DNA of 64,000 nt from a virus. Under the pieces are notes generated by a model, which was given only the letters and a program-made list of their open reading frames with translations, was not told the DNA's origin and made no database searches. Location: positions 1-64,000 of IMG/VR virus record IMGVR_UViG_3300032895_000002; one strand, given 5' to 3'. Position 1 is the stretch's first letter, and each line of letters opens with the position of its first letter. This document shows, piece by piece, positions 1-64,000 of this stretch. The translations under genes were made by a program, and so were the position numbers.

Positions 1-69
1 GCCGCCCCGGCGGGTTTCTCTTTGCCGGCGGGCAGTTGGACACCAGATGTTCGGCCTTTGCGCGGCAGA

Positions 70-120
70 TGTACACGCTGCGTTCGCTAGCAATCCAAGT
101 GCTTGTCCACGCTGCGTTCG
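70..120. repeat. Pair of 17-bp direct repeats downstream of terL
   Basis: TGTMCACGCTGCGTTCG occurs at 70-86 and again at 104-120, a 34-bp period with one mismatch. It lies just past the stop codon of the large terminase gene. The role is unknown; it may be a protein-binding site or a remnant of duplication. A GC-rich hairpin followed by a T-rich run (CCGCC/GGCGG then TTTCTCTTT) sits at the extreme left edge, 1-23. Confidence 0.4.
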
Positions 121-125
121 TAGGC

Positions 126-1775
126 TCAGCCGATCAAAGCCATGACGTCGATCGCCGGCTTGGCGCGGTCGCGCGCCCGCAGGCCCATCGCCATCGCCAG
201 CGCGACCGCGCCGTCAATGCGGAAGCGCGCCTTGTCCTTATCGAGCTTCCGATTGCCCGCCTTGTCCATGGTCACCACCGCGTTGGCGACGTTCCAGTTC
301 AGGATCGGATGGTTCGGATGCGCGAGCCGGCGCTCGAAGATGGCGAGCTCGAGTGCGTCGACCGCCGGCGCCATGTCCTGATAGCCCTGGCCCCACGGCA
401 TCAGCCGGAGCCCGTCGCCTTTGTCGCCGTCCTTGAACGCGCGCAGGCCGATGCGGTCGAACTCGTTGAGCAAGCTCTGAATCCGCCAGCGATCATACGC
501 GAGGCCACGGACCCTGTAGCGCTGATGCAACTCGGCAATCGCCAGCGCCACCACGCCCGGATCGATCGAGCGGCTGGGCGACAGCCGGAGGAAGCCGGCC
601 TCGGCCCATTCCCGATAACGGCCGCTGCCGGCGCCGAAGTCGCGCGCCGACTGCTCGTTCAACAGGTCCGCCGGCTTCCAGAAGAACGGCGCGACCCGGG
701 CCGGCTCGGCGACCGACACCATAACCAGCGCCGTAAGGTCGATGACGCTCGACAGGTCGAGGGCGAGATAGACGTCCTCGCCGGCGATGAACTCGGCCGG
801 GCCGGCGCAGGCTGTCCACTCGGCGCGAGACAGCAAGGGCGCGATCGGCGACACCCGCTGATTGAGGAACAGGTTCCTGACCTTGGGCTCCTCCGCCGGC
901 AGGCGGATCGCCTTGCGGATCGCCGAGGCCAGATCTTCGCGGTCGCGAAACACGCCCAGCGCCGGATTGGCCTTGCGCCATTGCGCTTCGTCATCGAGCG
1001 CGCAGTCATCGTCGGCCGCGTGCAGATGGCAAACGATCGACGGGTCTTCGCCGCTCAGCCCGTCATCGATCAGCTTCGACAGGATGTGCTCGGGATCGTT
1101 GCTCTGCGTCGAGATGGCGATGAACAGCGGTTCGTCGCGCGCCCCGAACGACGTATCGAACACGTCATAGAGGGTGCGGTTCTTCGCCTGCGCCAGCTCG
1201 TCGTAGATGACCACCGAAGGCAAATACCCGTGCTTGGTTCCGGCCTCGCGCGACACCGCCCGATAGACTGAGCCGGTCGGCCGGCCGATCATGGTCTTGG
1301 TCGAGGGCACGACGTCGACCAGCGCCGCCAGGCCCGGCTCGATGGCGATGATCTGCTGCGCGAACTTGAACACGATCCCCGCCTGGTCGCGATCGTTGGC
1401 GGCGGAATAAATCTCGCCGTTGGGGATCGCCTCGGGGCCGACCAGGTGCGCGAGCGCCAGCGCCGCGATCAACGCCGTCTTGCCGTTCTTCCTGGCGATC
1501 GACAGGATCGCCCGGCGCACCACCCGCTTGCCGTCCCGATGCGGCTCGTAGATGTCGCGGATGAACCGCTTCTCGAACGGCATCAGCTTGAACGGCTTGC
1601 CCTGGCCGACGCCGCTCGGCACCGTCAGGGTCTCGATGAAGCCGATCACCAGCTCGGCGCGGGCCTTGCCCTTCGCGGTGCGCCTAGCGGGCGATGAAGC
1701 GGCTGAACTTCTCGCTCGGGTCGTCCGGCTCCACGCTGATGCGCGACCGGGCGGCTGGAGTAAGTCCAAACTCAC
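126..1775 (-). CDS. terL: Terminase large subunit (HK97-type, Terminase_1)
   Basis: Motor and nuclease that packages phage DNA into the prohead. The N-terminal ATPase has a Walker A-like ARKNGKT near residues 94-100 and a hydrophobic strand ending in YDE (191-193) as Walker B. The C-terminal nuclease half carries acidic clusters (LALDLSS near 337 and RIDGAVALAMA near the end). At 549 aa it is a full-length member. The start overlaps terS by about 90 nt; no better ATG lies closer, and a non-ATG start nearer residue 40 is possible. It is the last late gene visible before the left edge. Confidence 0.93.
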   Translation of the reverse strand: MSLDLLQPPGRASAWSRTTRARSSAASSPARRTAKGKARAELVIGFIETLTVPSGVGQGKPFKLMPFEKRFIRDIYEPHRDGKRVVRRAILSIARKNGKTALIAALALAHLVGPEAIPNGEIYSAANDRDQAGIVFKFAQQIIAIEPGLAALVDVVPSTKTMIGRPTGSVYRAVSREAGTKHGYLPSVVIYDELAQAKNRTLYDVFDTSFGARDEPLFIAISTQSNDPEHILSKLIDDGLSGEDPSIVCHLHAADDDCALDDEAQWRKANPALGVFRDREDLASAIRKAIRLPAEEPKVRNLFLNQRVSPIAPLLSRAEWTACAGPAEFIAGEDVYLALDLSSVIDLTALVMVSVAEPARVAPFFWKPADLLNEQSARDFGAGSGRYREWAEAGFLRLSPSRSIDPGVVALAIAELHQRYRVRGLAYDRWRIQSLLNEFDRIGLRAFKDGDKGDGLRLMPWGQGYQDMAPAVDALELAIFERRLAHPNHPILNWNVANAVVTMDKAGNRKLDKDKARFRIDGAVALAMAMGLRARDRAKPAIDVMALIG

Positions 1776-2175
1776 TGGCGAATCTCACCATGTCGCGGGC
1801 GGCCTTGTCAGCGATCAGAACAATCGGGTTGGGCGCGGCGCCGCCGCTCTGCGTCTTCACGATCTGCCCGCGCATAACCGGGTCGCGTTCGGCCATCTCG
1901 TCCAGCGTCGCCACCGCGGTCTTCCACCGTTTATAGCTTTCGCAGTAGGCGGCGAGCGGATGGATGTCGACCGCAGTCACCAGCCTAAGCCGCGTCAGCT
2001 CGAGGATGATCCGGTCCCATTCCTGGCGCGCGTAGCCGGTCAGGATGTCCGGCGCCTCCGGCGGCTCGCTCGGGAGGCTCGGCCGCGGCTCCCGCTTGTT
2101 CAACGCCTGATGGCCCGGGTTGCCCCGGATCAGTTTCAGCTGCGTCGGCTTCGGCGGCGGCCCTCGCGTCCCCAT
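1684..2175 (-). CDS. terS: Terminase small subunit (P27 family)
   Basis: Recognises phage DNA for packaging and loads the large subunit. The N-terminus MGTRGPPPKPTQLKL, followed by GNPG and a proline-rich stretch, is the hallmark of P27-type small terminases. The rest is helical with an ARDMVRFASEFGLTP segment near the C-terminus. At 163 aa it is normal length. It overlaps terL and starts 2 nt after the end of the next upstream gene, so the genes are probably translationally coupled. Confidence 0.9.
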   Translation of the reverse strand: MGTRGPPPKPTQLKLIRGNPGHQALNKREPRPSLPSEPPEAPDILTGYARQEWDRIILELTRLRLVTAVDIHPLAAYCESYKRWKTAVATLDEMAERDPVMRGQIVKTQSGGAAPNPIVLIADKAARDMVRFASEFGLTPAARSRISVEPDDPSEKFSRFIAR

Positions 2176-2176
2176 C

Positions 2177-2500
2177 CTAACCTCGCCCGTCCGGCTCTAT
2201 CCGCCTGAACATCCAGCTCGAATCCCTTCTCTCCACCCGCGACCGGCCGGCGACCGGCCGCAACTTCTCTCGCTCCCGCAGCGCCGCTCGCCAGCTCGCC
2301 TCGCCGATCGTTTCCGCCAGCGGTTCCGCCTCTAGCTCTAGCAGGTTCGCAAAGGCGACCAGCCCGGCCGGCTCGCCGGCTCGCGCCCGGATCAGCCGGC
2401 TGACGCCGTTGATCAGCTCCTCCGCCGCCCGATGCGCGGTCGGCGCCGCCTCGACCCGGGCCACGATCGCCGCGAAAGCCTCGGCGGCCGGCTCGCCCAT
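2177..2500 (-). CDS. Hypothetical protein upstream of terS
   Basis: Unrecognised 107-aa protein, helical and rich in Ala, Glu and Arg. The ATG at 2500 is preferred because GGGTGAAAGG precedes it on the minus strand. It is read in the same direction as the terminase genes and ends next to the terS start. It could be a packaging accessory protein, but nothing in the sequence shows this. Confidence 0.6.
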   Translation of the reverse strand: MGEPAAEAFAAIVARVEAAPTAHRAAEELINGVSRLIRARAGEPAGLVAFANLLELEAEPLAETIGEASWRAALREREKLRPVAGRSRVERRDSSWMFRRIEPDGRG

Positions 2501-2553
2501 CCTTTCACCCTTCGCGAAACCCTCGGGCGCGGGAAAAAAAGAGGCCCGCGCCG

Positions 2554-2817
2554 TCACCCTTGGGCGGCCCGGTTTTTTGTAACCCGCCCCCCCGCCGCAG
2601 CGTACGGCGGCGCGCCGCGTCCGCCCAGCGGATGGCCCCGGAAGGCGGCCCCCTCAATCGCAGCGGTGATCTCCTGATCAACGCGCCTAAGCGCCGCAAG
2701 GGCGTCGAGGTATCGTCCCCATAGCTCGTCGGGCACTTCGTAGACCGTGCCGCGCAGGCCCTCGTCACGGGCCTCAACCCATTCCGGGTTATCGAGATAA
2801 TCCTCGACGATCTTCAT
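2554..2817 (-). CDS. Small hypothetical protein
   Basis: 87-aa protein beginning MKIVEDYLDNPEWVEARDEG. The acidic helical N-terminal half looks genuine; the Gly/Arg-rich C-terminus runs through a run of seven C's near 2588-2595 and could be affected by a length error there. It overlaps the end of the 2789-2974 gene by 29 nt. Function unknown. Confidence 0.5.
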   Translation of the reverse strand: MKIVEDYLDNPEWVEARDEGLRGTVYEVPDELWGRYLDALAALRRVDQEITAAIEGAAFRGHPLGGRGAPPYAAAGGRVTKNRAAQG

Positions 2818-2974
2818 GTGCGTCCGGCGCGCCTAATTCGTCCGCATCGGAATGGAGATCGGCCATCAGCTCCGCGACGGTGGCGAAGGACTTACCTTGA
2901 TCCCGTTCAAGCTCTTCGATCGCTTCAAGCGTCTCGGCGTTCGGAATTAACGACGCCTCAATCAGAACCGCCAT
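2789..2974 (-). CDS. Small antitoxin-like protein (RelB-like N-terminus)
   Basis: 61-aa protein. The segment PNAETLEAIEELERDQGKSFATVAELMADL resembles the helical core of RelB/DinJ-type antitoxins (tleAieel...veEl.adL). No ParE/RelE-type toxin is evident next to it, so it may be an orphan or act in another regulatory role. The similarity is by eye only. Confidence 0.45.
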   Translation of the reverse strand: MAVLIEASLIPNAETLEAIEELERDQGKSFATVAELMADLHSDADELGAPDAHEDRRGLSR

Positions 2975-2983
2975 CGCCCGCGC

Positions 2984-3241
2984 TCACCTGCAGATGCGGA
3001 CGCCGTTAACCCAGGCGCAGCGGACGGGCGGGACGGCGACGGCGCCGCCATAAGGCCGATAGCCATAGGCGCCAGGCCGGCGGTAGCCGTAGCCGCCGTA
3101 GCCTCGCCGCACCCCGACCGCGCCTCGAGGTCCGACGCAGCCAGCCCGAAACGCGCCGGCGGCGCAGGCGAAGGCGTTAGCCTCTGAGGTCGCGCCGACC
3201 GAGAGACTGAGGGCGAGCAAGGCGAGCGCGACGAACTTCAT
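2984..3241 (-). CDS. Small exported Gly/Tyr-rich protein
   Basis: 85-aa protein with a signal peptide (MKFVALALLALSLSVG, cleavage likely after SEANA). The mature part is rich in GYGGYGYRRPGAYGYRP and ends in a cysteine-flanked VRCAWVNGVRICR. Four cysteines may form disulfides. Proteins of this look are common in Hyphomicrobiales. It overlaps the HNH gene by 4 nt (ATGA), so it is read in the late operon. Role in the phage unknown. Confidence 0.65.
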   Translation of the reverse strand: MKFVALALLALSLSVGATSEANAFACAAGAFRAGCVGPRGAVGVRRGYGGYGYRRPGAYGYRPYGGAVAVPPVRCAWVNGVRICR

Positions 3242-3591
3242 GCCGGCCTCTGATTGAACGGGTGCCGCGGATCGAGCGGCAGGCCATCGTCGCCGATATC
3301 AGGGCGATAGCCGAGCGGGGCGGGCGCGCCGCGCATGTCAGCCGCCCATTTGCCCGCGTGACAGTCGGCGCAGAGGCTTTGCAGCGGGCCGAGGCGAAAG
3401 GCGTTCCAGTCGCCACGGTGCGGCGGGTCGTGGTCGGCGATGGTAGCCGGGGTGACGAAGCCGCGTGCCAGGCAGGCCCGGCACAGCGGCTCGATCCTGA
3501 GCTGATGATGAGCGCGCCGCCGCCATCGCTGTAGACTGTACCAATGTCGCCAAGGCAGCGTTTCAGCGGGATTGGCGGCGAGCGCGGGCAT
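3238..3591 (-). CDS. HNH endonuclease
   Basis: 117-aa HNH nuclease. Visible motifs are CRACLARG (first Cys pair), ADHDPPHRGDWNAF (catalytic His and Asn region) and LCADCHAGKW (second Cys pair plus His). HNH proteins encoded next to terminase genes are needed for terminase cleavage in several HK97-like cos phages, and its position three genes upstream of terS fits that. Its ATG overlaps the TAA of the PEP-CTERM gene (TAATG), suggesting coupled translation. Confidence 0.88.
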   Translation of the reverse strand: MPALAANPAETLPWRHWYSLQRWRRRAHHQLRIEPLCRACLARGFVTPATIADHDPPHRGDWNAFRLGPLQSLCADCHAGKWAADMRGAPAPLGYRPDIGDDGLPLDPRHPFNQRPA

Positions 3592-4157
3592 TAGAACGCG
3601 AAGCGCGCGCTCCGCTTGCGGCTGACGGCGAAGCCAGCGAGCGCCGCGAAGCCGATCGCCAGCATCGTCCAGGTCGAGGCCTCGGGCACGACCGCCGTGG
3701 CGGTGCCGTCGACGGCGATCTTGAGCGGCGAGGCCCCGCTCAGTCCGGAGATCTCCGCGAAGTACGCGCCGGCCGCGAGCCTGTCGGGGGTGACGGTGGC
3801 CTCCTGGCCGCCGATGACGTTGACGATGGACGAGCTTTCGATCAGGGCGCCAGCCGGCACGAACGGAGGCGTCGAACCGGTCGAGGTCCAATCGCTGAGG
3901 CCGAGGACGCCGCCGACGATGCGGGCCGAGCCGATCGCGCTGTCGGACATGGAGACGGTGACCGTCTCGCTGACCGGCAGGGTGAACTCGAAGAACTGCT
4001 CGAACGCGGAGCCGCTTCCCGGGGTGTTCTCAGCCGGCAGGGGCACGCTCTCGTTGAACAGCGTTCCGATGTCAGCGACGTTGATTTGCGTGATCGCGTG
4101 CGCCGGGCTCACGCCGAGCGCCGCCAGGAACGCGCCCGTCAGCAGCAGCTTGTTCAT
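3591..4157 (-). CDS. PEP-CTERM sorting-domain protein
   Basis: 188-aa exported protein. It has a signal peptide (MNKLLLTGAFLAALGVSPAHA), a Ser/Thr/Gly-rich beta-type middle, and a C-terminal tail with VPEASTW, a hydrophobic helix and the basic cluster SRKR. That tail is the PEP-CTERM signal recognised by exosortase/EpsH in bacteria that make exopolysaccharide. The canonical PEP is PEA here. A phage gene of this type would rely on the host exosortase. GGGAG precedes the ATG. It is coupled to the HNH gene downstream, and a hairpin separates it from the nusG-like gene upstream. Confidence 0.85.
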   Translation of the reverse strand: MNKLLLTGAFLAALGVSPAHAITQINVADIGTLFNESVPLPAENTPGSGSAFEQFFEFTLPVSETVTVSMSDSAIGSARIVGGVLGLSDWTSTGSTPPFVPAGALIESSSIVNVIGGQEATVTPDRLAAGAYFAEISGLSGASPLKIAVDGTATAVVPEASTWTMLAIGFAALAGFAVSRKRSARFAF

Positions 4158-4174
4158 TGGCTCCCAACCCTTCC

Positions 4175-4198
4175 CCGAAAACGCTCCGCGCGGCGGAG
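4175..4198 (-). terminator. Hairpin between nusG-like gene and terminase operon
   Basis: On the minus strand CTCCGC-CGC-GCGGAG forms a 6-bp GC stem with a 3-nt loop, followed by CGTTTTC. It lies between the stop of the NusG-like gene and the start of the PEP-CTERM/HNH/terminase genes. It has the form of a weak intrinsic terminator and could be the site at which the NusG-like protein allows read-through. No RNA evidence. Confidence 0.4.
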
Positions 4199-4244
4199 AG
4201 GAGTTGCTTCTCCGGCTTATACGGCTGGCGCGACGGGCGAAGGT

Positions 4245-4727
4245 CTAGCGTGAATACTGGGCTTCGACAAGATGCACGGGGTCGGCAAGTTGTCCGGCGC
4301 GCAACTCAACGGCGACCTGGCGGCCGAGCAGATCGATCAGCACCAGCTCGCGTTCGCGCGGCGACATGCCGGCGTAGATCGCGGTGAACGCGCCGATTCG
4401 GACTTTCGCGCCTGGCGGGATCGGCCGCCGGCGGCTAGGCGTCCGTGGCAAGCGGACCAGGCCGCGAGAGTCGATTCGACTCTGCAACGCCTCGATCTCG
4501 CCGTCCGGGCATTTTGCCGGCGCGTCGCCGAACTTGATCAGGCCGAGCACGCCAACGGTGCGATCGACGATCCGCCAGCGGTCGATGATCCGCACGAACA
4601 GATAGCCGGGGAACAGCGGCCCGCTCTTGGCCTTCGGGACGAACACCTCGAAGCCGGCCACCTCGAGGCGGCTGGCGGCGAAGGCCTCGCGCCTGACAAG
4701 CGTGCGAGCGACCGCCCAATAAGCCAT
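4245..4727 (-). CDS. NusG/RfaH-family transcription elongation factor
   Basis: 160-aa protein with a NusG N-terminal domain (MAYWAVARTLVRREAFAASRL, then PLFPGYLFVRI and the GVLGLIKFGDAPA loop) and a C-terminal KOW-like segment (IPPGAKVRIGAFTAIYAGM...LIDLLGRQVAVEL). NusG-family proteins bind the RNA polymerase clamp and modulate pausing and termination; specialised paralogues such as RfaH act on one operon. The position at the head of the terminase gene cluster, with a terminator-like hairpin just downstream, suggests a late-gene antiterminator. The ATG at 4727 matches the family start better than the one at 4742. Confidence 0.88.
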   Translation of the reverse strand: MAYWAVARTLVRREAFAASRLEVAGFEVFVPKAKSGPLFPGYLFVRIIDRWRIVDRTVGVLGLIKFGDAPAKCPDGEIEALQSRIDSRGLVRLPRTPSRRRPIPPGAKVRIGAFTAIYAGMSPRERELVLIDLLGRQVAVELRAGQLADPVHLVEAQYSR

Positions 4728-4788
4728 GGGCGCGGAAAACATCGATAAATCAGGCGGCCGTCAAATCGGGATTATGCCGGCGAGATGA

Positions 4789-5295
4789 TCACGCGTCGGC
4801 GATCGCGCACTCGAGCGAACAATAAACCGCCGGGCCGCGATAAGGCTTACCGCAGCAGTCGCAGGCGCGCTCAGGGAAGCGGTCGTCGCGATAGCTCGCC
4901 GGCGGGTCGTCGACGAAGGCGTGGCAGCGACCGCAATAGCGCTCGCGGATGTCGTTCGGATTGAAGCTCTCGGCGCCGCAGCGCGGGCAGACGAACGAGG
5001 CGCGCGGCGGCTGACACGCGCTGCACAGGTCCGGCTCGACCCAGGCGCAAGGCCGGCCCGTCTTTTCGACGCACTGGCGGCAGTCGTCGTCGGTGCAGCC
5101 GCATACCCTGCATTTCCTCACGCCGTCCGGCGCGTTGAGGTCAGCGAACAGCTCATCGATGCTGTTGAACACCGCTGACCCGGCCGCATCGCAACAGCTG
5201 GCGACGCCCGAGCCGTCGCAGTCGATGCAAGGGCGGTCCTCGCCCAATAGCGTGTTCCGGTAGACGCCTTTGCCGTGGCAAGTCTCGCAGATCAT
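4789..5295 (-). CDS. Multi-zinc-finger protein (DnaJ-type CxxCxGxG)
   Basis: 168 aa with at least five cysteine pairs. The N-terminus CETCHGKG...CIDCDGSG matches half of a DnaJ zinc-finger domain; then come CRVCGC, CSAC, CPRCGAESFN...CGRCHAF and CDCCGKPYRG...CSLEC. It is probably a metal-binding, nucleic-acid- or protein-binding protein, function unknown. The start ATG at 5295 overlaps the stop of the next upstream gene. Confidence 0.7.
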   Translation of the reverse strand: MICETCHGKGVYRNTLLGEDRPCIDCDGSGVASCCDAAGSAVFNSIDELFADLNAPDGVRKCRVCGCTDDDCRQCVEKTGRPCAWVEPDLCSACQPPRASFVCPRCGAESFNPNDIRERYCGRCHAFVDDPPASYRDDRFPERACDCCGKPYRGPAVYCSLECAIADA

Positions 5296-5621
5296 GCTTT
5301 GTCCGGAATGGTTAGGATGGGCGTCGGCTTGAACACCTGCTGAACCCAGCGCGCGTGCCCCTCCTCGGCCTCTGCCCAAGTCGCGTAGCGCTCCTGACCG
5401 GCGCCCTCGTGGCCAACGAACGCCACGGTCTCGAATACGATGGGCGGCCCGCGGCTGAAGAAATTATGATTGACGCCGAGGAACACGGTGCTGACCCACA
5501 CGTCGCCTTGCTCGGATAGGCGCACGTGGCGATCAGCAGTCTCCATCCATCGGCCCCAAATCTGAAAATCGGGCTCCTCGACCGGCTCGCGGTCAACCAG
5601 GATATAGGTAAGGGGGATCAC
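5292..5621 (-). CDS. Conserved-looking hypothetical phage protein
   Basis: 109 aa, acidic, with alternating aromatic residues suggesting a small alpha/beta fold. No motif recognised. It is joined by 4-nt overlaps to both neighbours, so it belongs to the same polycistronic unit. Confidence 0.6.
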   Translation of the reverse strand: MIPLTYILVDREPVEEPDFQIWGRWMETADRHVRLSEQGDVWVSTVFLGVNHNFFSRGPPIVFETVAFVGHEGAGQERYATWAEAEEGHARWVQQVFKPTPILTIPDKA

Positions 5622-5899
5622 GCGCTGTCCAGCTCATCGACAATTTCCGCGCCGGTCCAACACACCGGCCACGGCGCCTCAGCCTTGTCGACGCCGATGT
5701 AATGCCAAACCTCCTCGCCGTTCTGGCTATAGCCGTCGAACCTCGCGGGTTGCCGCCGCTGGGTCCAGTGATTCCGCATCGCTTCGTACATGGCCTGATC
5801 GCATTCCCGGCCCTCGAATCCGGGCGGCGTAAAATCGACGTCGAATTCAGGGATGACCCAATAGAACGATCCCGGTTTTAGCTTCGGCTCCTCGGCCAT
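5618..5899 (-). CDS. Hypothetical protein
   Basis: 93 aa, Trp/Tyr-rich (FYWVIPEFDVDFTPPGFEG, EEVWHYIGVDKAEAPWPVCW). Not recognised. Overlaps the downstream gene by 4 nt. Confidence 0.6.
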   Translation of the reverse strand: MAEEPKLKPGSFYWVIPEFDVDFTPPGFEGRECDQAMYEAMRNHWTQRRQPARFDGYSQNGEEVWHYIGVDKAEAPWPVCWTGAEIVDELDSA

Positions 5900-6020
5900 C
5901 GCTCCCTCGACAGAGGCTCACAGGCGGCCCTAGGGCGGGCCTTTGGCGTCACCCGGCCCGGGAACACCCGGCCGAGCCCGCGGCGGCTGTCCTGGGCCAG
6001 CTCTGGCCCGCCGCTACGGC

Positions 6021-6302
6021 CTAACGGGCCAGCGTCTCCATGACGGTGACCGGCGAAATCTTGGCGCGGACGAGGAAGCGCAGGAAGCGCGCGACCGGCG
6101 CCGGAACCGGCGTGCCCTCGATCCACCGGCGGGGCGTGCGCTCGTTGACGCCCAACAGCCGGGCGGCGGCGGTTTGCGACAGCTCAAGCTCCTCGATGAC
6201 GGCGAGGAATTCGGCGGCGGTCATGTCATCTGGATTTCGCCGGCGGCGGCCGACCGGCGTCAGATGGGGCGTGAATTGGCGAGGCTTGGCGGCGCGACTC
6301 AT
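6021..6302 (-). CDS. Helix-turn-helix DNA-binding protein
   Basis: 93 aa with a basic N-terminus and an HTH segment: MTAAEFLAVIEELELSQTAAARLLGVNERTPRRWIEG, where SQTAAARLLGV is the first helix-turn and ERTPRRWI the recognition helix. It is downstream of the promoter bearing the TAGGGCA dyad, so it is a candidate autoregulator of that motif; this is inference from position. Confidence 0.75.
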   Translation of the reverse strand: MSRAAKPRQFTPHLTPVGRRRRNPDDMTAAEFLAVIEELELSQTAAARLLGVNERTPRRWIEGTPVPAPVARFLRFLVRAKISPVTVMETLAR

Positions 6303-6484
6303 CCGAGCGCGCCCACTTTGGCGGCCACGCGCAAAAGCAGCCAGAGAGCCGGCGCGCCGAGAATAACGATGACGGCGTAAACGCCACCGACCATCCACGT
6401 GAGAAGATTCAGCTTTTGCTCAAGGCCGGCGAGCCGTCCCCCGATCGGGTCGAGCAGCGCGATATCGTCGGCGTGCGCGGTCAT
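6299..6484 (-). CDS. Small membrane protein
   Basis: 61 aa with one predicted membrane span (VGGVYAVIVILGAPALWLLL) after an acidic, coiled-coil-like N-terminus. It resembles the small single-span proteins found near lysis or superinfection-exclusion genes, but lysis genes lie elsewhere (36,334-37,272). It overlaps both neighbours by 1-4 nt. Confidence 0.6.
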   Translation of the reverse strand: MTAHADDIALLDPIGGRLAGLEQKLNLLTWMVGGVYAVIVILGAPALWLLLRVAAKVGALG

Positions 6485-6807
6485 CAGCGCCGCTCGCTCA
6501 GTTCGCGGACCATGCGCTCGACCACGCTAAGGCGCGCCTCAAGCTCGTCCTCGCGGCTCATGGTCTTGTTGACGTCGGCGTGTAGCGCCTCGATCTCGCC
6601 CGAGGTCACCTGAATCGCGGCGAGATCATTGACCGCGACTTTGATCTGTCGGCTTTCCTGGCGCAGTCCATCGACGGCGCGATGCAAAAGCGGGATTCCG
6701 GCGACCTGCGGCGCCATGGCGTCGACCGATCGGCGCACTACGGCGAGTTCATCGCGGATAGGCGTTAGCTCGCGGCGGAGAATTTCAGTCAGCTCGTCAG
6801 CAGTCAT
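6484..6807 (-). CDS. Coiled-coil hypothetical protein
   Basis: 107 aa, almost wholly helical, with heptad-like spacing (IRDELAVVRRSVDAMAPQV; LEARLSVVERMVREL). The start MTADELTEIL at 6807 is preferred over the in-frame codon at 6846, which lies inside the operator region. First gene of the operon driven by the promoter at 6905-6933. Confidence 0.6.
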   Translation of the reverse strand: MTADELTEILRRELTPIRDELAVVRRSVDAMAPQVAGIPLLHRAVDGLRQESRQIKVAVNDLAAIQVTSGEIEALHADVNKTMSREDELEARLSVVERMVRELSERR

Positions 6808-6832
6808 GTCCACACCCCTTCTATCCGCTTCA

Positions 6833-6855
6833 TTGCCCTCGGGCAAGATGCCCTA
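6833..6855. promoter_or_regulatory. Overlapping GGGCA/TGCCC dyads upstream of 6807 gene
   Basis: TTGCCC-TC-GGGCAA (6833-6846) and GGGCA-AGA-TGCCC-TA (6841-6855) overlap. The second is a shorter form of the TAGGGCA-N3-TGCCCTA dyad seen at 6909, 12395 and 26773. It lies downstream of the promoter at 6905-6933 and just ahead of the first gene, a position suited to repressor binding. Confidence 0.55.
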
Positions 6856-6904
6856 GATTTCGTCCTTTCAGAGTGGAACGGGCGACCGCGCCCGCGTCTC
6901 TGAC

Positions 6905-6933
6905 GACATAGGGCAAAACGCCCTAGGGCGCAA
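6905..6933 (-). promoter_or_regulatory. Promoter with embedded TAGGGC dyad (leftward)
   Basis: On the minus strand TTGCGC (6933-6928), a 17-bp spacer and TATGTC (6910-6905) form a sigma70-like promoter. The dyad TAGGGC-N5-GCCCTA (6909-6925) fills the spacer. The architecture is the same as at 12,391-12,419. It drives the 6807-4789 gene chain. Confidence 0.6.
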
Positions 6934-6947
6934 GGCCGGCGCGGCGA

Positions 6948-7523
6948 TTACGGGACTTTCCCGGTCCCGAGCGCCTGCATCACCTCGCCGATGCTGTGCG
7001 TCGGCCCGACAAGGTTGCTCTCCGCCTCATGCCACTGGCCGTCGTCGCTCAGGCTCGGCGGGAAGATGACGAAGCCGGCGGTGTCGGAATAGCGCACCAG
7101 GCCGGCGACGCCCTCAGCGATCGCCCGCCGTTGCAGCCAAGCGCGCAGGGCCGGGTCGCGGTGCGCGTCGGGGTGAGAGGGATCGACCCAAATCTGCACG
7201 ACCGGGATCGGCGTCCGCTTGCCCTCGCCATCCTGCAGGGTGACGTACTCCGGCATGATGTCGAGGACGTAGTGCGAGCGGTCCGGGCGCCGGAGATCGC
7301 CGGCGTCGTCGTTGACCAGCCAGCGGCACGACCACAAGCGACATTCGGGCGAGACGCGCCCGAGCTGATGATAGACCTTGCAGCCGCGGGCGTGACTCTG
7401 ATGGCGGCAGCGCTCGCCGGCGCCCTTGTCGAGCGAGCGCACCGGCAGGAGCTTGCAACACAGCTGACAGTCGCCGCACTGCCGCGCCGGCCGGCCCGGC
7501 GCGGTTTCGATGACCAGCGTCAT
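6948..7523 (-). CDS. YkgJ-family (CxxCC) metal-cluster protein
   Basis: 191 aa. Near the N-terminus CGDCQLCCKLLPV, followed by ERCRHQ, GCKVY and PECRLWSC, gives the cysteine pattern of the YkgJ/UPF0153 family, thought to bind zinc or an Fe-S cluster. The start at 7523 is chosen because the upstream extension is Arg-rich shadow sequence. It ends just before the promoter at 6905-6933. Role in the phage unknown. Confidence 0.7.
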   Translation of the reverse strand: MTLVIETAPGRPARQCGDCQLCCKLLPVRSLDKGAGERCRHQSHARGCKVYHQLGRVSPECRLWSCRWLVNDDAGDLRRPDRSHYVLDIMPEYVTLQDGEGKRTPIPVVQIWVDPSHPDAHRDPALRAWLQRRAIAEGVAGLVRYSDTAGFVIFPPSLSDDGQWHEAESNLVGPTHSIGEVMQALGTGKVP

Positions 7524-7678
7524 GAAAGCCACCGGCCAAAGGCTATGCCGGCGGCGAACGCGACCGCGAGCGCCAGCGCGATTTGCCGCGCCAGCGCGCG
7601 CTCGTCGCGCCACGTGTTGAACAGGCTCAACAGCACGGCGAAGATCGCGAACGCCAAGGCGGCGTCGTTGAGGGTCAT
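7520..7678 (-). CDS. Small membrane protein (52 aa)
   Basis: Short gene between two others, with ATGA overlaps at both ends. It reads MTLNDAALAFAIFAVLLSLF, then a basic linker, then ALALAVAFAAGIAFG: two hydrophobic segments separated by NTWRDERALARQ. Its coupling to both neighbours supports real translation. Function unknown. Confidence 0.55.
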   Translation of the reverse strand: MTLNDAALAFAIFAVLLSLFNTWRDERALARQIALALAVAFAAGIAFGRWLS

Positions 7679-7929
7679 TCGCGGCCCTCGAAGATCGGCC
7701 GCGGTACGACTGCCTTGTCCAAGAACTCGTTGACGTCCGACAGCCGCACCGGGATTTCGGCGATCGCGCCAAGGTGCGCCGCAGTCGGGATCGCCTTCCG
7801 GCAGATCGCCAGCGCTTGGTCGCGAGTGAACCGCCCGGCTTGGTTGAGGCCGAAGCTATAGCCGTAACCGCCGGCCTGCCACCAGGCGCGATGTTCGTTG
7901 GACCAGACCAGATAAACCTCGGTTGTCAT
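7675..7929 (-). CDS. Hypothetical protein
   Basis: 84 aa beginning MTTEVYLVWSNEHRAWWQAGGYGYS, then FTRDQALAICRKA. The layout (substrate-like strand, then a short helix) recurs in small phage proteins of this group. Function unknown; 4-nt overlaps on both sides. Confidence 0.6.
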   Translation of the reverse strand: MTTEVYLVWSNEHRAWWQAGGYGYSFGLNQAGRFTRDQALAICRKAIPTAAHLGAIAEIPVRLSDVNEFLDKAVVPRPIFEGRE

Positions 7930-8288
7930 GGCTTGCGCCCCTTGAGCTGCGGCTCGATCAGTGCGTGGTAATTGATCGGGATCAGGCCACGGACGGCGGC
8001 GAGATGCAGCTCGAGCACGGCCTCGCGGAGCTGCTCGGTGGTCGCGCCCTCGGGATCGTCGCCGTCGACATGGCCGGCGAGCCACATCGCCAACAGATCG
8101 GCGAGCGCCGCGCCCTGGACCTGCGCCGACTTGCCCTTGAAGAGCGGCCTGACCGCCGCGACCAGCGCCATAGCGGCGTCGGCTTCGCCGGCGGGAGTAT
8201 CGCCGGCCTGCGGCCGTTCGCCGCACTCGCACTGCCGCCACGGGCGACCGCAAATCGCGCATGGATCGTTGTCGGGGCGCGGGCTCAT
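7926..8288 (-). CDS. Hypothetical protein with N-terminal CxxC knuckle
   Basis: 120 aa. CAICGRPWRQCEC near the N-terminus may bind zinc. The C-terminal two-thirds are helical (ALADLLAMWLAGH, EQLREAVLELHLAAVRGL) and resemble conserved accessory proteins of Hyphomicrobiales prophages. Function unknown. Confidence 0.6.
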   Translation of the reverse strand: MSPRPDNDPCAICGRPWRQCECGERPQAGDTPAGEADAAMALVAAVRPLFKGKSAQVQGAALADLLAMWLAGHVDGDDPEGATTEQLREAVLELHLAAVRGLIPINYHALIEPQLKGRKP

Positions 8289-8521
8289 GCGGCGATCTCC
8301 CGTAGGCGCTCGCGAAGCTGCGAGGCGATGTGCGGATAGGCGAATCGCGGCGAGGCGAGCGACGCCCCGCCTTGCGCCAGGCGGATCGCCGCGACGATCC
8401 GCTTGTCTGACCGATACGGTTCGAGCGCGACGGCGATCTCGCGATAGTGCGCGGCGGAACGTGCGGTGAAGCCGATCTCGCAGAGATCGAGGCACCGGCG
8501 GATGACGGCGCTCTCGCTCAT
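8285..8521 (-). CDS. Hypothetical protein
   Basis: 78 aa, helical and basic (VIRRCLDLCEIGFTARSAAHYREI). No motif recognised. 4-nt overlaps with both neighbours. Confidence 0.55.
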   Translation of the reverse strand: MSESAVIRRCLDLCEIGFTARSAAHYREIAVALEPYRSDKRIVAAIRLAQGGASLASPRFAYPHIASQLRERLREIAA

Positions 8522-8769
8522 GGCTCGTCTCGAATCACGCGCCGGGTCGAGAACTCGACGAGCCGCACCGGATAGCCGCTCGTGCGGGCGATCATCGCCG
8601 CCTGCGGCGCCAGGCTCTCGATCCGCGCCGTGTCCGCGCCGATCAGCGGCATGTGCATGTCGCCGAGTTGCATCGAGCAGACGCCCTCGCCGCCGTCCGG
8701 CTCGGTGGCGATCCATGCGTACAGGCGCTCGATCTTCTGGCCGGTGTTCGGTTTCCAGGCGGTCATCAT
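8518..8769 (-). CDS. Hypothetical protein
   Basis: 83 aa beginning MMTAWKPNTGQKIERLYAWIA, with a predicted alpha/beta pattern. Two adjacent ATGs (8769, 8766) could serve as start. Function unknown. Confidence 0.6.
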   Translation of the reverse strand: MMTAWKPNTGQKIERLYAWIATEPDGGEGVCSMQLGDMHMPLIGADTARIESLAPQAAMIARTSGYPVRLVEFSTRRVIRDEP

Positions 8770-8882
8770 TGTCCATCCATCTCGCCGCGCTGTTGGTCGA
8801 CGGCGAGCCGGTCGAGGACGACCACGACGCCGGCGGCGAAGGCGGCGAGGCCGATCAGGATCACGATGACGCGTAGCCCCAT
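8766..8882 (-). CDS. Single-span membrane peptide (38 aa)
   Basis: MGLRVIVILIGLAAFAAGVVVVLDRLAV gives one clear membrane helix followed by a short polar tail. It overlaps the next gene's start. Too small for a firm call, but coupling and hydrophobicity favour a real peptide. Confidence 0.45.
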   Translation of the reverse strand: MGLRVIVILIGLAAFAAGVVVVLDRLAVDQQRGEMDGQ

Positions 8883-8886
8883 GGGC

Positions 8887-9360
8887 TCAGCCGCGGGCTT
8901 GCAACAGATTGGCGAAGCGCCCGGCGAGCGCCTCCGGCCCGGTCGGCATGGGTATCGGCTCAAGCGCCAAAATCCTGCGGTGCGGATCGCGCACCATCCG
9001 CCAGCAGGCGGAGCGCGCATCGCCGGCGGCGTCGAAGGCGACAGCGTAGACGACCTCCATGCGGTCAGGCAGGCTGGCGACGTCTCTTGGCAGAGGCGAG
9101 CCTGACGGCCTCTCGGCCATCCAGGCCTCAGAGACGAACGAATAGGCGATCGCGCCGCGCTCGCGCATCAAGCTCCGCATGATCTCGGCAAGCGCCTCCT
9201 TGGCGTCGCCGCTGCCCATCAAGGGGCCGCACGGAACAACGGTGTTGCCGGCCGGGGTGGCGAACAGAAATATCGGCTGTAAGCCGGTTTGCTTCTGCTC
9301 GATCAGAATCCGGCGGGCGTGCTCGCCCGCCAGGTCGATCATGGCGTCAAGGATGCTCAT
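8887..9360 (-). CDS. Hypothetical protein
   Basis: 157 aa with an alpha/beta pattern (ARRILIEQKQTGLQPIFLFATPAGNTVVPCG; MEVVYAVAFDAAGDARSACWRMVRD). Not recognised. Ends 5 nt before the membrane peptide and overlaps its upstream neighbour by 4 nt. Confidence 0.6.
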   Translation of the reverse strand: MSILDAMIDLAGEHARRILIEQKQTGLQPIFLFATPAGNTVVPCGPLMGSGDAKEALAEIMRSLMRERGAIAYSFVSEAWMAERPSGSPLPRDVASLPDRMEVVYAVAFDAAGDARSACWRMVRDPHRRILALEPIPMPTGPEALAGRFANLLQARG

Positions 9361-9551
9361 GGGCTGATGATCCGTACGGTGAGGGTCGAGCCGTCCTCGA
9401 ATTGCACGACCGGATTGTCGGCGTCCGAAACATCGACGAAGTTGATCTTGAGCCAGCCCTCGCCGGGCTCGCCGTCATCGTCGAAGAGTTGCATCGTTTG
9501 GCCCTCGATCATGTCGCGGATCATCAGGCCTAAGCATTGGGTGCGCGTCAT
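9357..9551 (-). CDS. Hypothetical protein
   Basis: 64 aa, acidic centre (MQLFDDDGEPGEGWLKINFVDVSDADNPVVQF) that reads as a small beta protein. Function unknown. Confidence 0.5.
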   Translation of the reverse strand: MTRTQCLGLMIRDMIEGQTMQLFDDDGEPGEGWLKINFVDVSDADNPVVQFEDGSTLTVRIISP

Positions 9552-9769
9552 AGCTCGCCCTCCGGCAGCGGCTCATAGGCGTCGGGATACGGAACGATCT
9601 CCGGCAGGCCGTTGGCCCTACGCTGCGGATTGACGCGCGCGACGCACTCGCGGCAGATCGGCTCGCGCTCGCCGTCGACGACAATCGACGGCACGCGATG
9701 CGGGTTGAAGCCGAACGGCTGCTTGCAGCCGAGGCACGGCCCGAATGCGAACACGTAGCCGCCGGTCAT
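9548..9769 (-). CDS. Small zinc-binding hypothetical protein
   Basis: 73 aa. GPCLGCKQPFGFNPHRVPS and EPICRECVARVN give two cysteine pairs spaced as in a zinc ribbon or treble-clef. Similar short proteins recur in actinobacterial and proteobacterial phages. Function unknown. Confidence 0.6.
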   Translation of the reverse strand: MTGGYVFAFGPCLGCKQPFGFNPHRVPSIVVDGEREPICRECVARVNPQRRANGLPEIVPYPDAYEPLPEGEL

Positions 9770-9990
9770 TGGCGCACCTGCTTGATGACGACTTCGTGGA
9801 TGTCATACGGGCCTTGGCAACCGACGCCGGGCTTGCCGAAGATCGCCTGGCCGCGGGTGAGCCTGATGAAGCTCTCACGATTGACGACATTCCAGACGTC
9901 CTCATAGTCGCACTCGACTCGCCCCTCGGTTTTCCAGGTCTGGCCGTCGCCGGCCGAACCGGTGATCACGTAGTCGTAGAGCTTACGCAT
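9766..9990 (-). CDS. Hypothetical protein
   Basis: 74 aa, beta-rich (KLYDYVITGSAGDGQTWKTEGRVECDYEDVWNVV). Not recognised; it shares a layout with the proteins at 20955-21191. Coupled to both neighbours. Confidence 0.55.
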   Translation of the reverse strand: MRKLYDYVITGSAGDGQTWKTEGRVECDYEDVWNVVNRESFIRLTRGQAIFGKPGVGCQGPYDIHEVVIKQVRQ

Positions 9991-10189
9991 CGCCGTCGTC
10001 CTCCCAATCGTCGCCGTCGATTGGCTCGTCGGCGGGATAGTTCGGATCGGTCAGCACGTCGGGGCGATAGCCGGCGAGCTTTTCGCGCTCGCATTTCGGG
10101 CACGTGTAGCAAAGGAAAATCCCGCGCGCGTCATGCCGCGCATCGGGGAACTCGCCAGAGCCGCACGGGCACTCTTGGAGTCTCGGCAT
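9983..10189 (-). CDS. Small zinc-binding protein (CPCGSGEF)
   Basis: 68 aa. CPCGSGEFPDARHDARGIFLCYTCPKCERE gives four cysteines in two CxC/CxxC knuckles followed by a very acidic tail. It resembles a conserved family of small phage proteins of unknown role. Confidence 0.6.
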   Translation of the reverse strand: MPRLQECPCGSGEFPDARHDARGIFLCYTCPKCEREKLAGYRPDVLTDPNYPADEPIDGDDWEDDGDA

Positions 10190-10190
10190 G

Positions 10191-10514
10191 TCAGTATTCC
10201 TCCGCTAGCATGATGGTCAGCACCCGAGTGGTGACGGCCGGGTCGGCCGGGTCCGGCGAGCCGTATTCAAGCTCGCGGTCGTAGTAGTCGATCTTCCAGA
10301 ACAGCTTGCGGCCCTTGAACTCCAAGGCGCCAAAGTCGCGCTCGCCGTGCGGGTCGTTGTCACCGTCGAACTTGTCGAATAGACGCACCAGCCCGAGGGC
10401 CAGGTGCGAGAACTCGATCCCGAGAGCGCTGACGCCGGCGGTGAACAGGACGCGCCCGCCCGCGCCGCCGGAGCGGCGGAAGGCGTCATTGAGGGCGGCG
10501 ATGGCGGCGGTCAT
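10191..10514 (-). CDS. DUF3768 family protein
   Basis: 107 aa. The run LFDKFDGDNDPHGERDFGALE followed by LFWKIDYYDRELEYGSPDPAD and TRVLTIMLAEEY is the DUF3768 signature. The family is found in alphaproteobacteria, often on plasmids and phages, and has no known function. This is one of the better clues to the host group. Confidence 0.85.
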   Translation of the reverse strand: MTAAIAALNDAFRRSGGAGGRVLFTAGVSALGIEFSHLALGLVRLFDKFDGDNDPHGERDFGALEFKGRKLFWKIDYYDRELEYGSPDPADPAVTTRVLTIMLAEEY

Positions 10515-10810
10515 TGGCCCGCCTCCCGATCAATGACCGGCAGCGCCGCCTTCATCGTCTCGATCCAGACGGTGAGATCGGCGTGCGCCTGGGCGAGCTG
10601 GCCCCGCTTGTACGGCTTGCGAGTGATCGCGCTCGCCGCCGCCAGCATGCGAGTCGGCGTGTGAACACGGCTCGCCTTCATCCGGGTTTCCAGATAGAGC
10701 CCGATCGCGCCGCGCAGCGAGGCCGCGGCGAACATCCGGGTTGCATCCGGCCCGACAAAGGTCGTGAAACCTTTGCCGACCGAGATGAAGCTCTCGTCAG
10801 CGCCGCTCAT
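10511..10810 (-). CDS. Hypothetical protein
   Basis: 99 aa, helical, basic C-terminal half (RKPYKRGQLAQAHADLTVWIETMK). Not recognised. Start at 10810 gives a 4-nt overlap with the upstream gene. Confidence 0.6.
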   Translation of the reverse strand: MSGADESFISVGKGFTTFVGPDATRMFAAASLRGAIGLYLETRMKASRVHTPTRMLAAASAITRKPYKRGQLAQAHADLTVWIETMKAALPVIDREAGQ

Positions 10811-11043
10811 TTGCGCGCCCCCGGCTTGCGATCGCCCTGGTCGGTGTAGTGCCACAGGCACACATCGGGCGACGTCCAGCACTCCCAAGCCATCCACGGC
10901 GCGGCGATGACCTGCCGGCCACGAATTCTCGAGTGAGGGACGAGAACCAGGCCGAGCGATCGCGCGGCCCGGTTTTGCGCGGTCGATACGGCCGCGCGAA
11001 GTTCCCCGGTGTGCCGGTTCTTAAAGACGAAGCGGTAGAACAT
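10807..11043 (-). CDS. Hypothetical protein
   Basis: 78 aa, basic and aromatic (MFYRFVFKNRHTGELRAAVSTAQNRAARSLGL). No motif recognised. Confidence 0.55.
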   Translation of the reverse strand: MFYRFVFKNRHTGELRAAVSTAQNRAARSLGLVLVPHSRIRGRQVIAAPWMAWECWTSPDVCLWHYTDQGDRKPGARK

Positions 11044-11044
11044 T

Positions 11045-11377
11045 TCACGCCGCTCCCCCTGCGTCAGGAAGCGGCTCGAAGCCGAACGAGGCGACGACGA
11101 ACGCCTTGCCGTCGATCATCGCCACGTCGCCGACCGACATCGACGTGTGGCTAAGGCCCTTGCTCTCGATCAGATCGCGGGCCTCGCCGTTGGGCGACCA
11201 GATCTCGCCCTGCATCCGGCGGAAGGCGTCCTCAAGCGCCCAATCGACGCGCTCCTGGTCGACCTCGATCGTGGTCAGGAGGACATGGGTGGCGGAGAGG
11301 TTGGCGAGGTTGGGCTTGGCGCCCATGATCCCGTTACGGAACCATTCCGGCCTCATATAGTGGATGGCGAGCCTCAT
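11045..11377 (-). CDS. Conserved-looking hypothetical protein
   Basis: 110 aa. NLSATHVLLTTIEVDQERVDWALEDAFRRMQGEIWSPNGEAR and a C-terminal GDVAMIDGKAFVVASFGFEPL give a compact alpha/beta fold of a type repeated in alphaproteobacterial phages. Function unknown. Confidence 0.6.
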   Translation of the reverse strand: MRLAIHYMRPEWFRNGIMGAKPNLANLSATHVLLTTIEVDQERVDWALEDAFRRMQGEIWSPNGEARDLIESKGLSHTSMSVGDVAMIDGKAFVVASFGFEPLPDAGGAA

Positions 11378-12342
11378 CGGCCCGCCTCCTGCGTGAGGGC
11401 GACGCCGGCCGCCGTCAGGCGGGCGGAGAACTTGCCGCCCTTGTCGGCGCGCACCTCGATCAGGGCGTGCCTCACCAGGCCGGCGAGGAAGCCCGGCGCC
11501 GCGCGGCCGGCGAGGCCGTGCGGAATCGCCTTCTGATCGATCCAGGCCCCGTCGCCGGCGACCTTCGCCAGCGCCTTGAGAACCAGCGCCGCGCCTTCCG
11601 AGAGGCCGCCAGACGCCGCCGCCGGCTTCGGCTCGGCCGGCTTGCGGCCCCGGCGACGCGCCGCCGCGACCGGCTGCTCGACGATGACCGGCGAGCCGTT
11701 GGCGATGGCGCGGTTAACCGCGCGCCGGACGGCGGCCTTGGCGCCGCTCGCCGGCTGCGCCGGCTCGGACGCGGCCTTGGCGCTCAGCGCCTCGGCGGCT
11801 TCTGGCGACAGCCGCGACGGGTCCGGCGCGAGCCGGGCGCCATAGAGCGCCTGATCCTGATCGGCCAGCTCGGCGGCGCGGATCGCCTCAGCGTCGGGAT
11901 GGGCGCGAAGGCGGGCGAGACCGGGGGTGACGTCGCGCGCGACAGCGGCGCGCTCCGCCTCCCAATCGGCGACGACGGCCGAGCCGATCTGAACCTGCGG
12001 GTCGGTGAGAAGCTCCCGGCGGGCCTCCTCTAGCTCCGCCTCGACCTCAGCCGCGGCGTCGCGATCGGCGGCGAGCGCTTCGTTCATCGCCTCGGCGTTC
12101 GGGGCGATGATCGCCGCAGCGTCGGCCGCGGCGGCATCTTCCCGGGTACGGCCCGGGACGGCGCCTTCCGGCCAGCGGGTGAGCGGCGTCTCGTCGACGC
12201 ATACGATGCGGAAGCCGCCGCTGACGCTGGCGGTGACGACGCGGTAATCGCCTTCGGCGCATTCGCCGCGCTTGATCGCCTTGCGGATATCCGCGGAGGC
12301 GTTGGATTTGACCGTATAGGTCTTGGTGAGGTTGAGGGCCAT
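11374..12342 (-). CDS. Large accessory protein with C-terminal winged-helix-like segment
   Basis: 322 aa. An N-terminal domain (LTKTYTVKSNASADIRKAIKRGECAEGDYRVV) is followed by a long Ala/Glu-rich helical region (about 100-215), a basic AT-hook-like patch (RRRGRKPAEPKP) and a C-terminal segment resembling a winged helix (GAALVLKALAKVAGDGAWIDQKAIPHGL). It may bind DNA. It is the first gene of the leftward accessory operon and lies directly behind two promoters with both operator families, so it is likely tightly regulated. Confidence 0.6.
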   Translation of the reverse strand: MALNLTKTYTVKSNASADIRKAIKRGECAEGDYRVVTASVSGGFRIVCVDETPLTRWPEGAVPGRTREDAAAADAAAIIAPNAEAMNEALAADRDAAAEVEAELEEARRELLTDPQVQIGSAVVADWEAERAAVARDVTPGLARLRAHPDAEAIRAAELADQDQALYGARLAPDPSRLSPEAAEALSAKAASEPAQPASGAKAAVRRAVNRAIANGSPVIVEQPVAAARRRGRKPAEPKPAAASGGLSEGAALVLKALAKVAGDGAWIDQKAIPHGLAGRAAPGFLAGLVRHALIEVRADKGGKFSARLTAAGVALTQEAGR

Positions 12343-12390
12343 TTTAGCCTGCTCCCGTTGCTCCAGAGCGGGCAAAATCACCCGCACTCT

Positions 12391-12419
12391 GATATAGGGC
12401 AATCTGCCCTAGGGCGCAA
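12391..12419 (-). promoter_or_regulatory. Promoter with embedded TAGGGCA dyad (leftward)
   Basis: Minus strand: TTGCGC (12419-12414), 17-bp spacer, TATATC (12396-12391). The perfect dyad TAGGGCA-ATC-TGCCCTA (12395-12411) fills the spacer. It is upstream of the 322-aa gene starting at 12342 and shares its layout with the 6905-6933 promoter. Confidence 0.65.
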
Positions 12420-12484
12420 GGTGTGCAAGCTTGTTTCACGTGAAACTTTTCGCCGGGCGCACGATCATAGGCGAGGCTTTTCAT

Positions 12485-12529
12485 GTTGCCATTACGGCAA
12501 CGTTAGGCGGACGCGGATAGGCCTGTCAA
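12485..12529 (-). promoter_or_regulatory. Leftward promoter with GTTGCC-N5-GGCAAC operator
   Basis: Minus strand: TTGACA (12529-12524), 18-bp spacer, TAACGT (12505-12500). The perfect dyad GTTGCC-ATTAC-GGCAAC (12485-12501) begins at the -10 and covers the start point. The same 17-bp motif recurs at 19618, 19716, 20140 and 28639. Confidence 0.65.
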
Positions 12530-12589
12530 CGCCGCGCCGGCCGCCAGGCGTCGGCCGTCGATTCGGAGGTTGTCTCGAGAATGGATCAG

Positions 12590-12967
12590 CTAAGCGTCGT
12601 CGCCGCGCCGGGGGCCGGCGAGCCGCGCCTGGTAAGCCCTGAGCGCCGCGTCCGGTTTCGCGGAGGCTACGGCGACCATGGCGCGCAGATGCCGGATGTG
12701 GAGCGAAACGGCTACCGCCTCCGCCGGCGACGGATAGACCGATCGGATTTCGACCGCGCCGCCCTCAAGCGGATGATAGGAGAGCTGTCGGCTGGCGCCG
12801 AAGGCGAAACCGAGCTTGGTCAAAAATCCGAGGATGTACTCCCGTTCGTCGACCGCCTCTTTCAGCGCCGTAAGAGCCTTGTCGCGTTCCTTGAGAGCCT
12901 TGTCCCGATCTCTGAGCGCCCGTTGGACGGCCTGGTCGCGCTTGGTTTTGCTCAGCTCGGGTTGCAT
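12590..12967 (-). CDS. Coiled-coil hypothetical protein
   Basis: 125 aa. The first 45 residues form a strongly charged coiled coil with a repeated RDRDKALKERDKALTALKE pattern. The remainder is alpha/beta. GAGGAGG lies upstream of the ATG. It sits between the candidate origin and the accessory operon. Function unknown. Confidence 0.65.
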   Translation of the reverse strand: MQPELSKTKRDQAVQRALRDRDKALKERDKALTALKEAVDEREYILGFLTKLGFAFGASRQLSYHPLEGGAVEIRSVYPSPAEAVAVSLHIRHLRAMVAVASAKPDAALRAYQARLAGPRRGDDA

Positions 12968-13370
12968 TTTGGCGGGGCCTCCTCCTCAGAATTTTCTGAT
13001 TTCGCCCTTTTTCCCTCGCTCAGCCGGGCGGCGGCTGTGACGGCTAAGTGACATTATTGAGAATGTTGCATGGCATTAGTTGCGCTTCTCTCCGCGCCGT
13101 CAACGCTAAACAATGCCTATGAAATTAGCCGGGAGGAATCCGCCGTTTGGCGAGGCTAGGTAGGCTGTATGTCAACTCCGCAAATGTGCAGGATATCACG
13201 ACTCCGTGATGTCGGGCTGGGCGGCGGGCGCTTTTTGGCTTGCCGCGAGCGTCGCGCCGCATGACGCATGACGCATAATGACGCATCCGCCTATAGAGCC
13301 CCCCTATATAGCGATTCGTATGGCCGCGCGCGCACTACAGAGACTATATAGGAATATCCGTCATTATGCG
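12968..13370. other. Non-coding region, candidate replication origin
   Basis: About 400 bp with no convincing gene. Its right end holds nested inverted repeats (separate entry). Further left, ATCACG-ACTC-CGTGAT (near 13196-13211) forms a small hairpin, and the sequence is locally AT-richer than its surroundings. It lies immediately beyond the 3' end of the VapE helicase gene. The origin role is inference from repeats, composition and the helicase neighbour. Confidence 0.45.
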
Positions 13371-13381
13371 TCATGCGTCAT
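13261..13381. repeat. Nested inverted repeats with TGACGCA iterons
   Basis: A perfect 23-bp inverted repeat has arms at 13261-13283 and 13359-13381. Each arm is built from TGACGCA hexamer-like units (three on the left at 13262, 13269, 13279; two inverted on the right at 13367, 13374). Inside is a second perfect pair, CCTATATAG (13303-13311) and CTATATAGG (13344-13352). The right arm overlaps the stop codon of the VapE gene. Confidence 0.8.
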
Positions 13382-14786
13382 GGTCTTCCCGTGGGCGAAT
13401 GTAGAACCGACCATGCATCGTCCGCTCTTGCACCCAGCCTAAATCTTTGAGGATGTTGGTTATGCGACGCGCTTCCGCAGTGCCGATACGTGAACTGCCG
13501 TCAAACCCTAGACAGTTCTGAGCAATAGCCGAGACGGTGAATCGAGTGTCAGTTTGCCGGTTCAGCCAGTCGGCGATCGTCGCATGCCATGGATCATCCT
13601 CCTGGCGCTTCTCCTGCTGCGGTTTGAAGAATTTGGCCTCATCCTCAGCGGTCGGCCAATGACGATCGCCCATTCGGAAGCGGACCATGGCCTCGGCGAA
13701 CAGCTGATCGCGAACGGCGGCGAGCCCGGCGACGTCGATCGAGAGGCATTTGACCGGCCAGTAGCGGCGCCCTCCGGTCGCGTCCTTGATGTACATTTCC
13801 TGATTCGTTGTGCCGACGAACACGCATTGCCGCTTTTCGACCACGTCATGCCGGCCGAACGGCGGCCGATAGCGCTCCTCGCGCCGGGTGATGAAGGCTT
13901 TCAGCGCCTCAGTCTCAGCCTTCGAGAAGGCGGCCAGCTCAGAGACCTCGATCAGCCATTTGCCGCGAAGGTGCTGGCGGGCGTCCTTGCTCTGAATGTC
14001 GTCCGGCAGGCTGTCGGAGAACCATTCGCCGGCGAGCGCGCGGCAGGCGCTCGATTTGAGGATGCCCTGATCGCCCTCAAGCACGAGCATGTAATCGGCT
14101 TGACAACCCGGCCGGAAAATCCTGGCGACCATCGCGATCATGAACATCTTGCCGATCGCGGCGACGTATTCGATCGCGGCTTCGTCTTCGGCCTCGGCCC
14201 CGAAATAGGTGAACAGCCAGCGATCGAGCCGGCGAACGCCGTCCCATCGGAGCCCTTCGAGCCAATCGCGCACCGGGTGATAGCGGCGCTCGCGGGCGAA
14301 CACTTCGACCGCCTGGCCGACGATCTCGCGCCCGACGCGCGGCAGGCCCATGCGCTGCAACCATTCCTGCAGGCGGGCGATATCGTCGTCGTCGGTCTCG
14401 TGCGGCGGCGGCTGAACCGGCCGGGCGTCGGGCAGGCGCGGCCATTCCTTCTGCACGATCGAATGTTGCAGCATCTCGTCGAAGGCGCATGCGCCGATCA
14501 GCTGGTCCTCGCCGCGCAAGGCGATGAGCACGTTGGCGAGATCGGGGATGACCCGGCCGCGATCGTCGCGGCGCAGGCGGGCGAGCCATTCGGGCCATCC
14601 GCCGGGCGGCGGCGCCGGCGGCGGTCTCTTGCGCCGCTTGCTCTGGTCGAGCTGAACGACCTTATCGCTGTCGCCGCCATTGGGCGGCGACTGCGGCTGC
14701 GGCTCCTCGCTGGGCGGGGCCTGCCCGGTCCGGCGGAGATGCGCCTGCCACTGCTCCTCGGTGAAATAGGGCGGTCGCTCCGGCAT
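13371..14786 (-). CDS. VapE-type replicative helicase (virulence-associated E family)
   Basis: 471 aa. The C-terminal half is a VapE/SF3-like ATPase: ADYMLVLEGDQGILKSSACRALAG gives the Walker A (EGDQGILKSS), KWLIEVSELAAFSKAE the Walker B and sensor region, and CVFVGTTNQEMYIKDATGGRRYWPVK the arginine-rich motif. The Pro-rich N-terminus has no full primase domain. Such proteins open DNA for phage replication. The ATG at 14786 overlaps the stop of the Rmf-like gene. Its 3' end runs into the candidate origin. Confidence 0.88.
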   Translation of the reverse strand: MPERPPYFTEEQWQAHLRRTGQAPPSEEPQPQSPPNGGDSDKVVQLDQSKRRKRPPPAPPPGGWPEWLARLRRDDRGRVIPDLANVLIALRGEDQLIGACAFDEMLQHSIVQKEWPRLPDARPVQPPPHETDDDDIARLQEWLQRMGLPRVGREIVGQAVEVFARERRYHPVRDWLEGLRWDGVRRLDRWLFTYFGAEAEDEAAIEYVAAIGKMFMIAMVARIFRPGCQADYMLVLEGDQGILKSSACRALAGEWFSDSLPDDIQSKDARQHLRGKWLIEVSELAAFSKAETEALKAFITRREERYRPPFGRHDVVEKRQCVFVGTTNQEMYIKDATGGRRYWPVKCLSIDVAGLAAVRDQLFAEAMVRFRMGDRHWPTAEDEAKFFKPQQEKRQEDDPWHATIADWLNRQTDTRFTVSAIAQNCLGFDGSSRIGTAEARRITNILKDLGWVQERTMHGRFYIRPREDHDA

Positions 14787-15001
14787 CAGCGCCCCGCCTT
14801 GCGATCGCAATAGCCGACGTTCCAGCCGGCGTACCAGGCGTTGCGCCGCTCGATCGGCCAACCGTCAAAGCCGCGCGGATAACGCTTGTTGCCGGTGTAG
14901 CCGCGCCGGGCGCCATCGCTGTACTCGTCCGGATAGGCGCGGAAGAGTCGCTCGCGCTCCTTGACGACGTTCCGGTCTTGATTCTCGTCGTCGTCGTTCA
15001 C
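14786..15001 (-). CDS. Rmf/CrpP-like small protein
   Basis: 71 aa. SDGARRGYTGNKRYPRG...WPIERRNAWYAGWNVGYCDR follows the pattern of ribosome modulation factor (RGYxxG ... R..W..GW......DR) and the related CrpP family. Rmf dimerises 70S ribosomes in stationary phase. A phage copy could alter host translation, but the substrate is unknown. Coupled to the helicase gene by ATGA. Confidence 0.65.
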   Translation of the reverse strand: MNDDDENQDRNVVKERERLFRAYPDEYSDGARRGYTGNKRYPRGFDGWPIERRNAWYAGWNVGYCDRKAGR

Positions 15002-15231
15002 GATTCGACCTCCGGCGAGCCGAGCGTGCGCGCGAGCTTGAAGGCCTCCTTGGTGACGGCGGCGACCTGGCGGCAGTGAACGGTGACGGTCAGCGCCTCG
15101 CCGCGATCGGCGGCGAGCGCGACGCTGCGCCAGTATGACGCGGCGAGCTCGGCCAGCTCGGCGAGCCGGTCGAATCGGCCGACGTCGAGCGCGTCGGCCA
15201 TTGTTTCCCGCGCGACCGGGCCGTCCGTCAT
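14998..15231 (-). CDS. Hypothetical protein
   Basis: 77 aa, helical (FDRLAELAELAASYWRSVALAADRGEAL). An internal ATG at 15201 is an alternative start. Function unknown; coupled to the Rmf-like gene. Confidence 0.55.
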   Translation of the reverse strand: MTDGPVARETMADALDVGRFDRLAELAELAASYWRSVALAADRGEALTVTVHCRQVAAVTKEAFKLARTLGSPEVES

Positions 15232-15243
15232 CGGAGGGCCCCT

Positions 15244-15435
15244 TTACTGGACGGGGATGGGCGTGGCGTTCTGGTGAAGCGCGATCAGATAATCGACGAT
15301 CAGATTCGCCGCCTGGGCGGCGCGCGCCTCGGATGTGTGACAGGTGTCGAAGATGATCTGCGCGAACCGCTCGGCGTCGATCTCGACCATGGCGGGGCCG
15401 TTGACGAGCACGTCAATCTGCTCTGGCTTCTCCAT
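15244..15435 (-). CDS. Hypothetical protein
   Basis: 63 aa, acidic and helical (AERFAQIIFDTCHTSEARAAQAANLIVDYLIAL). Not recognised. Confidence 0.55.
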   Translation of the reverse strand: MEKPEQIDVLVNGPAMVEIDAERFAQIIFDTCHTSEARAAQAANLIVDYLIALHQNATPIPVQ

Positions 15436-15619
15436 CTTTGTTCCTCCCGATCCCTGGCTCGAAATGGTCGCGGCAATAGAAGCTCGGCTCGTGCGGCCAG
15501 CCGCGCCCGAACGGGGCCGGCTCGGCGCCGCAGACGGCGCAAGGGTGACGATACGGATCGAAGGGCGGCGGCGGCGGAGGCCTCGCCGGCGGCGCGAAAA
15601 GGTCAGGCTGCTCGATCAT
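15413..15619 (-). CDS. Small Zn-binding protein with QPDLF motif
   Basis: 68 aa. It starts MIEQPDLFAPP, where QPDLF fits the QxxLF clamp-binding consensus, followed by a proline run and CAVCGAEPAPFG...YCRDHF, a zinc-binding Cys/His cluster. One of three adjacent genes with such a motif. Function unknown. Confidence 0.6.
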   Translation of the reverse strand: MIEQPDLFAPPARPPPPPPFDPYRHPCAVCGAEPAPFGRGWPHEPSFYCRDHFEPGIGRNKDGEARAD

Positions 15620-15846
15620 CGGAACAACTCGAATTGCGGTCTCGCCTGACGCTCGTGCTCGATGCGCTCGTGCTCGATGCGCTCGTGCTCGATGATGAGC
15701 TTGGCGAGCCTCAGCAGGCGATAAGGATCGACGTAGCCGTAACGCCACTCGAGGATGTCGTCGGCGGCCTCGACGGCCTCACGGGCTTTCGCGGGTGGGA
15801 CGCGCTCAGACACCAGCCTGGCGAAAGCTTCGGCGCGGCCGGTCAT
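15616..15846 (-). CDS. Small helical protein with IEHER repeats and C-terminal QFELF
   Basis: 76 aa. Three copies of IEHER, encoded by 15-bp tandem repeats near 15651-15700, are followed by RPQFELFR at the C-terminus. QFELF fits the bacterial sliding-clamp-binding motif. The gene start overlaps the stop of the next upstream gene. Confidence 0.6.
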   Translation of the reverse strand: MTGRAEAFARLVSERVPPAKAREAVEAADDILEWRYGYVDPYRLLRLAKLIIEHERIEHERIEHERQARPQFELFR

Positions 15847-16127
15847 CTGAACAACTCAAACTGCGGTTCGGCCGCCGGCGCCGCGGGCTCGCGCACCTTC
15901 ACTTTCGGCCGGACGTCGCGGCCGTCATAGGGCTGCGGCTTCGGCGGCGGCTCGCACTCGTGGCGGTGGACCTCGACGAACTCGCCCATCTCGACCTCGA
16001 GGAAGGTCGGCCGGCGCAGAGGATCGGCTCGCACGTCGAGCTTGATCAGGCGGTCGCGCCAATCGCGCCGCCACTCGATCTTGGCGCCGCAAGAGCAGCG
16101 GCCCATGTCGCCGGCGCGCTCGGTCAT
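15843..16127 (-). CDS. Small Zn-binding protein with C-terminal QFELF
   Basis: 94 aa. An N-terminal CSCGAKIEWRRDW knuckle and a mid-domain VHRHEC are followed by a Pro/Lys linker and the C-terminus EPQFELFR, nearly identical to that of the neighbouring gene. The shared tail suggests a common binding partner, plausibly the beta clamp. Confidence 0.6.
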   Translation of the reverse strand: MTERAGDMGRCSCGAKIEWRRDWRDRLIKLDVRADPLRRPTFLEVEMGEFVEVHRHECEPPPKPQPYDGRDVRPKVKVREPAAPAAEPQFELFR

Positions 16128-16177
16128 TCGGTCCTCGCTACCGGACGGCGCTTATAGCCGGAGGCGCGCGGGCTCAT
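16124..16177 (-). CDS. Tiny 17-aa reading frame coupled at both ends
   Basis: MSPRASGYKRRPVARTE, with an ATGA overlap to the methyltransferase stop and another ATGA overlap to the next gene. It may be a leader peptide that couples translation across the gap, or simply chance. Confidence 0.3.
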   Translation of the reverse strand: MSPRASGYKRRPVARTE

Positions 16178-17196
16178 GCTGCGGAGGCCTCTCTGAGCTT
16201 ATCAATCGCCGCTTGATCGATGTCCGAGCCGATGAACCGCAACCCCATTTTTAAGGCTACGGCCGCGGTCGCGCCGCCGCCGACAAACGGATCGCAAACC
16301 AATTGCCCAGGCGAGGCGAAGCGGTCGAGGAGGTCGGCGATGCCGCTCTCCGATTGGCCCCAGCCGTGGAACCGCTTGTCATTGTCGTTGGGATCGCTTT
16401 CCGCGACGTCACCGATCCAATCGCCGGCGTAATCGCCGTTAACGAACCACAGGACGGGCTTCCAGAACGTGTTGACCTTGCGCGCCCATATTTGGGCCGC
16501 CTGGCCGCCGGGCGTGAGATAAGTCAGAGTCCAATGATAGCGGATGTGCGGCGTCATCAGCGCCAGGATCTGAGGCAGGTACGACTGCCCGCACATGCAG
16601 AGCAAGCTGCCGCCCGGCTTAAGCCATTCCGTCGCCCGCTTCGCTAGGGTTTTGTAAACGGGCAAAAACTTCTCAGGATAGGGCGGGTCAGTCAGGATAA
16701 GATCGACGGCGCCAGTCTCGATTTCGACCTCGGCGACGTCGGCGCAGATCAACGTGTAGTCGCCATCAGGCAACGCGCGGCCGGCCTTCGATCCTCGCAT
16801 CCAGGTTTTCGCCGCCTTCCGGTCGAGGCCCATTCCCGCCGCATAGGCGCGCCCGTACATGCGCTCGCGGTAGGCGCTTTCGTCAGCGAGGCCGTTGCGC
16901 CAGCGCGACACGACGCGCTTGCCGATGCCGGTATCCTTCTCGGCCTGCTCAACCGATAAAGTGTCCGCGTTGTGCGACACTTTATCGCCGCGGCCCATCT
17001 CGACCCTCGCGTCCCACCACGCGACATGCTCGCGCTGGTCTTCGAGCTTGACGGCGACCGCCTCCTCAAGCAGCGGCCAGTCCTTGATCCGCCGCGCGTG
17101 CGCGATGACGCTATCCGCCTTGGACTGAACGACTCTCGTCTCCTTCGGATCGAAGGTCGCCACTTCGCGCTGTCGTAAAAAGGCGATCTCGCGCAT
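16174..17196 (-). CDS. DNA methyltransferase (N4/N6, TDPPY)
   Basis: 340 aa. The catalytic motif TDPPY lies at 169-173, and the AdoMet-binding motif CDPFVGGG at about 301-308, so the domain is circularly ordered (motif IV before motif I). The first 150 residues look like a ParB/KorB-like or HTH-bearing regulatory part (TGIGKRVVSRWRNGL). It methylates adenine-N6 or cytosine-N4; the target site is unknown. Neighbours are a nuclease-like gene and a second methyltransferase. Confidence 0.85.
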   Translation of the reverse strand: MREIAFLRQREVATFDPKETRVVQSKADSVIAHARRIKDWPLLEEAVAVKLEDQREHVAWWDARVEMGRGDKVSHNADTLSVEQAEKDTGIGKRVVSRWRNGLADESAYRERMYGRAYAAGMGLDRKAAKTWMRGSKAGRALPDGDYTLICADVAEVEIETGAVDLILTDPPYPEKFLPVYKTLAKRATEWLKPGGSLLCMCGQSYLPQILALMTPHIRYHWTLTYLTPGGQAAQIWARKVNTFWKPVLWFVNGDYAGDWIGDVAESDPNDNDKRFHGWGQSESGIADLLDRFASPGQLVCDPFVGGGATAAVALKMGLRFIGSDIDQAAIDKLREASAA

Positions 17197-17199
17197 TGG

Positions 17200-17685
17200 C
17201 TAGAAATCCAATTGAGGCAGGCCAGTTAGATTTTTCTCGACCCAACGCGGCGGGCGCCTTCCGCTCAGGCTCCACAAAAAGCGGACATATTGAATTTCAT
17301 CGAGGCAGGCCCGTTTCACGCGTAATGCGCGCTCCGCCGCCTCGTTCATGGCCGCGACTTTGAACCACGAGAAATCAGCCGCGTAGCGGCACATGAAGAA
17401 CGGCAATTCATCTTGACGCGGTTTGACCAATTCGATCAGAACCGCAGTCGGGCGCAGCAGAGCCCTTCTTTCCGCTTCAAGTGAAAGCGGCTTCCCGTAT
17501 TCGTGCTTGTACTCGATCAGCCCCGTCGGAAGGCCGCCGTTATAGGGGACAAAATCAAGGTCAACGACTGGGCAGTGCTGACCCCATAGCCGATGTCGAT
17601 CCGATAGCAATTGCGCCGCAATCGCCCGTTCCAGCGCTGGTTGCCGCGCCGGCGGAACGCCATGGAGAGGAATGACCTCGCTCAT
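17200..17685 (-). CDS. PD-(D/E)xK-like nuclease candidate
   Basis: 161 aa. VVDLDFVPYNGGLPTGLIEYKHEYG gives D42/D44 followed by E58-Y-K60, the D...ExK arrangement of the PD-(D/E)xK nuclease fold, with hydrophobic strands on both sides. It is encoded between two DNA methyltransferase genes, which would suit a modification-dependent or restriction-like enzyme. The call rests on motif geometry only. Confidence 0.5.
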   Translation of the reverse strand: MSEVIPLHGVPPARQPALERAIAAQLLSDRHRLWGQHCPVVDLDFVPYNGGLPTGLIEYKHEYGKPLSLEAERRALLRPTAVLIELVKPRQDELPFFMCRYAADFSWFKVAAMNEAAERALRVKRACLDEIQYVRFLWSLSGRRPPRWVEKNLTGLPQLDF

Positions 17686-18860
17686 GCGCTCGCCTCCCGC
17701 ATCGCCTCGCCGCGCCGGTGCTCATCGCCATGACCGTCCCAATTCGGCCGGGCGTGACGCGAGAACAGTTCGGCGTAACGCGGCGCCGGGCAGAGGCTTT
17801 CAACGAAGGTGTAAAATTGCTCCGGCTTCTGCGAATTCTCGCGCAGCGGGCCGTGCAGCGCGGTCGTCTGATTGACGAGATGGACGGTCGGCTTGCCGCG
17901 CACCGCGAACAGACAGTGCTCGGTTTGGCCGCGCAGCCAATCCCCGGTGCCCATCTTGTCCTTGATCCAGGTGAGGATCGTCTTGTGTTCGAACCCCCAC
18001 GCGTCGAGCACATCGAAAGCCTGTCGCATGTGGTGGTTGGTGGTCCACAGCCACAGGACGCAATCCTCGTGCGCGATGGCCTGAACCTTCGCGCCTTCGC
18101 CGCAAATCTCGGCGATCGACATTTGCGGATAGGGATGCGTCGCACGATGCGACGGATCCCCTTTATGAATCTCATAGGGCCAGGGCGGATCGGCGACGAT
18201 GACCCGATATGGTCCTCGGCCAGGATAGGGCGGCGGCTCGGCGCGGATCGCTTCCGCCTGTCGCGCGACTTTGAGCCGCTTGAACGGCCCGTCGACGCGC
18301 CCGGTGCGGTCCATGTCGGCGACCAGCTTGCCGAACCGTTCGGGCTCGGCTTCCGCCGCCTCGACGACGGCGGCGATCTTCTCGACCGTGCGGCCCGACA
18401 CGCCGGCGAAGGCGCCGATCTTGTCGCGAGCGTCAAAAGGTCCGGAAACTTTCCGGCCCTTTTTCCCCCGGCCGCCGAGCGTCATGCGCTCCTTCGCCGC
18501 CGCCTTCTCGGCCGGCTCCAGCGCGCGGCGGATGGCGTCAATCTCGCTCGGCAGGAAATCCTTGCGTATGGCGTTCTCAGCCAGCTCGCCGCGGGCGATC
18601 TCCTTGAGATCGACTTCTGTCACGGGAATCTCGGTGCGGCCTAGCAGCCTGAAGGCCTCAAGCCGCCGCTCGCCAGCGATGAGCGTTCCATCGCAGCGGA
18701 TGACGATTGGATGGAGGAGGCCAACCTCGGCGATGCTCGCCGCCAACCCGGCGACGTCGCCCATCGCCTTGCGATGCCGTTCGCCGATGATGATTGAATC
18801 GATGGACCGCCGGCCATCGAGCGCTGCGGAATCGATCGGCGCGAACGGCTGATCGTTCAT
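17682..18860 (-). CDS. ParB-domain / MT-A70 adenine methyltransferase fusion
   Basis: 392 aa. Residues 1-125 are a ParB/Srx-like domain (LIAGERRLEAF at 60-70). The C-terminal half is an MT-A70 adenine methyltransferase with the motif ADPPWPYE (DPPW at 224-227). ParB domains in this family bind DNA, so the fusion could target methylation. It overlaps its neighbours by 4 nt. Confidence 0.85.
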   Translation of the reverse strand: MNDQPFAPIDSAALDGRRSIDSIIIGERHRKAMGDVAGLAASIAEVGLLHPIVIRCDGTLIAGERRLEAFRLLGRTEIPVTEVDLKEIARGELAENAIRKDFLPSEIDAIRRALEPAEKAAAKERMTLGGRGKKGRKVSGPFDARDKIGAFAGVSGRTVEKIAAVVEAAEAEPERFGKLVADMDRTGRVDGPFKRLKVARQAEAIRAEPPPYPGRGPYRVIVADPPWPYEIHKGDPSHRATHPYPQMSIAEICGEGAKVQAIAHEDCVLWLWTTNHHMRQAFDVLDAWGFEHKTILTWIKDKMGTGDWLRGQTEHCLFAVRGKPTVHLVNQTTALHGPLRENSQKPEQFYTFVESLCPAPRYAELFSRHARPNWDGHGDEHRRGEAMREASA

Positions 18861-19312
18861 GCGCTCGCCTCCCGCAGCATGGCGTGAGTCACGCCGGCGA
18901 GCGGATGCTCTTTCGTGATGACGCCGAGCCGCGCCAGCTCGCGCCGCGCGTCGTCGATCGAGCGCACCAGGGCCCAGCTATGGCCCAGCCCTTCGAGCGC
19001 GCCGATGAAGTCCCGTTGATCGTCAGAGAGGCGCCCGCGCGGCGTCTTGGTCTCCCAATAGGCCGTACGGCCCTCGGGCAGCACCAGCACCAGGTCGAGC
19101 ACGCCGGCGAGCACGCCGGTCCATTTGAGCCGGGCCGCCTCGGCCTTGGTCCGCAGGCCGCCGTTCGGCACCGCGAAGATGCGGATGTGCGGCGCCACCC
19201 AGCGCACGAATTCGACGATCGCCGCCTGGCGCTTGGCCTCGGCGTTGCGGTCGCGCTCGCGCCCCGGCGCCGGCCGCCCGAACAGGTCGCGATGGGCCGC
19301 CAGGCGACCCAT
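18857..19312 (-). CDS. VRR-NUC domain nuclease
   Basis: 151 aa. VPNGGLRTKAEAARLKWTGVLAGVLDLVLVLPEGRTAYWETKTPRGRLSDDQ is diagnostic, with N50-G-G, D73, E87-T-K89 and Q99. VRR-NUC proteins are PD-(D/E)xK nucleases of phages and of the FAN1 family, acting on branched or flapped DNA. It probably helps in replication or recombination of phage DNA. Coupled to the ParB-MT-A70 gene. Confidence 0.85.
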   Translation of the reverse strand: MGRLAAHRDLFGRPAPGRERDRNAEAKRQAAIVEFVRWVAPHIRIFAVPNGGLRTKAEAARLKWTGVLAGVLDLVLVLPEGRTAYWETKTPRGRLSDDQRDFIGALEGLGHSWALVRSIDDARRELARLGVITKEHPLAGVTHAMLREASA

Positions 19313-19313
19313 T

Positions 19314-19607
19314 TTACGCTACCTCAGTGGTTTCCGAGGGCCGCGATGATGAGCGCTTGCGCCGCGGCTGGCGAAAAATCGGCGTCGCCGGTTTCCGTCG
19401 CATCTGCTGGAATAAATCGAGCGAGTCGTTCGCCCCGAGCGCCTGCACCCATTTGTCCATCGTCGCGTAGCCGGGATCGCGGTGGCCGTTCTCAACCTCG
19501 ACCACGAAATGCCGCGAGATGCCGATCCGCTGAGCGAGCTGGGCCTGGGTCAGGCCCGCCCGAACCCGCGCATCCTTCAATCTGGCGCGATGAAATTCGG
19601 AGGTCAT
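19314..19607 (-). CDS. Cro-like XRE-family regulator (leftward)
   Basis: 97 aa. An N-terminal XRE HTH: RVRAGLTQAQLAQRIGISRHFVVEVENGHRDP, with TQAQLAQRIGIS as helix-turn-helix. The basic tail suits DNA binding. It is the first gene of the leftward early operon and is divergent from the 19725 gene, the arrangement of cro and cI. Its promoter region holds a 9-bp dyad and the 17-bp operator. Confidence 0.85.
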   Translation of the reverse strand: MTSEFHRARLKDARVRAGLTQAQLAQRIGISRHFVVEVENGHRDPGYATMDKWVQALGANDSLDLFQQMRRKPATPIFRQPRRKRSSSRPSETTEVA

Positions 19608-19612
19608 CGCCG

Positions 19613-19644
19613 GACAGGTTGCGGTAGCGCCAACCTGTCGTCAA
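19613..19644. promoter_or_regulatory. Operator dyad and leftward promoter at the switch
   Basis: GACAGGTTG (19613-19621) and CAACCTGTC (19631-19639) form a perfect 9-bp dyad with a 9-bp spacer; inside it lies GTTGCG-GTAGC-GCCAAC (19618-19634), a copy of the 17-bp operator. On the minus strand TTGACG (19644-19639) sits 17 bp from CAACCT (19621-19616), a weak promoter for the Cro-like gene. Confidence 0.6.
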
Positions 19645-19708
19645 GAGGCGCTCCGCCGCCTCGATCTAATTATCCGACGTAAGACGGTTTAACTCACGGG
19701 CCGACTCG

Positions 19709-19732
19709 TGATAATGTTATCATTATGCCAAC
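19709..19732 (+). promoter_or_regulatory. Promoter and operator of the repressor gene
   Basis: GATAAT (19710-19715) is a good -10; TTTAAC about 16 bp upstream is a poor -35. TGATAA-TG-TTATCA (19709-19722) is a perfect dyad. GTTATC-ATTAT-GCCAAC (19716-19732), a degenerate operator copy, covers the start codon. The predicted transcript begins only about 3 nt before the ATG at 19725, and no Shine-Dalgarno sequence precedes it. Confidence 0.5.
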
Positions 19733-20108
19733 GTCAGGCTCCCGCCCGCCGCCACGGCGGCCTGCGCTCATGATCAGATCGTCCGGCGCCGACGGCGACG
19801 GCGACGATGATGAATTTCCTTTTTACCTCAAAGAGTGGCGACAGCACTGCGGGCTCTCGCAAGAGTGCTTGGCGGCTAGGCTCAGGACCACCAAAGGCGA
19901 GGTTTCCCGCTACGAACGGGGCGAACGCACGCTCAGCCTGCGTCTCCAATTCCGCATCGGGAAAGCGCTCGGCATCGAGGCGGCGCAGCTGTTCTATCCG
20001 CCGGAGATCAGGTCCGCCGACGCGATGCTCGCCCATCTGCCGCAGGATGAGCGCGACCGCTTAATCGCCGCTCTCGAGCTTCTGATCCCGCCGAAGCCCA
20101 AATCCTAG
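19725..20108 (+). CDS. XRE-family repressor (CI-like)
   Basis: 127 aa. After a Pro/Arg N-terminus and an acidic linker comes an XRE HTH (YLKEWRQHCGLSQECLAARLRTTKGEVSRYERGERTLSL) and a helical C-terminus (LPQDERDRLIAALELL). It is divergent from the Cro-like gene across a short operator region, which favours a repressor role. The first ATG may be read from a near-leaderless transcript; an internal ATG at 19770 is the alternative start. Confidence 0.8.
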   Translation: MPTSGSRPPPRRPALMIRSSGADGDGDDDEFPFYLKEWRQHCGLSQECLAARLRTTKGEVSRYERGERTLSLRLQFRIGKALGIEAAQLFYPPEIRSADAMLAHLPQDERDRLIAALELLIPPKPKS

Positions 20109-20130
20109 CTGCGGGGCCGGTCAGGCCCAC

Positions 20131-20159
20131 TTGACAAAAGTTGCCCTATCGCCAACGAT
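20131..20159 (+). promoter_or_regulatory. Early rightward promoter with operator
   Basis: TTGACA (20131-20136), 17-bp spacer, AACGAT (20154-20159). The operator copy GTTGCC-CTATC-GCCAAC (20140-20156) fills the spacer and reaches into the -10. A TGCCTCG/CGAGGCA dyad follows at 20159-20179. Drives the 20186-22202 and probably later genes. Confidence 0.65.
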
Positions 20160-20185
20160 GCCTCGTTGCGCGCGAGGCAACGATC

Positions 20186-20800
20186 ATGCAAACCCTTTCC
20201 ATTCAGCTCGATCGCGGCAAGGCCCGCGAGCTTTATCGCCAATATCGCAAGCACGTGCATTGGTCGCGGCCGATCGATCGGGAATGTATGAGGGCCTACC
20301 AGTTCCTCGCCCTCGGCCGACTGGTGATCCAGGCGCTCGAAAGCGTCAAGGCCGCCGGCGTGAACGCTGAGGGCCAAGGCTACGGCCTGCCCAAGCTGGC
20401 GCTCTGCCGGGCCGACGCGACCGCCTGCGCGGTCCGCTTCAACCAGGACGGCTCAGCCACCATGACCGCCGATGACGCGCGGGTGCGCTACCAGCGGCCG
20501 AACTGGACGCCCATGCAATCGCGTTCGGTCCTCACCTGGCCGGCGGGCTCGTTTTCGATTCTGCCGAACCGGCGCCGATGGGGCGCGACCGCGCTCGTTC
20601 CGACGCCGCCGCTGCACCTGCGGCCGAAGCGCGGGCTCGCCAATTATCACGTCTTGTTCGAAGCCGAATGGACGCTGACGCCGCCGCACGATCCGCTGCT
20701 CCTGCGCCGGATCGGCCAGGCCGACCTTTGGCTGGTGGTGGCGCAATGGGATTTGACCGCGGTCGAGCGGGCCGCGCTCGCGACGCGGGTGCGCGCCTAA
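20186..20800 (+). CDS. Hypothetical early protein
   Basis: 204 aa, basic, first gene of the rightward early operon. The sequence has an alpha/beta look (LGRLVIQALESVKAAGVNAEGQGYGLPKLALCRADATACAV) with no recognised motif. The ATG at 20186 follows GAGG at a suitable distance. Its regulated position suggests a function early in infection. Confidence 0.65.
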   Translation: MQTLSIQLDRGKARELYRQYRKHVHWSRPIDRECMRAYQFLALGRLVIQALESVKAAGVNAEGQGYGLPKLALCRADATACAVRFNQDGSATMTADDARVRYQRPNWTPMQSRSVLTWPAGSFSILPNRRRWGATALVPTPPLHLRPKRGLANYHVLFEAEWTLTPPHDPLLLRRIGQADLWLVVAQWDLTAVERAALATRVRA

Positions 20801-20823
20801 CCGCAACGAGTAAGGGTCCGACG

Positions 20824-20958
20824 ATGGATGATCCGACTTTCGAAGATGACCTCGATGATTTGATCAAAGAGGCGACCGAGGCGGGCGTGCCGATGGACGA
20901 GATCATCAGCGCGCTTGAGCTGAAGCTGATGGCCCTCAAGGAGCAAGGCGGCGCATGA
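20824..20958 (+). CDS. Small acidic helical protein (44 aa)
   Basis: MDDPTFEDDLDDLIKEATEAGVPMDEIISALELKLMALKEQ is an acidic helix-loop-helix. It overlaps the next gene by 4 nt. Function unknown. Confidence 0.55.
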   Translation: MDDPTFEDDLDDLIKEATEAGVPMDEIISALELKLMALKEQGGA

Positions 20959-21191
20959 CCGGCGAATTCTCGGTCTGCCAGTTCTTCAACAACGGCGAGC
21001 ACGAATACGTGCGCCGCGCGGTCGACGCCGAGGAGGCCGTCAAGGCCGCCCGCCACTACACCGATAACGTCGCCTCTACGCTCGGGATCGTCGAGCGCGT
21101 GATCATCACCGACGCGGACGATTGCTGCTGCTTCGAATGGAAGCGCGGCGAGGGCGTCACCTTTCCACCGGAAGCGCGAGGCCGGCAATGA
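20955..21191 (+). CDS. Conserved-looking hypothetical protein
   Basis: 78 aa. FSVCQFFNNGEHEYVRRAVDAEEAVKAARHYTDNVASTLGIVERVIITDADDCCCFEW gives a compact alpha/beta pattern and a three-cysteine run. Similar short proteins occur in phages of this group. Function unknown. Confidence 0.6.
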   Translation: MTGEFSVCQFFNNGEHEYVRRAVDAEEAVKAARHYTDNVASTLGIVERVIITDADDCCCFEWKRGEGVTFPPEARGRQ

Positions 21192-21403
21192 GCAGGCGAG
21201 GGAACGGCGAAGCGATCACGAGCCGGCTAGAGCGGCTTCAAACCAATCTCAGCGAGGTCATCGAGCATCTCGAGGAGGCCTTGCACGGCGCCCAGGTCGC
21301 CTTGGTCGAGGTCGAGGCGGAATTGCATGTGACCCGCCGGCGCCCGGCGGTCAACAGCAAACGGGCGCCGCCGGCGAGCCGCAAGGAGGCGCCCGCGGAA
21401 TGA
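21188..21403 (+). CDS. Coiled-coil hypothetical protein
   Basis: 71 aa. SRLERLQTNLSEVIEHLEEALHGAQVALVEVEAEL forms a continuous heptad-like helix, with a basic tail. Coupled to both neighbours by 4-nt overlaps. Confidence 0.6.
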   Translation: MSRRGNGEAITSRLERLQTNLSEVIEHLEEALHGAQVALVEVEAELHVTRRRPAVNSKRAPPASRKEAPAE

Positions 21404-21624
21404 ACGTCCTGCGCGACAACACCGATCTCGACAGGTGCCTGTGCTGCGGCCAGCCGGTGCTCAAGCGCGGGAGCCCAATCACGCCCGAACGGGCCGAGCG
21501 CGCCTTGGCGATCTTCATCGGGCTCGGCTTCACCCGCGAGGACCTTCTCGGCAAGCATCGCGCTCAGCTTGATTATCAGTCGCCAGGATTCGCCGAATGG
21601 CTGGAAGCGCGGGGGCTGAACTGA
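21400..21624 (+). CDS. Small Zn-knuckle protein
   Basis: 74 aa. CLCCGQPVLKRGSPITPERAERALAIFIGLGF: a single CxxC knuckle followed by a helical segment. Ends with TGATG overlap into the next gene. Function unknown. Confidence 0.55.
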   Translation: MNVLRDNTDLDRCLCCGQPVLKRGSPITPERAERALAIFIGLGFTREDLLGKHRAQLDYQSPGFAEWLEARGLN

Positions 21625-21974
21625 TGGAGACCCGCGTCCTCATCCTGACGCCCGATCAGCCGAGCGAGCGGCTGACCGTCGAATTGCCCGAGCGGCCGGA
21701 TTACGGCTCGCTGCGCGCGCTCTTGAAGAACCTGCTCGGCCCGGTCGAATTCGAGCACGTGTCGGTGCTGGCCGATTTTGAATGCGGCCTCAATTTCAAG
21801 CGCGCCGATATGTTCGTCGACGAGATGGGCCATCAGAAAGGCCTGCCGCGCAACGAGGCGGCGACCATCATCCATCGGCGCCACGCGCTGCTGCATCAGC
21901 ACGTCAAAAACGCGGAAACGCTCGCCTGGATCGCCGGGCCGGCGGTGCTGTTCGAAAGGATCGTCTGGATGTGA
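21624..21974 (+). CDS. Hypothetical protein
   Basis: 116 aa. METRVLILTPDQPSERLTVELPERPDYGSLRALLKNLLGP begins an alpha/beta domain; DMFVDEMGHQKGLPRNEAATIIHRR ... WIAGPAVLFERIVW follows. The C-terminal half is like a family of small phage proteins of unknown role (LPRNEAATxIYR...AGPAVLF). Coupled to the previous gene. Confidence 0.65.
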   Translation: METRVLILTPDQPSERLTVELPERPDYGSLRALLKNLLGPVEFEHVSVLADFECGLNFKRADMFVDEMGHQKGLPRNEAATIIHRRHALLHQHVKNAETLAWIAGPAVLFERIVWM

Positions 21975-21980
21975 AGGAGG

Positions 21981-22202
21981 ATGAGCATGCGGACGCGAAC
22001 CCAACGAATGGAGGCGAGACGCGACGTGATGAGCGGCGTCGACGACCGGGACGTGACGCTCGTCCAGGCGATCTTGGAATTGTGCTCCACCCTCGACGAC
22101 GTGGCCGAGCGACTCGCCGATTCGAATGACGAGACCCGCAAGTCGCTCGATCAGCTCAGCGACGATCTCGGGCGGGCTTTGAAGGCGGCTGGGGTGCGTT
22201 GA
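21981..22202 (+). CDS. Hypothetical protein
   Basis: 73 aa, helical (LVQAILELCSTLDDVAERLADSNDETRKSLDQLSDDL). Shine-Dalgarno GAAGGAGG lies directly before the ATG. Function unknown. Confidence 0.55.
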   Translation: MSMRTRTQRMEARRDVMSGVDDRDVTLVQAILELCSTLDDVAERLADSNDETRKSLDQLSDDLGRALKAAGVR

Positions 22203-22211
22203 GGGGGCGGC

Positions 22212-22568
22212 ATGACGTCAATAGATGACGATGGATTCTTCGAAGGCCTGATGAAGGAGAGCCGCGAAAGGCGGATCGCTCATCCCGATTGGCCGTCGCA
22301 TCGGCCGACCATTACTTTCCCACGCGGGCCGACTTTGGTTCTTGAAGAGATGCCCATCGGCCGATTAGCGCGCGGCCGAGGTCACTGCAAATATTGCTAC
22401 CAGACTCATCAAAATTGGTGGCTGATGGACCCGCGCGCCCATGGGCTCGGTGATGAGGAAGTCGCGGCCGGCGAGGATGCGGTCCTGCTATGCGGCGAGT
22501 GCGAATACACGTACCGAGCGAGCTTTGCCGGCATTGATCCGCCGTTCACGCTCGTTGGGGGCGCATAG
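22212..22568 (+). CDS. Zinc-binding hypothetical protein
   Basis: 118 aa. HCKYCYQTHQNWWLMDPRAHGLGDEEV...LLCGECEYTY contains two CxxC pairs about 45 residues apart, suggesting one zinc site. Ends with TAGTG overlapping the exonuclease start. Confidence 0.6.
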   Translation: MTSIDDDGFFEGLMKESRERRIAHPDWPSHRPTITFPRGPTLVLEEMPIGRLARGRGHCKYCYQTHQNWWLMDPRAHGLGDEEVAAGEDAVLLCGECEYTYRASFAGIDPPFTLVGGA

Positions 22569-23512
22569 TGAACGCCCTCGCGGAACCGCCGGCGATCGAA
22601 CGGCGAGCGATCGTCGACCGCGCTCAATGGCTTGCCTGGCGCATGGCCGACGTCACCGCCTCAGACGTGGCGGCGCTGTTCGGCTGTCATCCCTACGGCA
22701 AAACCAGACTGTCAGTGTGGGCCGAAAAGCAGGGCCTCACCGGCGGCCTGATCGACGACGCGGTGCTGCGCCGCGGCCGGTGGGGCGAGGCGGCGGTCCT
22801 CGAGATGCTGGCGGACGAGCGGCCGGCTTGGCAAATCCGGCGGCCGAAAGTGTACTTGCGCGATCCCACGATCCGGCTCGGCGGGACGCCGGACGCCGAA
22901 GCGATCGACCCGGAGCGCGAGGGCGTAGGCGTTATTCAGACTAAGACGCTCGCCGACAGCGTATTCGAGCGCGAATGGACGGACGGGCCGCCGCTCGGCC
23001 ATCAGCTGCAAACGCTGGCCGAGATGATGCTTGAGCGCGCGTCCTGGGGCGCGCTCGCCGCCTTGGTCATGGACCGCTACGCTTGGCGCCCGGTCATCTT
23101 CGACCTTGAGCGCCATGAGGCCGCGGAGGCCAGGATTCGCGCCGCCGTCGCCCGCTTTTGGAGCGACTTCGAGGCCGGCCTGATGCCGGTGCTGGATCCG
23201 GAGCGCGACGCCGAGACGATCAGCGCGATCTATCCGAAAGCCGCGATCAAAGAGCCGCCGCTCGACCTCTCCGGCGACAATGAACTGCGCGGGATGCTGA
23301 CCACCCGGGCGACGCTCAATCGGCTCACCAAGGACGCGGCGAAGCAGATCGAGCGGCTTGAAACTCACGTCAAGGCGAAGCTCGGCCTGCATGAGCGGGC
23401 GATCGCGCCAGGCTGGCGCATCTCTTGGCGGAACGAGCCGCGTAAAGGTTACGTCGTCGAACCGAGCAATCCGCGCGTCCTACGCATTTTAGAGGAACGA
23501 AACCATGCCTGA
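22568..23512 (+). CDS. YqaJ-family recombination exonuclease
   Basis: 314 aa, start GTG. The N-terminus WLAWRMADVTASDVAALFGCHPYGKTRLSVWAEK is typical of YqaJ/lambda-exonuclease-fold proteins. E74 (RRGRWGEAAVLEM), D109 (GGTPDAEA) and Q124-T-K126 (GVIQTK) mark the catalytic positions; the usual ExK glutamate is Gln here. It resects DNA ends for recombination with the annealing protein, here probably the next gene. Confidence 0.82.
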   Translation: MNALAEPPAIERRAIVDRAQWLAWRMADVTASDVAALFGCHPYGKTRLSVWAEKQGLTGGLIDDAVLRRGRWGEAAVLEMLADERPAWQIRRPKVYLRDPTIRLGGTPDAEAIDPEREGVGVIQTKTLADSVFEREWTDGPPLGHQLQTLAEMMLERASWGALAALVMDRYAWRPVIFDLERHEAAEARIRAAVARFWSDFEAGLMPVLDPERDAETISAIYPKAAIKEPPLDLSGDNELRGMLTTRATLNRLTKDAAKQIERLETHVKAKLGLHERAIAPGWRISWRNEPRKGYVVEPSNPRVLRILEERNHA

Positions 23513-24491
23513 TGTCGAGATCGACGACGGCCGCCGCGAGGCCTTGAACGCGTTCGCCCAAGCCGGGGTTAACGCGCCGCCGCCGGCGACCATCCCGGCT
23601 GCGGGGGTGTTGGCCGAGGGCGCCGGGCTGCGGGTGGTCGGCGCACAAAAGGTCGCAGTGAAGCGTAACGAGCCCGAAATCCTGCAACGGCTGGCGATGC
23701 TCGCCGCCCGCGCCGGCGATGATTGGTACTATCGTTGGCCGGTTAAGAACCGCAAAACCGGCAAGACCGAATGGATCGAAGGGCCGTCGATCAAGCTCGC
23801 CAACGATCTCAGCCGCCTATACGGTAACTGCGAGGTCGAGACCCGGGTCATTGATCTCGGCGATTCCTGGCTGATCTACGCCCGGTTCACCGATTACGAG
23901 ACCGGCTATTCGCTCACCCGGCCGTTCCAGCAGCGCAAGTCGCAGCGAACGTTCGGCGAGAGGGCGTCGGCCGAAGACATCGACCGCTCACGCGACATCG
24001 CCTTTCAGATCGGATGCAGCAAGGCGATCCGAAACGTCGTCACCAACGCTCTGCAAACCTTCAGCGATTACGCCTTCGAGGAAGCGAAAAACTCGCTCAT
24101 CGACAAGATCGGGCGCGACCTGCCGAAGTGGCGCGACAAAACGATCGAGAAGCTGGCGGCGAAGATCGACGTCAAGCGGGCCGAAGCGCTGCTGGGCCGC
24201 GCTGCTTCCGAGTGGCTGGCGCCCGACGTCGCCCAGGTAATCGCGATGATGAAGGCCGTCTCGGACGGGATGGCGAGCATCGACGAGAGTTTTCCGCCGC
24301 TCGCGGCCCCGGCGCCAGGCGAAGCGCCGCCCGACAAGCTTGATCAGTTCGCAACCGGCGATTCCGGCGCGCCGACCGAGTCACCGCCTCGGTCGGATTC
24401 CTCCGCGCCGGATGCGGCCGCGGAAGCTCGGCGTAACCCCCCGTCGACCTCCGCGGCCAAGCCGGCGGACAAAGCGGACAAACTGATTTGA
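23505..24491 (+). CDS. Candidate single-strand annealing protein
   Basis: 328 aa. Partner position next to the exonuclease, with an 8-nt overlap, is where RecT/Erf/Sak-type annealing proteins are found. The sequence has a domain at about 40-230 (WYYRWPVKNRKTGKTEWIEGPSIKLANDLSRLYG; RSRDIAFQIGCSKAIRNVVTNALQTF) and a disordered, charged C-terminus. I do not recognise a named family, so the call is positional. Confidence 0.5.
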   Translation: MPDVEIDDGRREALNAFAQAGVNAPPPATIPAAGVLAEGAGLRVVGAQKVAVKRNEPEILQRLAMLAARAGDDWYYRWPVKNRKTGKTEWIEGPSIKLANDLSRLYGNCEVETRVIDLGDSWLIYARFTDYETGYSLTRPFQQRKSQRTFGERASAEDIDRSRDIAFQIGCSKAIRNVVTNALQTFSDYAFEEAKNSLIDKIGRDLPKWRDKTIEKLAAKIDVKRAEALLGRAASEWLAPDVAQVIAMMKAVSDGMASIDESFPPLAAPAPGEAPPDKLDQFATGDSGAPTESPPRSDSSAPDAAAEARRNPPSTSAAKPADKADKLI

Positions 24492-24533
24492 AGGCGGGCG
24501 GGGCAAGGCGGAGGCCGTGGGAGATGGAGAGCG

Positions 24534-25427
24534 ATGACGCCAAAAGCCAATGGAAAGGACGAGCGGCATCGAGAGATGTTCTCGCCCGAAGAAAAGAAAA
24601 TACTAAGATCGATCCTCGACCAGAAGCCGCCGATCGTTGATCTGCCGGTGGCGGCGCTGAACGCCGACATGAGTTATCAGGAGCGGCCCCGCGAGCGCAT
24701 CGTCAATCAGGTCGCGACCAACCTTTCCGAGGCGCTGCTCAACGTTCTGATCATCGCCCAGCGTCCTGACAGCACCTATTGGGTAATTGACGGGGAGTCG
24801 CGCCGCCAGGGCATTCTCCGCCGCGGCGAAAAGCAACGCGTCGTGCATTGCCAGGTGTTCCAGACTGAGGGCCAAAAACAAGAAGCGCTGCTGTTCCAGT
24901 GGTTCAACTCCAACCGGTCGAAACAGCCGATCAAACTCGCCAACAGCTTGATCGCCCTGGGCGTCGCTGGCGTTGATCGCGGGTTCACCAAAACCATCGA
25001 GGAATGCGGCTTCACGCTTGGCAAAGGAAGGCGGCAATTGCGCGGCCCGGGCTACGTCCTACAGGCATGGAATCTCGACGGCGACGGCACGGCGATGAAG
25101 AAGGCGCTGTACACGCTCAAAGACGCCTGGCGAGAAAACTACCGAATTCACGGTTACATGCTGCTCGGCGTCGCGCGGCTCTATCACCACGTTCCAAAGT
25201 CCATCGACGAGCAGGTGCGCCGCATTCTGCAGCGGAATTCCCCGGATGCGATCATGGACCGAGTCGCGCGGCGTTATGCCTCCGCCGGCGGCAAAAGCCC
25301 GCGCATCCACCCCGACGACAAGCCGAAGCTGGTCGAGCGGGTGATCGCCGATCTCATCAACAAAAACCCTGGCGCCGCAGGAAAAATCGATCTCGCCAAA
25401 TTGGATGAGACGCGGGCCGGAGCATGA
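24534..25427 (+). CDS. ParB/Srx-fold protein
   Basis: 297 aa. VDLPVAALNADMSYQERPRERIVNQVATNLSEALLNVLIIAQRPDSTYWVIDGESRRQGILRRG has the ParB-N pattern with GESRR as the GxRR-like motif near residue 85. The C-terminal 150 residues are helical. It resembles plasmid/phage ParB-like domain proteins of unknown role. It lies next to the Dam-type gene, and no parA is visible, so classical partition is unlikely. Confidence 0.7.
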   Translation: MTPKANGKDERHREMFSPEEKKILRSILDQKPPIVDLPVAALNADMSYQERPRERIVNQVATNLSEALLNVLIIAQRPDSTYWVIDGESRRQGILRRGEKQRVVHCQVFQTEGQKQEALLFQWFNSNRSKQPIKLANSLIALGVAGVDRGFTKTIEECGFTLGKGRRQLRGPGYVLQAWNLDGDGTAMKKALYTLKDAWRENYRIHGYMLLGVARLYHHVPKSIDEQVRRILQRNSPDAIMDRVARRYASAGGKSPRIHPDDKPKLVERVIADLINKNPGAAGKIDLAKLDETRAGA

Positions 25428-26362
25428 GACCAATGCTGAACGTCGGCGGCGACGCGATCGACCAGGACGCGGTCGCGATCGGCCTCCTCCACCAAAAGGC
25501 TCAAGCGTCGGGCGCCGATCGCGTCTTCTACTTGGCGGAGGTCGGAAACCGATTGCTCAAGAAGAAGGAATCGCTCGGCCACGGCCAATGGCTGGTGTGG
25601 TCTCGAACCAACTCCGGTCTCCTCGGATTCGGTGAGCGCGGCGCCCGCACGCTGATTTCGGGCGCCCAATGGTTGGCCTCGAATTGGCGACTAGCCAATA
25701 CGCTCGAAGACATCGTTACTGATCCGCACGCCTCAGATCAGGATCTCGCCAGGGCCGCCGAGATTAGGCAGCTGATCAGCAGCCGATTCCGCCCGACGAC
25801 GCGCGGCACGCTGGGGCGGCGGCAGAACAATGAATGGTACACGCCGCCGCAATATATCGCGCTGGCGCGAGCAGTGCTCGGCGACATCGACATCGATCCG
25901 GCCTCGACCGAGCTTGCCCAGGAAACGGTGAAGGCGCGGCGGTATTTCGACAAGGATCAAAACGGGCTGCGTCAACAATGGTTCGGGCGGGTGTGGCTCA
26001 ACCCGCCATACGCGCCGCCGCTGATCGGCAAGTTTATCGCCAAGCTGTTGATGGAATGGGACGCCCAAAGGATTAGCGCCTGCATCGCGCTCACCCACAA
26101 CTATACCGACGCGATCTGGTTCCACGACGCCATGTCCGCCGCCAACACCGTTTGCTTCACTCAGGGACGGGTCAAGTTCTACGAGCCCGGCGGCGCCCTG
26201 GCGCGGCCGACGCAAGGACAAGCGTTCTTTTATTTCGGCGCCGATGCGGATGCGTTCAAGCGTGAGTTCGGGCCCATTGGGTCGATGGTCAAGCCGGAAC
26301 CGGACCGTTGGACGAGACAGAGAATCCGCGATGAAGTTGAAGCAGCGGCGCCCGCAAACTGA
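25424..26362 (+). CDS. Phage Dam-type adenine methyltransferase
   Basis: 312 aa. The core is NNEWYTPPQYIALARAVLGDIDIDPAST followed by VWLNPPYAPPLIGKFIAKLL and FYFGADADAFKREFGPIG, the signature of phage N6-adenine methyltransferases (Dam family); NPPY is the catalytic motif. The N-terminal ~95 residues (LNVGGDAIDQDAVAIGLLHQKAQASGA) are a separate alpha-helical domain. It methylates phage DNA, probably protecting it from host restriction. Confidence 0.85.
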   Translation: MRPMLNVGGDAIDQDAVAIGLLHQKAQASGADRVFYLAEVGNRLLKKKESLGHGQWLVWSRTNSGLLGFGERGARTLISGAQWLASNWRLANTLEDIVTDPHASDQDLARAAEIRQLISSRFRPTTRGTLGRRQNNEWYTPPQYIALARAVLGDIDIDPASTELAQETVKARRYFDKDQNGLRQQWFGRVWLNPPYAPPLIGKFIAKLLMEWDAQRISACIALTHNYTDAIWFHDAMSAANTVCFTQGRVKFYEPGGALARPTQGQAFFYFGADADAFKREFGPIGSMVKPEPDRWTRQRIRDEVEAAAPAN

Positions 26363-26513
26363 GAGGAAGGTCGCCGTGGTGTGCGCGCGGTGCGGTTGGC
26401 GCGGCAAGCGAAGCCCAACGAGCGTCTGGCCCGCATGCCCGCAATGCGGCGCGCGCGCCGAGCTTATCGTTCCGCTGGAGACCAAGGAGAAGCGACATGA
26501 CCCAGCCCGATGA
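26331..26513 (+). CDS. Small zinc-ribbon protein
   Basis: 60 aa. VVCARCGWRGKRSPTSVWPACPQCGARAEL is a zinc ribbon (CxxC...CxxC). It starts inside the end of the methyltransferase gene and overlaps the next gene by 17 nt. Function unknown. Confidence 0.55.
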   Translation: MKLKQRRPQTERKVAVVCARCGWRGKRSPTSVWPACPQCGARAELIVPLETKEKRHDPAR

Positions 26514-26757
26514 GCCCGATGAGCATGTTCCCGTTAAAAAGCTGCGCGACGTCATCTGGGCATGGGAGTACGCCCGCGATTCCCATTTAGAGCGGGCAAA
26601 GAAATGCGAGGACGCAGACGACGCCGCGGGGGTCGAGCTTAACCGCGAAGCTGCCCGAATCCTCGGCGCGTGCGCGACGCAGGCCGCCGCTCTCATCGTT
26701 CCCCGCGAAGAAAATATGCGAGACGACTTTTTAACCGCGCGAGGCTTGCCAAAGTGA
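26497..26757 (+). CDS. Hypothetical protein
   Basis: 86 aa, helical (KLRDVIWAWEYARDSHLERAKKCEDADDAAGVELNREAARIL). Not recognised. Last gene before the xis/int unit. Confidence 0.55.
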   Translation: MTQPDEPDEHVPVKKLRDVIWAWEYARDSHLERAKKCEDADDAAGVELNREAARILGACATQAAALIVPREENMRDDFLTARGLPK

Positions 26758-26789
26758 CCCGAGTCGGCGATATAGGGCAGGGTGCCCTA
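26746..26789 (+). promoter_or_regulatory. Promoter of xis-int with TAGGGCA dyad
   Basis: TTGCCA (26746-26751), 17-bp spacer, GATATA (26769-26774). The perfect dyad TAGGGCA-GGG-TGCCCTA (26773-26789) overlaps the -10 and covers the expected start. Flanking bases (GATATAGGGCA, CCCTAGGG) match the copy at 12391-12413. Confidence 0.6.
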
Positions 26790-26862
26790 GGGGCGCTCGG
26801 CCCGGCGGGGCGTTCCGCCACATCGAAAGGCGTCGATCAACCAATAGCGTGAGAGTCCGCAC

Positions 26863-27291
26863 ATGAAAGCCCAGCCTGTTGATCCTGCCGTTCTGAGGCC
26901 TGACACGCCGTTACGGCTAGAGATCGCCGCGCGGATCGCGTTCCCCGATGGATCGATGAGCGCGGCCGGGCTGAGGAAGGAGATCGGCCGCGGCCGGCTG
27001 ATTCATGAGCGGATTGCTGGAAAGCAATACACCACGCTGGCGAACATCGAGCGCATGAGAGAACTATGTCGCACTCAGCAAAGCCCGCCCGTCTCTGGCT
27101 CCGGTCAATCCGGGGGAAAAGCAAAGTCTGGTGCATCCTTGACAGCGGACGCCAAATCGCAACTGGCTGCGACGCTGGCGACCGCGCGGGCGCTGAGGAA
27201 AAGCTCGCGGAATACCTCGCCACCCGCGTCGTCAAGCCGAACTACGACAGCGGCCGTGACCCGGCTTCCATCACGATCGCCGAGCTCTTAA
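26863..27291 (+). CDS. xis: Excisionase-like directionality factor
   Basis: 142 aa. The first 70 residues (RLEIAARIAFPDGSMSAAGLRKEIGRGRLIHERIAGKQYTTLANIERMRELC) form a MerR/Xis-like winged-helix of the kind found beside integrases in Hyphomicrobiales. The rest is Ser/Thr/Arg-rich and is read in a different frame over the first 226 nt of the integrase gene. It likely controls excision versus integration. Confidence 0.75.
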   Translation: MKAQPVDPAVLRPDTPLRLEIAARIAFPDGSMSAAGLRKEIGRGRLIHERIAGKQYTTLANIERMRELCRTQQSPPVSGSGQSGGKAKSGASLTADAKSQLAATLATARALRKSSRNTSPPASSSRTTTAAVTRLPSRSPSS

Positions 27292-28196
27292 GGCTCTATC
27301 TCACCGACTGCTGCACTAAGCCGCGGGGCCGGCGTAAGCAGGCGGTCGCCCGCATCGATGAAGTCGCCCGCCGCGTCGAGGCGCTGGTCGGATTCTTCGA
27401 TGACAAGCCTGTCACCGCGCTCTCGAAACGACTCTGTCAGGCCTATGTAGAGAACCGCGGCGACGCGCCCTATGCGGCCCGGCGTGAGCTTGAGGACTTA
27501 TCGTCGGCGTTAGGCTATGCCTACGAGCTTGAGGTTCTCGACAAGGATTTCCGGCGCCGGATCGAGCTGCCGCCGAAAGCGCCGGCTCGCCAGCGATGGC
27601 TTACGCCAGAGGAGGCGGCCAAGCTCCTACTCGCCGCTTGGCGGTTTCGCCAGCGCGAGCGGGGGGGCGCGATCGGGCGGCGCGCAAGCCAGCATGTCGC
27701 CCGGTTCATTCTGGTCGGCCTCTACACCGGCACGCGCTCGTCAGCGATCTGCGGCGCCGCGCTCGGCCCCGCGATTGGTCGGGGGCACGTCGATCTCGAC
27801 CAAGGCGTTTTCTATCGACGCGAGCCGGGGACGCACGACACGATGAAGAAACAGCCGCCGGTGCGGTTACCGCCGAAGCTGCTCGGTCATATCCGGCGTT
27901 GGAAGCGGCGAGGGATTTCTCTCCGGGCGGTCGTCGAATACGAGGGCAAGCCGGTTCTGAGCGTCAAGAAAGCGTTCGCCCGCTGCGTTATTAACGCTGG
28001 CCTCAAGGGCGTTACGCCGCATACTCTGCGCCACACCGCGATCACCTGGGCGCTCCAAGGCGGGATGTCGACGTGGGACGCCTCTGACTATTTCGGGGTG
28101 AGCGAGCACATCATCAGGAGCGTCTACGGGCACCATTGCCCCGATCGCCATGTTGGTGTTGGCCAGGCGCTCCAACGCCGCGGTCGGCCGGCCTGA
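27066..28196 (+). CDS. int: Tyrosine-recombinase integrase
   Basis: 376 aa. Catalytic positions: R224 (TGTRSSAI), H319-T-L-R322 (VTPHTLRHTAITW) and H356 (SVYGHH). Residues after H356 contain no tyrosine, so the nucleophile is not at its usual place; Y354 just before it is the only nearby one. The N-terminal domain (residues 10-60) should bind the arm sites. It inserts the phage into a tRNA-Val gene, the attP lying just downstream. Confidence 0.9.
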   Translation: MSHSAKPARLWLRSIRGKSKVWCILDSGRQIATGCDAGDRAGAEEKLAEYLATRVVKPNYDSGRDPASITIAELLRLYLTDCCTKPRGRRKQAVARIDEVARRVEALVGFFDDKPVTALSKRLCQAYVENRGDAPYAARRELEDLSSALGYAYELEVLDKDFRRRIELPPKAPARQRWLTPEEAAKLLLAAWRFRQRERGGAIGRRASQHVARFILVGLYTGTRSSAICGAALGPAIGRGHVDLDQGVFYRREPGTHDTMKKQPPVRLPPKLLGHIRRWKRRGISLRAVVEYEGKPVLSVKKAFARCVINAGLKGVTPHTLRHTAITWALQGGMSTWDASDYFGVSEHIIRSVYGHHCPDRHVGVGQALQRRGRPA

Positions 28197-28218
28197 CAGG
28201 GCGGGAACAGATAGAGGG

Positions 28219-28243
28219 TGTGCAACGGTGTGCAACGGTTGAG
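28219..28243 (+). repeat. Left arm-type integrase sites (P arm)
   Basis: TGTGCAACGGT is repeated at 28219-28229 and 28229-28239, followed by TGAG. The same pair recurs on the other side of the core at 28424-28450. Such short repeats flanking the core are the usual arm-binding sites of tyrosine integrases. Confidence 0.75.
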
Positions 28244-28327
28244 CGGAACAAAGGGCGAAAAGGCGGCGAAAATGGCGGCGAACGGAACAAAAAACGCCAA
28301 TAATATCAGTGAGGCCATAGCCGCGGC

Positions 28328-28377
28328 CCTCGTTTACACCGAGAGGGCCGGGGGTTCGAATCCCTCACCGCCCACCA
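28328..28377 (+). other. attP: attP core: 3' half of tRNA-Val(TAC)
   Basis: CCTCG-TTTACAC-CGAGA is the anticodon arm of tRNA-Val with anticodon TAC, followed by a T arm (GGGGG-TTCGAAT-CCCTC) and the acceptor strand ending CCGCCCACCA. The D arm and the 5' acceptor strand are absent, so this is not a functional tRNA gene. On integration it would restore the 3' end of the host tRNA-Val gene. Confidence 0.88.
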
Positions 28378-28381
28378 ATAT

Positions 28382-28394
28382 TATCAATGGCTTA
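28382..28394 (+). promoter_or_regulatory. IHF consensus site in attP
   Basis: TATCAATGGCTTA matches the IHF consensus WATCAANNNNTTR at every defined position. It lies between the core and the right arm sites, as the H' site does in phage lambda. IHF bends the DNA so the integrase can bridge arm and core. Confidence 0.65.
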
Positions 28395-28423
28395 GCGGCT
28401 ATCGCGCGCTGATCCGACCGCCT

Positions 28424-28450
28424 TGTGCAACGGTTTGTGCAACGGTTGAG
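28424..28450 (+). repeat. Right arm-type integrase sites (P' arm)
   Basis: TGTGCAACGGT at 28424-28434 and 28436-28446, then TGAG. It matches the left pair with unit spacing 12 instead of 10. Both arms being present around one core shows an unsplit attP. Confidence 0.75.
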
Positions 28451-28629
28451 GCTCTCCGGTAGCCGCCGGCGCTGATTTTCCGCCGCCGCTCAGCCCCGCC
28501 GCTCGCCTGAACGCTCGCCCGAATGCCGTCCTCGTGGGCCGCCTTGGTGATTGAAGGTAGTCCATTTGGACCACCTTCGTATCGGTTCGCCCAGGCTTCA
28601 TCTTTGGCGCCTCGGCGTTGCCCCCCCCC

Positions 28630-28658
28630 TTGACAGAAGTTGCTTTATTGCCAACGCT
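28630..28658 (+). promoter_or_regulatory. Rightward promoter with operator
   Basis: TTGACA (28630-28635), 17-bp spacer, AACGCT (28653-28658). The operator copy GTTGCT-TTATT-GCCAAC (28639-28655) fills the spacer exactly as at 20131-20159. AAGGAGA precedes the ATG of the first gene at 28683. Confidence 0.7.
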
Positions 28659-28682
28659 ACGCCTGGCGAAGGAGACCCTCCC

Positions 28683-28958
28683 ATGTCTGACCGCCCCGGG
28701 CTCGGCGACGCGCCGATCGAGACGCAATTCCGCGAGACCATGAACCGCGTCGCCGGCGCGCTCGACGAGGCCTTCAACGGCGGCGCCAAGGGCGCGGATC
28801 GCAAGGTCGGCTTCGTGCTGCTGGTCTTCCCGTTCGGCGAGCATGAGGGCCGCTGTAACTACATCTCCAACGGCGCCGACCGACGCGACGTCGCAACGAT
28901 GCTCAAGGAGCAAGCCAAACGCTTTGAAGGCCAGCCGGACATGGAGGGCCACGCATGA
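28683..28958 (+). CDS. Hypothetical protein, first gene of the post-att operon
   Basis: 91 aa. FRETMNRVAGALDEAFNGG and VGFVLLVFPFGEHEGRCNYISNGADRRDVATMLKEQAKRFEG resemble a small family of phage proteins of unknown role. Strong Shine-Dalgarno (AAGGAGA). Directly behind the operator-bearing promoter. Confidence 0.7.
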   Translation: MSDRPGLGDAPIETQFRETMNRVAGALDEAFNGGAKGADRKVGFVLLVFPFGEHEGRCNYISNGADRRDVATMLKEQAKRFEGQPDMEGHA

Positions 28959-29620
28959 CCGTCTCGCTTCCCGAGCTGCCGCCGCGCATCGCCCGACTGC
29001 CGAAAGATGAACGCGGCTATCCGGTCCCGGCCTTTATCGAGTGGATGCGCGACGGGAAGCCGGCGGCGATCGGTGCGCCTGGCGCGCAACCTGACTTCCG
29101 CTACATGAGGCCCGGCTTCCGCGCCCGGGCGTTCAGCCAAGGCCTATGTTGGGTTTGCGGCGACAGGCTCGGCGCGCATCGGGTCTATGTGATCGGGCCG
29201 ATGTGCGTCGTGAACCGCAGCACCATGGAGCCCGCCAACCATCGCGCATGCGCCGAGTTCGCCGCCAAGGCCTGTCCGTTTTTGGTCCGGCCTCGGATGC
29301 GGCGGATCGGCTTTGACGCGGACGAGGGGCATGACGCCGCCGGCCGCCTGCTTGAGCGCAATCCCGGTTGCGTTTGTCTGTACGAGACGCGCGAGGCCAA
29401 GCCCTTCGACGTCGGCAACGGTTGGCTGATCCGCCTCGGCAAGCCCGATCGCGTCGATTGGTGGGCGCAAGGGCGTCAGGCGACCCGGGCCGAGATCATG
29501 GCCTCGATCGACAGCGGATATCCGTTCTTGCTCGAACAAGCGATGAAAGAGGGCCAGGATTCGGTCGATGAGCTGACCCGGATGACCTTCAACGCGCTTA
29601 AGCTGCTGCCCGCGGCATGA
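28955..29620 (+). CDS. Conserved-looking phage protein with Cys knuckle
   Basis: 221 aa. LCWVCGDRLGAHRVYVIGPMCVVNRSTMEPANHRACAEFAAKACPFL gives four or five cysteines with two histidines, a likely zinc site; a C-terminal domain follows (GNGWLIRLGKPDRVDWWAQGRQATRAEI). Of a type common in Hyphomicrobiales phages; function unknown. Confidence 0.65.
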   Translation: MTVSLPELPPRIARLPKDERGYPVPAFIEWMRDGKPAAIGAPGAQPDFRYMRPGFRARAFSQGLCWVCGDRLGAHRVYVIGPMCVVNRSTMEPANHRACAEFAAKACPFLVRPRMRRIGFDADEGHDAAGRLLERNPGCVCLYETREAKPFDVGNGWLIRLGKPDRVDWWAQGRQATRAEIMASIDSGYPFLLEQAMKEGQDSVDELTRMTFNALKLLPAA

Positions 29621-29623
29621 ACC

Positions 29624-29926
29624 GTGACTACGCAGAAACGCCGGCCGGCGCCGCAGATCGCCCGCCATGGCGAAGGCCCCGGCTATTGGATGAACGAAAC
29701 GAGCGGCGTGCTCCGGCCGGCGGTCGAGGCCTATCTCATGCATGACGAAATGACGCCCGGCGAGATTGCGGCGATGCGCGCCTATCTCCGCCAGTGGATC
29801 ATGCACCCCGGCTGGCTGGGGCCAGGCGTCGAAGAACTTCGGCGCGGGATTGACGGACTGACCTCGCGCCAGGCGATCGAGCGCTGGCTCGACCGCGCGC
29901 TCAGCGAAAATATCGATCCGCTATGA
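29624..29926 (+). CDS. Hypothetical protein
   Basis: 100 aa from a GTG start. LRPAVEAYLMHDEMTPGEIAAMRAYLRQWIMHPGWLGPGVEELRRGIDGL is helical, conserved-looking, with no recognised motif. A nearby ATG is out of frame. Confidence 0.6.
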   Translation: MTTQKRRPAPQIARHGEGPGYWMNETSGVLRPAVEAYLMHDEMTPGEIAAMRAYLRQWIMHPGWLGPGVEELRRGIDGLTSRQAIERWLDRALSENIDPL

Positions 29927-30129
29927 GCGACGACCTCGCTCCCCTTCCCGGCTTCGATTGGAGCCGCGTCACATGGGGCCGTCCCGACAGTCCTGTCTCG
30001 GCGCTGTGTTCATACTGCTCCGCCGCGATCCGCGAGGATGACGTTCCGCTGAGGGTCTGGAACGCGCAGGGCTTCGCCGCGCAGTTCTGCGACGCATGTC
30101 AAAGGCGCTGGTGGGGAATGACCTCATGA
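29923..30129 (+). CDS. Small zinc-finger protein
   Basis: 68 aa. ALCSYCSAAIREDDVPLRVWNAQGFAAQFCDACQRRWWGM gives a CxxC...CxxC zinc site. Coupled to both neighbours by overlap. Confidence 0.6.
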   Translation: MSDDLAPLPGFDWSRVTWGRPDSPVSALCSYCSAAIREDDVPLRVWNAQGFAAQFCDACQRRWWGMTS

Positions 30130-30401
30130 GCGACGACGTGTTCGAAATCGTGATCATCCAGGCCGAGGCGGCGAAGCGCGGCGTGCTCACCATCTGGACG
30201 GTCTATGAGCGGCCAAAGGACTATCCGATCGGCTGGATCGCTCGGATGTTCGAGATCAGCGGCGCCGGCCCCAAGCCTACCGGGCGCGTCATCAAGTGCG
30301 CCGCGTTGCAGCCGATCCGCGAGAAGCTGATTCGCGCCGGGCTCACCTGCTTGCCGCGCCAGGAGGGCGACGAGCCGCAGATCGTGGAAAGTTGGATTTA
30401 A
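30126..30401 (+). CDS. Hypothetical protein
   Basis: 91 aa, beginning MSDDVFEIVIIQAEAAKRGVLTIWTVYERPKDYP. Alpha/beta pattern, no motif. Ends with TAATG overlap into the next gene. Confidence 0.6.
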   Translation: MSDDVFEIVIIQAEAAKRGVLTIWTVYERPKDYPIGWIARMFEISGAGPKPTGRVIKCAALQPIREKLIRAGLTCLPRQEGDEPQIVESWI

Positions 30402-30718
30402 TGAGCTGGCTACGACGTCGACGGAAGGAGCCGCGGTCAAAGACGGCGGCTAAGCCGGACGCCCTGATCGTCATGCGGCTTGTCGATATGCATCGGAACC
30501 ACCCGGCGCAGGACAATTCGCACGCGTGCTCGAAATGCGGGAGCGTGGTCGGGATTTATCCGTCCGGCCAGCGGGCTCTGCGCGACAATCCCGGCCTGCC
30601 GATCATCTGTATCCGGTGCGCGACCAAAGAGCCGCCGCCGGACGGCATGCGGCCGGCCGGATCGATCGAGGAGGTCATTCAGGAAATGCGTGACAGCGCC
30701 GACGTCAAGAGAGGCTGA
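30401..30718 (+). CDS. Zinc-binding hypothetical protein
   Basis: 105 aa. ACSKCGSVVGIYPSGQRALRDNPGLPIICIRCATKEPPPDGMRPAGSIEEVIQEMRDS: CxxC...CxxC pair with a helical tail, a layout found in other phage proteins of unknown role. Confidence 0.6.
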   Translation: MSWLRRRRKEPRSKTAAKPDALIVMRLVDMHRNHPAQDNSHACSKCGSVVGIYPSGQRALRDNPGLPIICIRCATKEPPPDGMRPAGSIEEVIQEMRDSADVKRG

Positions 30719-30722
30719 CCCG

Positions 30723-30995
30723 GTGAGAACCCGCCGCGTCGATCAGGGGCCATGTCTCAATTGCGGCCGGACGTTGACCGCCGCGAGCGCGCGGCATGAC
30801 CACGCGCCGGCCAAGGGCGCGATCATGGTGTGCGCGTATTGCTCGCACGTCATGGAATGGACCGGCGAGCGCCTGACTGAGCTGTCTGACGAGGCGCTTG
30901 AAGCGATCGCCGGCGATCCGGAGCTGGTTGGCCTCGTCAACGTCACCGGCCTCTTTCAGCGCTGGCTTGCGAAAAAAGGGAGGGTTCGCCCATGA
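30723..30995 (+). CDS. Zinc-binding hypothetical protein
   Basis: 90 aa from a GTG start, placed there because the frame opens with VRTRRVDQGPCLNCGRTLTAA. A second CAYC pair completes the zinc site. Helical C-terminus (LTELSDEALEAIAGDPELVG). Confidence 0.6.
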   Translation: MRTRRVDQGPCLNCGRTLTAASARHDHAPAKGAIMVCAYCSHVMEWTGERLTELSDEALEAIAGDPELVGLVNVTGLFQRWLAKKGRVRP

Positions 30996-31324
30996 ACGAT
31001 CAACTCCGCCGCGCGATGGCGGCCGTCGATATCGACGCGATCGACATCGAGGCTCAACGCATCGGCCGAGAGGCGGTCTCGGCCGCGCTGGTGGTGACGG
31101 AGAGCGAGGAGGAGACGCGCCGGCGCGAGGACGAGGCCCGCGCCAAGGCGGAGGCGGAGGCGCAGCGCCAGCGCGATCTCGACGCGGCGCTCGCCGACAC
31201 GATCGAGGCGGTCGCCCGCCATCGCGCCCGGCTCGGCCGCAAGACCTGTTCGACGCATGACGGCGCGACCATCCGTAAGATTTTCGAGCTGCTGCGCGGC
31301 CTGACGCCGGGGACGGACGAATGA
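30992..31324 (+). CDS. Coiled-coil hypothetical protein
   Basis: 110 aa. A long charged coiled coil (EETRRREDEARAKAEAEAQRQRDL) flanked by helices. Overlaps the methyltransferase gene by 4 nt. Function unknown. Confidence 0.6.
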   Translation: MNDQLRRAMAAVDIDAIDIEAQRIGREAVSAALVVTESEEETRRREDEARAKAEAEAQRQRDLDAALADTIEAVARHRARLGRKTCSTHDGATIRKIFELLRGLTPGTDE

Positions 31325-31986
31325 CCCGGGCCTGGAAATACGACGGCAGCATTGACCGCTTTCCGCTCAAGCCCGGCGAGCTGTGGGAGTGCGGGCTCGG
31401 CCGGGTCATGGTCGGCGACATCTATGCAGGGTTGCCGGATTTCATGACGGCCGGCGATTGCGTGTTCGTCGATCCGCCCTACAACGCCGCGCTGGAAAAC
31501 GGCTTCCGCACCAAGGCCAAGCTGCCACCGAACCCGGACGGCTTCGGCCGGTTTCTCGACGCGCTGTTCGGCCGCATCGACGCGATCAGGCCTCAGACTT
31601 GCTTCGTGGAGATCGGCAAGCAGCATGTCGAGGATGTCGTCGCCCGGCTTGAGCGTCGTTTCGCCACGGTCGAGAGTTGGACGGCGACGTACTACAAGCG
31701 CAACCCATGTTTCGTCGTGCGCGGCGGGGCCGGGCCCTCCGCGTTCAATTACGCCGGGCTGGACGAGCAGGACATCATCAGCCTGATTTGCGAGCGCGAG
31801 CCGTTCACGAGGATCGCCGACCCGTGCATGGGCCGCGGCGCGGTCGGGCTCGCCGCCTACAAGGCCGGCCGGTCGTTCTGCGGGACGGAGCTGAATCCCG
31901 CCCGGCTGGCGGTGCTGGTCCGCCGCATCCATGATCTTGGCGGCGCCTGGCGGGTCGGCGGCGTCGCCTATGAGCCGCCGGCATGA
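31321..31986 (+). CDS. DNA methyltransferase (DPPY, permuted)
   Basis: 221 aa. FVDPPYNAALENG near residue 57 is motif IV, and IADPCMGRGAVGLAAYKAGRSFCGTELNP near 165 is motif I plus II. Motif order IV then I makes it a beta-type N4/N6 methyltransferase. It is short, with little room for a target-recognition domain. Fourth DNA methyltransferase in the window, next to the IbrA/IbrB-like cassette. Confidence 0.8.
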   Translation: MTRAWKYDGSIDRFPLKPGELWECGLGRVMVGDIYAGLPDFMTAGDCVFVDPPYNAALENGFRTKAKLPPNPDGFGRFLDALFGRIDAIRPQTCFVEIGKQHVEDVVARLERRFATVESWTATYYKRNPCFVVRGGAGPSAFNYAGLDEQDIISLICEREPFTRIADPCMGRGAVGLAAYKAGRSFCGTELNPARLAVLVRRIHDLGGAWRVGGVAYEPPA

Positions 31987-32297
31987 GGCGCGCGGCGTTC
32001 ATGGCGACGCCGCTGGTCGCGACCGCGTTCGCCGCAACCTGGCTCGCCGCGGCCTTCCCGGCGGCGGCGGCGCATTGTCCGCACGGCCAGCTGTACCGCG
32101 TCCATCTGCGCCGGTGCGTCGCCCTGGGCTCGCCCTTGGCTTTGGCTTACGAACGGCCCCCGCGTCCGGTCCTGCTAAGGCTGCTGCCCCCCGCCCCGCC
32201 GGCTCGCCCGGCGCCGGCGGCCGAGCCGGCGCTGATCCTGCCGGCGCTCGACCGTGAATGGCGGGAGGCCTGGCCGCTGGTCGAGTGGCCGAAATGA
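31983..32297 (+). CDS. Small exported protein
   Basis: 104 aa with signal peptide MRRAAFMATPLVATAFAATWLAAAFPAAA, then HCPHGQLYRVHLRRCVALGSPLALAY and a Pro-rich tail. The two cysteines are likely disulfide-linked. Similar exported proteins are common in Hyphomicrobiales phages and prophages. Coupled to the methyltransferase gene by ATGA. Confidence 0.6.
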   Translation: MRRAAFMATPLVATAFAATWLAAAFPAAAAHCPHGQLYRVHLRRCVALGSPLALAYERPPRPVLLRLLPPAPPARPAPAAEPALILPALDREWREAWPLVEWPK

Positions 32298-32467
32298 CGG
32301 CTGGCCTCCAAAAGCCTCACAGCGGCCCGCTGACGGGCCTCGGGCTCGCGAGGCTGTGGCACAGCGGCCGAACGCCCGGCGCGGCTCTCCGCTTAGCCCT
32401 GCGTCAGGACGACGGCGTTTGGCCGGCCGGCGCCGGAGCGCGGGACAGCCTGCCCTATCTCTGGTAA
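32294..32467 (+). CDS. Small hypothetical protein
   Basis: 57 aa, basic and Pro/Gly-rich (SGPLTGLGLARLWHSGRTPGAALRLALRQDDG). ATGA overlap with the preceding gene supports translation. Function unknown. Confidence 0.45.
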   Translation: MTAGLQKPHSGPLTGLGLARLWHSGRTPGAALRLALRQDDGVWPAGAGARDSLPYLW

Positions 32468-32477
32468 AGATTGGCCG

Positions 32478-32765
32478 ATGATCGACCTTAGCCGCCTTAC
32501 CTTCAAATTCGCGAAGACGATGCCGGAGATTCCGCATTTCTACGTCGTGCGGACGCCGGAAAACGAGGCCGACTTCGTTGAGCTGTTCCACACCATCAGG
32601 CGCGACGGCGTAGACGAGAAATGGGGCCGGCGGACTTTCCGCTATTGGTACGCCGGCGACAGCTGGAAATACTGGGCCATGCCCGACGATCTGCCGCGCT
32701 GCCAGGTCATCAATCGGGCCAAGGTTGACGATGACCCAAAACTACTTGACGAAATCCGTCTTTGA
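32478..32765 (+). CDS. Cassette gene 1, unknown
   Basis: 95 aa. LSRLTFKFAKTMPEIPHFYVVRTPENEADFVELFHTIRRDGVDEKWGRRTFRYWYAGDSWKYWAMPDDL reads as an alpha/beta domain with an aromatic core. It overlaps the PAPS-reductase-like gene by 35 nt, so it is part of that unit. Similar small proteins precede IbrA-like genes in phages; function unknown. Confidence 0.65.
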   Translation: MIDLSRLTFKFAKTMPEIPHFYVVRTPENEADFVELFHTIRRDGVDEKWGRRTFRYWYAGDSWKYWAMPDDLPRCQVINRAKVDDDPKLLDEIRL

Positions 32766-33870
32766 GGCGGCGCAAGAGCGCATCGGCTTCGTCTACGACC
32801 ATTGCGACGACGTGATCGTGTCGATGAGCGGCGGCAAGGATTCGACCGTCCTCTTCGAGCTGACGCGAGTGATCGCCGCCGAGCGCGGGCGCCTGCCGCT
32901 CAAGGTGTTCTGGCTCGATCAAGAGGCGGAATGGAAGGCGACCGAGCTTTACATGGCCGCGGTCATGCGCGCTCCCGACGTGCGGCCGTTCTGGTTCCAA
33001 ATCCCCTTCCGGCTGTCGAATAGCCTGTCGTTCGCCGACAACTTCCTCAATTGCTGGGCTGAGGCCGATCGGGCGAAGTGGATTCGCGAGCAAGACCCGC
33101 TCTCGATCAAGGTTAACCCGCTCCCGGCCTATGACCGGTTTCATGACCTGGTGGAGCGCCTGCCGTCACAATGCGATTGTGTTGGCAAGCAACACGTCGG
33201 CGTGCTGGTCGGAATGCGAGCGATGGAGAGCTCTAACCGGCGCTTGCAGACCACCGAGCATGCGCCGCATTTCAAGGGGATCACCTGGTGTCGGAAGCCG
33301 ATCGCCAATACGCGGGTGTTCTGGCCGCTCTACGACTGGCTGGATCGCGACGTGTGGACGGCGATCGCCAATCACGACTGGCCCTACAACCGGATTTATG
33401 ACGCCTTCTACAAATACGGCAAGGTTGGCCGAGAGATGCGGGTCTCGGCGCTCATTCATGAAACCGCCTGGCATTCGATCGAGCAGCTGCAGGAGGCGGA
33501 GCCGGAGATGTACAACCGCTATCTGACGCGGGTGGAAGGGGTGAACTGCTTTAACCACTTCGAGCGCCAGATCATGCCGGACAAGCTGCCGGCCCACTTC
33601 GCCGACTGGCGCGAATATCGCGACTATCTGTTGGAGAACCTGACCGAGCCGCAGCACCGCGAGCGCTTCCGCCGGCGATGGGCGAATCAGAACGAGGAGC
33701 GCTGGCATAAGGTCCACGTGCGCGAGATCATGGTCAACGATCTCGACGGCACGCTCAACGGCAACGCCCGGACCCGCTTCAAGATGGAGGAGCGGCGCCG
33801 GCCCGGCGGGCTCTATGAGCAGCGCAAACAGGCGCGCCGGCTCGCCAGGATCGCCGCCGGAGACGAGTAA
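32731..33870 (+). CDS. IbrA-like PAPS reductase-fold protein
   Basis: 379 aa. The N-terminal PP-loop SGGKDS (33-38) follows DDVIVSM, giving the ATP-pyrophosphatase/PAPS-reductase fold. Later VGVLVGMRAMESSNRRL and ITWCRKPIANTRVFWPLYDWLDRDVWTAI match the IbrA (DUF3440) type. PP-loop enzymes adenylate or sulfur-transfer onto a substrate. The adjacent IbrB-like gene reproduces the ibrA-ibrB pair of Escherichia prophages. DNA modification is one inferred role; the IbrAB literature itself concerns gene activation. Confidence 0.85.
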   Translation: MTQNYLTKSVFEAAQERIGFVYDHCDDVIVSMSGGKDSTVLFELTRVIAAERGRLPLKVFWLDQEAEWKATELYMAAVMRAPDVRPFWFQIPFRLSNSLSFADNFLNCWAEADRAKWIREQDPLSIKVNPLPAYDRFHDLVERLPSQCDCVGKQHVGVLVGMRAMESSNRRLQTTEHAPHFKGITWCRKPIANTRVFWPLYDWLDRDVWTAIANHDWPYNRIYDAFYKYGKVGREMRVSALIHETAWHSIEQLQEAEPEMYNRYLTRVEGVNCFNHFERQIMPDKLPAHFADWREYRDYLLENLTEPQHRERFRRRWANQNEERWHKVHVREIMVNDLDGTLNGNARTRFKMEERRRPGGLYEQRKQARRLARIAAGDE

Positions 33871-33878
33871 CGCCCCAA

Positions 33879-34493
33879 ATGACAAGTAATGCGCTGGCTA
33901 AATATCTCGCGCCGCCGCCCCCGGAGGTCGCCGCCATCAATCCGATCGCCCGTGTTCTTTGGGTGCCGATCGAAAAGGTGTTCGCCAACGACTACAATCC
34001 GAACAGCGTCGCGCTGATGGAGATGCGGCTGCTCTACGTCTCGATCAAGCACGACGGCTACACGCAGCCGGCCGTCACCATCTATGACGCCAAGCGCGAC
34101 CGCTTTGTGATCGTCGATGGCTTCCATCGCTACTCGATCATGAAGCGCTATCCGGACATGCTCGCCAGGAACCACGGCTTGTTGCCGATCGTGGTCATCG
34201 ACAAGGGCGTGAATGACCGGATGGCGAGCACGATCCGCCACAACCGGGCGCGCGGCAAACATTCGATCGACGGGATGAGCGCGCTGGTGGTCGAGATGCT
34301 GGCGAACGGGTGGAGCGACCGGCGGGTGTGCGAGGAATTGGGGCTCGAGAAGCAAGAGCTGATCCGCCTCAAGCATATCACCGGCTACGCCAAGTTTTTC
34401 GCCGGCGGCGACTATTCGCCGGCGATGGAGACCAACCGGCAGATCGAGGAACGGCTCAAATACGAGGGAGAGGCGGCGGAGGGCGAGGAGTAG
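33879..34493 (+). CDS. IbrB-like ParB-domain protein
   Basis: 204 aa. IEKVFANDYNPN (31-42), then VDGFHRYSIM (79-88) in the ParB GxRR position, then MASTIRHNRARGKHSIDGMS (115-134) match IbrB. The latter segment is unusually conserved in that family. IbrB acts with IbrA. It starts 9 nt after the IbrA-like gene and ends 6 nt before the next gene. The ParB fold may hydrolyse or bind a nucleotide. Confidence 0.85.
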   Translation: MTSNALAKYLAPPPPEVAAINPIARVLWVPIEKVFANDYNPNSVALMEMRLLYVSIKHDGYTQPAVTIYDAKRDRFVIVDGFHRYSIMKRYPDMLARNHGLLPIVVIDKGVNDRMASTIRHNRARGKHSIDGMSALVVEMLANGWSDRRVCEELGLEKQELIRLKHITGYAKFFAGGDYSPAMETNRQIEERLKYEGEAAEGEE

Positions 34494-34498
34494 CGGCG

Positions 34499-35041
34499 AT
34501 GGATTGGAAGAAGGGCGCCGCGCTCAGCGGCGATCAGACCGGCCATCCGATCTTGTGGCACGCGACGCTCGCCGAGCTTGGCTATGGCGAGGTCGTCGCC
34601 CTGCCGGAACTCGGCCGGCAATGGTTCGTCGATTTTTGGGGTGACGACAAGGCGTCGATCCGCCTGAAAACCTTCGGCCACAAGGCGGGCAAGGAAGGCA
34701 CCAGCCCGCATTTCCTGTGTACGCGCGGCGGCTATCCTATGCACACTGATCCCGGCGCCACCCGCTACGCGCTGCAAATCCAGCTTCACAATGACGGCTT
34801 CATCGTCCACGGCCTTGAGGACGACCTGGCGGCGATGCCGCTGTTCTCGCCCGGCTTGGTGATCGTCCTCGACACCTGGTCGCCGCACCAGGTCGCGCGC
34901 GATCTCCGCCTTCCTCAGACCGGCCCCAACAAGCTCTTGGTCGGCTTCGACCGCGCCGAGTATCCGAACGTCGAGGCCGAGCTGCCGAAGCTCATCGAGC
35001 ATATTCCGATGCTCGCCTATCAGATCGGGCGGGCCGCGTGA
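34499..35041 (+). CDS. Putative 2-oxoglutarate/Fe(II)-like oxygenase
   Basis: 180 aa. H82-T-D84 in GYPMHTDPGATRYALQIQLHNDGF and H130 in PLFSPGLVIVLDTWSPHQV reproduce the HxD...H iron triad, with R134, R137 or K145 available for 2-oxoglutarate. The strand LFSPGLVIVLD before the distal His is typical of the double-stranded beta helix. If correct it hydroxylates a base, amino acid or small molecule. Not a recognised family, and motif-based only. Coupled to the ParB gene downstream. Confidence 0.5.
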   Translation: MDWKKGAALSGDQTGHPILWHATLAELGYGEVVALPELGRQWFVDFWGDDKASIRLKTFGHKAGKEGTSPHFLCTRGGYPMHTDPGATRYALQIQLHNDGFIVHGLEDDLAAMPLFSPGLVIVLDTWSPHQVARDLRLPQTGPNKLLVGFDRAEYPNVEAELPKLIEHIPMLAYQIGRAA

Positions 35042-35652
35042 TGGTTGAGATCATCAACGAGCTGGTGCTGGTCGAGACGCGGCGGATCAAGCCCTACCAC
35101 CGCAACCCGCGCAAGAATGACGCGACGGTCGAGAAGCTGGTCGAGCTGATCCCCAAAGTCGGCTTCAACGTGCCGCTGGTGCTCGACCGCAACAACGTCA
35201 TCGTCAAAGGCCACACCCGCTGGAAAGCGGCGGTGCGGCTCAAGATGGCGCAGATTCCATGCGTCTACACCGACGCCGACGAGGAGACGATCAAGCTCGA
35301 TCGCCTCGCCGACAACAGGGTGCAGGAGTTCTCGACCTGGGATCAGGAATTGCTTGGGGGCGAACTGGCGTCGCTCAATCTCGACTACGCCTTCGATCTC
35401 GGCACGCTCGATTTCGTGCTGGCGGACAATCGCCGCAGGCCGCCGGGCGTGACGGGCGAGCCGGCCGCGCCGGGCGCCGAGGCGCCGGGCGAAAGCGGAT
35501 TGGCGGCGGGCGAGCGCGAGGACGACAGGCCGTTCATCAGCGAGGATGACGTGCGGGCTACCGCCTCGTTGCCGATCAACGAATATACCGAGGTCACGTG
35601 CAATAAATGCGGTAATCGCATGTACGTCCGCAAGGGTAGCCAAGCCGCATAA
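35041..35652 (+). CDS. ParB-domain protein with C-terminal zinc ribbon
   Basis: 203 aa. A ParB-N domain (RIKPYHRNPRKNDATVEKLVELIPKVGFNVPLVL; VKGHTRWKAA at 55-64) is followed by a disordered linker and a CNKCGNRMYV knuckle near the C-terminus. Phage ParB-like proteins of this size are often found beside methyltransferase or terminase genes. Last gene before the terminator. Confidence 0.78.
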   Translation: MVEIINELVLVETRRIKPYHRNPRKNDATVEKLVELIPKVGFNVPLVLDRNNVIVKGHTRWKAAVRLKMAQIPCVYTDADEETIKLDRLADNRVQEFSTWDQELLGGELASLNLDYAFDLGTLDFVLADNRRRPPGVTGEPAAPGAEAPGESGLAAGEREDDRPFISEDDVRATASLPINEYTEVTCNKCGNRMYVRKGSQAA

Positions 35653-35688
35653 AAAAATCGCCGCCGGCGAGCGAAGCCAGCGGCGATT
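35651..35688. terminator. Bidirectional intrinsic terminator
   Basis: AATCGCCGC (35656-35664) and GCGGCGATT (35680-35688) form a 9-bp stem. Seven A's precede it (35651-35657), which read as a T tract on the minus strand, making a strong terminator for the leftward structural operon. It separates that operon from the rightward modification cassette. A second imperfect dyad (GCCCGC...GCGGGC) lies at about 35710-35747. Confidence 0.75.
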
Positions 35689-35756
35689 CCGATCCTTCAG
35701 AGAACCAATGCCCGCTCGGTTTCTATCCGAACCCCTTCACGCGGGCAAGGCGAGCA

Positions 35757-36272
35757 TCATGTCCCAGGGGGCCGGGTCTGCGGCGGCCGTCCGGCGATCC
35801 CGCCGGCCGGGAGCTTGTCCTTCACCTTCTGAAACGCTTCCTTCGCCGCCTCATGATCGATCACGACCCAGACCAGCTTGGAGACATGCCGGCTGACGAA
35901 CACATACGCCAGGGCGAGGGACTTGCCTGAGAAATCAGGCAGCTCCGGACGGACCGGCGGCCAAATACCTTCTTCACCGCCGGCGCCGGGAGGAATCGGG
36001 ACCATCGGGAATTCCGGGGTGGGGGGAATTGGCAACCCGACGCCTGGCTCAAGCCATGGCGGCAGCGGCGGCCATTCATCGCGCGGCGGCAGATGCGGCG
36101 GCAACCCGTGGCCTGGACGGCCTCCTGGCCCCCAGATGCCTTCGTCCCCTGGAACCCAAGGATGTTCCGGCGTTCCGGGCAGGCCTGTTTCAGGCCTCCA
36201 TTCCGGCAAGTCGGGCCTTTCGAGCGCGCGCACCGAAATCGGCGCGTCGGAGCTGACGACATATTTTGGCAT
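35757..36272 (-). CDS. Proline-rich protein at end of lysis module
   Basis: 171 aa. A Pro/Gly/Trp-rich stretch (LPGTPEHPWVPGDEGIWGPGGRPGHGLPPHLPPRDEWPPLPPW) covers most of it; the C-terminal 60 residues (LALAYVFVSRHVSKLVWVVIDHEAAKEAFQKVKDKLP) are folded. Strong Shine-Dalgarno AAGGAGG. It sits after the holin-like gene, so it may be a spanin or accessory. Function unknown. Confidence 0.6.
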   Translation of the reverse strand: MPKYVVSSDAPISVRALERPDLPEWRPETGLPGTPEHPWVPGDEGIWGPGGRPGHGLPPHLPPRDEWPPLPPWLEPGVGLPIPPTPEFPMVPIPPGAGGEEGIWPPVRPELPDFSGKSLALAYVFVSRHVSKLVWVVIDHEAAKEAFQKVKDKLPAGGIAGRPPQTRPPGT

Positions 36273-36333
36273 GTTTTCCTCCTTGGGTTGGTGGACGCGC
36301 AACCCATACGCGATTCCCGTGACAGGTTGACGT

Positions 36334-36681
36334 TTAATCTTTCGCGCCGTTCTCCGGCGGCGCCGCATGACCGTTCGCGCCGTTGATCGTGCGGCCGAGC
36401 CAATGCGCGCACACCGCGCCGAAACCGGCGGTGAGGCCGCCGACAACGGCCGGGGTCACTTCGTCGGTCGGGATGGTGAAGATCAGGCAATAGGCGACCG
36501 TGCCGGCGAATGAAATCACGATGAGGATCGAGAGGGTGAGGACGCCCTTGGATTGATCGAAGCGGCTGGCGACGATGACCAGGATCGCGGTGAACAGCAC
36601 GGCGAAGCCGACGCCGGTCGCCACCGGGAACGGCGCGAGCGAGGTCTGCGGCGGCGGATTGACGACCTGGCCGGCGTCCAT
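36334..36681 (-). CDS. Holin-like membrane protein
   Basis: 115 aa with three hydrophobic segments (VATGVGFAVLFTAILVIVAS; TLSILIVISFAGTVAYCLIF; AVVGGLTAGFGAVCAHWLG). Its place 4 nt after the endolysin gene and its size fit a class I-like holin that permeabilises the membrane. No sequence family recognised. Confidence 0.65.
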   Translation of the reverse strand: MDAGQVVNPPPQTSLAPFPVATGVGFAVLFTAILVIVASRFDQSKGVLTLSILIVISFAGTVAYCLIFTIPTDEVTPAVVGGLTAGFGAVCAHWLGRTINGANGHAAPPENGAKD

Positions 36682-36684
36682 GGC

Positions 36685-37272
36685 TCACCCCTTCGCTTTC
36701 CACTTGAGATAGGCCGCGTGCATCTTCTGGTCGTACTTGTTGGCGGCGTAGCCGGGGCCGTTGTAGCCGCGGGCGAAGGCCGCCCAATTCTTGCTGCGGA
36801 GCGCGCCGTCCAGCTTGTTGGTTTTGATGAAGCTGACGAAGGCGTCGAGATGCGCGCTCGCGCCCGAATTCATCGCGTCGACAAAGCCTTTGATGGTGTC
36901 GTGGCCGGCCGCCTTGTGGTTCGTCCCGAGGATCTGGAACGTGCCCCAGCTCGCCGCCTTGTGCGCCGCGTCCCAATCGAGCTTGGCGGCGTCTTCGATG
37001 CGCTCGTGCTGGTGCGCGCCGGTCGCGCCATAGAGCGAGCGGTCCCATTTGGCCGAGCTCAGCTTCGCGCCGCGGCGGTCCTTGGCGGCGGCGTGCTTGC
37101 CCTTGGTCTGCGCATGGAAAACGTGGGCCTCGTAAAGCACCGCCGGGCGGCCATCCGGCAAAAAGCCTTGTCCCGCCGCCTCCACTTCGGCGACCGCGCG
37201 GATGGCGGCGATCTCAACGTTCAGCTCCTTCGCGGCGCGCGCGAAGTCGGCGTCAGTCAACGTGGCGCTCAT
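36685..37272 (-). CDS. Endolysin, N-acetylmuramidase (DUF3380-like)
   Basis: 195 aa. AVAEVEAAGQGFLPDGRPAVLYEAHVFHAQTKGK gives the catalytic Glu and the YEAHVF motif of DUF3380/PF11860 muramidases; SWGTFQILG and the C-terminal FARGYNGPGYAANKYDQKMHAAYLKW are also typical. It degrades host peptidoglycan at the end of infection. Confidence 0.88.
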   Translation of the reverse strand: MSATLTDADFARAAKELNVEIAAIRAVAEVEAAGQGFLPDGRPAVLYEAHVFHAQTKGKHAAAKDRRGAKLSSAKWDRSLYGATGAHQHERIEDAAKLDWDAAHKAASWGTFQILGTNHKAAGHDTIKGFVDAMNSGASAHLDAFVSFIKTNKLDGALRSKNWAAFARGYNGPGYAANKYDQKMHAAYLKWKAKG

Positions 37273-37370
37273 GGCGAATTTCCTCGGGGAAGGGGTTCCC
37301 GGCCGGACAGGCGGGTGGGAGGAGAGCGGCCCGCCGGCCGGGAGAGAACGGCCTGCGGAGGGCCGTTCGT

Positions 37371-37562
37371 TCAGTGAGCGCCGGCTTTAGCCGCCGGCGT
37401 TGGCTTCGGCGTCGGGGTTCCCGGACCTGCGTTGGGCTGATTGCCCTCCTCGAGCCAAGCCAGATAGTCGCGATAATCCGTGTTGTCGGGGTCGGCCGGG
37501 ATGAACGCGCCGTCTTCGTCGCGGATGATAGTCTGCGGGTCGGGCGTCAGTGAATAAGCCAT
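37371..37562 (-). CDS. Small hypothetical protein near tail fibre
   Basis: 63 aa beginning MAYSLTPDPQTIIRDEDGAFIPADPDNTDYRDYLAWLEEGNQPNAG, then a Pro/Thr-rich tail. The pattern (IIRdedGafIPaDp.N.DYq.YLaWl..Gn) occurs in small phage tail-associated proteins. A GC-rich 8-bp hairpin (37347-37369) lies after it. Confidence 0.65.
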   Translation of the reverse strand: MAYSLTPDPQTIIRDEDGAFIPADPDNTDYRDYLAWLEEGNQPNAGPGTPTPKPTPAAKAGAH

Positions 37563-37567
37563 CGCGA

Positions 37568-39208
37568 TCACATCTCGGCGTTGAGCCCGTAAGTCCAACC
37601 GAGCGCAAAACAGTCGCCGGCGCCCGTTGATTGAATGGAAAAGCGTGCGCCATGGATAGCAATAGTGAGAATCGCCGGGAATCCAGCGGCGAGAAGGTTG
37701 CTGCTGCCGGCGGCGATGAGCGCGAAGGTCGGCGCCACGCGCATGGTCGGATAATTTAAGGAGGACTCGCTGGTCTGATTGGCGGCAAAAGCGGGAAACC
37801 GGTGAGTAGCGGCTATCGTCTGATAGTACCGCTGACAATCGAGCAGGCTTTGGCCGTATGACCTGAAATCGAACGGCGACGCCTCGGTCGCCAGTTCAAG
37901 CTGGACCTCGCTCAGCCGAAGCTCCGCGCCGGCGATCGAGATCAGCGACGCTGCGCCGGCGACGCCGATCAGATTACCGTTGTTCCAGCCGACCGGCCCC
38001 CTAACCGATGCGCCGGCGCCGAGATCAAAGTTTAGAATCGCGCCGGCGTCGATGACCGAGGGCGGGAACCAGGCTCCAGTCACGTCGCCAGGAATAGGAA
38101 TTTCGATTCGATGAAATTCGTTCGGCGTCGGCACGTCGAAAGTAAACAGAAACGAACGGGTTCCCGCTCCATTCCTCAGCGCGCCCGAATAAGCGCCAGC
38201 GACGCTCGCAAGGGCCAAGAATGACAAGGTGAGCGGACGCGCGTTAGCGGTGCCCCATTGCCAATCAAGCATGCTGATCGCTTCGATGCGATGCAACAGC
38301 GAGTAGCCTTCGCCCGGCGCGGCCACGTTGGCGCCGGCTGAAGTAAGGGTCATGCCAGCGACGGCGGGCGTCGCGCCGGCGTTCCAATAGCTGAGCGTGG
38401 TGAATCGGTTCGGCTGGGGCGAGCCCACGGCCCAACGATCGGCGACGAATTGCTGATTGGTCGGCGCGACGACCGTTCGGCCGTGATATTGGTTAACCTG
38501 AAAATCGCCGTTCATGATGCGGTTGCGTCCGCCGAACGGCCCCGCCGGGCCTCGCGGCCCCGCCGGCCCGATCAAGCCTTGCAGCCCTTGCTCGCCTCGC
38601 TCGCCTTGCGGCCCAGGCGCGCCGGGTACGCCTTGGATTCCGGGCGGGCCTTGCGGCCCTGCCGGCCCTTCCGGGCCGACTTCACCTTGCGGCCCCTGCG
38701 GCCCTTGAGGATCGCCGGGTTCGCCCTTCTCGCCTTGCGGGCCTTGCGGGCCTTCCGGCCCCTCGGGGCCCATCGGCCCGGGCGGTCCAGGGTCGCCGCG
38801 ATCGCCCTTGTCGCCGTCGGCCGGGCCGCGCGGACCTTCTGGCCCCGGCGGCCCCATCGGCCCTTGGACGCCGGGCACGCCGGCGACGGTGAGCGACCAA
38901 TTGCTATACAGACCGGCGCCGCCGATCAGATCGGCGAGGATCACGAGCTCGTTGGTGGTCGGGTCGTAGCTGACGACATTGCCTTCAAACCCGACGTTCG
39001 GCTGATCGAGGACGGCGGCGCGCAGCCGCATCCCAGGCATGAAGCCGAGATTGAATTGCTCCATGACGAAGGTGCGCTCGCCGAGCGCGATCTCGACCTC
39101 GCTCAACGATGTGCCGGCGATGATCGGCCCATGCGGCGCATAGGGCGCGGCGAACACCGCCGCGCCTGGCGGACTGAGCGCGCCGGGGATGACCTGCTTG
39201 ATGGTCAC
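37568..39208 (-). CDS. Collagen-like tail fibre protein
   Basis: 546 aa from a GTG start that overlaps the upstream gene. The N-terminal domain is followed by a G-x-y collagen stretch at about residues 109-229 ([11 protein letters not shown]-type), then a beta-rich C-terminal domain ([15 protein letters not shown]... [14 protein letters not shown]), a motif frequent in phage fibre and host-binding proteins. Likely a receptor-binding or side fibre. Confidence 0.82.
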
Positions 39209-39588
39209 CGAGTGATCCCTTCGAGAACAGTCAAGTCGATGGTCAAGGCGACGCGCTCGAAATTGGCGTCGCGAGCGAGGATGTCGCCGACATAGCGGCC
39301 GGCCCAAATGCCGCGCATGACCTGTTCACGGACGAAGAAAATCAAATGTCCGACGTTGGGCGGCGCGCCGATCGACAGGCCGCCGTCGCGGGTCGAGGCC
39401 GCCAGCACGATCTCATGCACTTCCGGCTGGCGGCGGATGTGCATCTCGAAATCGAGGCCGCGCAGGTCAAGCTGCTCAGGCGGATCGGTGTCGCTGACCA
39501 CATAGACCAGCGAATCGATCCAATCTTCGTTGTTCGCGACCTCGATCACGAGATGCGCCAGCGGCAGGGCGAGGACGTTGGTCAGCAT
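39205..39588 (-). CDS. Tail-associated hypothetical protein
   Basis: 127 aa. [53 protein letters not shown] and [27 protein letters not shown] are beta-rich. Small proteins of this look lie next to fibre genes in tailed phages. Function unknown. Confidence 0.6.
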
Positions 39589-39818
39589 CAGCCCTTGAAG
39601 CCCTGCGGCGCGTTAGCCGCCAGCCATTGCGCGTCGAGCGATACGGTCGGCGGCGAGCCGGGATTCATTTTCGCGGCGAGCTTCGACGGCGGAACGTCTT
39701 TGATCACGACCATGCCCGGACTGTATGCGGAGAGATCAATCGAGACGTTGTCCTCATAGGTGGCGACCGCGTGAACGCTGGTCGATCCGATCTCAGATTG
39801 TCGAATAATGACTTGCAT
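39588..39818 (-). CDS. Small tail-associated hypothetical protein
   Basis: 76 aa, beta-rich (MQVIIRQSEIGSTSVHAVATYEDNVSIDLSAYSPGMVVIKDV). Overlaps the fibre gene by 26 nt and the next by 1 nt. Function unknown. Confidence 0.55.
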   Translation of the reverse strand: MQVIIRQSEIGSTSVHAVATYEDNVSIDLSAYSPGMVVIKDVPPSKLAAKMNPGSPPTVSLDAQWLAANAPQGFKG

Positions 39819-41571
39819 GGGGAACTCCGGGCGGCAGCGACGGCATCGGCGATCCGATCGGCGGCCCTGGATCGGTCGCGGTGACAGCGGCGATGAGCGA
39901 GTTGAGATTGTCGATGGTGTTGAACGGCGGATTCGTCGGCCCGATGTTCGCGGGGATGACGGCGATCATATTCGACCCAAAATGGGCGGTCATATCGAAG
40001 CCTCCGCCGTTGCTGGTGGAGCGGCACCAATACATCTGGACGCCGGTGTTATTCTGCGAACCCCAGCCGGCGGCGCCATTAGCCTCCGCCGTCGAATGAT
40101 CGGCCCACACCGACGAGAACTCGGCGAAATAGCCGCTCGACGAATTGCCGAACGCGCCGCAGCGCCGATACCACCCCGAAGCGCCGGCGTCCTGGAATCC
40201 GGTTAGCGTGTTGGCGCAGGCGTAGCACCATTCGCAATAGAGCCCGCCGGAATTTGAGAAGCCCATCTGCGAGCCCCAGACCGCGACGTTGCGCGCCATC
40301 AGCGCCCCGCCGCGCCCGCACGCGACGCCGTTCTGATCCCAGCCGCTCGGCACGTCATTTGGTCGTCGCTCGCCGACGATCAGCAAATCCGCGACCAATG
40401 GCTGGCCCGCGCCGAGATTGGCGACGCCGTTCCATCGCTGCCCGGCTTGAAATTCCAGGCCCGGCGGCCGGTCCGGCATGGTGATTTCGGTGCCGTAGCG
40501 GGTGCGCAGCATATCGAGATTGGATCGTGCGTCCTGATCACGTTGCTCCGGAGAGCTGCCGCTGATCGCGAAGTCGCCGCGCAAAGGCGCGGAGCTTCGC
40601 ATCGTGCCGCGGACGCACAGCCGGTCGCCGCTCGGATGCGAGATATTGAGCGGCCCGGCAAAGACGCCGATGGCGAGCTGCAACGTGACGTAGCCTTCGG
40701 CGCCGATGGTCTTGCGCCGGATCGCCTGCATCGCGTTGTCGAAGCTCGTGAACTGCTGCCCCGGCCCGACCGTATAAGTCACCGAGGCGTTGATCTCGGC
40801 GTTTGGCGGGAAGCGCAGGGCGGCGCCGTCATAGAAGAACTGAACCACGTCGCCGGCGGCGATGTCGCCTTGCAACATGATGCCGCCGCCGTTCGGCAAG
40901 AGATTGATCGGCTGAAGGTCGTCGATCTCCATCCGGGTCGCGCCCGGCGCGGTGTTGGCGACTCGCACGGCGACGATGTTGCCGGCGACAAGCGACGTGA
41001 TCGGCGGGGTGAACTTGGCGATGATCCGCCCCGGTTCGGTGGACAGGTCCTCGGTGTAAGGGACGTTGACGCCGATAAAGACGTTATCGCCGCCGGCGCC
41101 GCCGCCGAAATTCGACAGCTGAAACACTGCGCCGTCGAACACCAGGGTCGCGATGCAGCCAGCCGGCAGCTCGCCGTCGCCGACCTCAGCGCCGTTCATC
41201 TTGCGGATCGATCGAGCGCCCGCCCCGGCGTTAATGCTGCATCGGTCGTTGTTGGTCTGCCGCACCCGGACGCGGAGGGTGAGGCCTTGGGTGTACTCGG
41301 TCAGCGGCGGGTCAAAGGCGACGACGAGATTGTTCTGGCTCCCGGTGTCGATCGCGTAATTGATCCGCTGCGAGCGCGTCGCCTCGGCGAGCTGCTGCAA
41401 GTTGGTCTCGGACGGGGTGAAGCCGCTCTTTTCGATCAGCGCGACGATCTCGCGCTGCGGATGCTCCATCATCGCCGCCGGCGGAATGCTCCCCTGCCGG
41501 CCGATGGTCGGATCGCCGTTGACGTACGGCGCGTTCGGGTCGGTGGTGCCCCAGGGCGGAACGTATCTCAT
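39793..41571 (-). CDS. Tail fibre protein
   Basis: 592 aa. The N-terminus GDPTIGRQGSIPPAAMMEHPQREIVALIEKSGFTPSETNLQQLAEATRSQ matches the baseplate-attachment region of phage tail fibres. The middle is a beta repeat region, and the C-terminal part (WCRSTSNGGGFDMTAHFGSN, right-handed helix-like) may bind the host. Coupled to the gp48-like gene by ATGA. Confidence 0.8.
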   Translation of the reverse strand: MRYVPPWGTTDPNAPYVNGDPTIGRQGSIPPAAMMEHPQREIVALIEKSGFTPSETNLQQLAEATRSQRINYAIDTGSQNNLVVAFDPPLTEYTQGLTLRVRVRQTNNDRCSINAGAGARSIRKMNGAEVGDGELPAGCIATLVFDGAVFQLSNFGGGAGGDNVFIGVNVPYTEDLSTEPGRIIAKFTPPITSLVAGNIVAVRVANTAPGATRMEIDDLQPINLLPNGGGIMLQGDIAAGDVVQFFYDGAALRFPPNAEINASVTYTVGPGQQFTSFDNAMQAIRRKTIGAEGYVTLQLAIGVFAGPLNISHPSGDRLCVRGTMRSSAPLRGDFAISGSSPEQRDQDARSNLDMLRTRYGTEITMPDRPPGLEFQAGQRWNGVANLGAGQPLVADLLIVGERRPNDVPSGWDQNGVACGRGGALMARNVAVWGSQMGFSNSGGLYCEWCYACANTLTGFQDAGASGWYRRCGAFGNSSSGYFAEFSSVWADHSTAEANGAAGWGSQNNTGVQMYWCRSTSNGGGFDMTAHFGSNMIAVIPANIGPTNPPFNTIDNLNSLIAAVTATDPGPPIGSPMPSLPPGVPHASHYSTI

Positions 41572-42281
41572 GGCGTGCCCTCCATGGGGTCTCCAAAGCC
41601 GAGCGACGAATAGTCAAAGACGAGCCAGGTGTGCGCTGGCTTCCAGCGCATCAACAGGCATTGGACGGCCAGCGGCGAGCGGAACTCAAGGTGATGGTCG
41701 ACGCCGGCCTGGCCGGCCGAGGCGCGGAACCAGGTCAGGCCTTGATTGCCGACTTGAGCTGTCCACACGAAGCGATTTTCCGGCGCCCCCACGTACCAGC
41801 GAAACCTCTCATCTGGGCTCGGCCGGGTGTCGCCGGCCCGCGAGACGCCGGCCATGAACGGCGCCCATTCGTGGATGACGACGCGGAAACCCAGCCAGGC
41901 CATCAGGTCGATGAAGTATGGCCGCGATTGTCCGCCTTGCCAGGTGATCTTGGTGACCAGCATGCGCTGGCGCTCGCCGATCGTCGTCGCCTCGGGGAAG
42001 CACTCGTCGGGCAGGCCGAAAGCGCGCTCCCATTCCGGCAGAAGCTCGACGGTCTTCGACGGGTCGCTTTCGCGCTCAAGGAGATCAGCGGCGCGGCTGT
42101 CGACATGGCCCCAATAGCGCGCCAGGCCGGCGCACACCCGAATCAGCAGCCGGCGGCGGTCGCGTTTCCACACCTGACCGCGCGGCAAGAGCGAAAGGAA
42201 GGCCGCCACGTAATCGTCGGCCGACCGCCGCACGAATCGATCGAGCGGAACCGGCAGGAGGCCGGCGGGCTTAGTCGCCAT
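41568..42281 (-). CDS. Mu gp48-like baseplate protein (DUF2313/YmfQ)
   Basis: 237 aa. YVAAFLSLLPRGQVWKRD, then ADLLERESDPSKTVELLPEWERAFGLPDECFPEATTIGERQRMLVTKI, is the YmfQ/Mu gp48 pattern. It closes the baseplate wedge. Next to the gp47-like gene, as in Mu. Confidence 0.85.
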   Translation of the reverse strand: MATKPAGLLPVPLDRFVRRSADDYVAAFLSLLPRGQVWKRDRRRLLIRVCAGLARYWGHVDSRAADLLERESDPSKTVELLPEWERAFGLPDECFPEATTIGERQRMLVTKITWQGGQSRPYFIDLMAWLGFRVVIHEWAPFMAGVSRAGDTRPSPDERFRWYVGAPENRFVWTAQVGNQGLTWFRASAGQAGVDHHLEFRSPLAVQCLLMRWKPAHTWLVFDYSSLGFGDPMEGTP

Positions 42282-43359
42282 AGAGGATGTTCCCCAGGAC
42301 GGGCATATGGCCGGGCGAGGGCATAAAATCGTCGTTCGGGTTGCCGAGCGAGAATGACGCCACGCCGGCCGCGTTCATGATCGCGTAGTTTTTCCAAGCG
42401 GCGAAGATGGTTTCGCCCGGCTCGGCCCGCTCTCTCAGCATCGTTTGCAGGCTCTCGCCGATCGCCGCGCGGACCGCCGGCGTATCGGGATTAAGCCGCC
42501 TGATGATCACATTGACCCGCTGGCGGATGGGCGAGACGACGAACAAGTCCTTCACCGCCACCGGCCGCACGGTGTCGAGATAGCTCGAAACGCGGTCGAG
42601 ATCGTTCTGCCGGGGAAAGCCGCCTTCGCCGGCGCGCAGGTTGTCCATCATCGTTCGGACCGTGACGGTGCCCATCCCCATTTCGAGCGCCGAGCACCAG
42701 GCCCGGGTGACGCCGGGCACCGCAAGCGACCAATGCACGTAGTCGATTGAAGCCCCGCCCATCGGCGGCTGGCGGATGCGCAGCAGGAGGCGAGCGCGCA
42801 GCTCGTCGTCGCTCTCTTCGTCAACGCCGCCGTCCATGCTGACGACTCTCGCCACCCCGTCGAGGCCGGCGACGGCCGAGGCCAGGGCCAATTCAGCGCC
42901 CGGATTGAGATTGCCGGCCAGGCCTGGATCGAGCGCTCGCGCCGGCGCCAAGGTCGCCGCGCCGCCGGCGGCGAGGAACACCTGTCCGGTGGTTTCATAT
43001 TCGATCGTCTGACCGCCGAAGAAGCGCGTCCCGGCCGGAACCGGCGCCCAGGTTTGCCCGGTGAGCGAGATTTGCCCCTCGGCCAGGGTCGCCATCTTGC
43101 GCCCGCGGCTTCCGTCAGCGTTGGTGAGCCACATCCGGCCATGGCGATCGAGCCATTCGCGCTCGGCGCTGTCCGGCAGCAATTGCTTGGCGAGCCAGTC
43201 GAGATATTGCAGCGCCTTGTGGCCCATCGCGCCGCTGACGTCGCTGAGCACCCGCAAGACGCTGTTCGGGATGGTCGCGTCGGCCCCGCGCGCGTTGGCG
43301 CGCACCAGGTCGCGGACCTCGATGCGGACCTGTTTGAGCGCCGGGGTAATCCAAGGCAT
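42271..43359 (-). CDS. Baseplate J-like protein (Mu gp47)
   Basis: 362 aa. MPWITPALKQVRIEVRDLVRANARGADATIPNSVLRVLSDVSGAMGHKALQYLDWLAKQLLPDSAEREWLDRHG is the BaseJ N-terminus; ESDDELRARLLLRIRQPPMGGASIDYVHWSLAVPGVTRAW is its core. It forms the baseplate wedge around the tail tube. Confidence 0.9.
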   Translation of the reverse strand: MPWITPALKQVRIEVRDLVRANARGADATIPNSVLRVLSDVSGAMGHKALQYLDWLAKQLLPDSAEREWLDRHGRMWLTNADGSRGRKMATLAEGQISLTGQTWAPVPAGTRFFGGQTIEYETTGQVFLAAGGAATLAPARALDPGLAGNLNPGAELALASAVAGLDGVARVVSMDGGVDEESDDELRARLLLRIRQPPMGGASIDYVHWSLAVPGVTRAWCSALEMGMGTVTVRTMMDNLRAGEGGFPRQNDLDRVSSYLDTVRPVAVKDLFVVSPIRQRVNVIIRRLNPDTPAVRAAIGESLQTMLRERAEPGETIFAAWKNYAIMNAAGVASFSLGNPNDDFMPSPGHMPVLGNILYGD

Positions 43360-43360
43360 G

Positions 43361-43867
43361 TCAATCGGCCCCTTCGATCAGCTCATCCCACAGGACTTGA
43401 TAACGAAGCTCAATCGAGAGGTCCGGCCCACGAAAGAGCCGCACCAGCGCCTCGATCCGATCGCGGCCGGTTCGCGCCGCCTTCACCTCGAGCCGCGACG
43501 CGATCCTGAGATCAAGGAACGGCTGAAAGGCTTCGCGGATGAAATACTCGACCCGCGTTACGGTCGCGCCGCGCTGTGAGCCGGCGTCATCGATCTTGTC
43601 GCGGCGCAGCAGCCAGAGCCGCGAGCCGATCGGCCAGCCGCCCCAGATCTCCTCGGCGTCAAGATCGCCCCACCAGCCGCCGCGATCGGTCGAATCCGGG
43701 TCAGGCAGGACGTCGGTCGTCTCCGCCAGCCGATCGGTGCCGAGCGCCACGATCGCCGCGGTCGCGAGCGCTTGCCGCTCGTCGAGCGAACCGTCATCGA
43801 GTAGCGCGGCGTCGACGCTGACCGAATACGCCGGAAAAAATCTGTTCTGAACGAGCCGGATATCCAT
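43361..43867 (-). CDS. Mu gp46-like baseplate protein
   Basis: 168 aa. GWWGDLDAEEIWGGWPIGSRLWLLRRDKI is the GP46 signature and YFIREAFQPFLDLRIASRLEV follows. Order gp46-gp47-gp48 is the same as in Mu. Confidence 0.88.
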   Translation of the reverse strand: MDIRLVQNRFFPAYSVSVDAALLDDGSLDERQALATAAIVALGTDRLAETTDVLPDPDSTDRGGWWGDLDAEEIWGGWPIGSRLWLLRRDKIDDAGSQRGATVTRVEYFIREAFQPFLDLRIASRLEVKAARTGRDRIEALVRLFRGPDLSIELRYQVLWDELIEGAD

Positions 43868-43984
43868 GTTACCTCGTTTGGGTCAAGGCGCGGCACGCCG
43901 GGATCAGGCAAGGCGCGTTGTGACTAGGCAAGGCAAGATGAGGCCGGCAAAACGGGGAAGCTCGCGTGGCGACGCGCGGGCTTC

Positions 43985-44755
43985 TCACTCCACTAGCGCG
44001 AAGACGTTCTTCGACGGCACGTTGCCCAGGCACAATACCGGCCGGAAGTCACGCCCATCGCCAGGCTTTCCGCCGAGATAGACCTTGCCGTCCTCCATAT
44101 GGACGGCCGTTCCATCGGGGAGCGCAAAGGTCTGGACTTTGTTGACGCTCGAGGTGCCGCCGTCCTCGACTTCGAAATAGGCGCTCGATTCGTTCCGATA
44201 GACGGCCCGCTGCCCGGTTGGCTTTTGCTGCCCCTCAGCGCCCGCCTGGCCGCCGTCTCCGCCGCCGCCGGCCTCGGCGAGGGCGACCGCCCGCGCGCCG
44301 CCCTGCGCCGCCTCTTGGGCCTTCTGGACAATCTGCATCCGTAGCTTCTTGCCCGGATAGGTGGAGAGGAAGGAGCCGATCCCGTTCATGTGGAATTGCT
44401 GGCCGTCATCCTTGCCGCGGAACAGCGCCACGTCGCCTTTTTCCAGGCCCTTGAGCCGGTGCCGGCGATCGTCGATCGGCCCGGCGACCGGGAAGCTCCG
44501 GTTGCCGCCCATGAACGAGATGAACGTCTCGGGGCCCAGCCCTTCCTTGCCGTCCTCGCCCTTGTCGGGATCGAACGGAACGGCGGTGAAGCCGTAGCTG
44601 TGCGGGGCCTCGATCTTGCCGCGCGATTCGCCCTTCATGAACGAGCCGGCGATCTCCTGCATGAGTTTGGAATCGTCGACCGCTGAGAGGAGCGCGCGGG
44701 CGCCGCCGGCGGAATAGGCTCTAAACGAGGAGTTGGAGGGCGTGGCGCGGTGCAT
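43985..44755 (-). CDS. Mu gp45-like baseplate assembly/spike protein
   Basis: 256 aa. GESRGKIEAPHSYGFTAVPFDPDKGEDGKEGLGPETFISFMGGNRSFPVAGPIDDRRHRLKGLEKGDVALFRGKDDGQQFHMN is the Mu gp45 N-terminal domain, an OB-fold followed by a beta-helical spike tip. The spike punctures the outer membrane. The 117-bp gap upstream contains short AGGCAAGGC repeats. Confidence 0.86.
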   Translation of the reverse strand: MHRATPSNSSFRAYSAGGARALLSAVDDSKLMQEIAGSFMKGESRGKIEAPHSYGFTAVPFDPDKGEDGKEGLGPETFISFMGGNRSFPVAGPIDDRRHRLKGLEKGDVALFRGKDDGQQFHMNGIGSFLSTYPGKKLRMQIVQKAQEAAQGGARAVALAEAGGGGDGGQAGAEGQQKPTGQRAVYRNESSAYFEVEDGGTSSVNKVQTFALPDGTAVHMEDGKVYLGGKPGDGRDFRPVLCLGNVPSKNVFALVE

Positions 44756-44763
44756 TTAGCCTC

Positions 44764-45942
44764 CTAATTCGGCAGGTAGAGCGGCGGCGGATCGGGGACG
44801 CTGGTCATCGGCGCCGCCGGCCGCGCGCTCGTTTCATAGCTGGCCGGGTCTTGTAGAACGCCGGCCCGCCCGATGTTGAAATCGGTGCTGCCGCGCAACA
44901 GGAACGGCGGCACGCACTCGAGGTTCGTGAGGGTGCCGGCGCCGCTGTCCTGGGTGAAGGTCGCCGACTGGATCGTCATTGCTTCGTCAAGCATCGCCAT
45001 CGGCGACTGGATGTGAACGTTGCGGCCGACCCGCCAGAGGTCGCCGGCGCCGCGGAACCACCCTTGCACCGTTATGACCGCCTGCGCCGCCGCGCCCTCG
45101 TGCCAGATCGATTCGTTGCGGGCGCGGTCCCTGATTTCGGCCTCGCTCCACACCGGCTGCTCGGCGGTGGTCAGCAGCGGCGAATAGCGCTTCGCCGTGC
45201 CGGGGACGCTCGCCCGCTGTTGGCTCGCCTCCGCCCCGTGGTGGTCATCGCTGGCCGCGCTCTGGCCGGCCACGAGATATTCCGAATGGATGCCGTCGGT
45301 TGAAACGACGCACTGGCATTTCTCGATGTTCACGCCCTCGATCAGCCGATCCTCGACCGGGTTGCTGTGCTCGCCGATCAACAGGAAATTCCCGAGATGG
45401 TCGCTGCCGATGATGACGCCGCGCGGCCGGGCCAGGCGCTCAAGGCAATCCCACAGCTTTTCGCCAGGCTCGATTTGCAGCCGCGCGAACGGCGTGTCGT
45501 TGAGCTTGCCGATCGTTTTCACTCCGATGCCGAACGGGGCGATGATCTTGCGCGCGACCTGCTCGAAGGTCTGATCGTCATAATTGCCGGTCTCGTCGAT
45601 GATCGACGATTCGGAGGCGTAGGAAGTGATTCCCTTCCCTTGGATTTGGATGGCGTGGTTGCCCGCGTCGTAGGCGACCTGGCGCACCGTCACCACGCCG
45701 ACCACCGCCAAGACGCCGCCGAGATAGATCGCGCATTCGTCGCCCGGCCGGATTTGATAGGCTTGGCTGCGCTCGACCGCGGAAAAGTTGAATAGCGGCC
45801 AGGCCTCGGCGTAGCGGTGCTGGACCATGACGCTGGTCCAGTCCTCCCATTTCCGGCCGCCGATCATGATGGTGGCGACCTCGGCGGGATTGGGGACCGG
45901 CGCGAAGGGAACGCGACCGCGAGGAAAGGGCGAGTCGTTCAT
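44764..45942 (-). CDS. Mu gp44-like baseplate hub protein
   Basis: 392 aa. VATIMIGGRKWEDWTSVMVQHRYAEAWPLFNFSAVE and LNDTPFARLQIEPGEKLWDCLERLARPRGVIIGSDHLGNFLLIG are hub-type segments, and WHEGAAAQAVITVQGWFRGAGDLWRVGRNVHIQSPMA continues the gp27/gp44-like fold. Central hub connecting tail tube and spike. Confidence 0.85.
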   Translation of the reverse strand: MNDSPFPRGRVPFAPVPNPAEVATIMIGGRKWEDWTSVMVQHRYAEAWPLFNFSAVERSQAYQIRPGDECAIYLGGVLAVVGVVTVRQVAYDAGNHAIQIQGKGITSYASESSIIDETGNYDDQTFEQVARKIIAPFGIGVKTIGKLNDTPFARLQIEPGEKLWDCLERLARPRGVIIGSDHLGNFLLIGEHSNPVEDRLIEGVNIEKCQCVVSTDGIHSEYLVAGQSAASDDHHGAEASQQRASVPGTAKRYSPLLTTAEQPVWSEAEIRDRARNESIWHEGAAAQAVITVQGWFRGAGDLWRVGRNVHIQSPMAMLDEAMTIQSATFTQDSGAGTLTNLECVPPFLLRGSTDFNIGRAGVLQDPASYETSARPAAPMTSVPDPPPLYLPN

Positions 45943-46607
45943 GAGGAGAGCGCCCGTCCGAACGGCGGCGCAAACAGCGGGTGAATGACGCCGTTTTCCT
46001 CGCGCAATTCATCGGCGCGGCTGGCGTCGGCGTAGAGGCGATAGGCGAAGACCAGGGTAGGCCCCGGCGCGTTGAACTGGAAATTGAGCATGTGCGGCAG
46101 CGGCCGTTCGGCGGTGATCAGATGTTCGACCAGCGCGGCGTGCAGCGCGGTCAGCGCCGAATAGGTCTCCTGGTCCATGTCGTCGGCGGCGATCTCCTCC
46201 ATTTGGTCGAAGGCCTCGCTCATCGCCTCCTTCATGTCCTCGGCGGCCTCGCGGCTGCTGAATTCGGTGTCGGCGATCACCCGCGCCTCGGTCGCGAGCG
46301 ACAGGTTGATGAGGCTGTTTTTCATCAGTCGGGCGCCGACCGTGAGCGGGCTTTGCGAGGCGACGGCGGCGCGCACGAGGGCGAGCTGCGGCAGGGTCGC
46401 GCCGTTCTTGCGGGTGAGCTCGAAAATCGCGGCCAGCGGCGGCCCGCTGCGGTCGGATTGGATGAGCGTCAGCGCATGAGCGTTGAAGTCGCCGATCGCC
46501 GTCCGCAAGTCGGCGCCGGGCCTGCCCTGCCCGGTGGTGGTGGCGAGGATCGCCTCCATCGCCAGGCGCGCGATCGGCGCGGCCTCCTCGGCGTCGGCTT
46601 TCTGCAT
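45939..46607 (-). CDS. C-terminal half of Mu gp43-like DNA circularisation protein
   Basis: 222 aa, helical (AFDQMEEIAADDMDQETYSALTALHAALVEHLITAERPLPHM, then QFNAPGPTLVFAYRLYADASRADEL). Position and content match the C-terminal region of Mu gp43 tail proteins. It is encoded separately from the N-terminal half, 4 nt away, so the Mu gene appears split. Confidence 0.7.
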   Translation of the reverse strand: MQKADAEEAAPIARLAMEAILATTTGQGRPGADLRTAIGDFNAHALTLIQSDRSGPPLAAIFELTRKNGATLPQLALVRAAVASQSPLTVGARLMKNSLINLSLATEARVIADTEFSSREAAEDMKEAMSEAFDQMEEIAADDMDQETYSALTALHAALVEHLITAERPLPHMLNFQFNAPGPTLVFAYRLYADASRADELREENGVIHPLFAPPFGRALSS

Positions 46608-46610
46608 CGC

Positions 46611-47129
46611 TCAAGCCGCCGGCGCGCTGAGATTGGCGATCACCCGCTGCCGCAGCGTCTCGGCCTGCGCCAGCACGCTCTCGCGGGTCGAGGGCGGCGG
46701 CGCGCCTGGCGCTTCGCCCTGCTCCACGAATTGCATGTCGAACGTGCAATAGCCGCCGAACCGGGTTTCCTCAGTCATCCGATAGCGGTCGATGGCGACG
46801 ATTACCGAGGGCAAGCTCGGTAACTGCAGCCGACCGGCGCCGCCTTCGTCAAGCGCATCGCGCAACGCGTCGCGAGAGATTCGATAGTCGCGCTGATAGA
46901 GCGGCCATCGGGTGTCGACCATGAACGAGACGCAGTAACCGCGCACGGAAAAGCCAAAAGCCCGGCGGCCCATGTCTTCCGCGTAAGGTCGGTTCTTTTT
47001 CGGATACTCATGCACGACCAGGCGACGGCCGCCATCCGGGCTCATCGCCTCGACGTGAAACTCGGCGTTCTTGTAGCTCGCCGGCAGGAGCGCGTCGCGC
47101 CAGGGGTTACGGATGTCGAGGATGCGCAT
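46611..47129 (-). CDS. N-terminal half of Mu gp43-like DNA circularisation protein
   Basis: 172 aa from the ATG at 47129. MRILDIRNPWRDALLPASYKNAEFHVEAMSPDGGRRLVVHEYPKKNRPYAEDMGRRAFGFSVRGYCV is the DNA_circ_N domain (PF07157), which is part of the tail tube/baseplate in Mu-like phages. An upstream in-frame ATG at 47216 is possible but adds an Arg-rich stretch. The usual second half is a separate gene downstream. Confidence 0.82.
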   Translation of the reverse strand: MRILDIRNPWRDALLPASYKNAEFHVEAMSPDGGRRLVVHEYPKKNRPYAEDMGRRAFGFSVRGYCVSFMVDTRWPLYQRDYRISRDALRDALDEGGAGRLQLPSLPSVIVAIDRYRMTEETRFGGYCTFDMQFVEQGEAPGAPPPSTRESVLAQAETLRQRVIANLSAPAA

Positions 47130-47241
47130 CTTGCCTTGACCTAGCTCGTCGAAGCGGAGAAAGCCTGCGGCGTCTCGTAGCGCGGGACCGGGCCGCCGCC
47201 GGCGGCGCCAAGCCATCCCAGACGTAGACGCCGGCGGCGGT

Positions 47242-50200
47242 TTAGACCGCGACCGTTGGCCCTTCCCGCGCCGGCGTCATCTGCGTCTGCCGATTGACCT
47301 CAGTCTGCTTGAACAGCCCGCCGCCCTCGGCCGCCACTTTGGTTCCGGCCGGCGCGTTGACGTCCACGGTGAGCTTGCCGGTGCCTTCGACCCGGTGACT
47401 GACCTCTCGCGCCATCGTCTGATCGAGTTCGCTGCGGTCGAGGCCGTGCGCGCGCTGAGCGTATTGCAACCGGCCGCCGGCCGATTCGTAGGGCTTGATC
47501 TGCCGGCCGCCCGGCAGGCGCGTGCCCCAATATCGCGGCTGCACGTCGGCCGGCCGCTCATAGACCTCGTGGGTGAGCCGGGTGGCTTCCGCGAGGTTCT
47601 TCGTGCCCTTCAACTGCGCGAGGAAACCGGCGTGCGAGCCGGTCAGCTCATGCTTGAGGAAGCCGGCGTTGGCCTCGTGCGACGACGGATCGAGCTGATT
47701 CTCCCGCGCCCATTTCTCGAACGCGGTGCGCCGCGGCCCGGTCCATTGCGCGTAACCGTAGCCGCCGGCGGCGCCCCCGATCGGCGCGCCCTCCTGCAAC
47801 GATTTGAAGCCGGCGCTTTCGTAGCCCAGATTGCCGACCAGGCCGGCCGCCTGATCGCGGGTCAGGCCCAGGTCGTCTTGCAGCTCCCGCATCAGCATCG
47901 GCGCGCGCTCGCCGAACAGATCGCCGCGCCCGCCCCGGCCGCCGCCGCCGGCCGGCGCTGCGAAGCGGCCGGTCGCTCCGGCGCCGCCGGACGTGCCGCC
48001 GCCGCCGGCGAAAGCTCCGCCGCCGACGTCCGAGCCGTAGGGCTTCACCCCGCCGCCAGGCGCGCGCCGGTATTCATAGCGGCTCGCCATGTCGCGGCTT
48101 TCGCCGGTGAGCCCGCGGGCGCGCTCCGCCCTCGACAACGCCTGATTGCCGCCGATCGTCGAAATCCGGCCGGTTTGCGGATCGTAGCCGGAAACGAAGG
48201 TCACATGACTGCCGGTCGCGCCGGTGCGCCCGCCGGTGCGGATCGCGACGTCGCCGGGCTGCGGCGCGCCGGTGACCGCCTCGCCCCAATTGCGCCAGTT
48301 CGACGCGACCTCGGGATTCTTCGGCGGTTGGAGCCCTTGCGACTTGACCACCGAGGCGGCGAATTGCCCGCACCAGGCGCCGTTGCGCGGATAGCCGTTG
48401 TCGCGCATGAACTTGTCGAGCGCTTGCGGCCCGCCGGTGAGCGCGACCGTCCGGGCCGTCTCAAGCAGCGCCCCGGGGATATTCGGGTCGCCGGCCGGGC
48501 CTGCGGTGGCCGCCGGCGAGGCCCCGGTCTGGTTGCCGGCGTCGAGGCCGGTCGAGGGCGGCGTGGTTCCACCGCCATAGGCGCTCGCGCCCCATGATCC
48601 GCTCGCCCCGCCGCCGCGGGCGCCGCCGCCTCCGCCGGCGAAGCCGCTGATGCGCGCAGGACCGCCAGGGCCGCCGCCTGCGCCGCCATAACCTCCGCCG
48701 CCGCCGTAAGCCCCGCCGCCGCCTCCGCCGAAGCCTGGCAGGCCGCGGAGGCCCGCCATACGCACGCCGCCTCCGCCTCCGCCGGCCGGCGCTCCGCCAG
48801 GCCCGGCGATCGCCGCATTGAGCGTTTGCAGCTCCTCGGTCAGCGCCCGCATCTGCGCGTTTTGGTCTTCGCTGTTGGCGTTCAACTCCTGCATCTGGCG
48901 GTTCTGCTCGCTGATCAGCCGCCGGCCCTCGCCGCCTTGGCCGCCGCCGCCGCCCATGAACAGCTCGGCGCCCGCTTCGCCGACCAGGTAGCTGCCGCCG
49001 CCGGTCACCGAGCCGCCCGCTTGCCGCTTCCACGCCCCGCCGGCTTGCCATGGCGCCGGCTCGCCCGGATCTTCGAGGCCGAGCATGCCGCGCAGGCGGG
49101 TCCGCATCGTGTGCCCTTGCTCGGCGTCTTTGACCGCCATCTTGAGGCCGGCCATGAGGCCATAAGTCCCCATGTGCTTGACCATCAGCTTGAGCAGCCA
49201 ATTCGGCAGGATCGCCCCGCTCTGCCCGGGCGCGAACAACTCCGGCCCCGCCTCGCCGACGAGGCCCATCTCGCCGGCGCCGATCATTCCGCCGGTTTGG
49301 AACTGCGGCACCGGGATCGCCGCCGCCGCCTCAAGACCGGTTGGAGCGCCGCCGCCCCTCAGTTTGTTCCAGGCCGAGCCAAGCGCCCGCCGCGTGGCGC
49401 CGCCCGCGCCGCCGCCTTCCGTCGTGCCAGCGGCGTAGCTGAGCGCCTCCGCCGTCTTTTGCGCGCCCGCCCCGACAACGCGCCCGATAGTTTTCAACCA
49501 TTCCGGCGGCTCAAACGAGCGTAGCGCTTCGACCGCCGCCTGAATCTCGCTGGCCACATCCCTGAGCACATCGGCAAAGCCCCTGAGCACAAAAGTGACC
49601 GCAGGCGTCGCCAGCGCCGAGACCGAATCGCTGATCACGCCCCAGCTCTGACCGATCTGCGTCGTCACCTCGACCAGCTTCTCCGATTGAGCGATGCGGG
49701 CCGTCATCATCGCTTCCATCGCCGGCGTGACGCTGGCGATCTCGCCGCGCAATTGCGCCAGGTCAGGCATCCCGAACGCTTCGGCGAACCGCTGCCGCGC
49801 CTCCGCCGCGCGGGTCGACGACTTGGTGCGCTCCAAGACGTTGGCGTAAACGTTGTCGAGCGCTTCGCGCACCCGAGTGGCGAACGCCGCCGGATTGTTG
49901 GCGACCCGGCCGAGATCGCCGAGCAGCATTTCCATGGCCTGCCGGTCATCGCCTTGCAGGCCGCGCAGCAGGTTTTGCCGCAGCTCGCTATTGACCCGGC
50001 TGATATCGGCCATCGCATGAGCGAGGCCGGCGATGTTCGATTGCGCCCGATCGGCGGCGACGCCGGAGCGCTGCAAGGCTTCGGACATTTCCCGAATCTG
50101 CGCCGCGCCGATCCCGGTCTGGCGCGCCAGGTTGCCGAGCTGCTGCATCCCCCGCGCGTATTCGTTGAGGCCCGCTACGCCCTTCACCACCGCAACGCCC

Positions 50201-50457
50201 AGCGCCACCACGCCGGCGGTCGCCAGGCCGAGCGATTTGGCGACGTTCAACGCGGCGGCGCTGCCGCCCTCAAAGCCGGTCGCCAGGCCCTTCATCTGTT
50301 CGGTTAGCTCGGCGGTCCTGGCCTTGAGCCGTTCCATGCCCAAGCCCGCCGGCCCGCCGCCAAGGCTGGCGAGCGAGCCGCGAATCTTCTCGAGCTGGCT
50401 TGTCACGTTGTCGACAAGCGAAACGTTGAGGCGCAGCGACTCGTATTCGGTAGCCAC
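47242..50457 (-). CDS. Tape measure protein with CHAP-like and tail-lysozyme domains
   Basis: 1071 aa. N-terminal coiled coil (about 1-300), a hydrophobic region, Gly-rich linkers (about 550-625), a Cys/His peptidase-like domain with C696 (AWCGQF) and H751 (GSHVTFV), and a phage tail lysozyme domain at about 850-965 (LMRELQDDLGLTRDQAAGLVGNLGYESAGFKSLQEG). It sets tail length; the hydrolase domains help penetrate the cell wall. Carrying both enzyme types in one tape measure is uncommon. Confidence 0.88.
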   Translation of the reverse strand: MATEYESLRLNVSLVDNVTSQLEKIRGSLASLGGGPAGLGMERLKARTAELTEQMKGLATGFEGGSAAALNVAKSLGLATAGVVALGVAVVKGVAGLNEYARGMQQLGNLARQTGIGAAQIREMSEALQRSGVAADRAQSNIAGLAHAMADISRVNSELRQNLLRGLQGDDRQAMEMLLGDLGRVANNPAAFATRVREALDNVYANVLERTKSSTRAAEARQRFAEAFGMPDLAQLRGEIASVTPAMEAMMTARIAQSEKLVEVTTQIGQSWGVISDSVSALATPAVTFVLRGFADVLRDVASEIQAAVEALRSFEPPEWLKTIGRVVGAGAQKTAEALSYAAGTTEGGGAGGATRRALGSAWNKLRGGGAPTGLEAAAAIPVPQFQTGGMIGAGEMGLVGEAGPELFAPGQSGAILPNWLLKLMVKHMGTYGLMAGLKMAVKDAEQGHTMRTRLRGMLGLEDPGEPAPWQAGGAWKRQAGGSVTGGGSYLVGEAGAELFMGGGGGQGGEGRRLISEQNRQMQELNANSEDQNAQMRALTEELQTLNAAIAGPGGAPAGGGGGGVRMAGLRGLPGFGGGGGGAYGGGGGYGGAGGGPGGPARISGFAGGGGGARGGGASGSWGASAYGGGTTPPSTGLDAGNQTGASPAATAGPAGDPNIPGALLETARTVALTGGPQALDKFMRDNGYPRNGAWCGQFAASVVKSQGLQPPKNPEVASNWRNWGEAVTGAPQPGDVAIRTGGRTGATGSHVTFVSGYDPQTGRISTIGGNQALSRAERARGLTGESRDMASRYEYRRAPGGGVKPYGSDVGGGAFAGGGGTSGGAGATGRFAAPAGGGGRGGRGDLFGERAPMLMRELQDDLGLTRDQAAGLVGNLGYESAGFKSLQEGAPIGGAAGGYGYAQWTGPRRTAFEKWARENQLDPSSHEANAGFLKHELTGSHAGFLAQLKGTKNLAEATRLTHEVYERPADVQPRYWGTRLPGGRQIKPYESAGGRLQYAQRAHGLDRSELDQTMAREVSHRVEGTGKLTVDVNAPAGTKVAAEGGGLFKQTEVNRQTQMTPAREGPTVAV

Positions 50458-50549
50458 GATTCCGTTGCCCCGTTAAGCTCGGCGCGCCCTAGCAGGCAGG
50501 CCGCCGCCGGCCCTGCGACGTATGATACCCAGATAACGTGTGCCGGTTC

Positions 50550-50747
50550 TTAGTCGCCATCGCTCGCGCGTTTCGGCCGCAGCGCCCTATGCCGTTTCTG
50601 TCCTGGTGGCCGACGAACGAAGAACACGCGTTCCGCGCCCAAGCGCCCCCAATGCCAGCCGGGACCGCCGGTCGCCCGCACGTAAGTGTCGAACCCGAAC
50701 GGGGAGGCGAGCCAATCGATCAAGCGAACAAGCGGCCAGGGAATCAT
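50550..50747 (-). CDS. Small hypothetical protein after tail chaperone
   Basis: 65 aa, aromatic and basic (MIPWPLVRLIDWLASPFGFDTYVRATGGPGWHWGRLG). Lies between the frameshifted tail chaperone and the tape measure gene. Function unknown. Confidence 0.5.
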   Translation of the reverse strand: MIPWPLVRLIDWLASPFGFDTYVRATGGPGWHWGRLGAERVFFVRRPPGQKRHRALRPKRASDGD

Positions 50748-50752
50748 CGGCC

Positions 50753-50926
50753 TTAATCCTCGTCGGCGCTCTCTGAGCGCAGCAGGCGCGAGAGCTGGAT
50801 GGTGCGTTCCATGTGGACGCGAACCTCGCTCAACGGCATGCTGAGGAACACGTCCGGGCTCTGCCGATAGAAGCGCGCGAGGCGATAGCTATCGAGGACA
50901 ATGTTGTCGTCCTCGCCGATCACCAT
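50753..50926 (-). CDS. Tail assembly chaperone, -1 frame extension
   Basis: 57 aa if translated alone (MVIGEDDNIVLDSYRLARFYRQSPDVFLSMPLSEVRVHMERTIQLSRLL). The frame opens upstream of this ATG, across the T7 slippery run, so ribosomes shifting -1 at 50950-50944 make a fusion of about 237 aa with the preceding gene. GpG/GpT-type chaperone pairs of tailed phages are made in this way. Its position, before the tape measure, fits. Confidence 0.75.
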   Translation of the reverse strand: MVIGEDDNIVLDSYRLARFYRQSPDVFLSMPLSEVRVHMERTIQLSRLLRSESADED

Positions 50927-51468
50927 GCCGCTGGATCGGGTAGAAAAAAACCGCGCAGCCGATAGGCGCACGAGTTCCAGTCGCGCGGGTCAAGCTGCTC
51001 GACGAACGGCAAGAGCACGCCGGACAGGCTCGAGATGATCATGGTCATCTTGCGCTCGTCGATGATGACGTCGCCGTCCTGATTGATCCGCACCGGGTTG
51101 CCGTAGCGATTGATATCGCCCCCGGTCGGCTCGCGGAACGTTAGCTCGTTGATCGGCTCGTTCTTGTTGTTGCGCGTCGGCTTGTGCAGCAGCTTGACGG
51201 TGATCGGCCAGGTCTCGGCGGGCGGCTCCTGCGTCGCGGCCGGTCCTTCGGCCGGCGGCGGCGGCTCCGGCTCGCGGCGGCGCGGCGGCTCCTGGCGTTC
51301 GGCGCGCGGCGGCTCCTGGCGTTCGGCGCGCGCCAGCTTGCCAGAGCCGGTCCGCGGCGGCTCAGCCGGCCGCGTTTCGCGCAGATAGGCCTCGCGCTCG
51401 CCGGCCATGGGATCGTCGTTGATGCCCGGCGCGCCCGGCGCCAGGAAGCCTTCGCGGACCTCGTTCAA
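50920..51468 (-). CDS. Tail assembly chaperone (Mu gp41-like, short form)
   Basis: 182 aa. WPITVKLLHKPTRNNKNEPINELTFREPTGGDINRYGNPV and MTMIISSLSGVLLPFVEQLDPRDWNSCAYRLRGFFLPDPAAW are the tail assembly protein fold (phage TAC). The first 85 residues are Pro/Arg-rich with a 24-bp repeated coding unit (ERQEPPR twice). It assembles the tape measure during tail formation and shares codons with the -1 frame extension. Confidence 0.82.
   Translation of the reverse strand: MNEVREGFLAPGAPGINDDPMAGEREAYLRETRPAEPPRTGSGKLARAERQEPPRAERQEPPRRREPEPPPPAEGPAATQEPPAETWPITVKLLHKPTRNNKNEPINELTFREPTGGDINRYGNPVRINQDGDVIIDERKMTMIISSLSGVLLPFVEQLDPRDWNSCAYRLRGFFLPDPAAW
50944..50950 (-). other. Slippery site for -1 ribosomal frameshift
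   Basis: On the minus strand the run TTTTTTT is read GGT-TTT-TTT-CTA in the short-form frame, i.e. T_TTT_TTT, an ideal X_XXY_YYZ heptamer. Slipping back one base continues with TCT-ACC-CGA into the extension frame, 12 codons before the short-form stop. No attempt was made to model downstream RNA structure. Confidence 0.75.
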
Positions 51469-51830
51469 AGCGCAATCTCCTCACAGTAGAGGCCTTCCCA
51501 ACGGACCCGCACCTGGCCGTCGCGGCTGTTATTCTCGAAGCCCGCCCGGCACGTCGCCTGCACGAGGGTGTATTGCATGCCATTTGCGAGCTGGGCGACC
51601 ACCGTCGAGTCGGTTTGCGCCTCCAAGTCCTCAAGCAGCAGGCCGCGGGTGGTGGAGATGTCGCCCTCGATGTAGGGCACCCGCGGCAATTCCTGATAGC
51701 CATGGACGCCATCCTGGCCGGCGATCATCGTTCGCTCGACGGCGCTCGATGAGACCGTGAAGTTGCCGCGAAGCGGATATTGGTCGCCATCGACGAACAC
51801 GAAGGCGATCCCAGCGAAGCGCTGAGCCAT
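51465..51830 (-). CDS. Tail tube protein (Mu gpM-like)
   Basis: 121 aa. GDQYPLRGNFTVSSSAVERTMIAGQDGVHGYQELPRVPYIEGDISTTRG is the contractile-phage tail tube family. It forms the inner tube beneath the sheath. Coupled to the chaperone gene by a 4-nt overlap. Confidence 0.88.
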   Translation of the reverse strand: MAQRFAGIAFVFVDGDQYPLRGNFTVSSSAVERTMIAGQDGVHGYQELPRVPYIEGDISTTRGLLLEDLEAQTDSTVVAQLANGMQYTLVQATCRAGFENNSRDGQVRVRWEGLYCEEIAL

Positions 51831-51875
51831 CGACGTTTCCTTTCAGGGTTAGCCGCCGCGCGCCGGCGGCGGTAC

Positions 51876-53777
51876 TCAGGCCGCGATCGCCAGGTCGGAA
51901 TCGACGCCGCGATCGTATTGCAGGCGGAACTGCGCCAGCACGGCGAACAGCCGCAGCTGGTTCACGAGGTCTGGCGGATAGAGGACGTTCAGCCGGTTCG
52001 CGTTATTCGAATCGCGCTCGACCAACAGATGCTTCTTGAAGTTGCGGGTGTCCTCGACCAGGCCGTTGAACTCGTCCATCCGATACTGAGCGATCAGCTC
52101 GCCCTTGGCGATGCCGGGCGTGAGGATCGCCTGGCCGGGGCCGAACCTGGTCCCGTCGTTGGCGAGCTTGTGACGCGGGAATTTGCTGGTGATCGCCTGG
52201 CGCTGGTTGCGCAGCACCCGCGCGAGCGTCGCCAGCGTGGTCACCAGCTCATAGGCGTCATCCTCGAAGCCGTAGAGGTTGAGCTGGTAAGTCGTGGTTT
52301 CCCGGCTGATCATCGGCTCATCGCCGTCGCCTGGAATCTGGGTGGCGAGGCCGTGGTGCGCGAGCACGTTGACCTCGGGGAGATCGAACCGCTCGTTTTC
52401 CGGCGCGAGCTTGATCCCCTTGAGGCCCAAGGTTTGCAGCGGCCGGGCCGGATCGTTGATCAAGCCGCGCTGCGCCTTGGCGGTATAGGCCGCCGCCCAT
52501 TCGAACGCCGGCGAGGGCGAGGCCGCCTCGAAGGCCATGACCGACATGACGGGCGAGTTGCGGAACTCGCTGAACGTCAGCAGGCTCCGCAAGTCGCCGC
52601 GGCGAGCGGAGAAGCAATGGCCGTAGAGCTGACGCCGCCAGCCCCATCGGCCCATGTCCGAGAAGCCGTACTCGTCCTCCCAGGCGCGCAGCGAGTTCGT
52701 ATCGGTGTAGGGGATGCAGGCGTATTCGTAATTCGTCTCGCGCAGGTTATCGATCGCGTCATCGAAATTCGGCTCCCCGACGCCGCCGGTCAGATGCCCG
52801 GTCGCGGGCAGCTGCAGGTCGAGGCCGGTCGGCAGAATCTCGCCGCCCCGCCGGCCGGAATAGTTGAGCGACAGGCGGATTTCGTTTCCGGACGAGCCGG
52901 CCCATTTGCAAATAACGGTGACGTCGGCCGCAGCCGCAGCCCGCCCGGCCCGACGGCTCTGGATGACCTCGTTGATCACAGGCCGGGTGACGTTGGTCGG
53001 CGCGGCGATCGGCGGCGGCGTGATCGGCCCGATCGGATCGCTGACGGCCGGCAAGCTGTCGCCGCCGGCGTTATGCGCGATGACCGAGGCCTTGATCGTC
53101 TTATCCTCGTCATCATCATCCAGCGTATAGTTTGTCGCGGTCGCGCCGGGGATCGGCACATCGTCGCGCAGCCAAGCGCGGGTGAAGCTGTCCGGACTGC
53201 CGGTCCACACGCCATCGGTCATCGTCAGCTCGACGCCGATCTCCGGCGCGCCGGAAACGGTCGGCGACGACAGGCTGAGCGGCGGCCCGCCGGCGCCGGG
53301 GCCGGAGGCGATGATCGGCAGATCGCCGCGGGCGTTGATGGCGTCGGCGATCGCGTCGGCGATATCCTCCTCGCTGTCCGCGCTGCCGATGTTGACCGGC
53401 ACGTGATCAGCGCCGACGTACAAATGGATCGTCCCCGCTTCGGTCGCCGCGGCGTTGACGGTCATCACCCCGCTCGCCTTGGTTCCGGGGCTCGGCTCCT
53501 TGCAGCCGACGCCCCAGACCTCGTTGGCGAAGTTGTTGGCGAAGAACGCCTTGAACATTCGGCTCATCTCGGAGCCTTGCCCGAACCGGGCGTCGGCTTG
53601 GCTTTGGGTGGCGATCGGCGTCGGCACGCTCTCCTCGGCGTCGCCTTCGGGCAGCATGATTCCGGCGAGCAGAGCCGGGAGGCGGAACGACGGCAGGCCG
53701 GCCATCGAGGAATCGACCTCCGCCCAATAGAGGGGAACTTTCCAATTGGCCGGGATGGCGGTGAACGAGATCGGCAT
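51876..53777 (-). CDS. Tail sheath protein (Mu gpL-like) with Ig-like insertion
   Basis: 633 aa. The N-terminus MPISFTAIPANWKVPLYWAEVDSSMAG and the C-terminal LNYSGRRGGE...RETNYEYACIPYTDTNSLRAWEDEYG...QYDRGVDSDLA belong to the contractile sheath family. Between about residues 165 and 255 lies an extra domain (VSGAPEIGVELTMTDGVWTG...WLRDDVPIPGATATNYTLDDDD...AGGDSLPAVSD) that looks like an Ig/fibronectin-type adhesion domain. The outer surface of the sheath is therefore decorated. Confidence 0.87.
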   Translation of the reverse strand: MPISFTAIPANWKVPLYWAEVDSSMAGLPSFRLPALLAGIMLPEGDAEESVPTPIATQSQADARFGQGSEMSRMFKAFFANNFANEVWGVGCKEPSPGTKASGVMTVNAAATEAGTIHLYVGADHVPVNIGSADSEEDIADAIADAINARGDLPIIASGPGAGGPPLSLSSPTVSGAPEIGVELTMTDGVWTGSPDSFTRAWLRDDVPIPGATATNYTLDDDDEDKTIKASVIAHNAGGDSLPAVSDPIGPITPPPIAAPTNVTRPVINEVIQSRRAGRAAAAADVTVICKWAGSSGNEIRLSLNYSGRRGGEILPTGLDLQLPATGHLTGGVGEPNFDDAIDNLRETNYEYACIPYTDTNSLRAWEDEYGFSDMGRWGWRRQLYGHCFSARRGDLRSLLTFSEFRNSPVMSVMAFEAASPSPAFEWAAAYTAKAQRGLINDPARPLQTLGLKGIKLAPENERFDLPEVNVLAHHGLATQIPGDGDEPMISRETTTYQLNLYGFEDDAYELVTTLATLARVLRNQRQAITSKFPRHKLANDGTRFGPGQAILTPGIAKGELIAQYRMDEFNGLVEDTRNFKKHLLVERDSNNANRLNVLYPPDLVNQLRLFAVLAQFRLQYDRGVDSDLAIAA

Positions 53778-53862
53778 GGCTCATCCTCCCTTTCAGGGGG
53801 TTGGTGGTGCGGTCGGGTTGCGAGGGTTGGCGGCCTTGAAGCCGGGACGCCGCGGCGGCGCT

Positions 53863-54123
53863 TTAGGTCTTGGCGGCGAGGACGATCGCGCCCTCTTTCA
53901 GCCGTCGCCGGGTGAAGCGGTCAAAGGGCCACTCGGCGCCGCCGGTGGCATGGAAGCCGACGCCGCTCGGGTGAGTGAGCAACCGGCGCATGGCGTCGTC
54001 GCCAGGCATGACCTTGACCCGCGGCGTCGCGTTGGCCCGTTTGATCATGTCGAGCCGCGCCAGCCGCGCGTTGCCCGCCGGCGTGCGGGTGGCCGGCGCC
54101 ATCTGCATTCTGGTTTCAACCAT
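53863..54123 (-). CDS. Mu gp38-like tail protein (DUF2635)
   Basis: 86 aa. RVKVMPGDDAMRRLLTHPSGVGFHATGGAEWPFDRFTRRRLKEGAIVLAA resembles DUF2635 proteins that precede the sheath gene in Mu-like phages. Function in tail assembly unknown. Confidence 0.7.
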   Translation of the reverse strand: MVETRMQMAPATRTPAGNARLARLDMIKRANATPRVKVMPGDDAMRRLLTHPSGVGFHATGGAEWPFDRFTRRRLKEGAIVLAAKT

Positions 54124-54775
54124 GCTTCGCACTCCCGTTCTTCGGCCGCATGAAGCGGATCGGCATTTCGACCTGTTGGATTTTGTCGTGATCCGGGAAG
54201 CCGATGGCCGTCTTGAAGTCGACTTCCAGAAGCTCGTCCTCGATCGCCGGCTCAAAGTCGCGCCGGTAGAGCAGCGAGACCTCGTATTGCTGTTCGGCGA
54301 TCGGCGTTTCGTTGGCCGCGGCGAGCGCGCCATAGACCCGGCGCGCCATCTGGCGCGGGATCGCCTCGAAGCGGGCGTTCATCGGCGTGCCGTGGCCTAG
54401 ATGCGGGTTCCACGTATCGAGGAAATTCGTCAGGTAGGGATCGCGCCACAGCCCGCCCATCAGCGCGACGTAGAGCCGGTCGAGGGTCGTCTCGGTCGCC
54501 CGCGGGTCGTTGTTCATGATCACCATCGAGAAGCCGATCCGGGCGGTGACCACGAAGCTGAGATTGCCGGCGTTGCCGTCGCCCTCGGGGATCATGGTTT
54601 CGTCGATCAGATAGACGCCGAGTGAGGGCAGATCGGCGGTCTGAGTCGGCAGCTGTTTGGTCTCGCGCGAGGTGAAGCCGTCGAACGCCGGCAGGCGTAA
54701 CGCCGCCTCCATGAACGCGTCGCGCAGCGCCAGCGTGAAGCTCTGCGTCTCCTCCTCGATCGCGCGCGGCTTCAC
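54116..54775 (-). CDS. Mu gp37-like tail completion protein
   Basis: 219 aa. FVVTARIGFSMVIMNNDPRATETTLDRLYVALMGGLWRDPYLTNFLDTWNP and EQQYEVSLLYRRDFEPAIEDELLEVDFKT fit the gp37-like tail-terminator position in Mu-like modules. By order it should cap the tail. Motif support moderate. Confidence 0.6.
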   Translation of the reverse strand: MKPRAIEEETQSFTLALRDAFMEAALRLPAFDGFTSRETKQLPTQTADLPSLGVYLIDETMIPEGDGNAGNLSFVVTARIGFSMVIMNNDPRATETTLDRLYVALMGGLWRDPYLTNFLDTWNPHLGHGTPMNARFEAIPRQMARRVYGALAAANETPIAEQQYEVSLLYRRDFEPAIEDELLEVDFKTAIGFPDHDKIQQVEMPIRFMRPKNGSAKHG

Positions 54776-55131
54776 GGCCGGCTCGGTTCGAAACGGCGGA
54801 TGACGAGCGTGGTCAGTCCGCCACCGTCCTGCGAGCCGCTGACTACCTCGAACGTGCCGGCGGCCGGCACCGTCCCGTCAGCCGGGATGTGAATTCGATC
54901 ACGCTGCCGCGGCACGACGGCGAATTCGGCGTCGCGGACGTCGAGGTAGGTCTGCTGGTCGGTAACGACCGAGCCGTCCTCGGCCCCCACGTCAAGTTCG
55001 GTGGTCCCGAGATAGCCGCGCGCCCGATAGCTTCCAACGCCCGGCTGGGAGGCGATCGGCGTGACGTCGATCGGCCGGGCGAACACATCCATCGCCGGCA
55101 GCTTCACGAGCGCTGACATATCGAGGCCCAT
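54772..55131 (-). CDS. Head-tail joining protein
   Basis: 119 aa, beta-rich (YLDVRDAEFAVVPRQRDRIHIPADGTVPAAGTFEVVSGSQDGGGLTTLVIRRF). Position between connector and tail completion genes and the SH3-like pattern fit the head-tail joining family. Coupled to its neighbour by 4 nt. Confidence 0.65.
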   Translation of the reverse strand: MGLDMSALVKLPAMDVFARPIDVTPIASQPGVGSYRARGYLGTTELDVGAEDGSVVTDQQTYLDVRDAEFAVVPRQRDRIHIPADGTVPAAGTFEVVSGSQDGGGLTTLVIRRFEPSRP

Positions 55132-55512
55132 TCAGAAGCTCCGATCGAGAAGATTGCGGAACCGCTCTTGGAAGCGGTCGATCAATTCGCGCCGCAGCGG
55201 TGGCCGGCTTGAAAGGACGATGCGCTGGTGCTGGCCGGCTTTCTTGAGCCGGCGGATCACGCGGCGGCGGCGCTTCACCCGGCGGCGCGAGGTCGGCCAG
55301 ACGACGGTCGAAGCGCGGGTGAAGTTGGCGGTCGGGCGTTGGACGTCGAGCGTCCGCGAGGTCGCGAAGCGCCGGTTCATGTCGTTCTCTTGCCAGTCGG
55401 CGAACTCGACCGGCAGCGCCGCCCTCAGCTCCTCGGCCTCGCGCTCGATTCGATCGAGATGGCGCAGGATCGCGTCCACGGGATCGACGTCCGCGGTGAT
55501 CTCCATTTTCAA
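55132..55512 (-). CDS. Tail/neck protein (gp10-like position)
   Basis: 126 aa. DADPVDAILRHL-type helical start, then a basic stretch RRRVKRRRRVIRRLKKAG near the middle. The position (after the connector, before joining protein) matches minor neck/tail-completion proteins. No family recognised. Alternative start at 55506. Confidence 0.5.
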   Translation of the reverse strand: MKMEITADVDPVDAILRHLDRIEREAEELRAALPVEFADWQENDMNRRFATSRTLDVQRPTANFTRASTVVWPTSRRRVKRRRRVIRRLKKAGQHQRIVLSSRPPLRRELIDRFQERFRNLLDRSF

Positions 55513-55536
55513 ACCTTCAGTTGAAGTCTTGAAACC

Positions 55537-56181
55537 TCACGCCCAAAGGCGGGTGTAATGATCGAGCAGCGCGTCGACCGCCGGGATGCCGGAGCGCGTC
55601 GCCGCGCCGGCGCCGGCGGCCTTGGTCTGCTGGTTCGGATCGAAGAACAGCACTCGGCTATCCTTGTGAGCGATCATGCGGATGCCCTCGATCGATTCTC
55701 GGGTCGCCTGGCTGCGCGCCTGGCTGAGCATGAGGAGCGTCGCCTGCTTGAGATCGAGCGGCGCTTCGTCCGGCAGCTTGTAGCCGCCCGAATAAGTGAT
55801 GGTGACCGGCTCGGCGAAGCGGCCGAAACCCCACAGCGTGCCGCTTTCCTCCTCGAGTGCGTAATCGCCTGGCGCGAGCGGACCGCCGCCGCGGCCGGTG
55901 GTGACCTCCTCGATCTCATCCTCGTCAATCGGGAAGTGCCGCAGAAACAGCTTGGTCGCGGCGAAGTCGAACCACGTCTCGACGACCTTCTGTTTCGCCA
56001 TCATGCGGTTGCACAGCCGCATGATAGTCGCCGAGGCGATGGCGATCTGCAGCTCGAGCGTTTCGTCGGCGATGCTGTCGCCGCCGTCGACCGGCAGGCC
56101 GAGCAAGAGCTTGGCTTCGCGCACCGAGAGGAAGCTCGCCTTCTCGGCCGGCTCGAGAACCTTGACCCGGACGTCAGCCAT
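55537..56181 (-). CDS. Head-tail connector (phage gp6-like)
   Basis: 214 aa. VREAKLLLGLPVDGGDSIADETLELQIAIASATIMRLCNRMM and GDYALEEESGTLWGFGRFAEPVTITYSGGY...LKQATLLMLSQARSQATRESIEGIRMIAHKDSRVLFFDPN is the gp6/QLRG-type connector pattern. It sits at the portal to tail interface. Confidence 0.78.
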   Translation of the reverse strand: MADVRVKVLEPAEKASFLSVREAKLLLGLPVDGGDSIADETLELQIAIASATIMRLCNRMMAKQKVVETWFDFAATKLFLRHFPIDEDEIEEVTTGRGGGPLAPGDYALEEESGTLWGFGRFAEPVTITYSGGYKLPDEAPLDLKQATLLMLSQARSQATRESIEGIRMIAHKDSRVLFFDPNQQTKAAGAGAATRSGIPAVDALLDHYTRLWA

Positions 56182-56280
56182 TGTTCATTCACCCGCTTTG
56201 ACGCGCTGCGTTGGTTTTGTGCGTCTCATCCGCTGCGGTGAGCGTGAGCCTTGAGTGATCGGGCTTGGGAGCGCAGCGCG

Positions 56281-57291
56281 TCACCAATTCGGCGTCAGCC
56301 AGGCGACCGCCGGCGCGCGCATGACCCAGCTCACCGGCAAGATGAACCGGAGCCCGGTCGAATCGGTCTGCCAGGCGGAGCGGACCGGCGAAGCCATCAC
56401 GCCGCCGTCGTCGACGATCTCCGCCGGCATGTCGTCCATATGCAGCATGACCTCGCCGCCGGCGTCGATCCGCGGCGGGTCGATCGCCACCGCGAGCGCC
56501 GCCGCGGCGACCGCGATCAAATTCGGCTGGTCGGCGATCAAGAGCGGGAAAGGCGAACGCGGGCCGATGAAGCCGCGCATCATCATGCGCACCGCGGTTT
56601 TGACCGGAGCGATAAGGGCGATGTTGCCGTTGCCGCCATAGGCGGCGAGCGCGCCGACAAGGGTCTGGACGTCCGCGACCATCGCGTCGTTCGGATTGGT
56701 CGTGGCCGCCTCGGCGTCCTCCGGGTTGACGCCGGCGAGGAGCCCGGGCGGGCGCAGGCCGGCGACGCCGGGATTTTCGCTGAACAGCCAGCGGTCGAGC
56801 GCCGGGCCGATGTTGTCGGCGAGCCTCGCCCGCACCACCGCCTCGGCCGAGCTTGAGCGCATCATTTCGTTCGACAGGGCGACGATGGTCCCGATCTTAT
56901 ACGGCGTCATGCTGACCGCTACGGCCATGCCGGCGACAACCGGGATCGGCGCGCCCTCGCGCACCCAATCGGCTTGCGGCAGGGTGCTGATCCGCGGCAG
57001 GGCGATGGTCGCCGCGTTGCCGAACGTCAAGCTGCTCGCGAGGGCGAACAATCCGGCCGCGGCGCTATACGGCGTGAGCCCGGCCAGGAATTCGGTCAGC
57101 ACGCCTTGCAGCTCCGGCGTGTCGGCGAGGCTCGCCGGCGAGACGCCGGCGCGCAGCACCATCTCGACCACCGGATCATCCGGCCAGCGGGTCGCGCCGG
57201 GCTCAGTCGCGCGAATGACCCGCAAGGCGCAAGCGCGATAGAGCGAGCGAACTCCGCCGGAGCGGGCGAATTGCCGTTCCTGAATCATCAT
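56281..57291 (-). CDS. Second HK97-fold capsid-like protein
   Basis: 336 aa. Aligned by eye with the large fusion protein at 60856: [28 protein letters not shown] against IAIPTRSRTPTIAGAFIGEGQPIPVKQGM, and [34 protein letters not shown] against DQATLHMDDDPSQIVDGGTPAAPVRSLWQTDS. So it is a diverged major capsid protein without a protease domain. It could form vertices, as gp24 does in T4, or a second shell type. Start overlaps the collagen gene. Confidence 0.8.
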
Positions 57292-58640
57292 GAGGTCTCG
57301 CTCTCGAACTGCTCAAAGAACGGCCGAAGCTCGATCGGCGGGCCTTCGCTGCGGTCGCTGAGAATGGGAAAGACCGTATAGGTGTCGCGCTCGATGCGGT
57401 TCGCCACCCATTCGCGCGCCGGCGCGCCGTCGACCCCAGCCGGCCCGCGCTCGCCCTTCTCGCCGCGGTCGCCCTTCGCGCCCTTGGCGCCTGGCTCGCC
57501 TTTATCGCCGCGCTTCCCGACCAGGGCGAGACATTGCCAGCCCTCGCCGGGACATTCGCCGGGCTGATCATGCTTGGCGATGAACGATGAGCCGTTGGTC
57601 ATCACGATATCGAGTTCGCGATAGTCAGCCGCGCGGTCGAAGGTGCCGCGGCTCCGCGGGCTCACGCCGTCGCGACCGCTCGCCGCGAGCAACCGCCAGG
57701 CGTCGTGATCGGGCGGCGGCTCGCCGGTGTCCTTGATCGCCTGATAAAGCGCGCCCATGAAGGTGACGCATTGGGCGCGGTAATAGACCCGCTTGGCCTC
57801 ATATTCGCCGATGAGCGGCAGTAGGCCAGGCGGACCTTCGAGACCCTGATCGCCCTTCGCGCCGGTCTCGCCCTTGTCGCCCTTCTCGCCCTTGTAGCCG
57901 CGCTCGCCCGGCTCGCCGCGCGCGCCTTGCGGCCCTCGTTCGCCCTGCGCCCCCTGCGGCCCCATAGGGCCGACCTCGCCGGGCGTCCCGGGCTGGCCGG
58001 GCTCGCCCCGCGCCCCTTGCGGCCCCCGCTCTCCCTGCGGCCCCTGCTGGCCCTGCGGCCCGATCTCGCCGGGCGCGCCCGGTTGTCCCGGCTCGCCGCG
58101 GATTCCTTGCAGGCCACGTTCGCCCATCGGCCCCTGCGGGCCGACCGGTCCCATCTCGCCTGGCGCGCCGGCTAGGCCCGGTTCGCCCCGCGCGCCCTGC
58201 GGCCCGCGCTCGCCCTGGACGCCTTGCGGACCCATGGGGCCCTCGGCCCCGGCCGCGCCGGTCTGGCCCGGCTCGCCGGGCAGGCCGCGCTCGCCTTGCG
58301 GCCCCATCGGACCGCGCTCGCCCTTCTCGCCCGGCGGCGGCTGAGTGAAGCCCTCGACCCGGTTGGCGACCCGGATCAGATGCTCGACCTCGCGGTCGGC
58401 GTCGCGCTTCCAGCCAAGCTGAATGTCGATCGAGCGGCCTTGGATATCGCCGGCCAGGCCGTTGATCTTAGCCATGAGATCGGACGCCAGCGTCCTGAAT
58501 TTCTGCTCGAACTCGTTGGCGAGGTCGGCGAACAGCTGCGAGATCAGCGCCTCGGCGAAGGCGTTGACATTACTGGTAGCGGTCGCGGCGGAGGGCTGCG
58601 ACGGTGCGTCGGGCGTTGGCAAGCGCTCGTTTGATTTCAT
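57288..58640 (-). CDS. Collagen-like protein encoded among head genes
   Basis: 450 aa. A coiled-coil N-terminus (about 20-100), G-x-y repeats at about 105-275 and 385-415, and between them a chitin-binding-like module ([40 protein letters not shown], as in CBM5/12). The gene lies between portal and second capsid gene, so a head-fibre or decoration role is plausible. The ATG at 58640 is preferred over a TTG at 58649. Confidence 0.78.
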
Positions 58641-59985
58641 CGGGATCAAGCTCCGGGGCTCGAGCTGGCGCCGCCGGCGCGCCGGGCGGGCCTGGCGCCG
58701 GCGCGATGATCTTGCCGGCCGCCGAGAGAGGAACGACTTGCTGCTGCACGCGCGGCTCGTCGCCGAACGGCACCCGATCGAGGCCTTCCGAGTTGCGCGC
58801 GTCGTTGGGTGAGAAAATGCCGCCCTGCACCGCCTTGGTCAGAGCGTCCATCCGATCCTTGAATGCCGAGCGCAGCAGCGCGTCGGTCGAGAACTCGATG
58901 TATTCGTAAGGCTGGCCGCGCAGGCGGAAGAACAGGCCGAAACCTTCCTCGATATGGGCGAGCGCGAAGCCGAGGCCGGTCGCGATCCACATCTGCATGA
59001 GCACTTCGGTCGAGCCGCCGGGCGAGCCGCCGCCGAGGCCGAGGATTTGGAGTGGGATGCGGAAGGCGAGCGCGATGTGCTCCTCGGAGATCTTGAGGAA
59101 TTCGGCCATCTGAGCATCGCGGCTCGACACGTTCCATGGATTGACCTTGAGCCCGGCGGTGAGGATCGGCGTGCCGCCGGCTTTCAACAGCTTGGATTGC
59201 TCGTCCCATCGTTGCCTCAGCTCCTCGACCTGGGCTCGATCAAGCACCAGGTCGGTCGACAGGACGGCGCTCGGCCGCGCCTGGTTCAGATAAAACGCGC
59301 CCTGTGAGGCGAGGATCGCCCCTTGCGTCATCAGGTCGCCGTAAGTCGCGGCGAGCGGCGATTCGCCGATCAGCGGCCAGGGTTCGCGAGCGCGCCGGGC
59401 GTTGAGGCGGATGTGCAGCACGTCACGGGCGGGGACGATGAATTCCTGATTCGCGCTCCGGCCAAGCTGCCGGGCGATCACGTCATTGCCGGCGAGCCGG
59501 TAGAACACCTCGCCTTCGGGCGCGAGCAGTGGCCGGGAGAGCGCCGACGTCATCAGGTGAAATTCGTCAGCCTCGTATCGGTCATTGCGCAGCGCGAGGG
59601 CGTAGGCGTTGCCGTCGCTGTAAAGCTCGCGGGCGAGATTGAGCAGAAAGTCCGAAATGCTCTGATAGGCGTTCGGCTTGCGCAAGAGCCGCGAGGCGGC
59701 CGAATTCTCAACCCGCTCGCGCCCGCCCAGCGGCGTCGCGCGCCAATGATCGCCGGGACACATGGCGATCGTCTGCGCGTAGGCGGAGACGCAGGCCTCG
59801 ACGATCGCCGAGCGGCCCATCGTCTCGACGTCGTGGCCCATCTGCCACCAATTCCAGAACTGGCCCGCCTCGGCGCTGAGCCAGCCGCCGGATAGCGGCA
59901 AATACCAGGGACCGGGGCGCGGGGCGCCTTCGACCGCTCGCGTGACGAGCGCCCGCGCCGCAGCGATAAGGCGCCCGCCGATCAT
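58570..59985 (-). CDS. Portal protein (HK97 family)
   Basis: 471 aa. [48 protein letters not shown] and SLAREL-type [31 protein letters not shown] are phage portal signatures; the C-terminus reads [21 protein letters not shown] dodecameric portal at one vertex is the gate for DNA. Overlaps the collagen gene by about 70 nt. Confidence 0.9.
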
Positions 59986-59991
59986 CGATCA

Positions 59992-60243
59992 TCAACGCGT
60001 TTCGTAACCGCCCGGACGCTTGGCCGGCTGCATCGCCCGCGTCGCGTATCGATCCGGGCCGGAGCCGTCATCCCTCTTGGCGATGGCGTCGACCGGCACG
60101 CCAAGCGCGGCGAGATCGATCTCCTCTTGCGTCGGCGTCGCATGCCAGTTGTGGCGCGCCTTGGCCGCCTCGGTCTGCTCGGCGCGGGCCGTGTTCTGCT
60201 TGGCGAGCGTATCGCGCGCGGCCTTCTCAGCATCTTCGGTCAT
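59992..60243 (-). CDS. Small hypothetical head protein
   Basis: 83 aa, acidic helical N-terminus (MTEDAEKAARDTLAKQNTARAEQTEAAKARHNW) followed by LAALGVPVDAIAKRDDG. It may be a small scaffold or head-stabilising protein. Function unknown. Confidence 0.55.
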   Translation of the reverse strand: MTEDAEKAARDTLAKQNTARAEQTEAAKARHNWHATPTQEEIDLAALGVPVDAIAKRDDGSGPDRYATRAMQPAKRPGGYETR

Positions 60244-60262
60244 TTTCCGTTCTCCTGGTTGC

Positions 60263-60802
60263 CTATCGCTTGCGACGCGTCGGATGAACCGTCTCGCCGT
60301 CATCGCCATTCTCGGGCTCTTGCGCCGCCGCCACGATCGGCCCGACCGCATTGGTGCTCACGGTCAGCGAGCCGCCGGCGTTGGTGCCGGTGACGTCGCA
60401 AGAGATCATCGCGCCGACGTCGGCGGCGACGAAGGTGTAGCTGGTCCCGCCGGTGCCGACATTGGTCGCGCCGCGTTTCCATTGCCGGGCGAGGGTCGGC
60501 GAGCCTGTCCAGGTGCCATTGGAGACGACCGCCGCCGAGCCCTCCGTGAGGTTGGGGACCGCCGTCACGACCGGCGCGACGGTGTTCGTCGGCGGCGAGG
60601 TCGGCCGGCCTGGCGGCTCAGTCGGATCGAATGATTGCGGGTCGACCGGCGACAGGTCCCAGCGTTTCAGCATGACGACCTCGCCCTCAGCCATCCGGTC
60701 GCTTTCGTCTTGCGAGGGCGTGCCGCGGGTGAGCGCGAATTCGCCGACGCGCGCCGCCCGCTGCTCAGCGAGAAAGGCGCGCGCTTCATTGAGATCGGTC
60801 AT
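60263..60802 (-). CDS. Head-region protein with Ig-like domain
   Basis: 179 aa. After a short helical N-terminus, residues about 75-165 read APVVTAVPNLTEGSAAVVSNGTWTGSPTLARQWKRGATNVGTGGTSYTFVAADVGAMISCDVTGTNAGGS, an Ig-like module related to that in the sheath (both have V..GTWTGSP and ...NAGG...). Likely a decoration protein or Ig-like head protein. Between portal and protease-capsid fusion. Confidence 0.65.
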   Translation of the reverse strand: MTDLNEARAFLAEQRAARVGEFALTRGTPSQDESDRMAEGEVVMLKRWDLSPVDPQSFDPTEPPGRPTSPPTNTVAPVVTAVPNLTEGSAAVVSNGTWTGSPTLARQWKRGATNVGTGGTSYTFVAADVGAMISCDVTGTNAGGSLTVSTNAVGPIVAAAQEPENGDDGETVHPTRRKR

Positions 60803-60855
60803 TGGCGGAATCTCCTGGAGCCGCCGCCGGGCGCGCCGGCGGCGGTTTGTTTTGC

Positions 60856-63249
60856 CTACCAGGCGAGGCCGGTCAGGTAGGCGACCATCGGCCGCCGCAT
60901 CATCCAGTTCAGCCGCATGAGCAGCCGGAGCGCGTAGCTGTCCGTCTGCCACAGCGACCGCACCGGGGCCGCCGGCGTGCCGCCGTCGACGATCTGCGAA
61001 GGATCGTCATCCATGTGCAAGGTCGCCTGATCGGAAACCTCGAACACCGGCGCGCCCTGCCCGGCGGTGACAAAATCGGCCGCGTCGACGGCGATCATTT
61101 GGCTCTGGTCGACCGAGGTCGATTCGAACAGCGGCCAGCCTTCGAGCGCGCCGCCCCTGATCTCGTCGCGGAACGGGAACAGGCCGGTCCCGGGCGCCGG
61201 GGTGAGCGCGATGGCGTCGGACCGGATCGGGTTCATGATCCAGCACGGCGCGCGGACGTTGCCGTGCGTGTCGCCGATCAGCGCCGCCCGGACGTTGCGG
61301 ATGTCTCTGACCATCCGATTGAAGGCGACCGTATAGTCTCCGGTGTTGGGCGTATTCGTAATTGGGGTGATGCCGTTGCGAATCCCGGGCGGCCTGATTT
61401 CAGTCGCCGGGTTCGAATCGAGCAGCACCGAGTCAATCGAGATGCCAGTGTCCTCGGAGATCGCGTCGCGCAGCAGCGCCTCAATCGCCGGGATCGAATG
61501 ATCTTCGATTTCGCGGGTCATGACCGTGATCACGCCGAGCTTCTTCGGCCGGATGATCTGCGCGGTGAACATCCCCTGCTTGACCGGGATGGGCTGGCCT
61601 TCGCCGATGAACGCGCCGGCGATGGTCGGCGTCCGCGACCTGGTCGGAATGGCGATCCGCCCGGCTCGGCCGAAGTCGAGCGAGAGGCCGAGCCCCGCCA
61701 GTTGCGGAAAGACGGCCGTCGGCATCAAGGGCGACATGAAGTCGCCCTGGATTTCGGTGACCAACTCCTGCGCCCAGCCGGGAACGTTGGTCATCGCCGG
61801 CTCGGTCGTCGCCTTCTGAACATACATGAAGGCGGCCTTGGTCATCTCGTCATCGCCGTAGAGCGCCTGGCGAACGTCGTCGGCGTTCTTGCGCAGGCGA
61901 TGCGCGAACAGCGTGATCACGCCGTTGCGGACCAGGTAGTCGACCGGATCAAGCTCCTTTTTACGCTTGAGCGACACGGCCCGCGGCGAGCGGTATTTCA
62001 CCGAGCCGTCGAGCCGCTGAACCGCAATCGGGCTCGAGGTGAGCATCAGCGCTCGGCCTCGTGGCCCCTGAACGCGGATGCGCGCCGGCTCCGGCTCCGC
62101 CGGCGGATCGCCGGCGATGATCGGCTCGCCGCCGGCCGGCATGAGCGCCCGCTCGGCGTCCTCAAGCGTGGCGATATGGCGCGTGATCTGAACGATCTGC
62201 CGATTGAGTTCGAGAGTGATGGCGTCCTCGGAATCGTTCGGATTGGCGTCGTCGATGGTGCGAAGATGTTCGGTGAGGCGGTCGCAGAGCGCGGTCCGGC
62301 GCGCGTGCGCGTCCTCAATGCGTTGAGACAGGGACATAGGTTTCGACCTTGTCGCGGGAGGGATTGCGGCGGGCTCGCCAGTGAAGCTCCGACGCCTGAC
62401 AAGCCCGCGCCGATCGCCGGGCTCGGCGAACGCGAGGTTGAGGGTGTCGGAGGAAATGCGCAGCGCTTTGGCGATTGCGAGCGCGTTCGGGTTGGCCGGA
62501 ACCGGCACGACCGAGCACTCGAGAAGCTCATGCTTGACGAAGCGCAGGCCGCCGGTCGGCTCGCCGGATTGATCCTTGATCTCCTCTGGCCGAGCCAGGG
62601 CGTGAAAGCCGACCGAGACGGTGCGGAGAATGTCGGCGTCGATCAGGATGCGGATTTCGTCGATCCGCGGCGAGGCCCCCTTCGGCGCCAGGACGAGCCG
62701 GGCGCGCAGCGCCTTGTCGGCCGCATCGACCCGGACGTCCATCCATTTGCCGATCGGGAAATCATGATTGTGGCCGAACAGAGCGATGGGGTTACGGCGA
62801 AAGTTGTCGAGCTCCCAGCCGTCGGCCGAAACGATGTCGCCGTAGCGGTCGACCGTCTCGTCGCTCAAGGTGAACTCGAAATTGCGGACATGCGCGCTGG
62901 TCGACTTGACGATCGCCGGATTGAACGCCGCGCCGTTGCCCCAGGCGATCTCGCACATGCGCTGCGCGTCATCCTCGCTCATGCCGCCGTTCTCGCTCAT
63001 CAGCGCGTTCATGCAGCGGTCCATGAAGTCGGCTTGGCTCTCGTCCTCGCCGGGCGCCGGAGCTTGCCGGCGCCAGGCCGGCCGGCCGCCGCGATAGGCG
63101 TCCTCCGGATGGTCCTGCCGCCAAATGTCCAGGCAGATCGCGACCGCCTGGTCCTGGTCGCGCGCGTCGGGGCCTTCGCCCATCATTTCGGGAACGCAGC
63201 GCTCCATAAAGTCGCTTTGGCTTTCGCCGGCGTGCGGTTCCATCGGCAT
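60856..63249 (-). CDS. Prohead protease-major capsid protein fusion
   Basis: 797 aa. Two N-terminal repeats (ESQSDFMERCVPEMM at 9-23; ESQADFMDRCMNALM at 70-84), then a U35-type prohead protease (H160 in LFGHNHDFPIG, S212 in RTVSVGF), a coiled-coil scaffold (about 310-370), then an HK97-fold capsid domain (about 470-797) ending in SLWQTDSYALRLLMRLNWMMRRPM. Fusion of protease and capsid means maturation is built into one polypeptide. The ATG at 63249 lies 14 bp from a divergent gene. Confidence 0.9.
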   Translation of the reverse strand: MPMEPHAGESQSDFMERCVPEMMGEGPDARDQDQAVAICLDIWRQDHPEDAYRGGRPAWRRQAPAPGEDESQADFMDRCMNALMSENGGMSEDDAQRMCEIAWGNGAAFNPAIVKSTSAHVRNFEFTLSDETVDRYGDIVSADGWELDNFRRNPIALFGHNHDFPIGKWMDVRVDAADKALRARLVLAPKGASPRIDEIRILIDADILRTVSVGFHALARPEEIKDQSGEPTGGLRFVKHELLECSVVPVPANPNALAIAKALRISSDTLNLAFAEPGDRRGLVRRRSFTGEPAAIPPATRSKPMSLSQRIEDAHARRTALCDRLTEHLRTIDDANPNDSEDAITLELNRQIVQITRHIATLEDAERALMPAGGEPIIAGDPPAEPEPARIRVQGPRGRALMLTSSPIAVQRLDGSVKYRSPRAVSLKRKKELDPVDYLVRNGVITLFAHRLRKNADDVRQALYGDDEMTKAAFMYVQKATTEPAMTNVPGWAQELVTEIQGDFMSPLMPTAVFPQLAGLGLSLDFGRAGRIAIPTRSRTPTIAGAFIGEGQPIPVKQGMFTAQIIRPKKLGVITVMTREIEDHSIPAIEALLRDAISEDTGISIDSVLLDSNPATEIRPPGIRNGITPITNTPNTGDYTVAFNRMVRDIRNVRAALIGDTHGNVRAPCWIMNPIRSDAIALTPAPGTGLFPFRDEIRGGALEGWPLFESTSVDQSQMIAVDAADFVTAGQGAPVFEVSDQATLHMDDDPSQIVDGGTPAAPVRSLWQTDSYALRLLMRLNWMMRRPMVAYLTGLAW

Positions 63250-63263
63250 GGCTACAAACTCCC

Positions 63264-63491
63264 ATGACGCGCTGTTGCGTGCCGTTCTGCCGCCGCACGA
63301 CGCGGCGCGAATTCGACGAATGGGTCTGCGGGCGACATTGGCGGCTGGTCGACGAACGGGTCCGCGCGCTGCGCGGTCGGGTGAAACGGAAGGCCAATCG
63401 GATCGGCTGGACGCCGGCCTTGATCGCCCTCGACATGCGACTATGGACGCGGGCTAAGGCTCAGGCGATCGAACGGGCCGCTGGCCTTTAG
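63264..63491 (+). CDS. Small Cys/His protein on the opposite strand
   Basis: 75 aa. TRCCVPFCRRTTRREFDEWVCGRHWRLVDERVRALRGRVKRKANRIG has C-x-x-x-C and CGRHW, a likely zinc site, with a basic tail. It is the only plus-strand gene in the late region. It starts 14 bp from the capsid start, so the two must share a very short divergent region, and its end overlaps the fibre gene's end. Confidence 0.6.
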   Translation: MTRCCVPFCRRTTRREFDEWVCGRHWRLVDERVRALRGRVKRKANRIGWTPALIALDMRLWTRAKAQAIERAAGL

Positions 63492-64000
63492 CGCGGCCCG
63501 AGATCGACGATACAGATTTGCGAGCGAGCATCGCCGGTCGCGATGGTGGTGAAAGCCGTCTGCTCCAGCGCCGCGATCTCGATGTTCAGCACAATGAGCG
63601 CTCCGGTGACGTCGAGAAAGAACTGCGTTGAAATGCCGCCGCTATAGGCGGCCGGGCCGGGTTTGTAAGCAAACGCATGCCGCTCGGTGAACGGGTCAAG
63701 GAAAGCCTGGCAGCGCACGCCCATGATTGCGGTGTTCGATTGTGTCGCGTGGTCGACGTTGATTGCAACGCAAACCATGATCCGCGAATCGCCGCCGCGT
63801 GGAATCTGATAGTTGCCATTCCACCACTGCACCCAAGCGCCGCCTGCCGGCGCAGTCCTTGCGACCGGCTCGATCAGAGCGCTAGGCGCGCGCGGGCTGA
63901 CGTTCTGGTCGACGTAATACTTGGTCGCCACGTCGTTCGGCACGATGGGCGGGTTCAACAGTTGCATCGGGCCGGCGACGATGCCGCCGGCGCTGAGCTG
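63488..64000 (-). CDS. Fibre-like protein, partial (runs off right edge)
   Basis: At least 170 aa. The reading frame is open to the window edge, with QLSAGGIVAGPMQLLNPPIVPNDVATKYYVDQN at its visible start. The GPMxL..PP..PNDVATKYYVD motif is the repeat unit of phage tail-fibre proteins. The ATG at 63967 is internal to this repeat, so the true start lies to the right of 64000. Complete product unknown. Confidence 0.7.
   Translation of the reverse strand, partial: QLSAGGIVAGPMQLLNPPIVPNDVATKYYVDQNVSPRAPSALIEPVARTAPAGGAWVQWWNGNYQIPRGGDSRIMVCVAINVDHATQSNTAIMGVRCQAFLDPFTERHAFAYKPGPAAYSGGISTQFFLDVTGALIVLNIEIAALEQTAFTTIATGDARSQICIVDLGPR

Follow-up and report, generated by a model that had tools for sequence, protein, structure and literature searches.

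Five tightly packed genes in the window (the whole 64,000-nucleotide stretch of viral DNA that was analysed, positions 1 to 64,000 of the IMG/VR record IMGVR_UViG_3300032895_000002), together with a nearby methyltransferase gene, appear to form a modular phage island which most likely hypermodifies the bases of the phage's own DNA. This reading is drawn from gene context, and we put its probability at roughly 0.6. Across phages, the island has a conserved core of IbrA, IbrB and a second ParB protein (ParB2), ringed by enzymes that swap between phages. The features in the window are listed in table 1.

Table 1. Features of the cassette and its surroundings in the window
Feature	Position	Strand	Length	Description
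Methyltransferase	31321-31986	+	221 aa	Predicted DPPY-type amino (N6-A/N4-C class) DNA methyltransferase
g1	32478-32765	+	95 aa	Accessory protein, no profile match
g2	32731-33870	+	379 aa	IbrA-like PP-loop (SGGKDS) ATP pyrophosphatase / "PAPS reductase" family
g3	33879-34493	+	204 aa	IbrB-like, predicted ParB/Srx-fold protein; DGFHR and HNRARGKH invariant
g4 (gp4)	34499-35041	+	180 aa	H82-x-D84...H130 and R137/K145 invariant
g5 (ParB2)	35041-35652	+	203 aa	Predicted ParB/Srx-fold domain (GHxR), C-terminal CxxC knuckle
Hairpin	35653-35690	-		Terminator-like, with T-run (pattern scan only)

Gene layout and the IbrA-IbrB-ParB2 core

The initial annotation had described five tightly packed plus-strand ORFs, and all of them were found where it had placed them, either overlapping or no more than 8 bp apart: g1 and g2 overlap by 35 bp, gaps of 8 bp and 5 bp separate g2 from g3 and g3 from g4, and one base is common to g4 and g5. 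Every motif it had listed (SGGKDS, DYNPN, STIRHNRARGKHSI and HTD...H) is present as well. A codon model whose training set consisted of genes from the neighbourhood, g2-g5 among them, picked exactly g1-g5 in this region. The dN/dS values of the five genes against their L002 orthologs are 0.14-0.32, and three additional lineages of phages also carry the full set, with identities of 49-91%. The five ORFs are true genes, and chance ORFs are excluded. An alternative TTG start of g2 at 32725 is less likely than the start at 32731. The hairpin marks the site where the end of the cassette meets convergent late genes, and a search for repeats in the region gave only chance-level GC-rich matches.

The identity of g2 and g3 as an IbrA/IbrB pair was borne out by profile searches, in which g2 matched phrog_2302 (5e-78), PF01507 (6.5e-13, 49.5 bits, cut-off 22.5) and DUF3440 (PF11922; 5e-6, 26.9 bits, cut-off 25), and g3 matched phrog_2159 (1.4e-67) and, weakly, the PDB profiles of Noc/ParB and SerK. 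The two genes adjoin in organisms ranging from Escherichia plasmids to Flavobacterium phages. Among IbrA homologs the PP-loop is invariant, with SGGKDS in 47-48 of 48, and the P-motif DGFHR of IbrB is present in all 50 homologs. The matches of g5 included phrog_620 (9e-36), phrog_498, which comprises ParB-DNA methyltransferase fusions (5e-29), and, by profile, Spo0J 1vz0 (1.5e-6). In the ParB2 family, GHxR was found in 60/60 members and CxxC in 56/60 (C187/C190 in g5); what was first described as a zinc ribbon in g5 is a single CxxC, or half a ribbon. Both g3 and g5 are predicted to be NTP-binding ParB/Srx-fold proteins, as judged from a P-motif with a conserved Arg (GxxR).

The g1 family has 19 members in IbrA loci, mostly located directly upstream of IbrA, and shares the pattern PHxY...YW...NR, in which H20, Y22, Y65, W66, N79 and R80 are invariant. 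The profile libraries searched contained no match to g1, and tblastn with g1 and one relative against phage genomes gave none either. An intron was considered for the split IbrA gene in L069, for which no Rfam match was obtained.

Tailoring genes and the g4 family

Analysis of 38 dereplicated IbrA loci revealed IbrB in 35 (immediately downstream of IbrA in 29) and ParB2 in 37, and the core is usually located just upstream of terminase genes. Tailoring-type enzymes adjoin it in 26 of the 38 loci, including glycosyltransferases (15), methyltransferases (13), arginine decarboxylases (7) and radical-SAM proteins (5); GNAT, UDP-sugar dehydrogenase or g4 also belong to the swappable enzymes. One representative per main type was confirmed by Pfam/PHROGs (PvlArgDC, 6e-36; radical SAM, 2e-13; UDP-glucose dehydrogenase, 3.5e-12; GNAT, 1.7e-7; phrog_854 glucosyltransferase, 3e-8 to 3e-7). 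Similar sets were observed in Microbacterium phages Hendrix and Rasputia, which have glycosyltransferases, a methyltransferase, an acyltransferase and a PAPS reductase (Hendrix has three ParB genes as well, located at the opposite genome end), and in Rhizobium RHph_I4 and Arthrobacter Shrooms, which have ParB, PAPS reductase, ParB and methyltransferase. Activating and tailoring enzymes are co-inherited with DNA-directed partners in these loci. On the other hand, several observations count against DNA modification: no tailoring gene was recognised alongside about one core in three, the core in the window does not adjoin terminase genes, and a profile search of the whole 67.7-kb record of the window phage found no glycosyltransferase, radical-SAM or arginine decarboxylase gene, the lack of the first and the last of these being the relevant point.

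The methyltransferase is the sixth gene of the set: in L004 it is located between g3 and g4, and in G006/L108 it also lies within the cassette. The window protein matched phrog_67 (7.6e-9) and CcrM (1e-4), as well as PF01555 below the cut-off (E = 1e-3), and contains DPPY close to its N-terminus and DPCMGRG close to its C-terminus. An earlier five-gene account had omitted this gene, and also that g4 is a tailoring gene for which several others can stand in.

By its distribution, g4 is one of the swappable tailoring genes around the core. IbrA was detected on 10 of 11 g4-bearing contigs, the exception being a 15-kb fragment, and its background frequency is 215 in 50,697 phage genomes. The co-occurrence that had been proposed is strongly borne out: it holds across different arrangements of the genes and, in two phages, at unlinked positions. 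Two distant phages (L079 and L081) have g4 adjoining the core in reordered cassettes; in L086 it is in a cassette with IbrA elsewhere, and in G006 it follows a glycosyltransferase gene, and a complete g1-IbrA-methyltransferase-IbrB-ParB2 cassette lies some 14 kb away.

The g4 protein represents a rare family, new to profile catalogues, whose conserved residues resemble those of metal enzymes. H82, D84, H130, R137 and K145 are invariant in nine relatives (identity 32-88%), and two more histidines, H61 and H71, are invariant as well. Based on this motif, g4 is a candidate Fe(II)/2OG-type oxygenase. The HxD...H pattern pointed out in the initial annotation is present, but taken alone it is a weak sign of an oxygenase, since shuffling over the 33 invariant positions of g4 produced HxD...H in 5% of trials and HxD...H plus a following R/K in 2%. 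Searches of g4 against Pfam, PHROGs, NCBIfam, PADLOC and PDB profiles returned nothing credible, Pfam had no match to any of the nine family members, and matches to alpha-amylase and beta-lactamase were dismissed as chance. Using hhalign, a probability of 0.3%, the same level as for unrelated families, was obtained against eight PiuC-type 2OG proteins (seven from phages and one from E. coli); this comparison covered the PiuC-type family plus a single AlkB sequence. AlphaFold models had a pLDDT of 34 with 6 sequences and 38 with 9, values too low for either model to be used. The g4 patterns were absent from 84,980 bacterial and archaeal genomes, tblastn with g4 and the L081 version found none in 50,697 phage genomes, and no relatives were found in cultured phages. 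The chances are about even that g4 is some other metal-binding or structural protein serving the island and that HxD...H is coincidental, as the failure of profile, PDB and hhalign comparisons to match g4 with 2OG enzymes, the shuffle frequencies and the additional histidines would suggest; however, the whole H-x-D...H...R/K order is unchanged even among relatives as different as these.

Alternative explanations and a possible mechanism

Phage "PAPS reductases" are common and usually described as sulfur-metabolism genes, and many phage papers would regard IbrA as an auxiliary PAPS reductase that serves the sulfur metabolism of the host. Although the PF01507 match agrees with such a role, it is highly improbable: CysH models gave no more than 20 bits against cut-offs of 154-165, and the catalytic Cys has no conserved counterpart in IbrA homologs. 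No Cys column is invariant across 48 of these homologs, the best being occupied in 30/48, with Gly or Ser elsewhere. The same result bears on DNA phosphorothioation through a DndC-like enzyme, which we consider improbable in spite of the weak matches of IbrA to DndC (TIGR03183, 4e-4; PADLOC DndC, 1e-6) and the ParB fold in DndB, as the TIGR03183 score of 19.5 bits is far under the DndC cut-off of 290 and no DndA, DndD, DndE or Ssp match was detected among the scanned proteins. The lack of an invariant Cys speaks for AMP-forming ligation and against both phosphorothioation and sulfate reduction. Considering the Cys-free, ParB-linked pattern and the swappable tailoring enzymes, the sulfur-metabolism reading is probably wrong for the IbrA family.

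A passage of PMC10434257 that cites Sandt 2002 has IbrA and IbrB first described as prophage-gene activators, and this regulatory origin counts against DNA modification. The pair, named after activating eib genes in E. coli, might be regulators that directly activate phage or prophage genes, with unrelated morons as neighbours, and ParB-fold proteins do bind DNA. We find this unlikely, as a regulator has no need for an invariant ATP-pyrophosphatase loop, the same classes of modifying enzymes recur by the core in distant phages, and g4 tracks the core even when the two do not adjoin. It is also rather unlikely that the set modifies a non-DNA target (tRNA, protein, nucleotide pool or cell surface). 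PP-loop enzymes frequently have tRNA or small molecules as substrates, envelope glycans are another typical setting of GT25-like and UDP-glucose dehydrogenase genes, and in L005 a g4 relative has a GT9-like gene and an integrase nearby; however, the same units contain a DNA-type methyltransferase as well as two ParB proteins, and ParB2 groups with the ParB-DNA methyltransferase fusions. DNA would be the more natural target because of the ParB and methyltransferase partners and the terminase adjacency.

Hypermodification of phage DNA is our preferred reading, and base modification as first proposed is now better supported by context, namely the swappable enzymes, the lost conserved Cys and the CmoX/CmoY precedent. 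With ATP, IbrA may adenylate an oxo or carboxyl group, carried either by the base or by a handle that the methyltransferase has added, and a nitrogen nucleophile would then displace AMP, as in TilS or CmoY. The two ParB proteins might engage DNA through NTP binding and license the reaction, like DpdB with DpdA. If its HxD...H triad binds iron, g4 could oxidise the base or the attached group; in other phages, glycosyl-, acetyl- or agmatine-related tailoring may accompany this step or take its place. Host nucleases would fail to recognise phage DNA that carries the modified product.

A broader proposal, which we offer tentatively and regard as doubtful in its entirety, is that IbrA/IbrB/ParB2 could be the core of a widespread and hitherto unrecognised class of phage DNA hypermodification, in which the Cys-free PP-loop enzyme would adenylate a base and couple it to an amine (agmatine in variants with arginine decarboxylase) and plug-in enzymes would finish the product, g4 among them as a new family of metal-dependent DNA-base oxygenases. 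Iyer et al. reportedly predicted PP-loop/ParB systems in phages in 2013. If true, the proposal would provide a chemical function for the IbrA/IbrB pair, hitherto known solely by an old regulatory phenotype, and would make g4 a new enzyme family. The IbrA-core pattern suggests that cultured phages have a large number of DNA modifications still to be measured.

Comparison with known systems

CmoA/CmoX/CmoY, which perform cytosine carboxymethylation and glycine ligation, include a methyltransferase-type enzyme (CmoX) and an asparagine-synthetase-like AMP-forming ligase (CmoY), with ParBc in context (PMC12783734). An AMP-forming ligase (predicted in the window), a DNA methyltransferase-type enzyme and ParBc are likewise found in one phage neighbourhood. 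However, the window ligase would come from a different PP-loop family, its methyltransferase is of the amino type rather than C5, g4 has no counterpart, and CmoA was not recognised among the window proteins scanned. In the Dpd 7-deazaguanine system, the ParB-like ATPase DpdB acts with DpdA (PMC12839542), so that a ParB-fold NTPase partners a base-altering enzyme on DNA, but the Dpd enzyme is a transglycosylase whereas that of the window is a PP-loop ATPase. ParB folds of phages have also been found fused to N6_N4 methyltransferases, with NTP binding via the P-motif Arg (PMC12704722). Dnd, Ssp and BREX-4 systems resemble the island in combining a PAPS-reductase-family protein with ParB-family DndB; the window set differs from them in its lack of a conserved Cys and of DndA/D/E or Ssp partners in the scanned proteins.

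The PAPS reductase and ParB core of the window is shared with Hendrix and Rasputia (Rogerhendrixvirus) and with Mycobacterium Pipefishvirus phages, in none of which a g4 relative was found, and it is next to terminase in Hendrix and in the Mycobacterium phage LestyG, which has the core only. At 48-52% identity, g3 resembles IbrB-like proteins from phages of Flavobacterium, Streptococcus and Microbacterium. The Escherichia IbrA/IbrB pair, including that of E. coli plasmid CP057965, comprises the same two families, adjoining and in the same order, although the enterobacterial proteins are only 27-29% identical to g2. Unlike the Escherichia pair, that of the window is joined by g1, ParB2, the methyltransferase and g4.

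The five-gene set and its setting

The gene set is real, selected and conserved, and belongs to a larger modular island that most likely serves DNA base hypermodification; we infer its chemistry, its DNA target and the oxygenase label of one member. All five genes described in the initial annotation are present, and their exact starts and the end of the last were fixed. Neighboring genes overlap or are almost in contact, the codon model picks all five, and comparison with the related viral locus L002 revealed purifying selection (dN/dS 0.14–0.32). A single small ORF separates g1 from an upstream methyltransferase containing a DPPY motif.

Coordinates of features in the window (within a 67,749-bp viral record) and in related viral loci
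Feature	Position	Strand	Match or remark
g1, 95-aa accessory protein	start 32478	+	no profile match
g2, IbrA-like PP-loop protein	start 32731	+	PF01507, DUF3440, phrog_2302
g3, IbrB-like ParB/Srx-fold protein	start 33879	+	phrog_2159
g4, 180-aa HxD...H protein	start 34499	+	no profile match
g5, ParB2	start 35041, end 35652	+	phrog_620, phrog_498 (ParB-DNA methyltransferase fusions)
DPPY methyltransferase	31321-31986
Small ORF	31983-32297
Terminator-like hairpin and T-run	35653-35690	-	+ strand cassette and - strand late genes converge
ParB-DNA methyltransferase fusion	17682-18860	-	ParB families (N-terminus); phrog_359, 2e-52 (C-terminus)
Integrase	27066-28196	+
RecE-like exonuclease	22568-23512	+
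Baseplate hub	44764-45942	-
Terminase large subunit	126-1649	-
L056 island	6995-12907
L061 island	6995-12548
L068 split IbrA gene	361-2931
L069 split IbrA gene	7001-9571

The window virus is a temperate tailed phage, since it encodes an integrase, a RecE-like exonuclease, a baseplate hub and the terminase large subunit. Its terminase lies ~31 kb from the cassette, unlike in most relatives.

IbrB proteins conserve DGFHR and HNRARGKH, and ParB2 proteins conserve GHxR and a terminal CxxC. ParB2 matches Spo0J/Noc by profile (1.5e-6); the IbrB match to Noc is weak. ParB-fold proteins depend on the arginine of their P-motif to bind NTP, and those of phages frequently occur as fusions with N6_N4 methyltransferases (PMC12704722). 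DpdB, a ParB-like ATPase, acts in preQ0 insertion into DNA (PMC12839542). The window phage also encodes a third ParB-domain protein, fused to a DNA methyltransferase domain.

A modular island

An IbrA profile search yielded 55 viral loci. Among 38 dereplicated loci with sufficient downstream sequence, IbrB was found in 35, ParB2 in 37 and the terminase small subunit in 28. Tailoring-type genes, i.e., swappable enzymes beside this core, occurred in 26 loci: glycosyltransferases (15), methyltransferase (13), pyruvoyl-dependent arginine decarboxylase (7), radical SAM (5), GNAT (2) and UDP-glucose dehydrogenase (2). Because g4 escaped automatic gene calling in L031/L006, locus-table counts are slightly low. 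Profile search confirmed one representative per main tailoring type; labels for glycosyltransferase cluster c28 and the terminase were assigned by sequence reading and annotated cultured phages. The cultured phages Hendrix, Rasputia, RHph_I4, Shrooms, LestyG and FP_Taranis agree with the island pattern.

Besides IbrA, IbrB and ParB2, L056 and L061 carry glycosyltransferase-like genes, a UDP-glucose dehydrogenase-like protein and the arginine decarboxylase, possibly for sugar-acid plus agmatine decoration; in L056, a radical-SAM gene separates IbrA from IbrB. Two tandem glycosyltransferase-like genes occupy that position in L010 and L011 (IMGVR_UViG_3300048889_000064, 3300013297_000087), which have two tandem ParB2 copies and lack g4. 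Their first glycosyltransferase is 57% identical to that preceding g4 in L007.

The g4 family

Searching IMG/VR with g4 alone retrieved six contigs. In four (three lineages), g1, IbrA, IbrB, g4 and ParB2 are collinear, with a methyltransferase between IbrB and g4 in L004. Beyond the cassette, L002/L003 share neighboring genes with the window; L004 and L006 share none within the stretch compared. In the other two, g4 lies apart from the core: a glucosyltransferase-like gene (phrog_854, 3e-8) immediately precedes it in L007, whose phage has a complete g1-IbrA-methyltransferase-IbrB-ParB2 cassette ~14 kb away, and a GT9-like gene and an integrase lie near it in L005.

Whole-contig searches detected IbrA on 10 of 11 g4-bearing contigs, window included, a count containing near-identical pairs (L002/L003, L081/L082) and IbrA-biased contigs obtained via the IbrA search (L079, L081/L082), the others having been found from g4 itself. 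The exception, L005, is a 15-kb fragment. For comparison, IbrA is detectable in 215 of 50,697 phage genomes.

Two lineages hold g4 relatives at only 34–39% identity. The order is two glucosyltransferase-like genes, ParB2, g4, IbrA, IbrB and terminase in L079, and ParB2, g1, g4, IbrA, IbrB and terminase in L081/L082. In a third lineage, L086, the order is ParB2-g1-g4-IbrB; IbrA lies at another site on that contig, and a glycosyltransferase-like gene is close by. Because membership is conserved while gene order is lost, this speaks for a cassette kept for function rather than by passive inheritance.

No g4 relative was found in Pfam, PHROGs, NCBIfam, PADLOC, the phage collection or, at pattern sensitivity, 84,980 prokaryote genomes. 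Nine members keep H61, H71, H82, D84, H130, R137 and K145. This HxD...H...R/K arrangement is consistent with a 2OG/Fe(II) site, but shuffling the invariant residues gives such an order in 2–5% of trials. Two AlphaFold runs produced no usable model. The motif behind the proposed oxygenase-like protein is conserved; hhalign against one 2OG family (PiuC type) gave no signal, and g4 was not assigned to the 2OG oxygenases. As a candidate oxygenase, g4 stands at slightly less than even odds.

Possible chemistry of IbrA

The PP-loop SGGKDST, WLDQE and RxSxxxHET are (nearly) invariant in 48 aligned IbrA proteins; no cysteine is invariant, the best column reaching 30/48. PAPS reductases cannot work without their catalytic cysteine, and PP-loop enzymes that carry out thiolation rely on conserved cysteines. 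DndC, for instance, has a cysteine dyad (PMC10853773). Sulfate reduction and phosphorothioation are therefore unlikely roles for IbrA, and g2 was classified neither as a PAPS reductase nor as DndC. By sequence and pairing, g2 and g3 are filed as IbrA- and IbrB-family members, the identity first proposed for them. Published annotations present phage "phosphoadenosine phosphosulfate reductase" genes as auxiliary genes for sulfur or host metabolism (PMC10434257, PMC11318856); at least for the IbrA-type family, the finding that no cysteine is conserved counts against this annotation. In L068 and L069, a ~1.4 kb insert splits the IbrA gene between codons near residue 299, and it has no Rfam intron match.

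The remaining PP-loop option is that IbrA would adenylate an oxo or carboxyl group, which another nucleophile would then attack. TilS, GMP synthetase and asparagine synthetase act in this manner. Since the arginine decarboxylase adjoins the core, agmatine is suggested as the amine in some phages. The closest experimental precedent for such an adenylating IbrA may be CmoY. This homolog of asparagine synthetase joins glycine to the carboxymethylcytosine of phage DNA by ligation, and its neighborhoods frequently contain ParBc proteins (PMC12783734).
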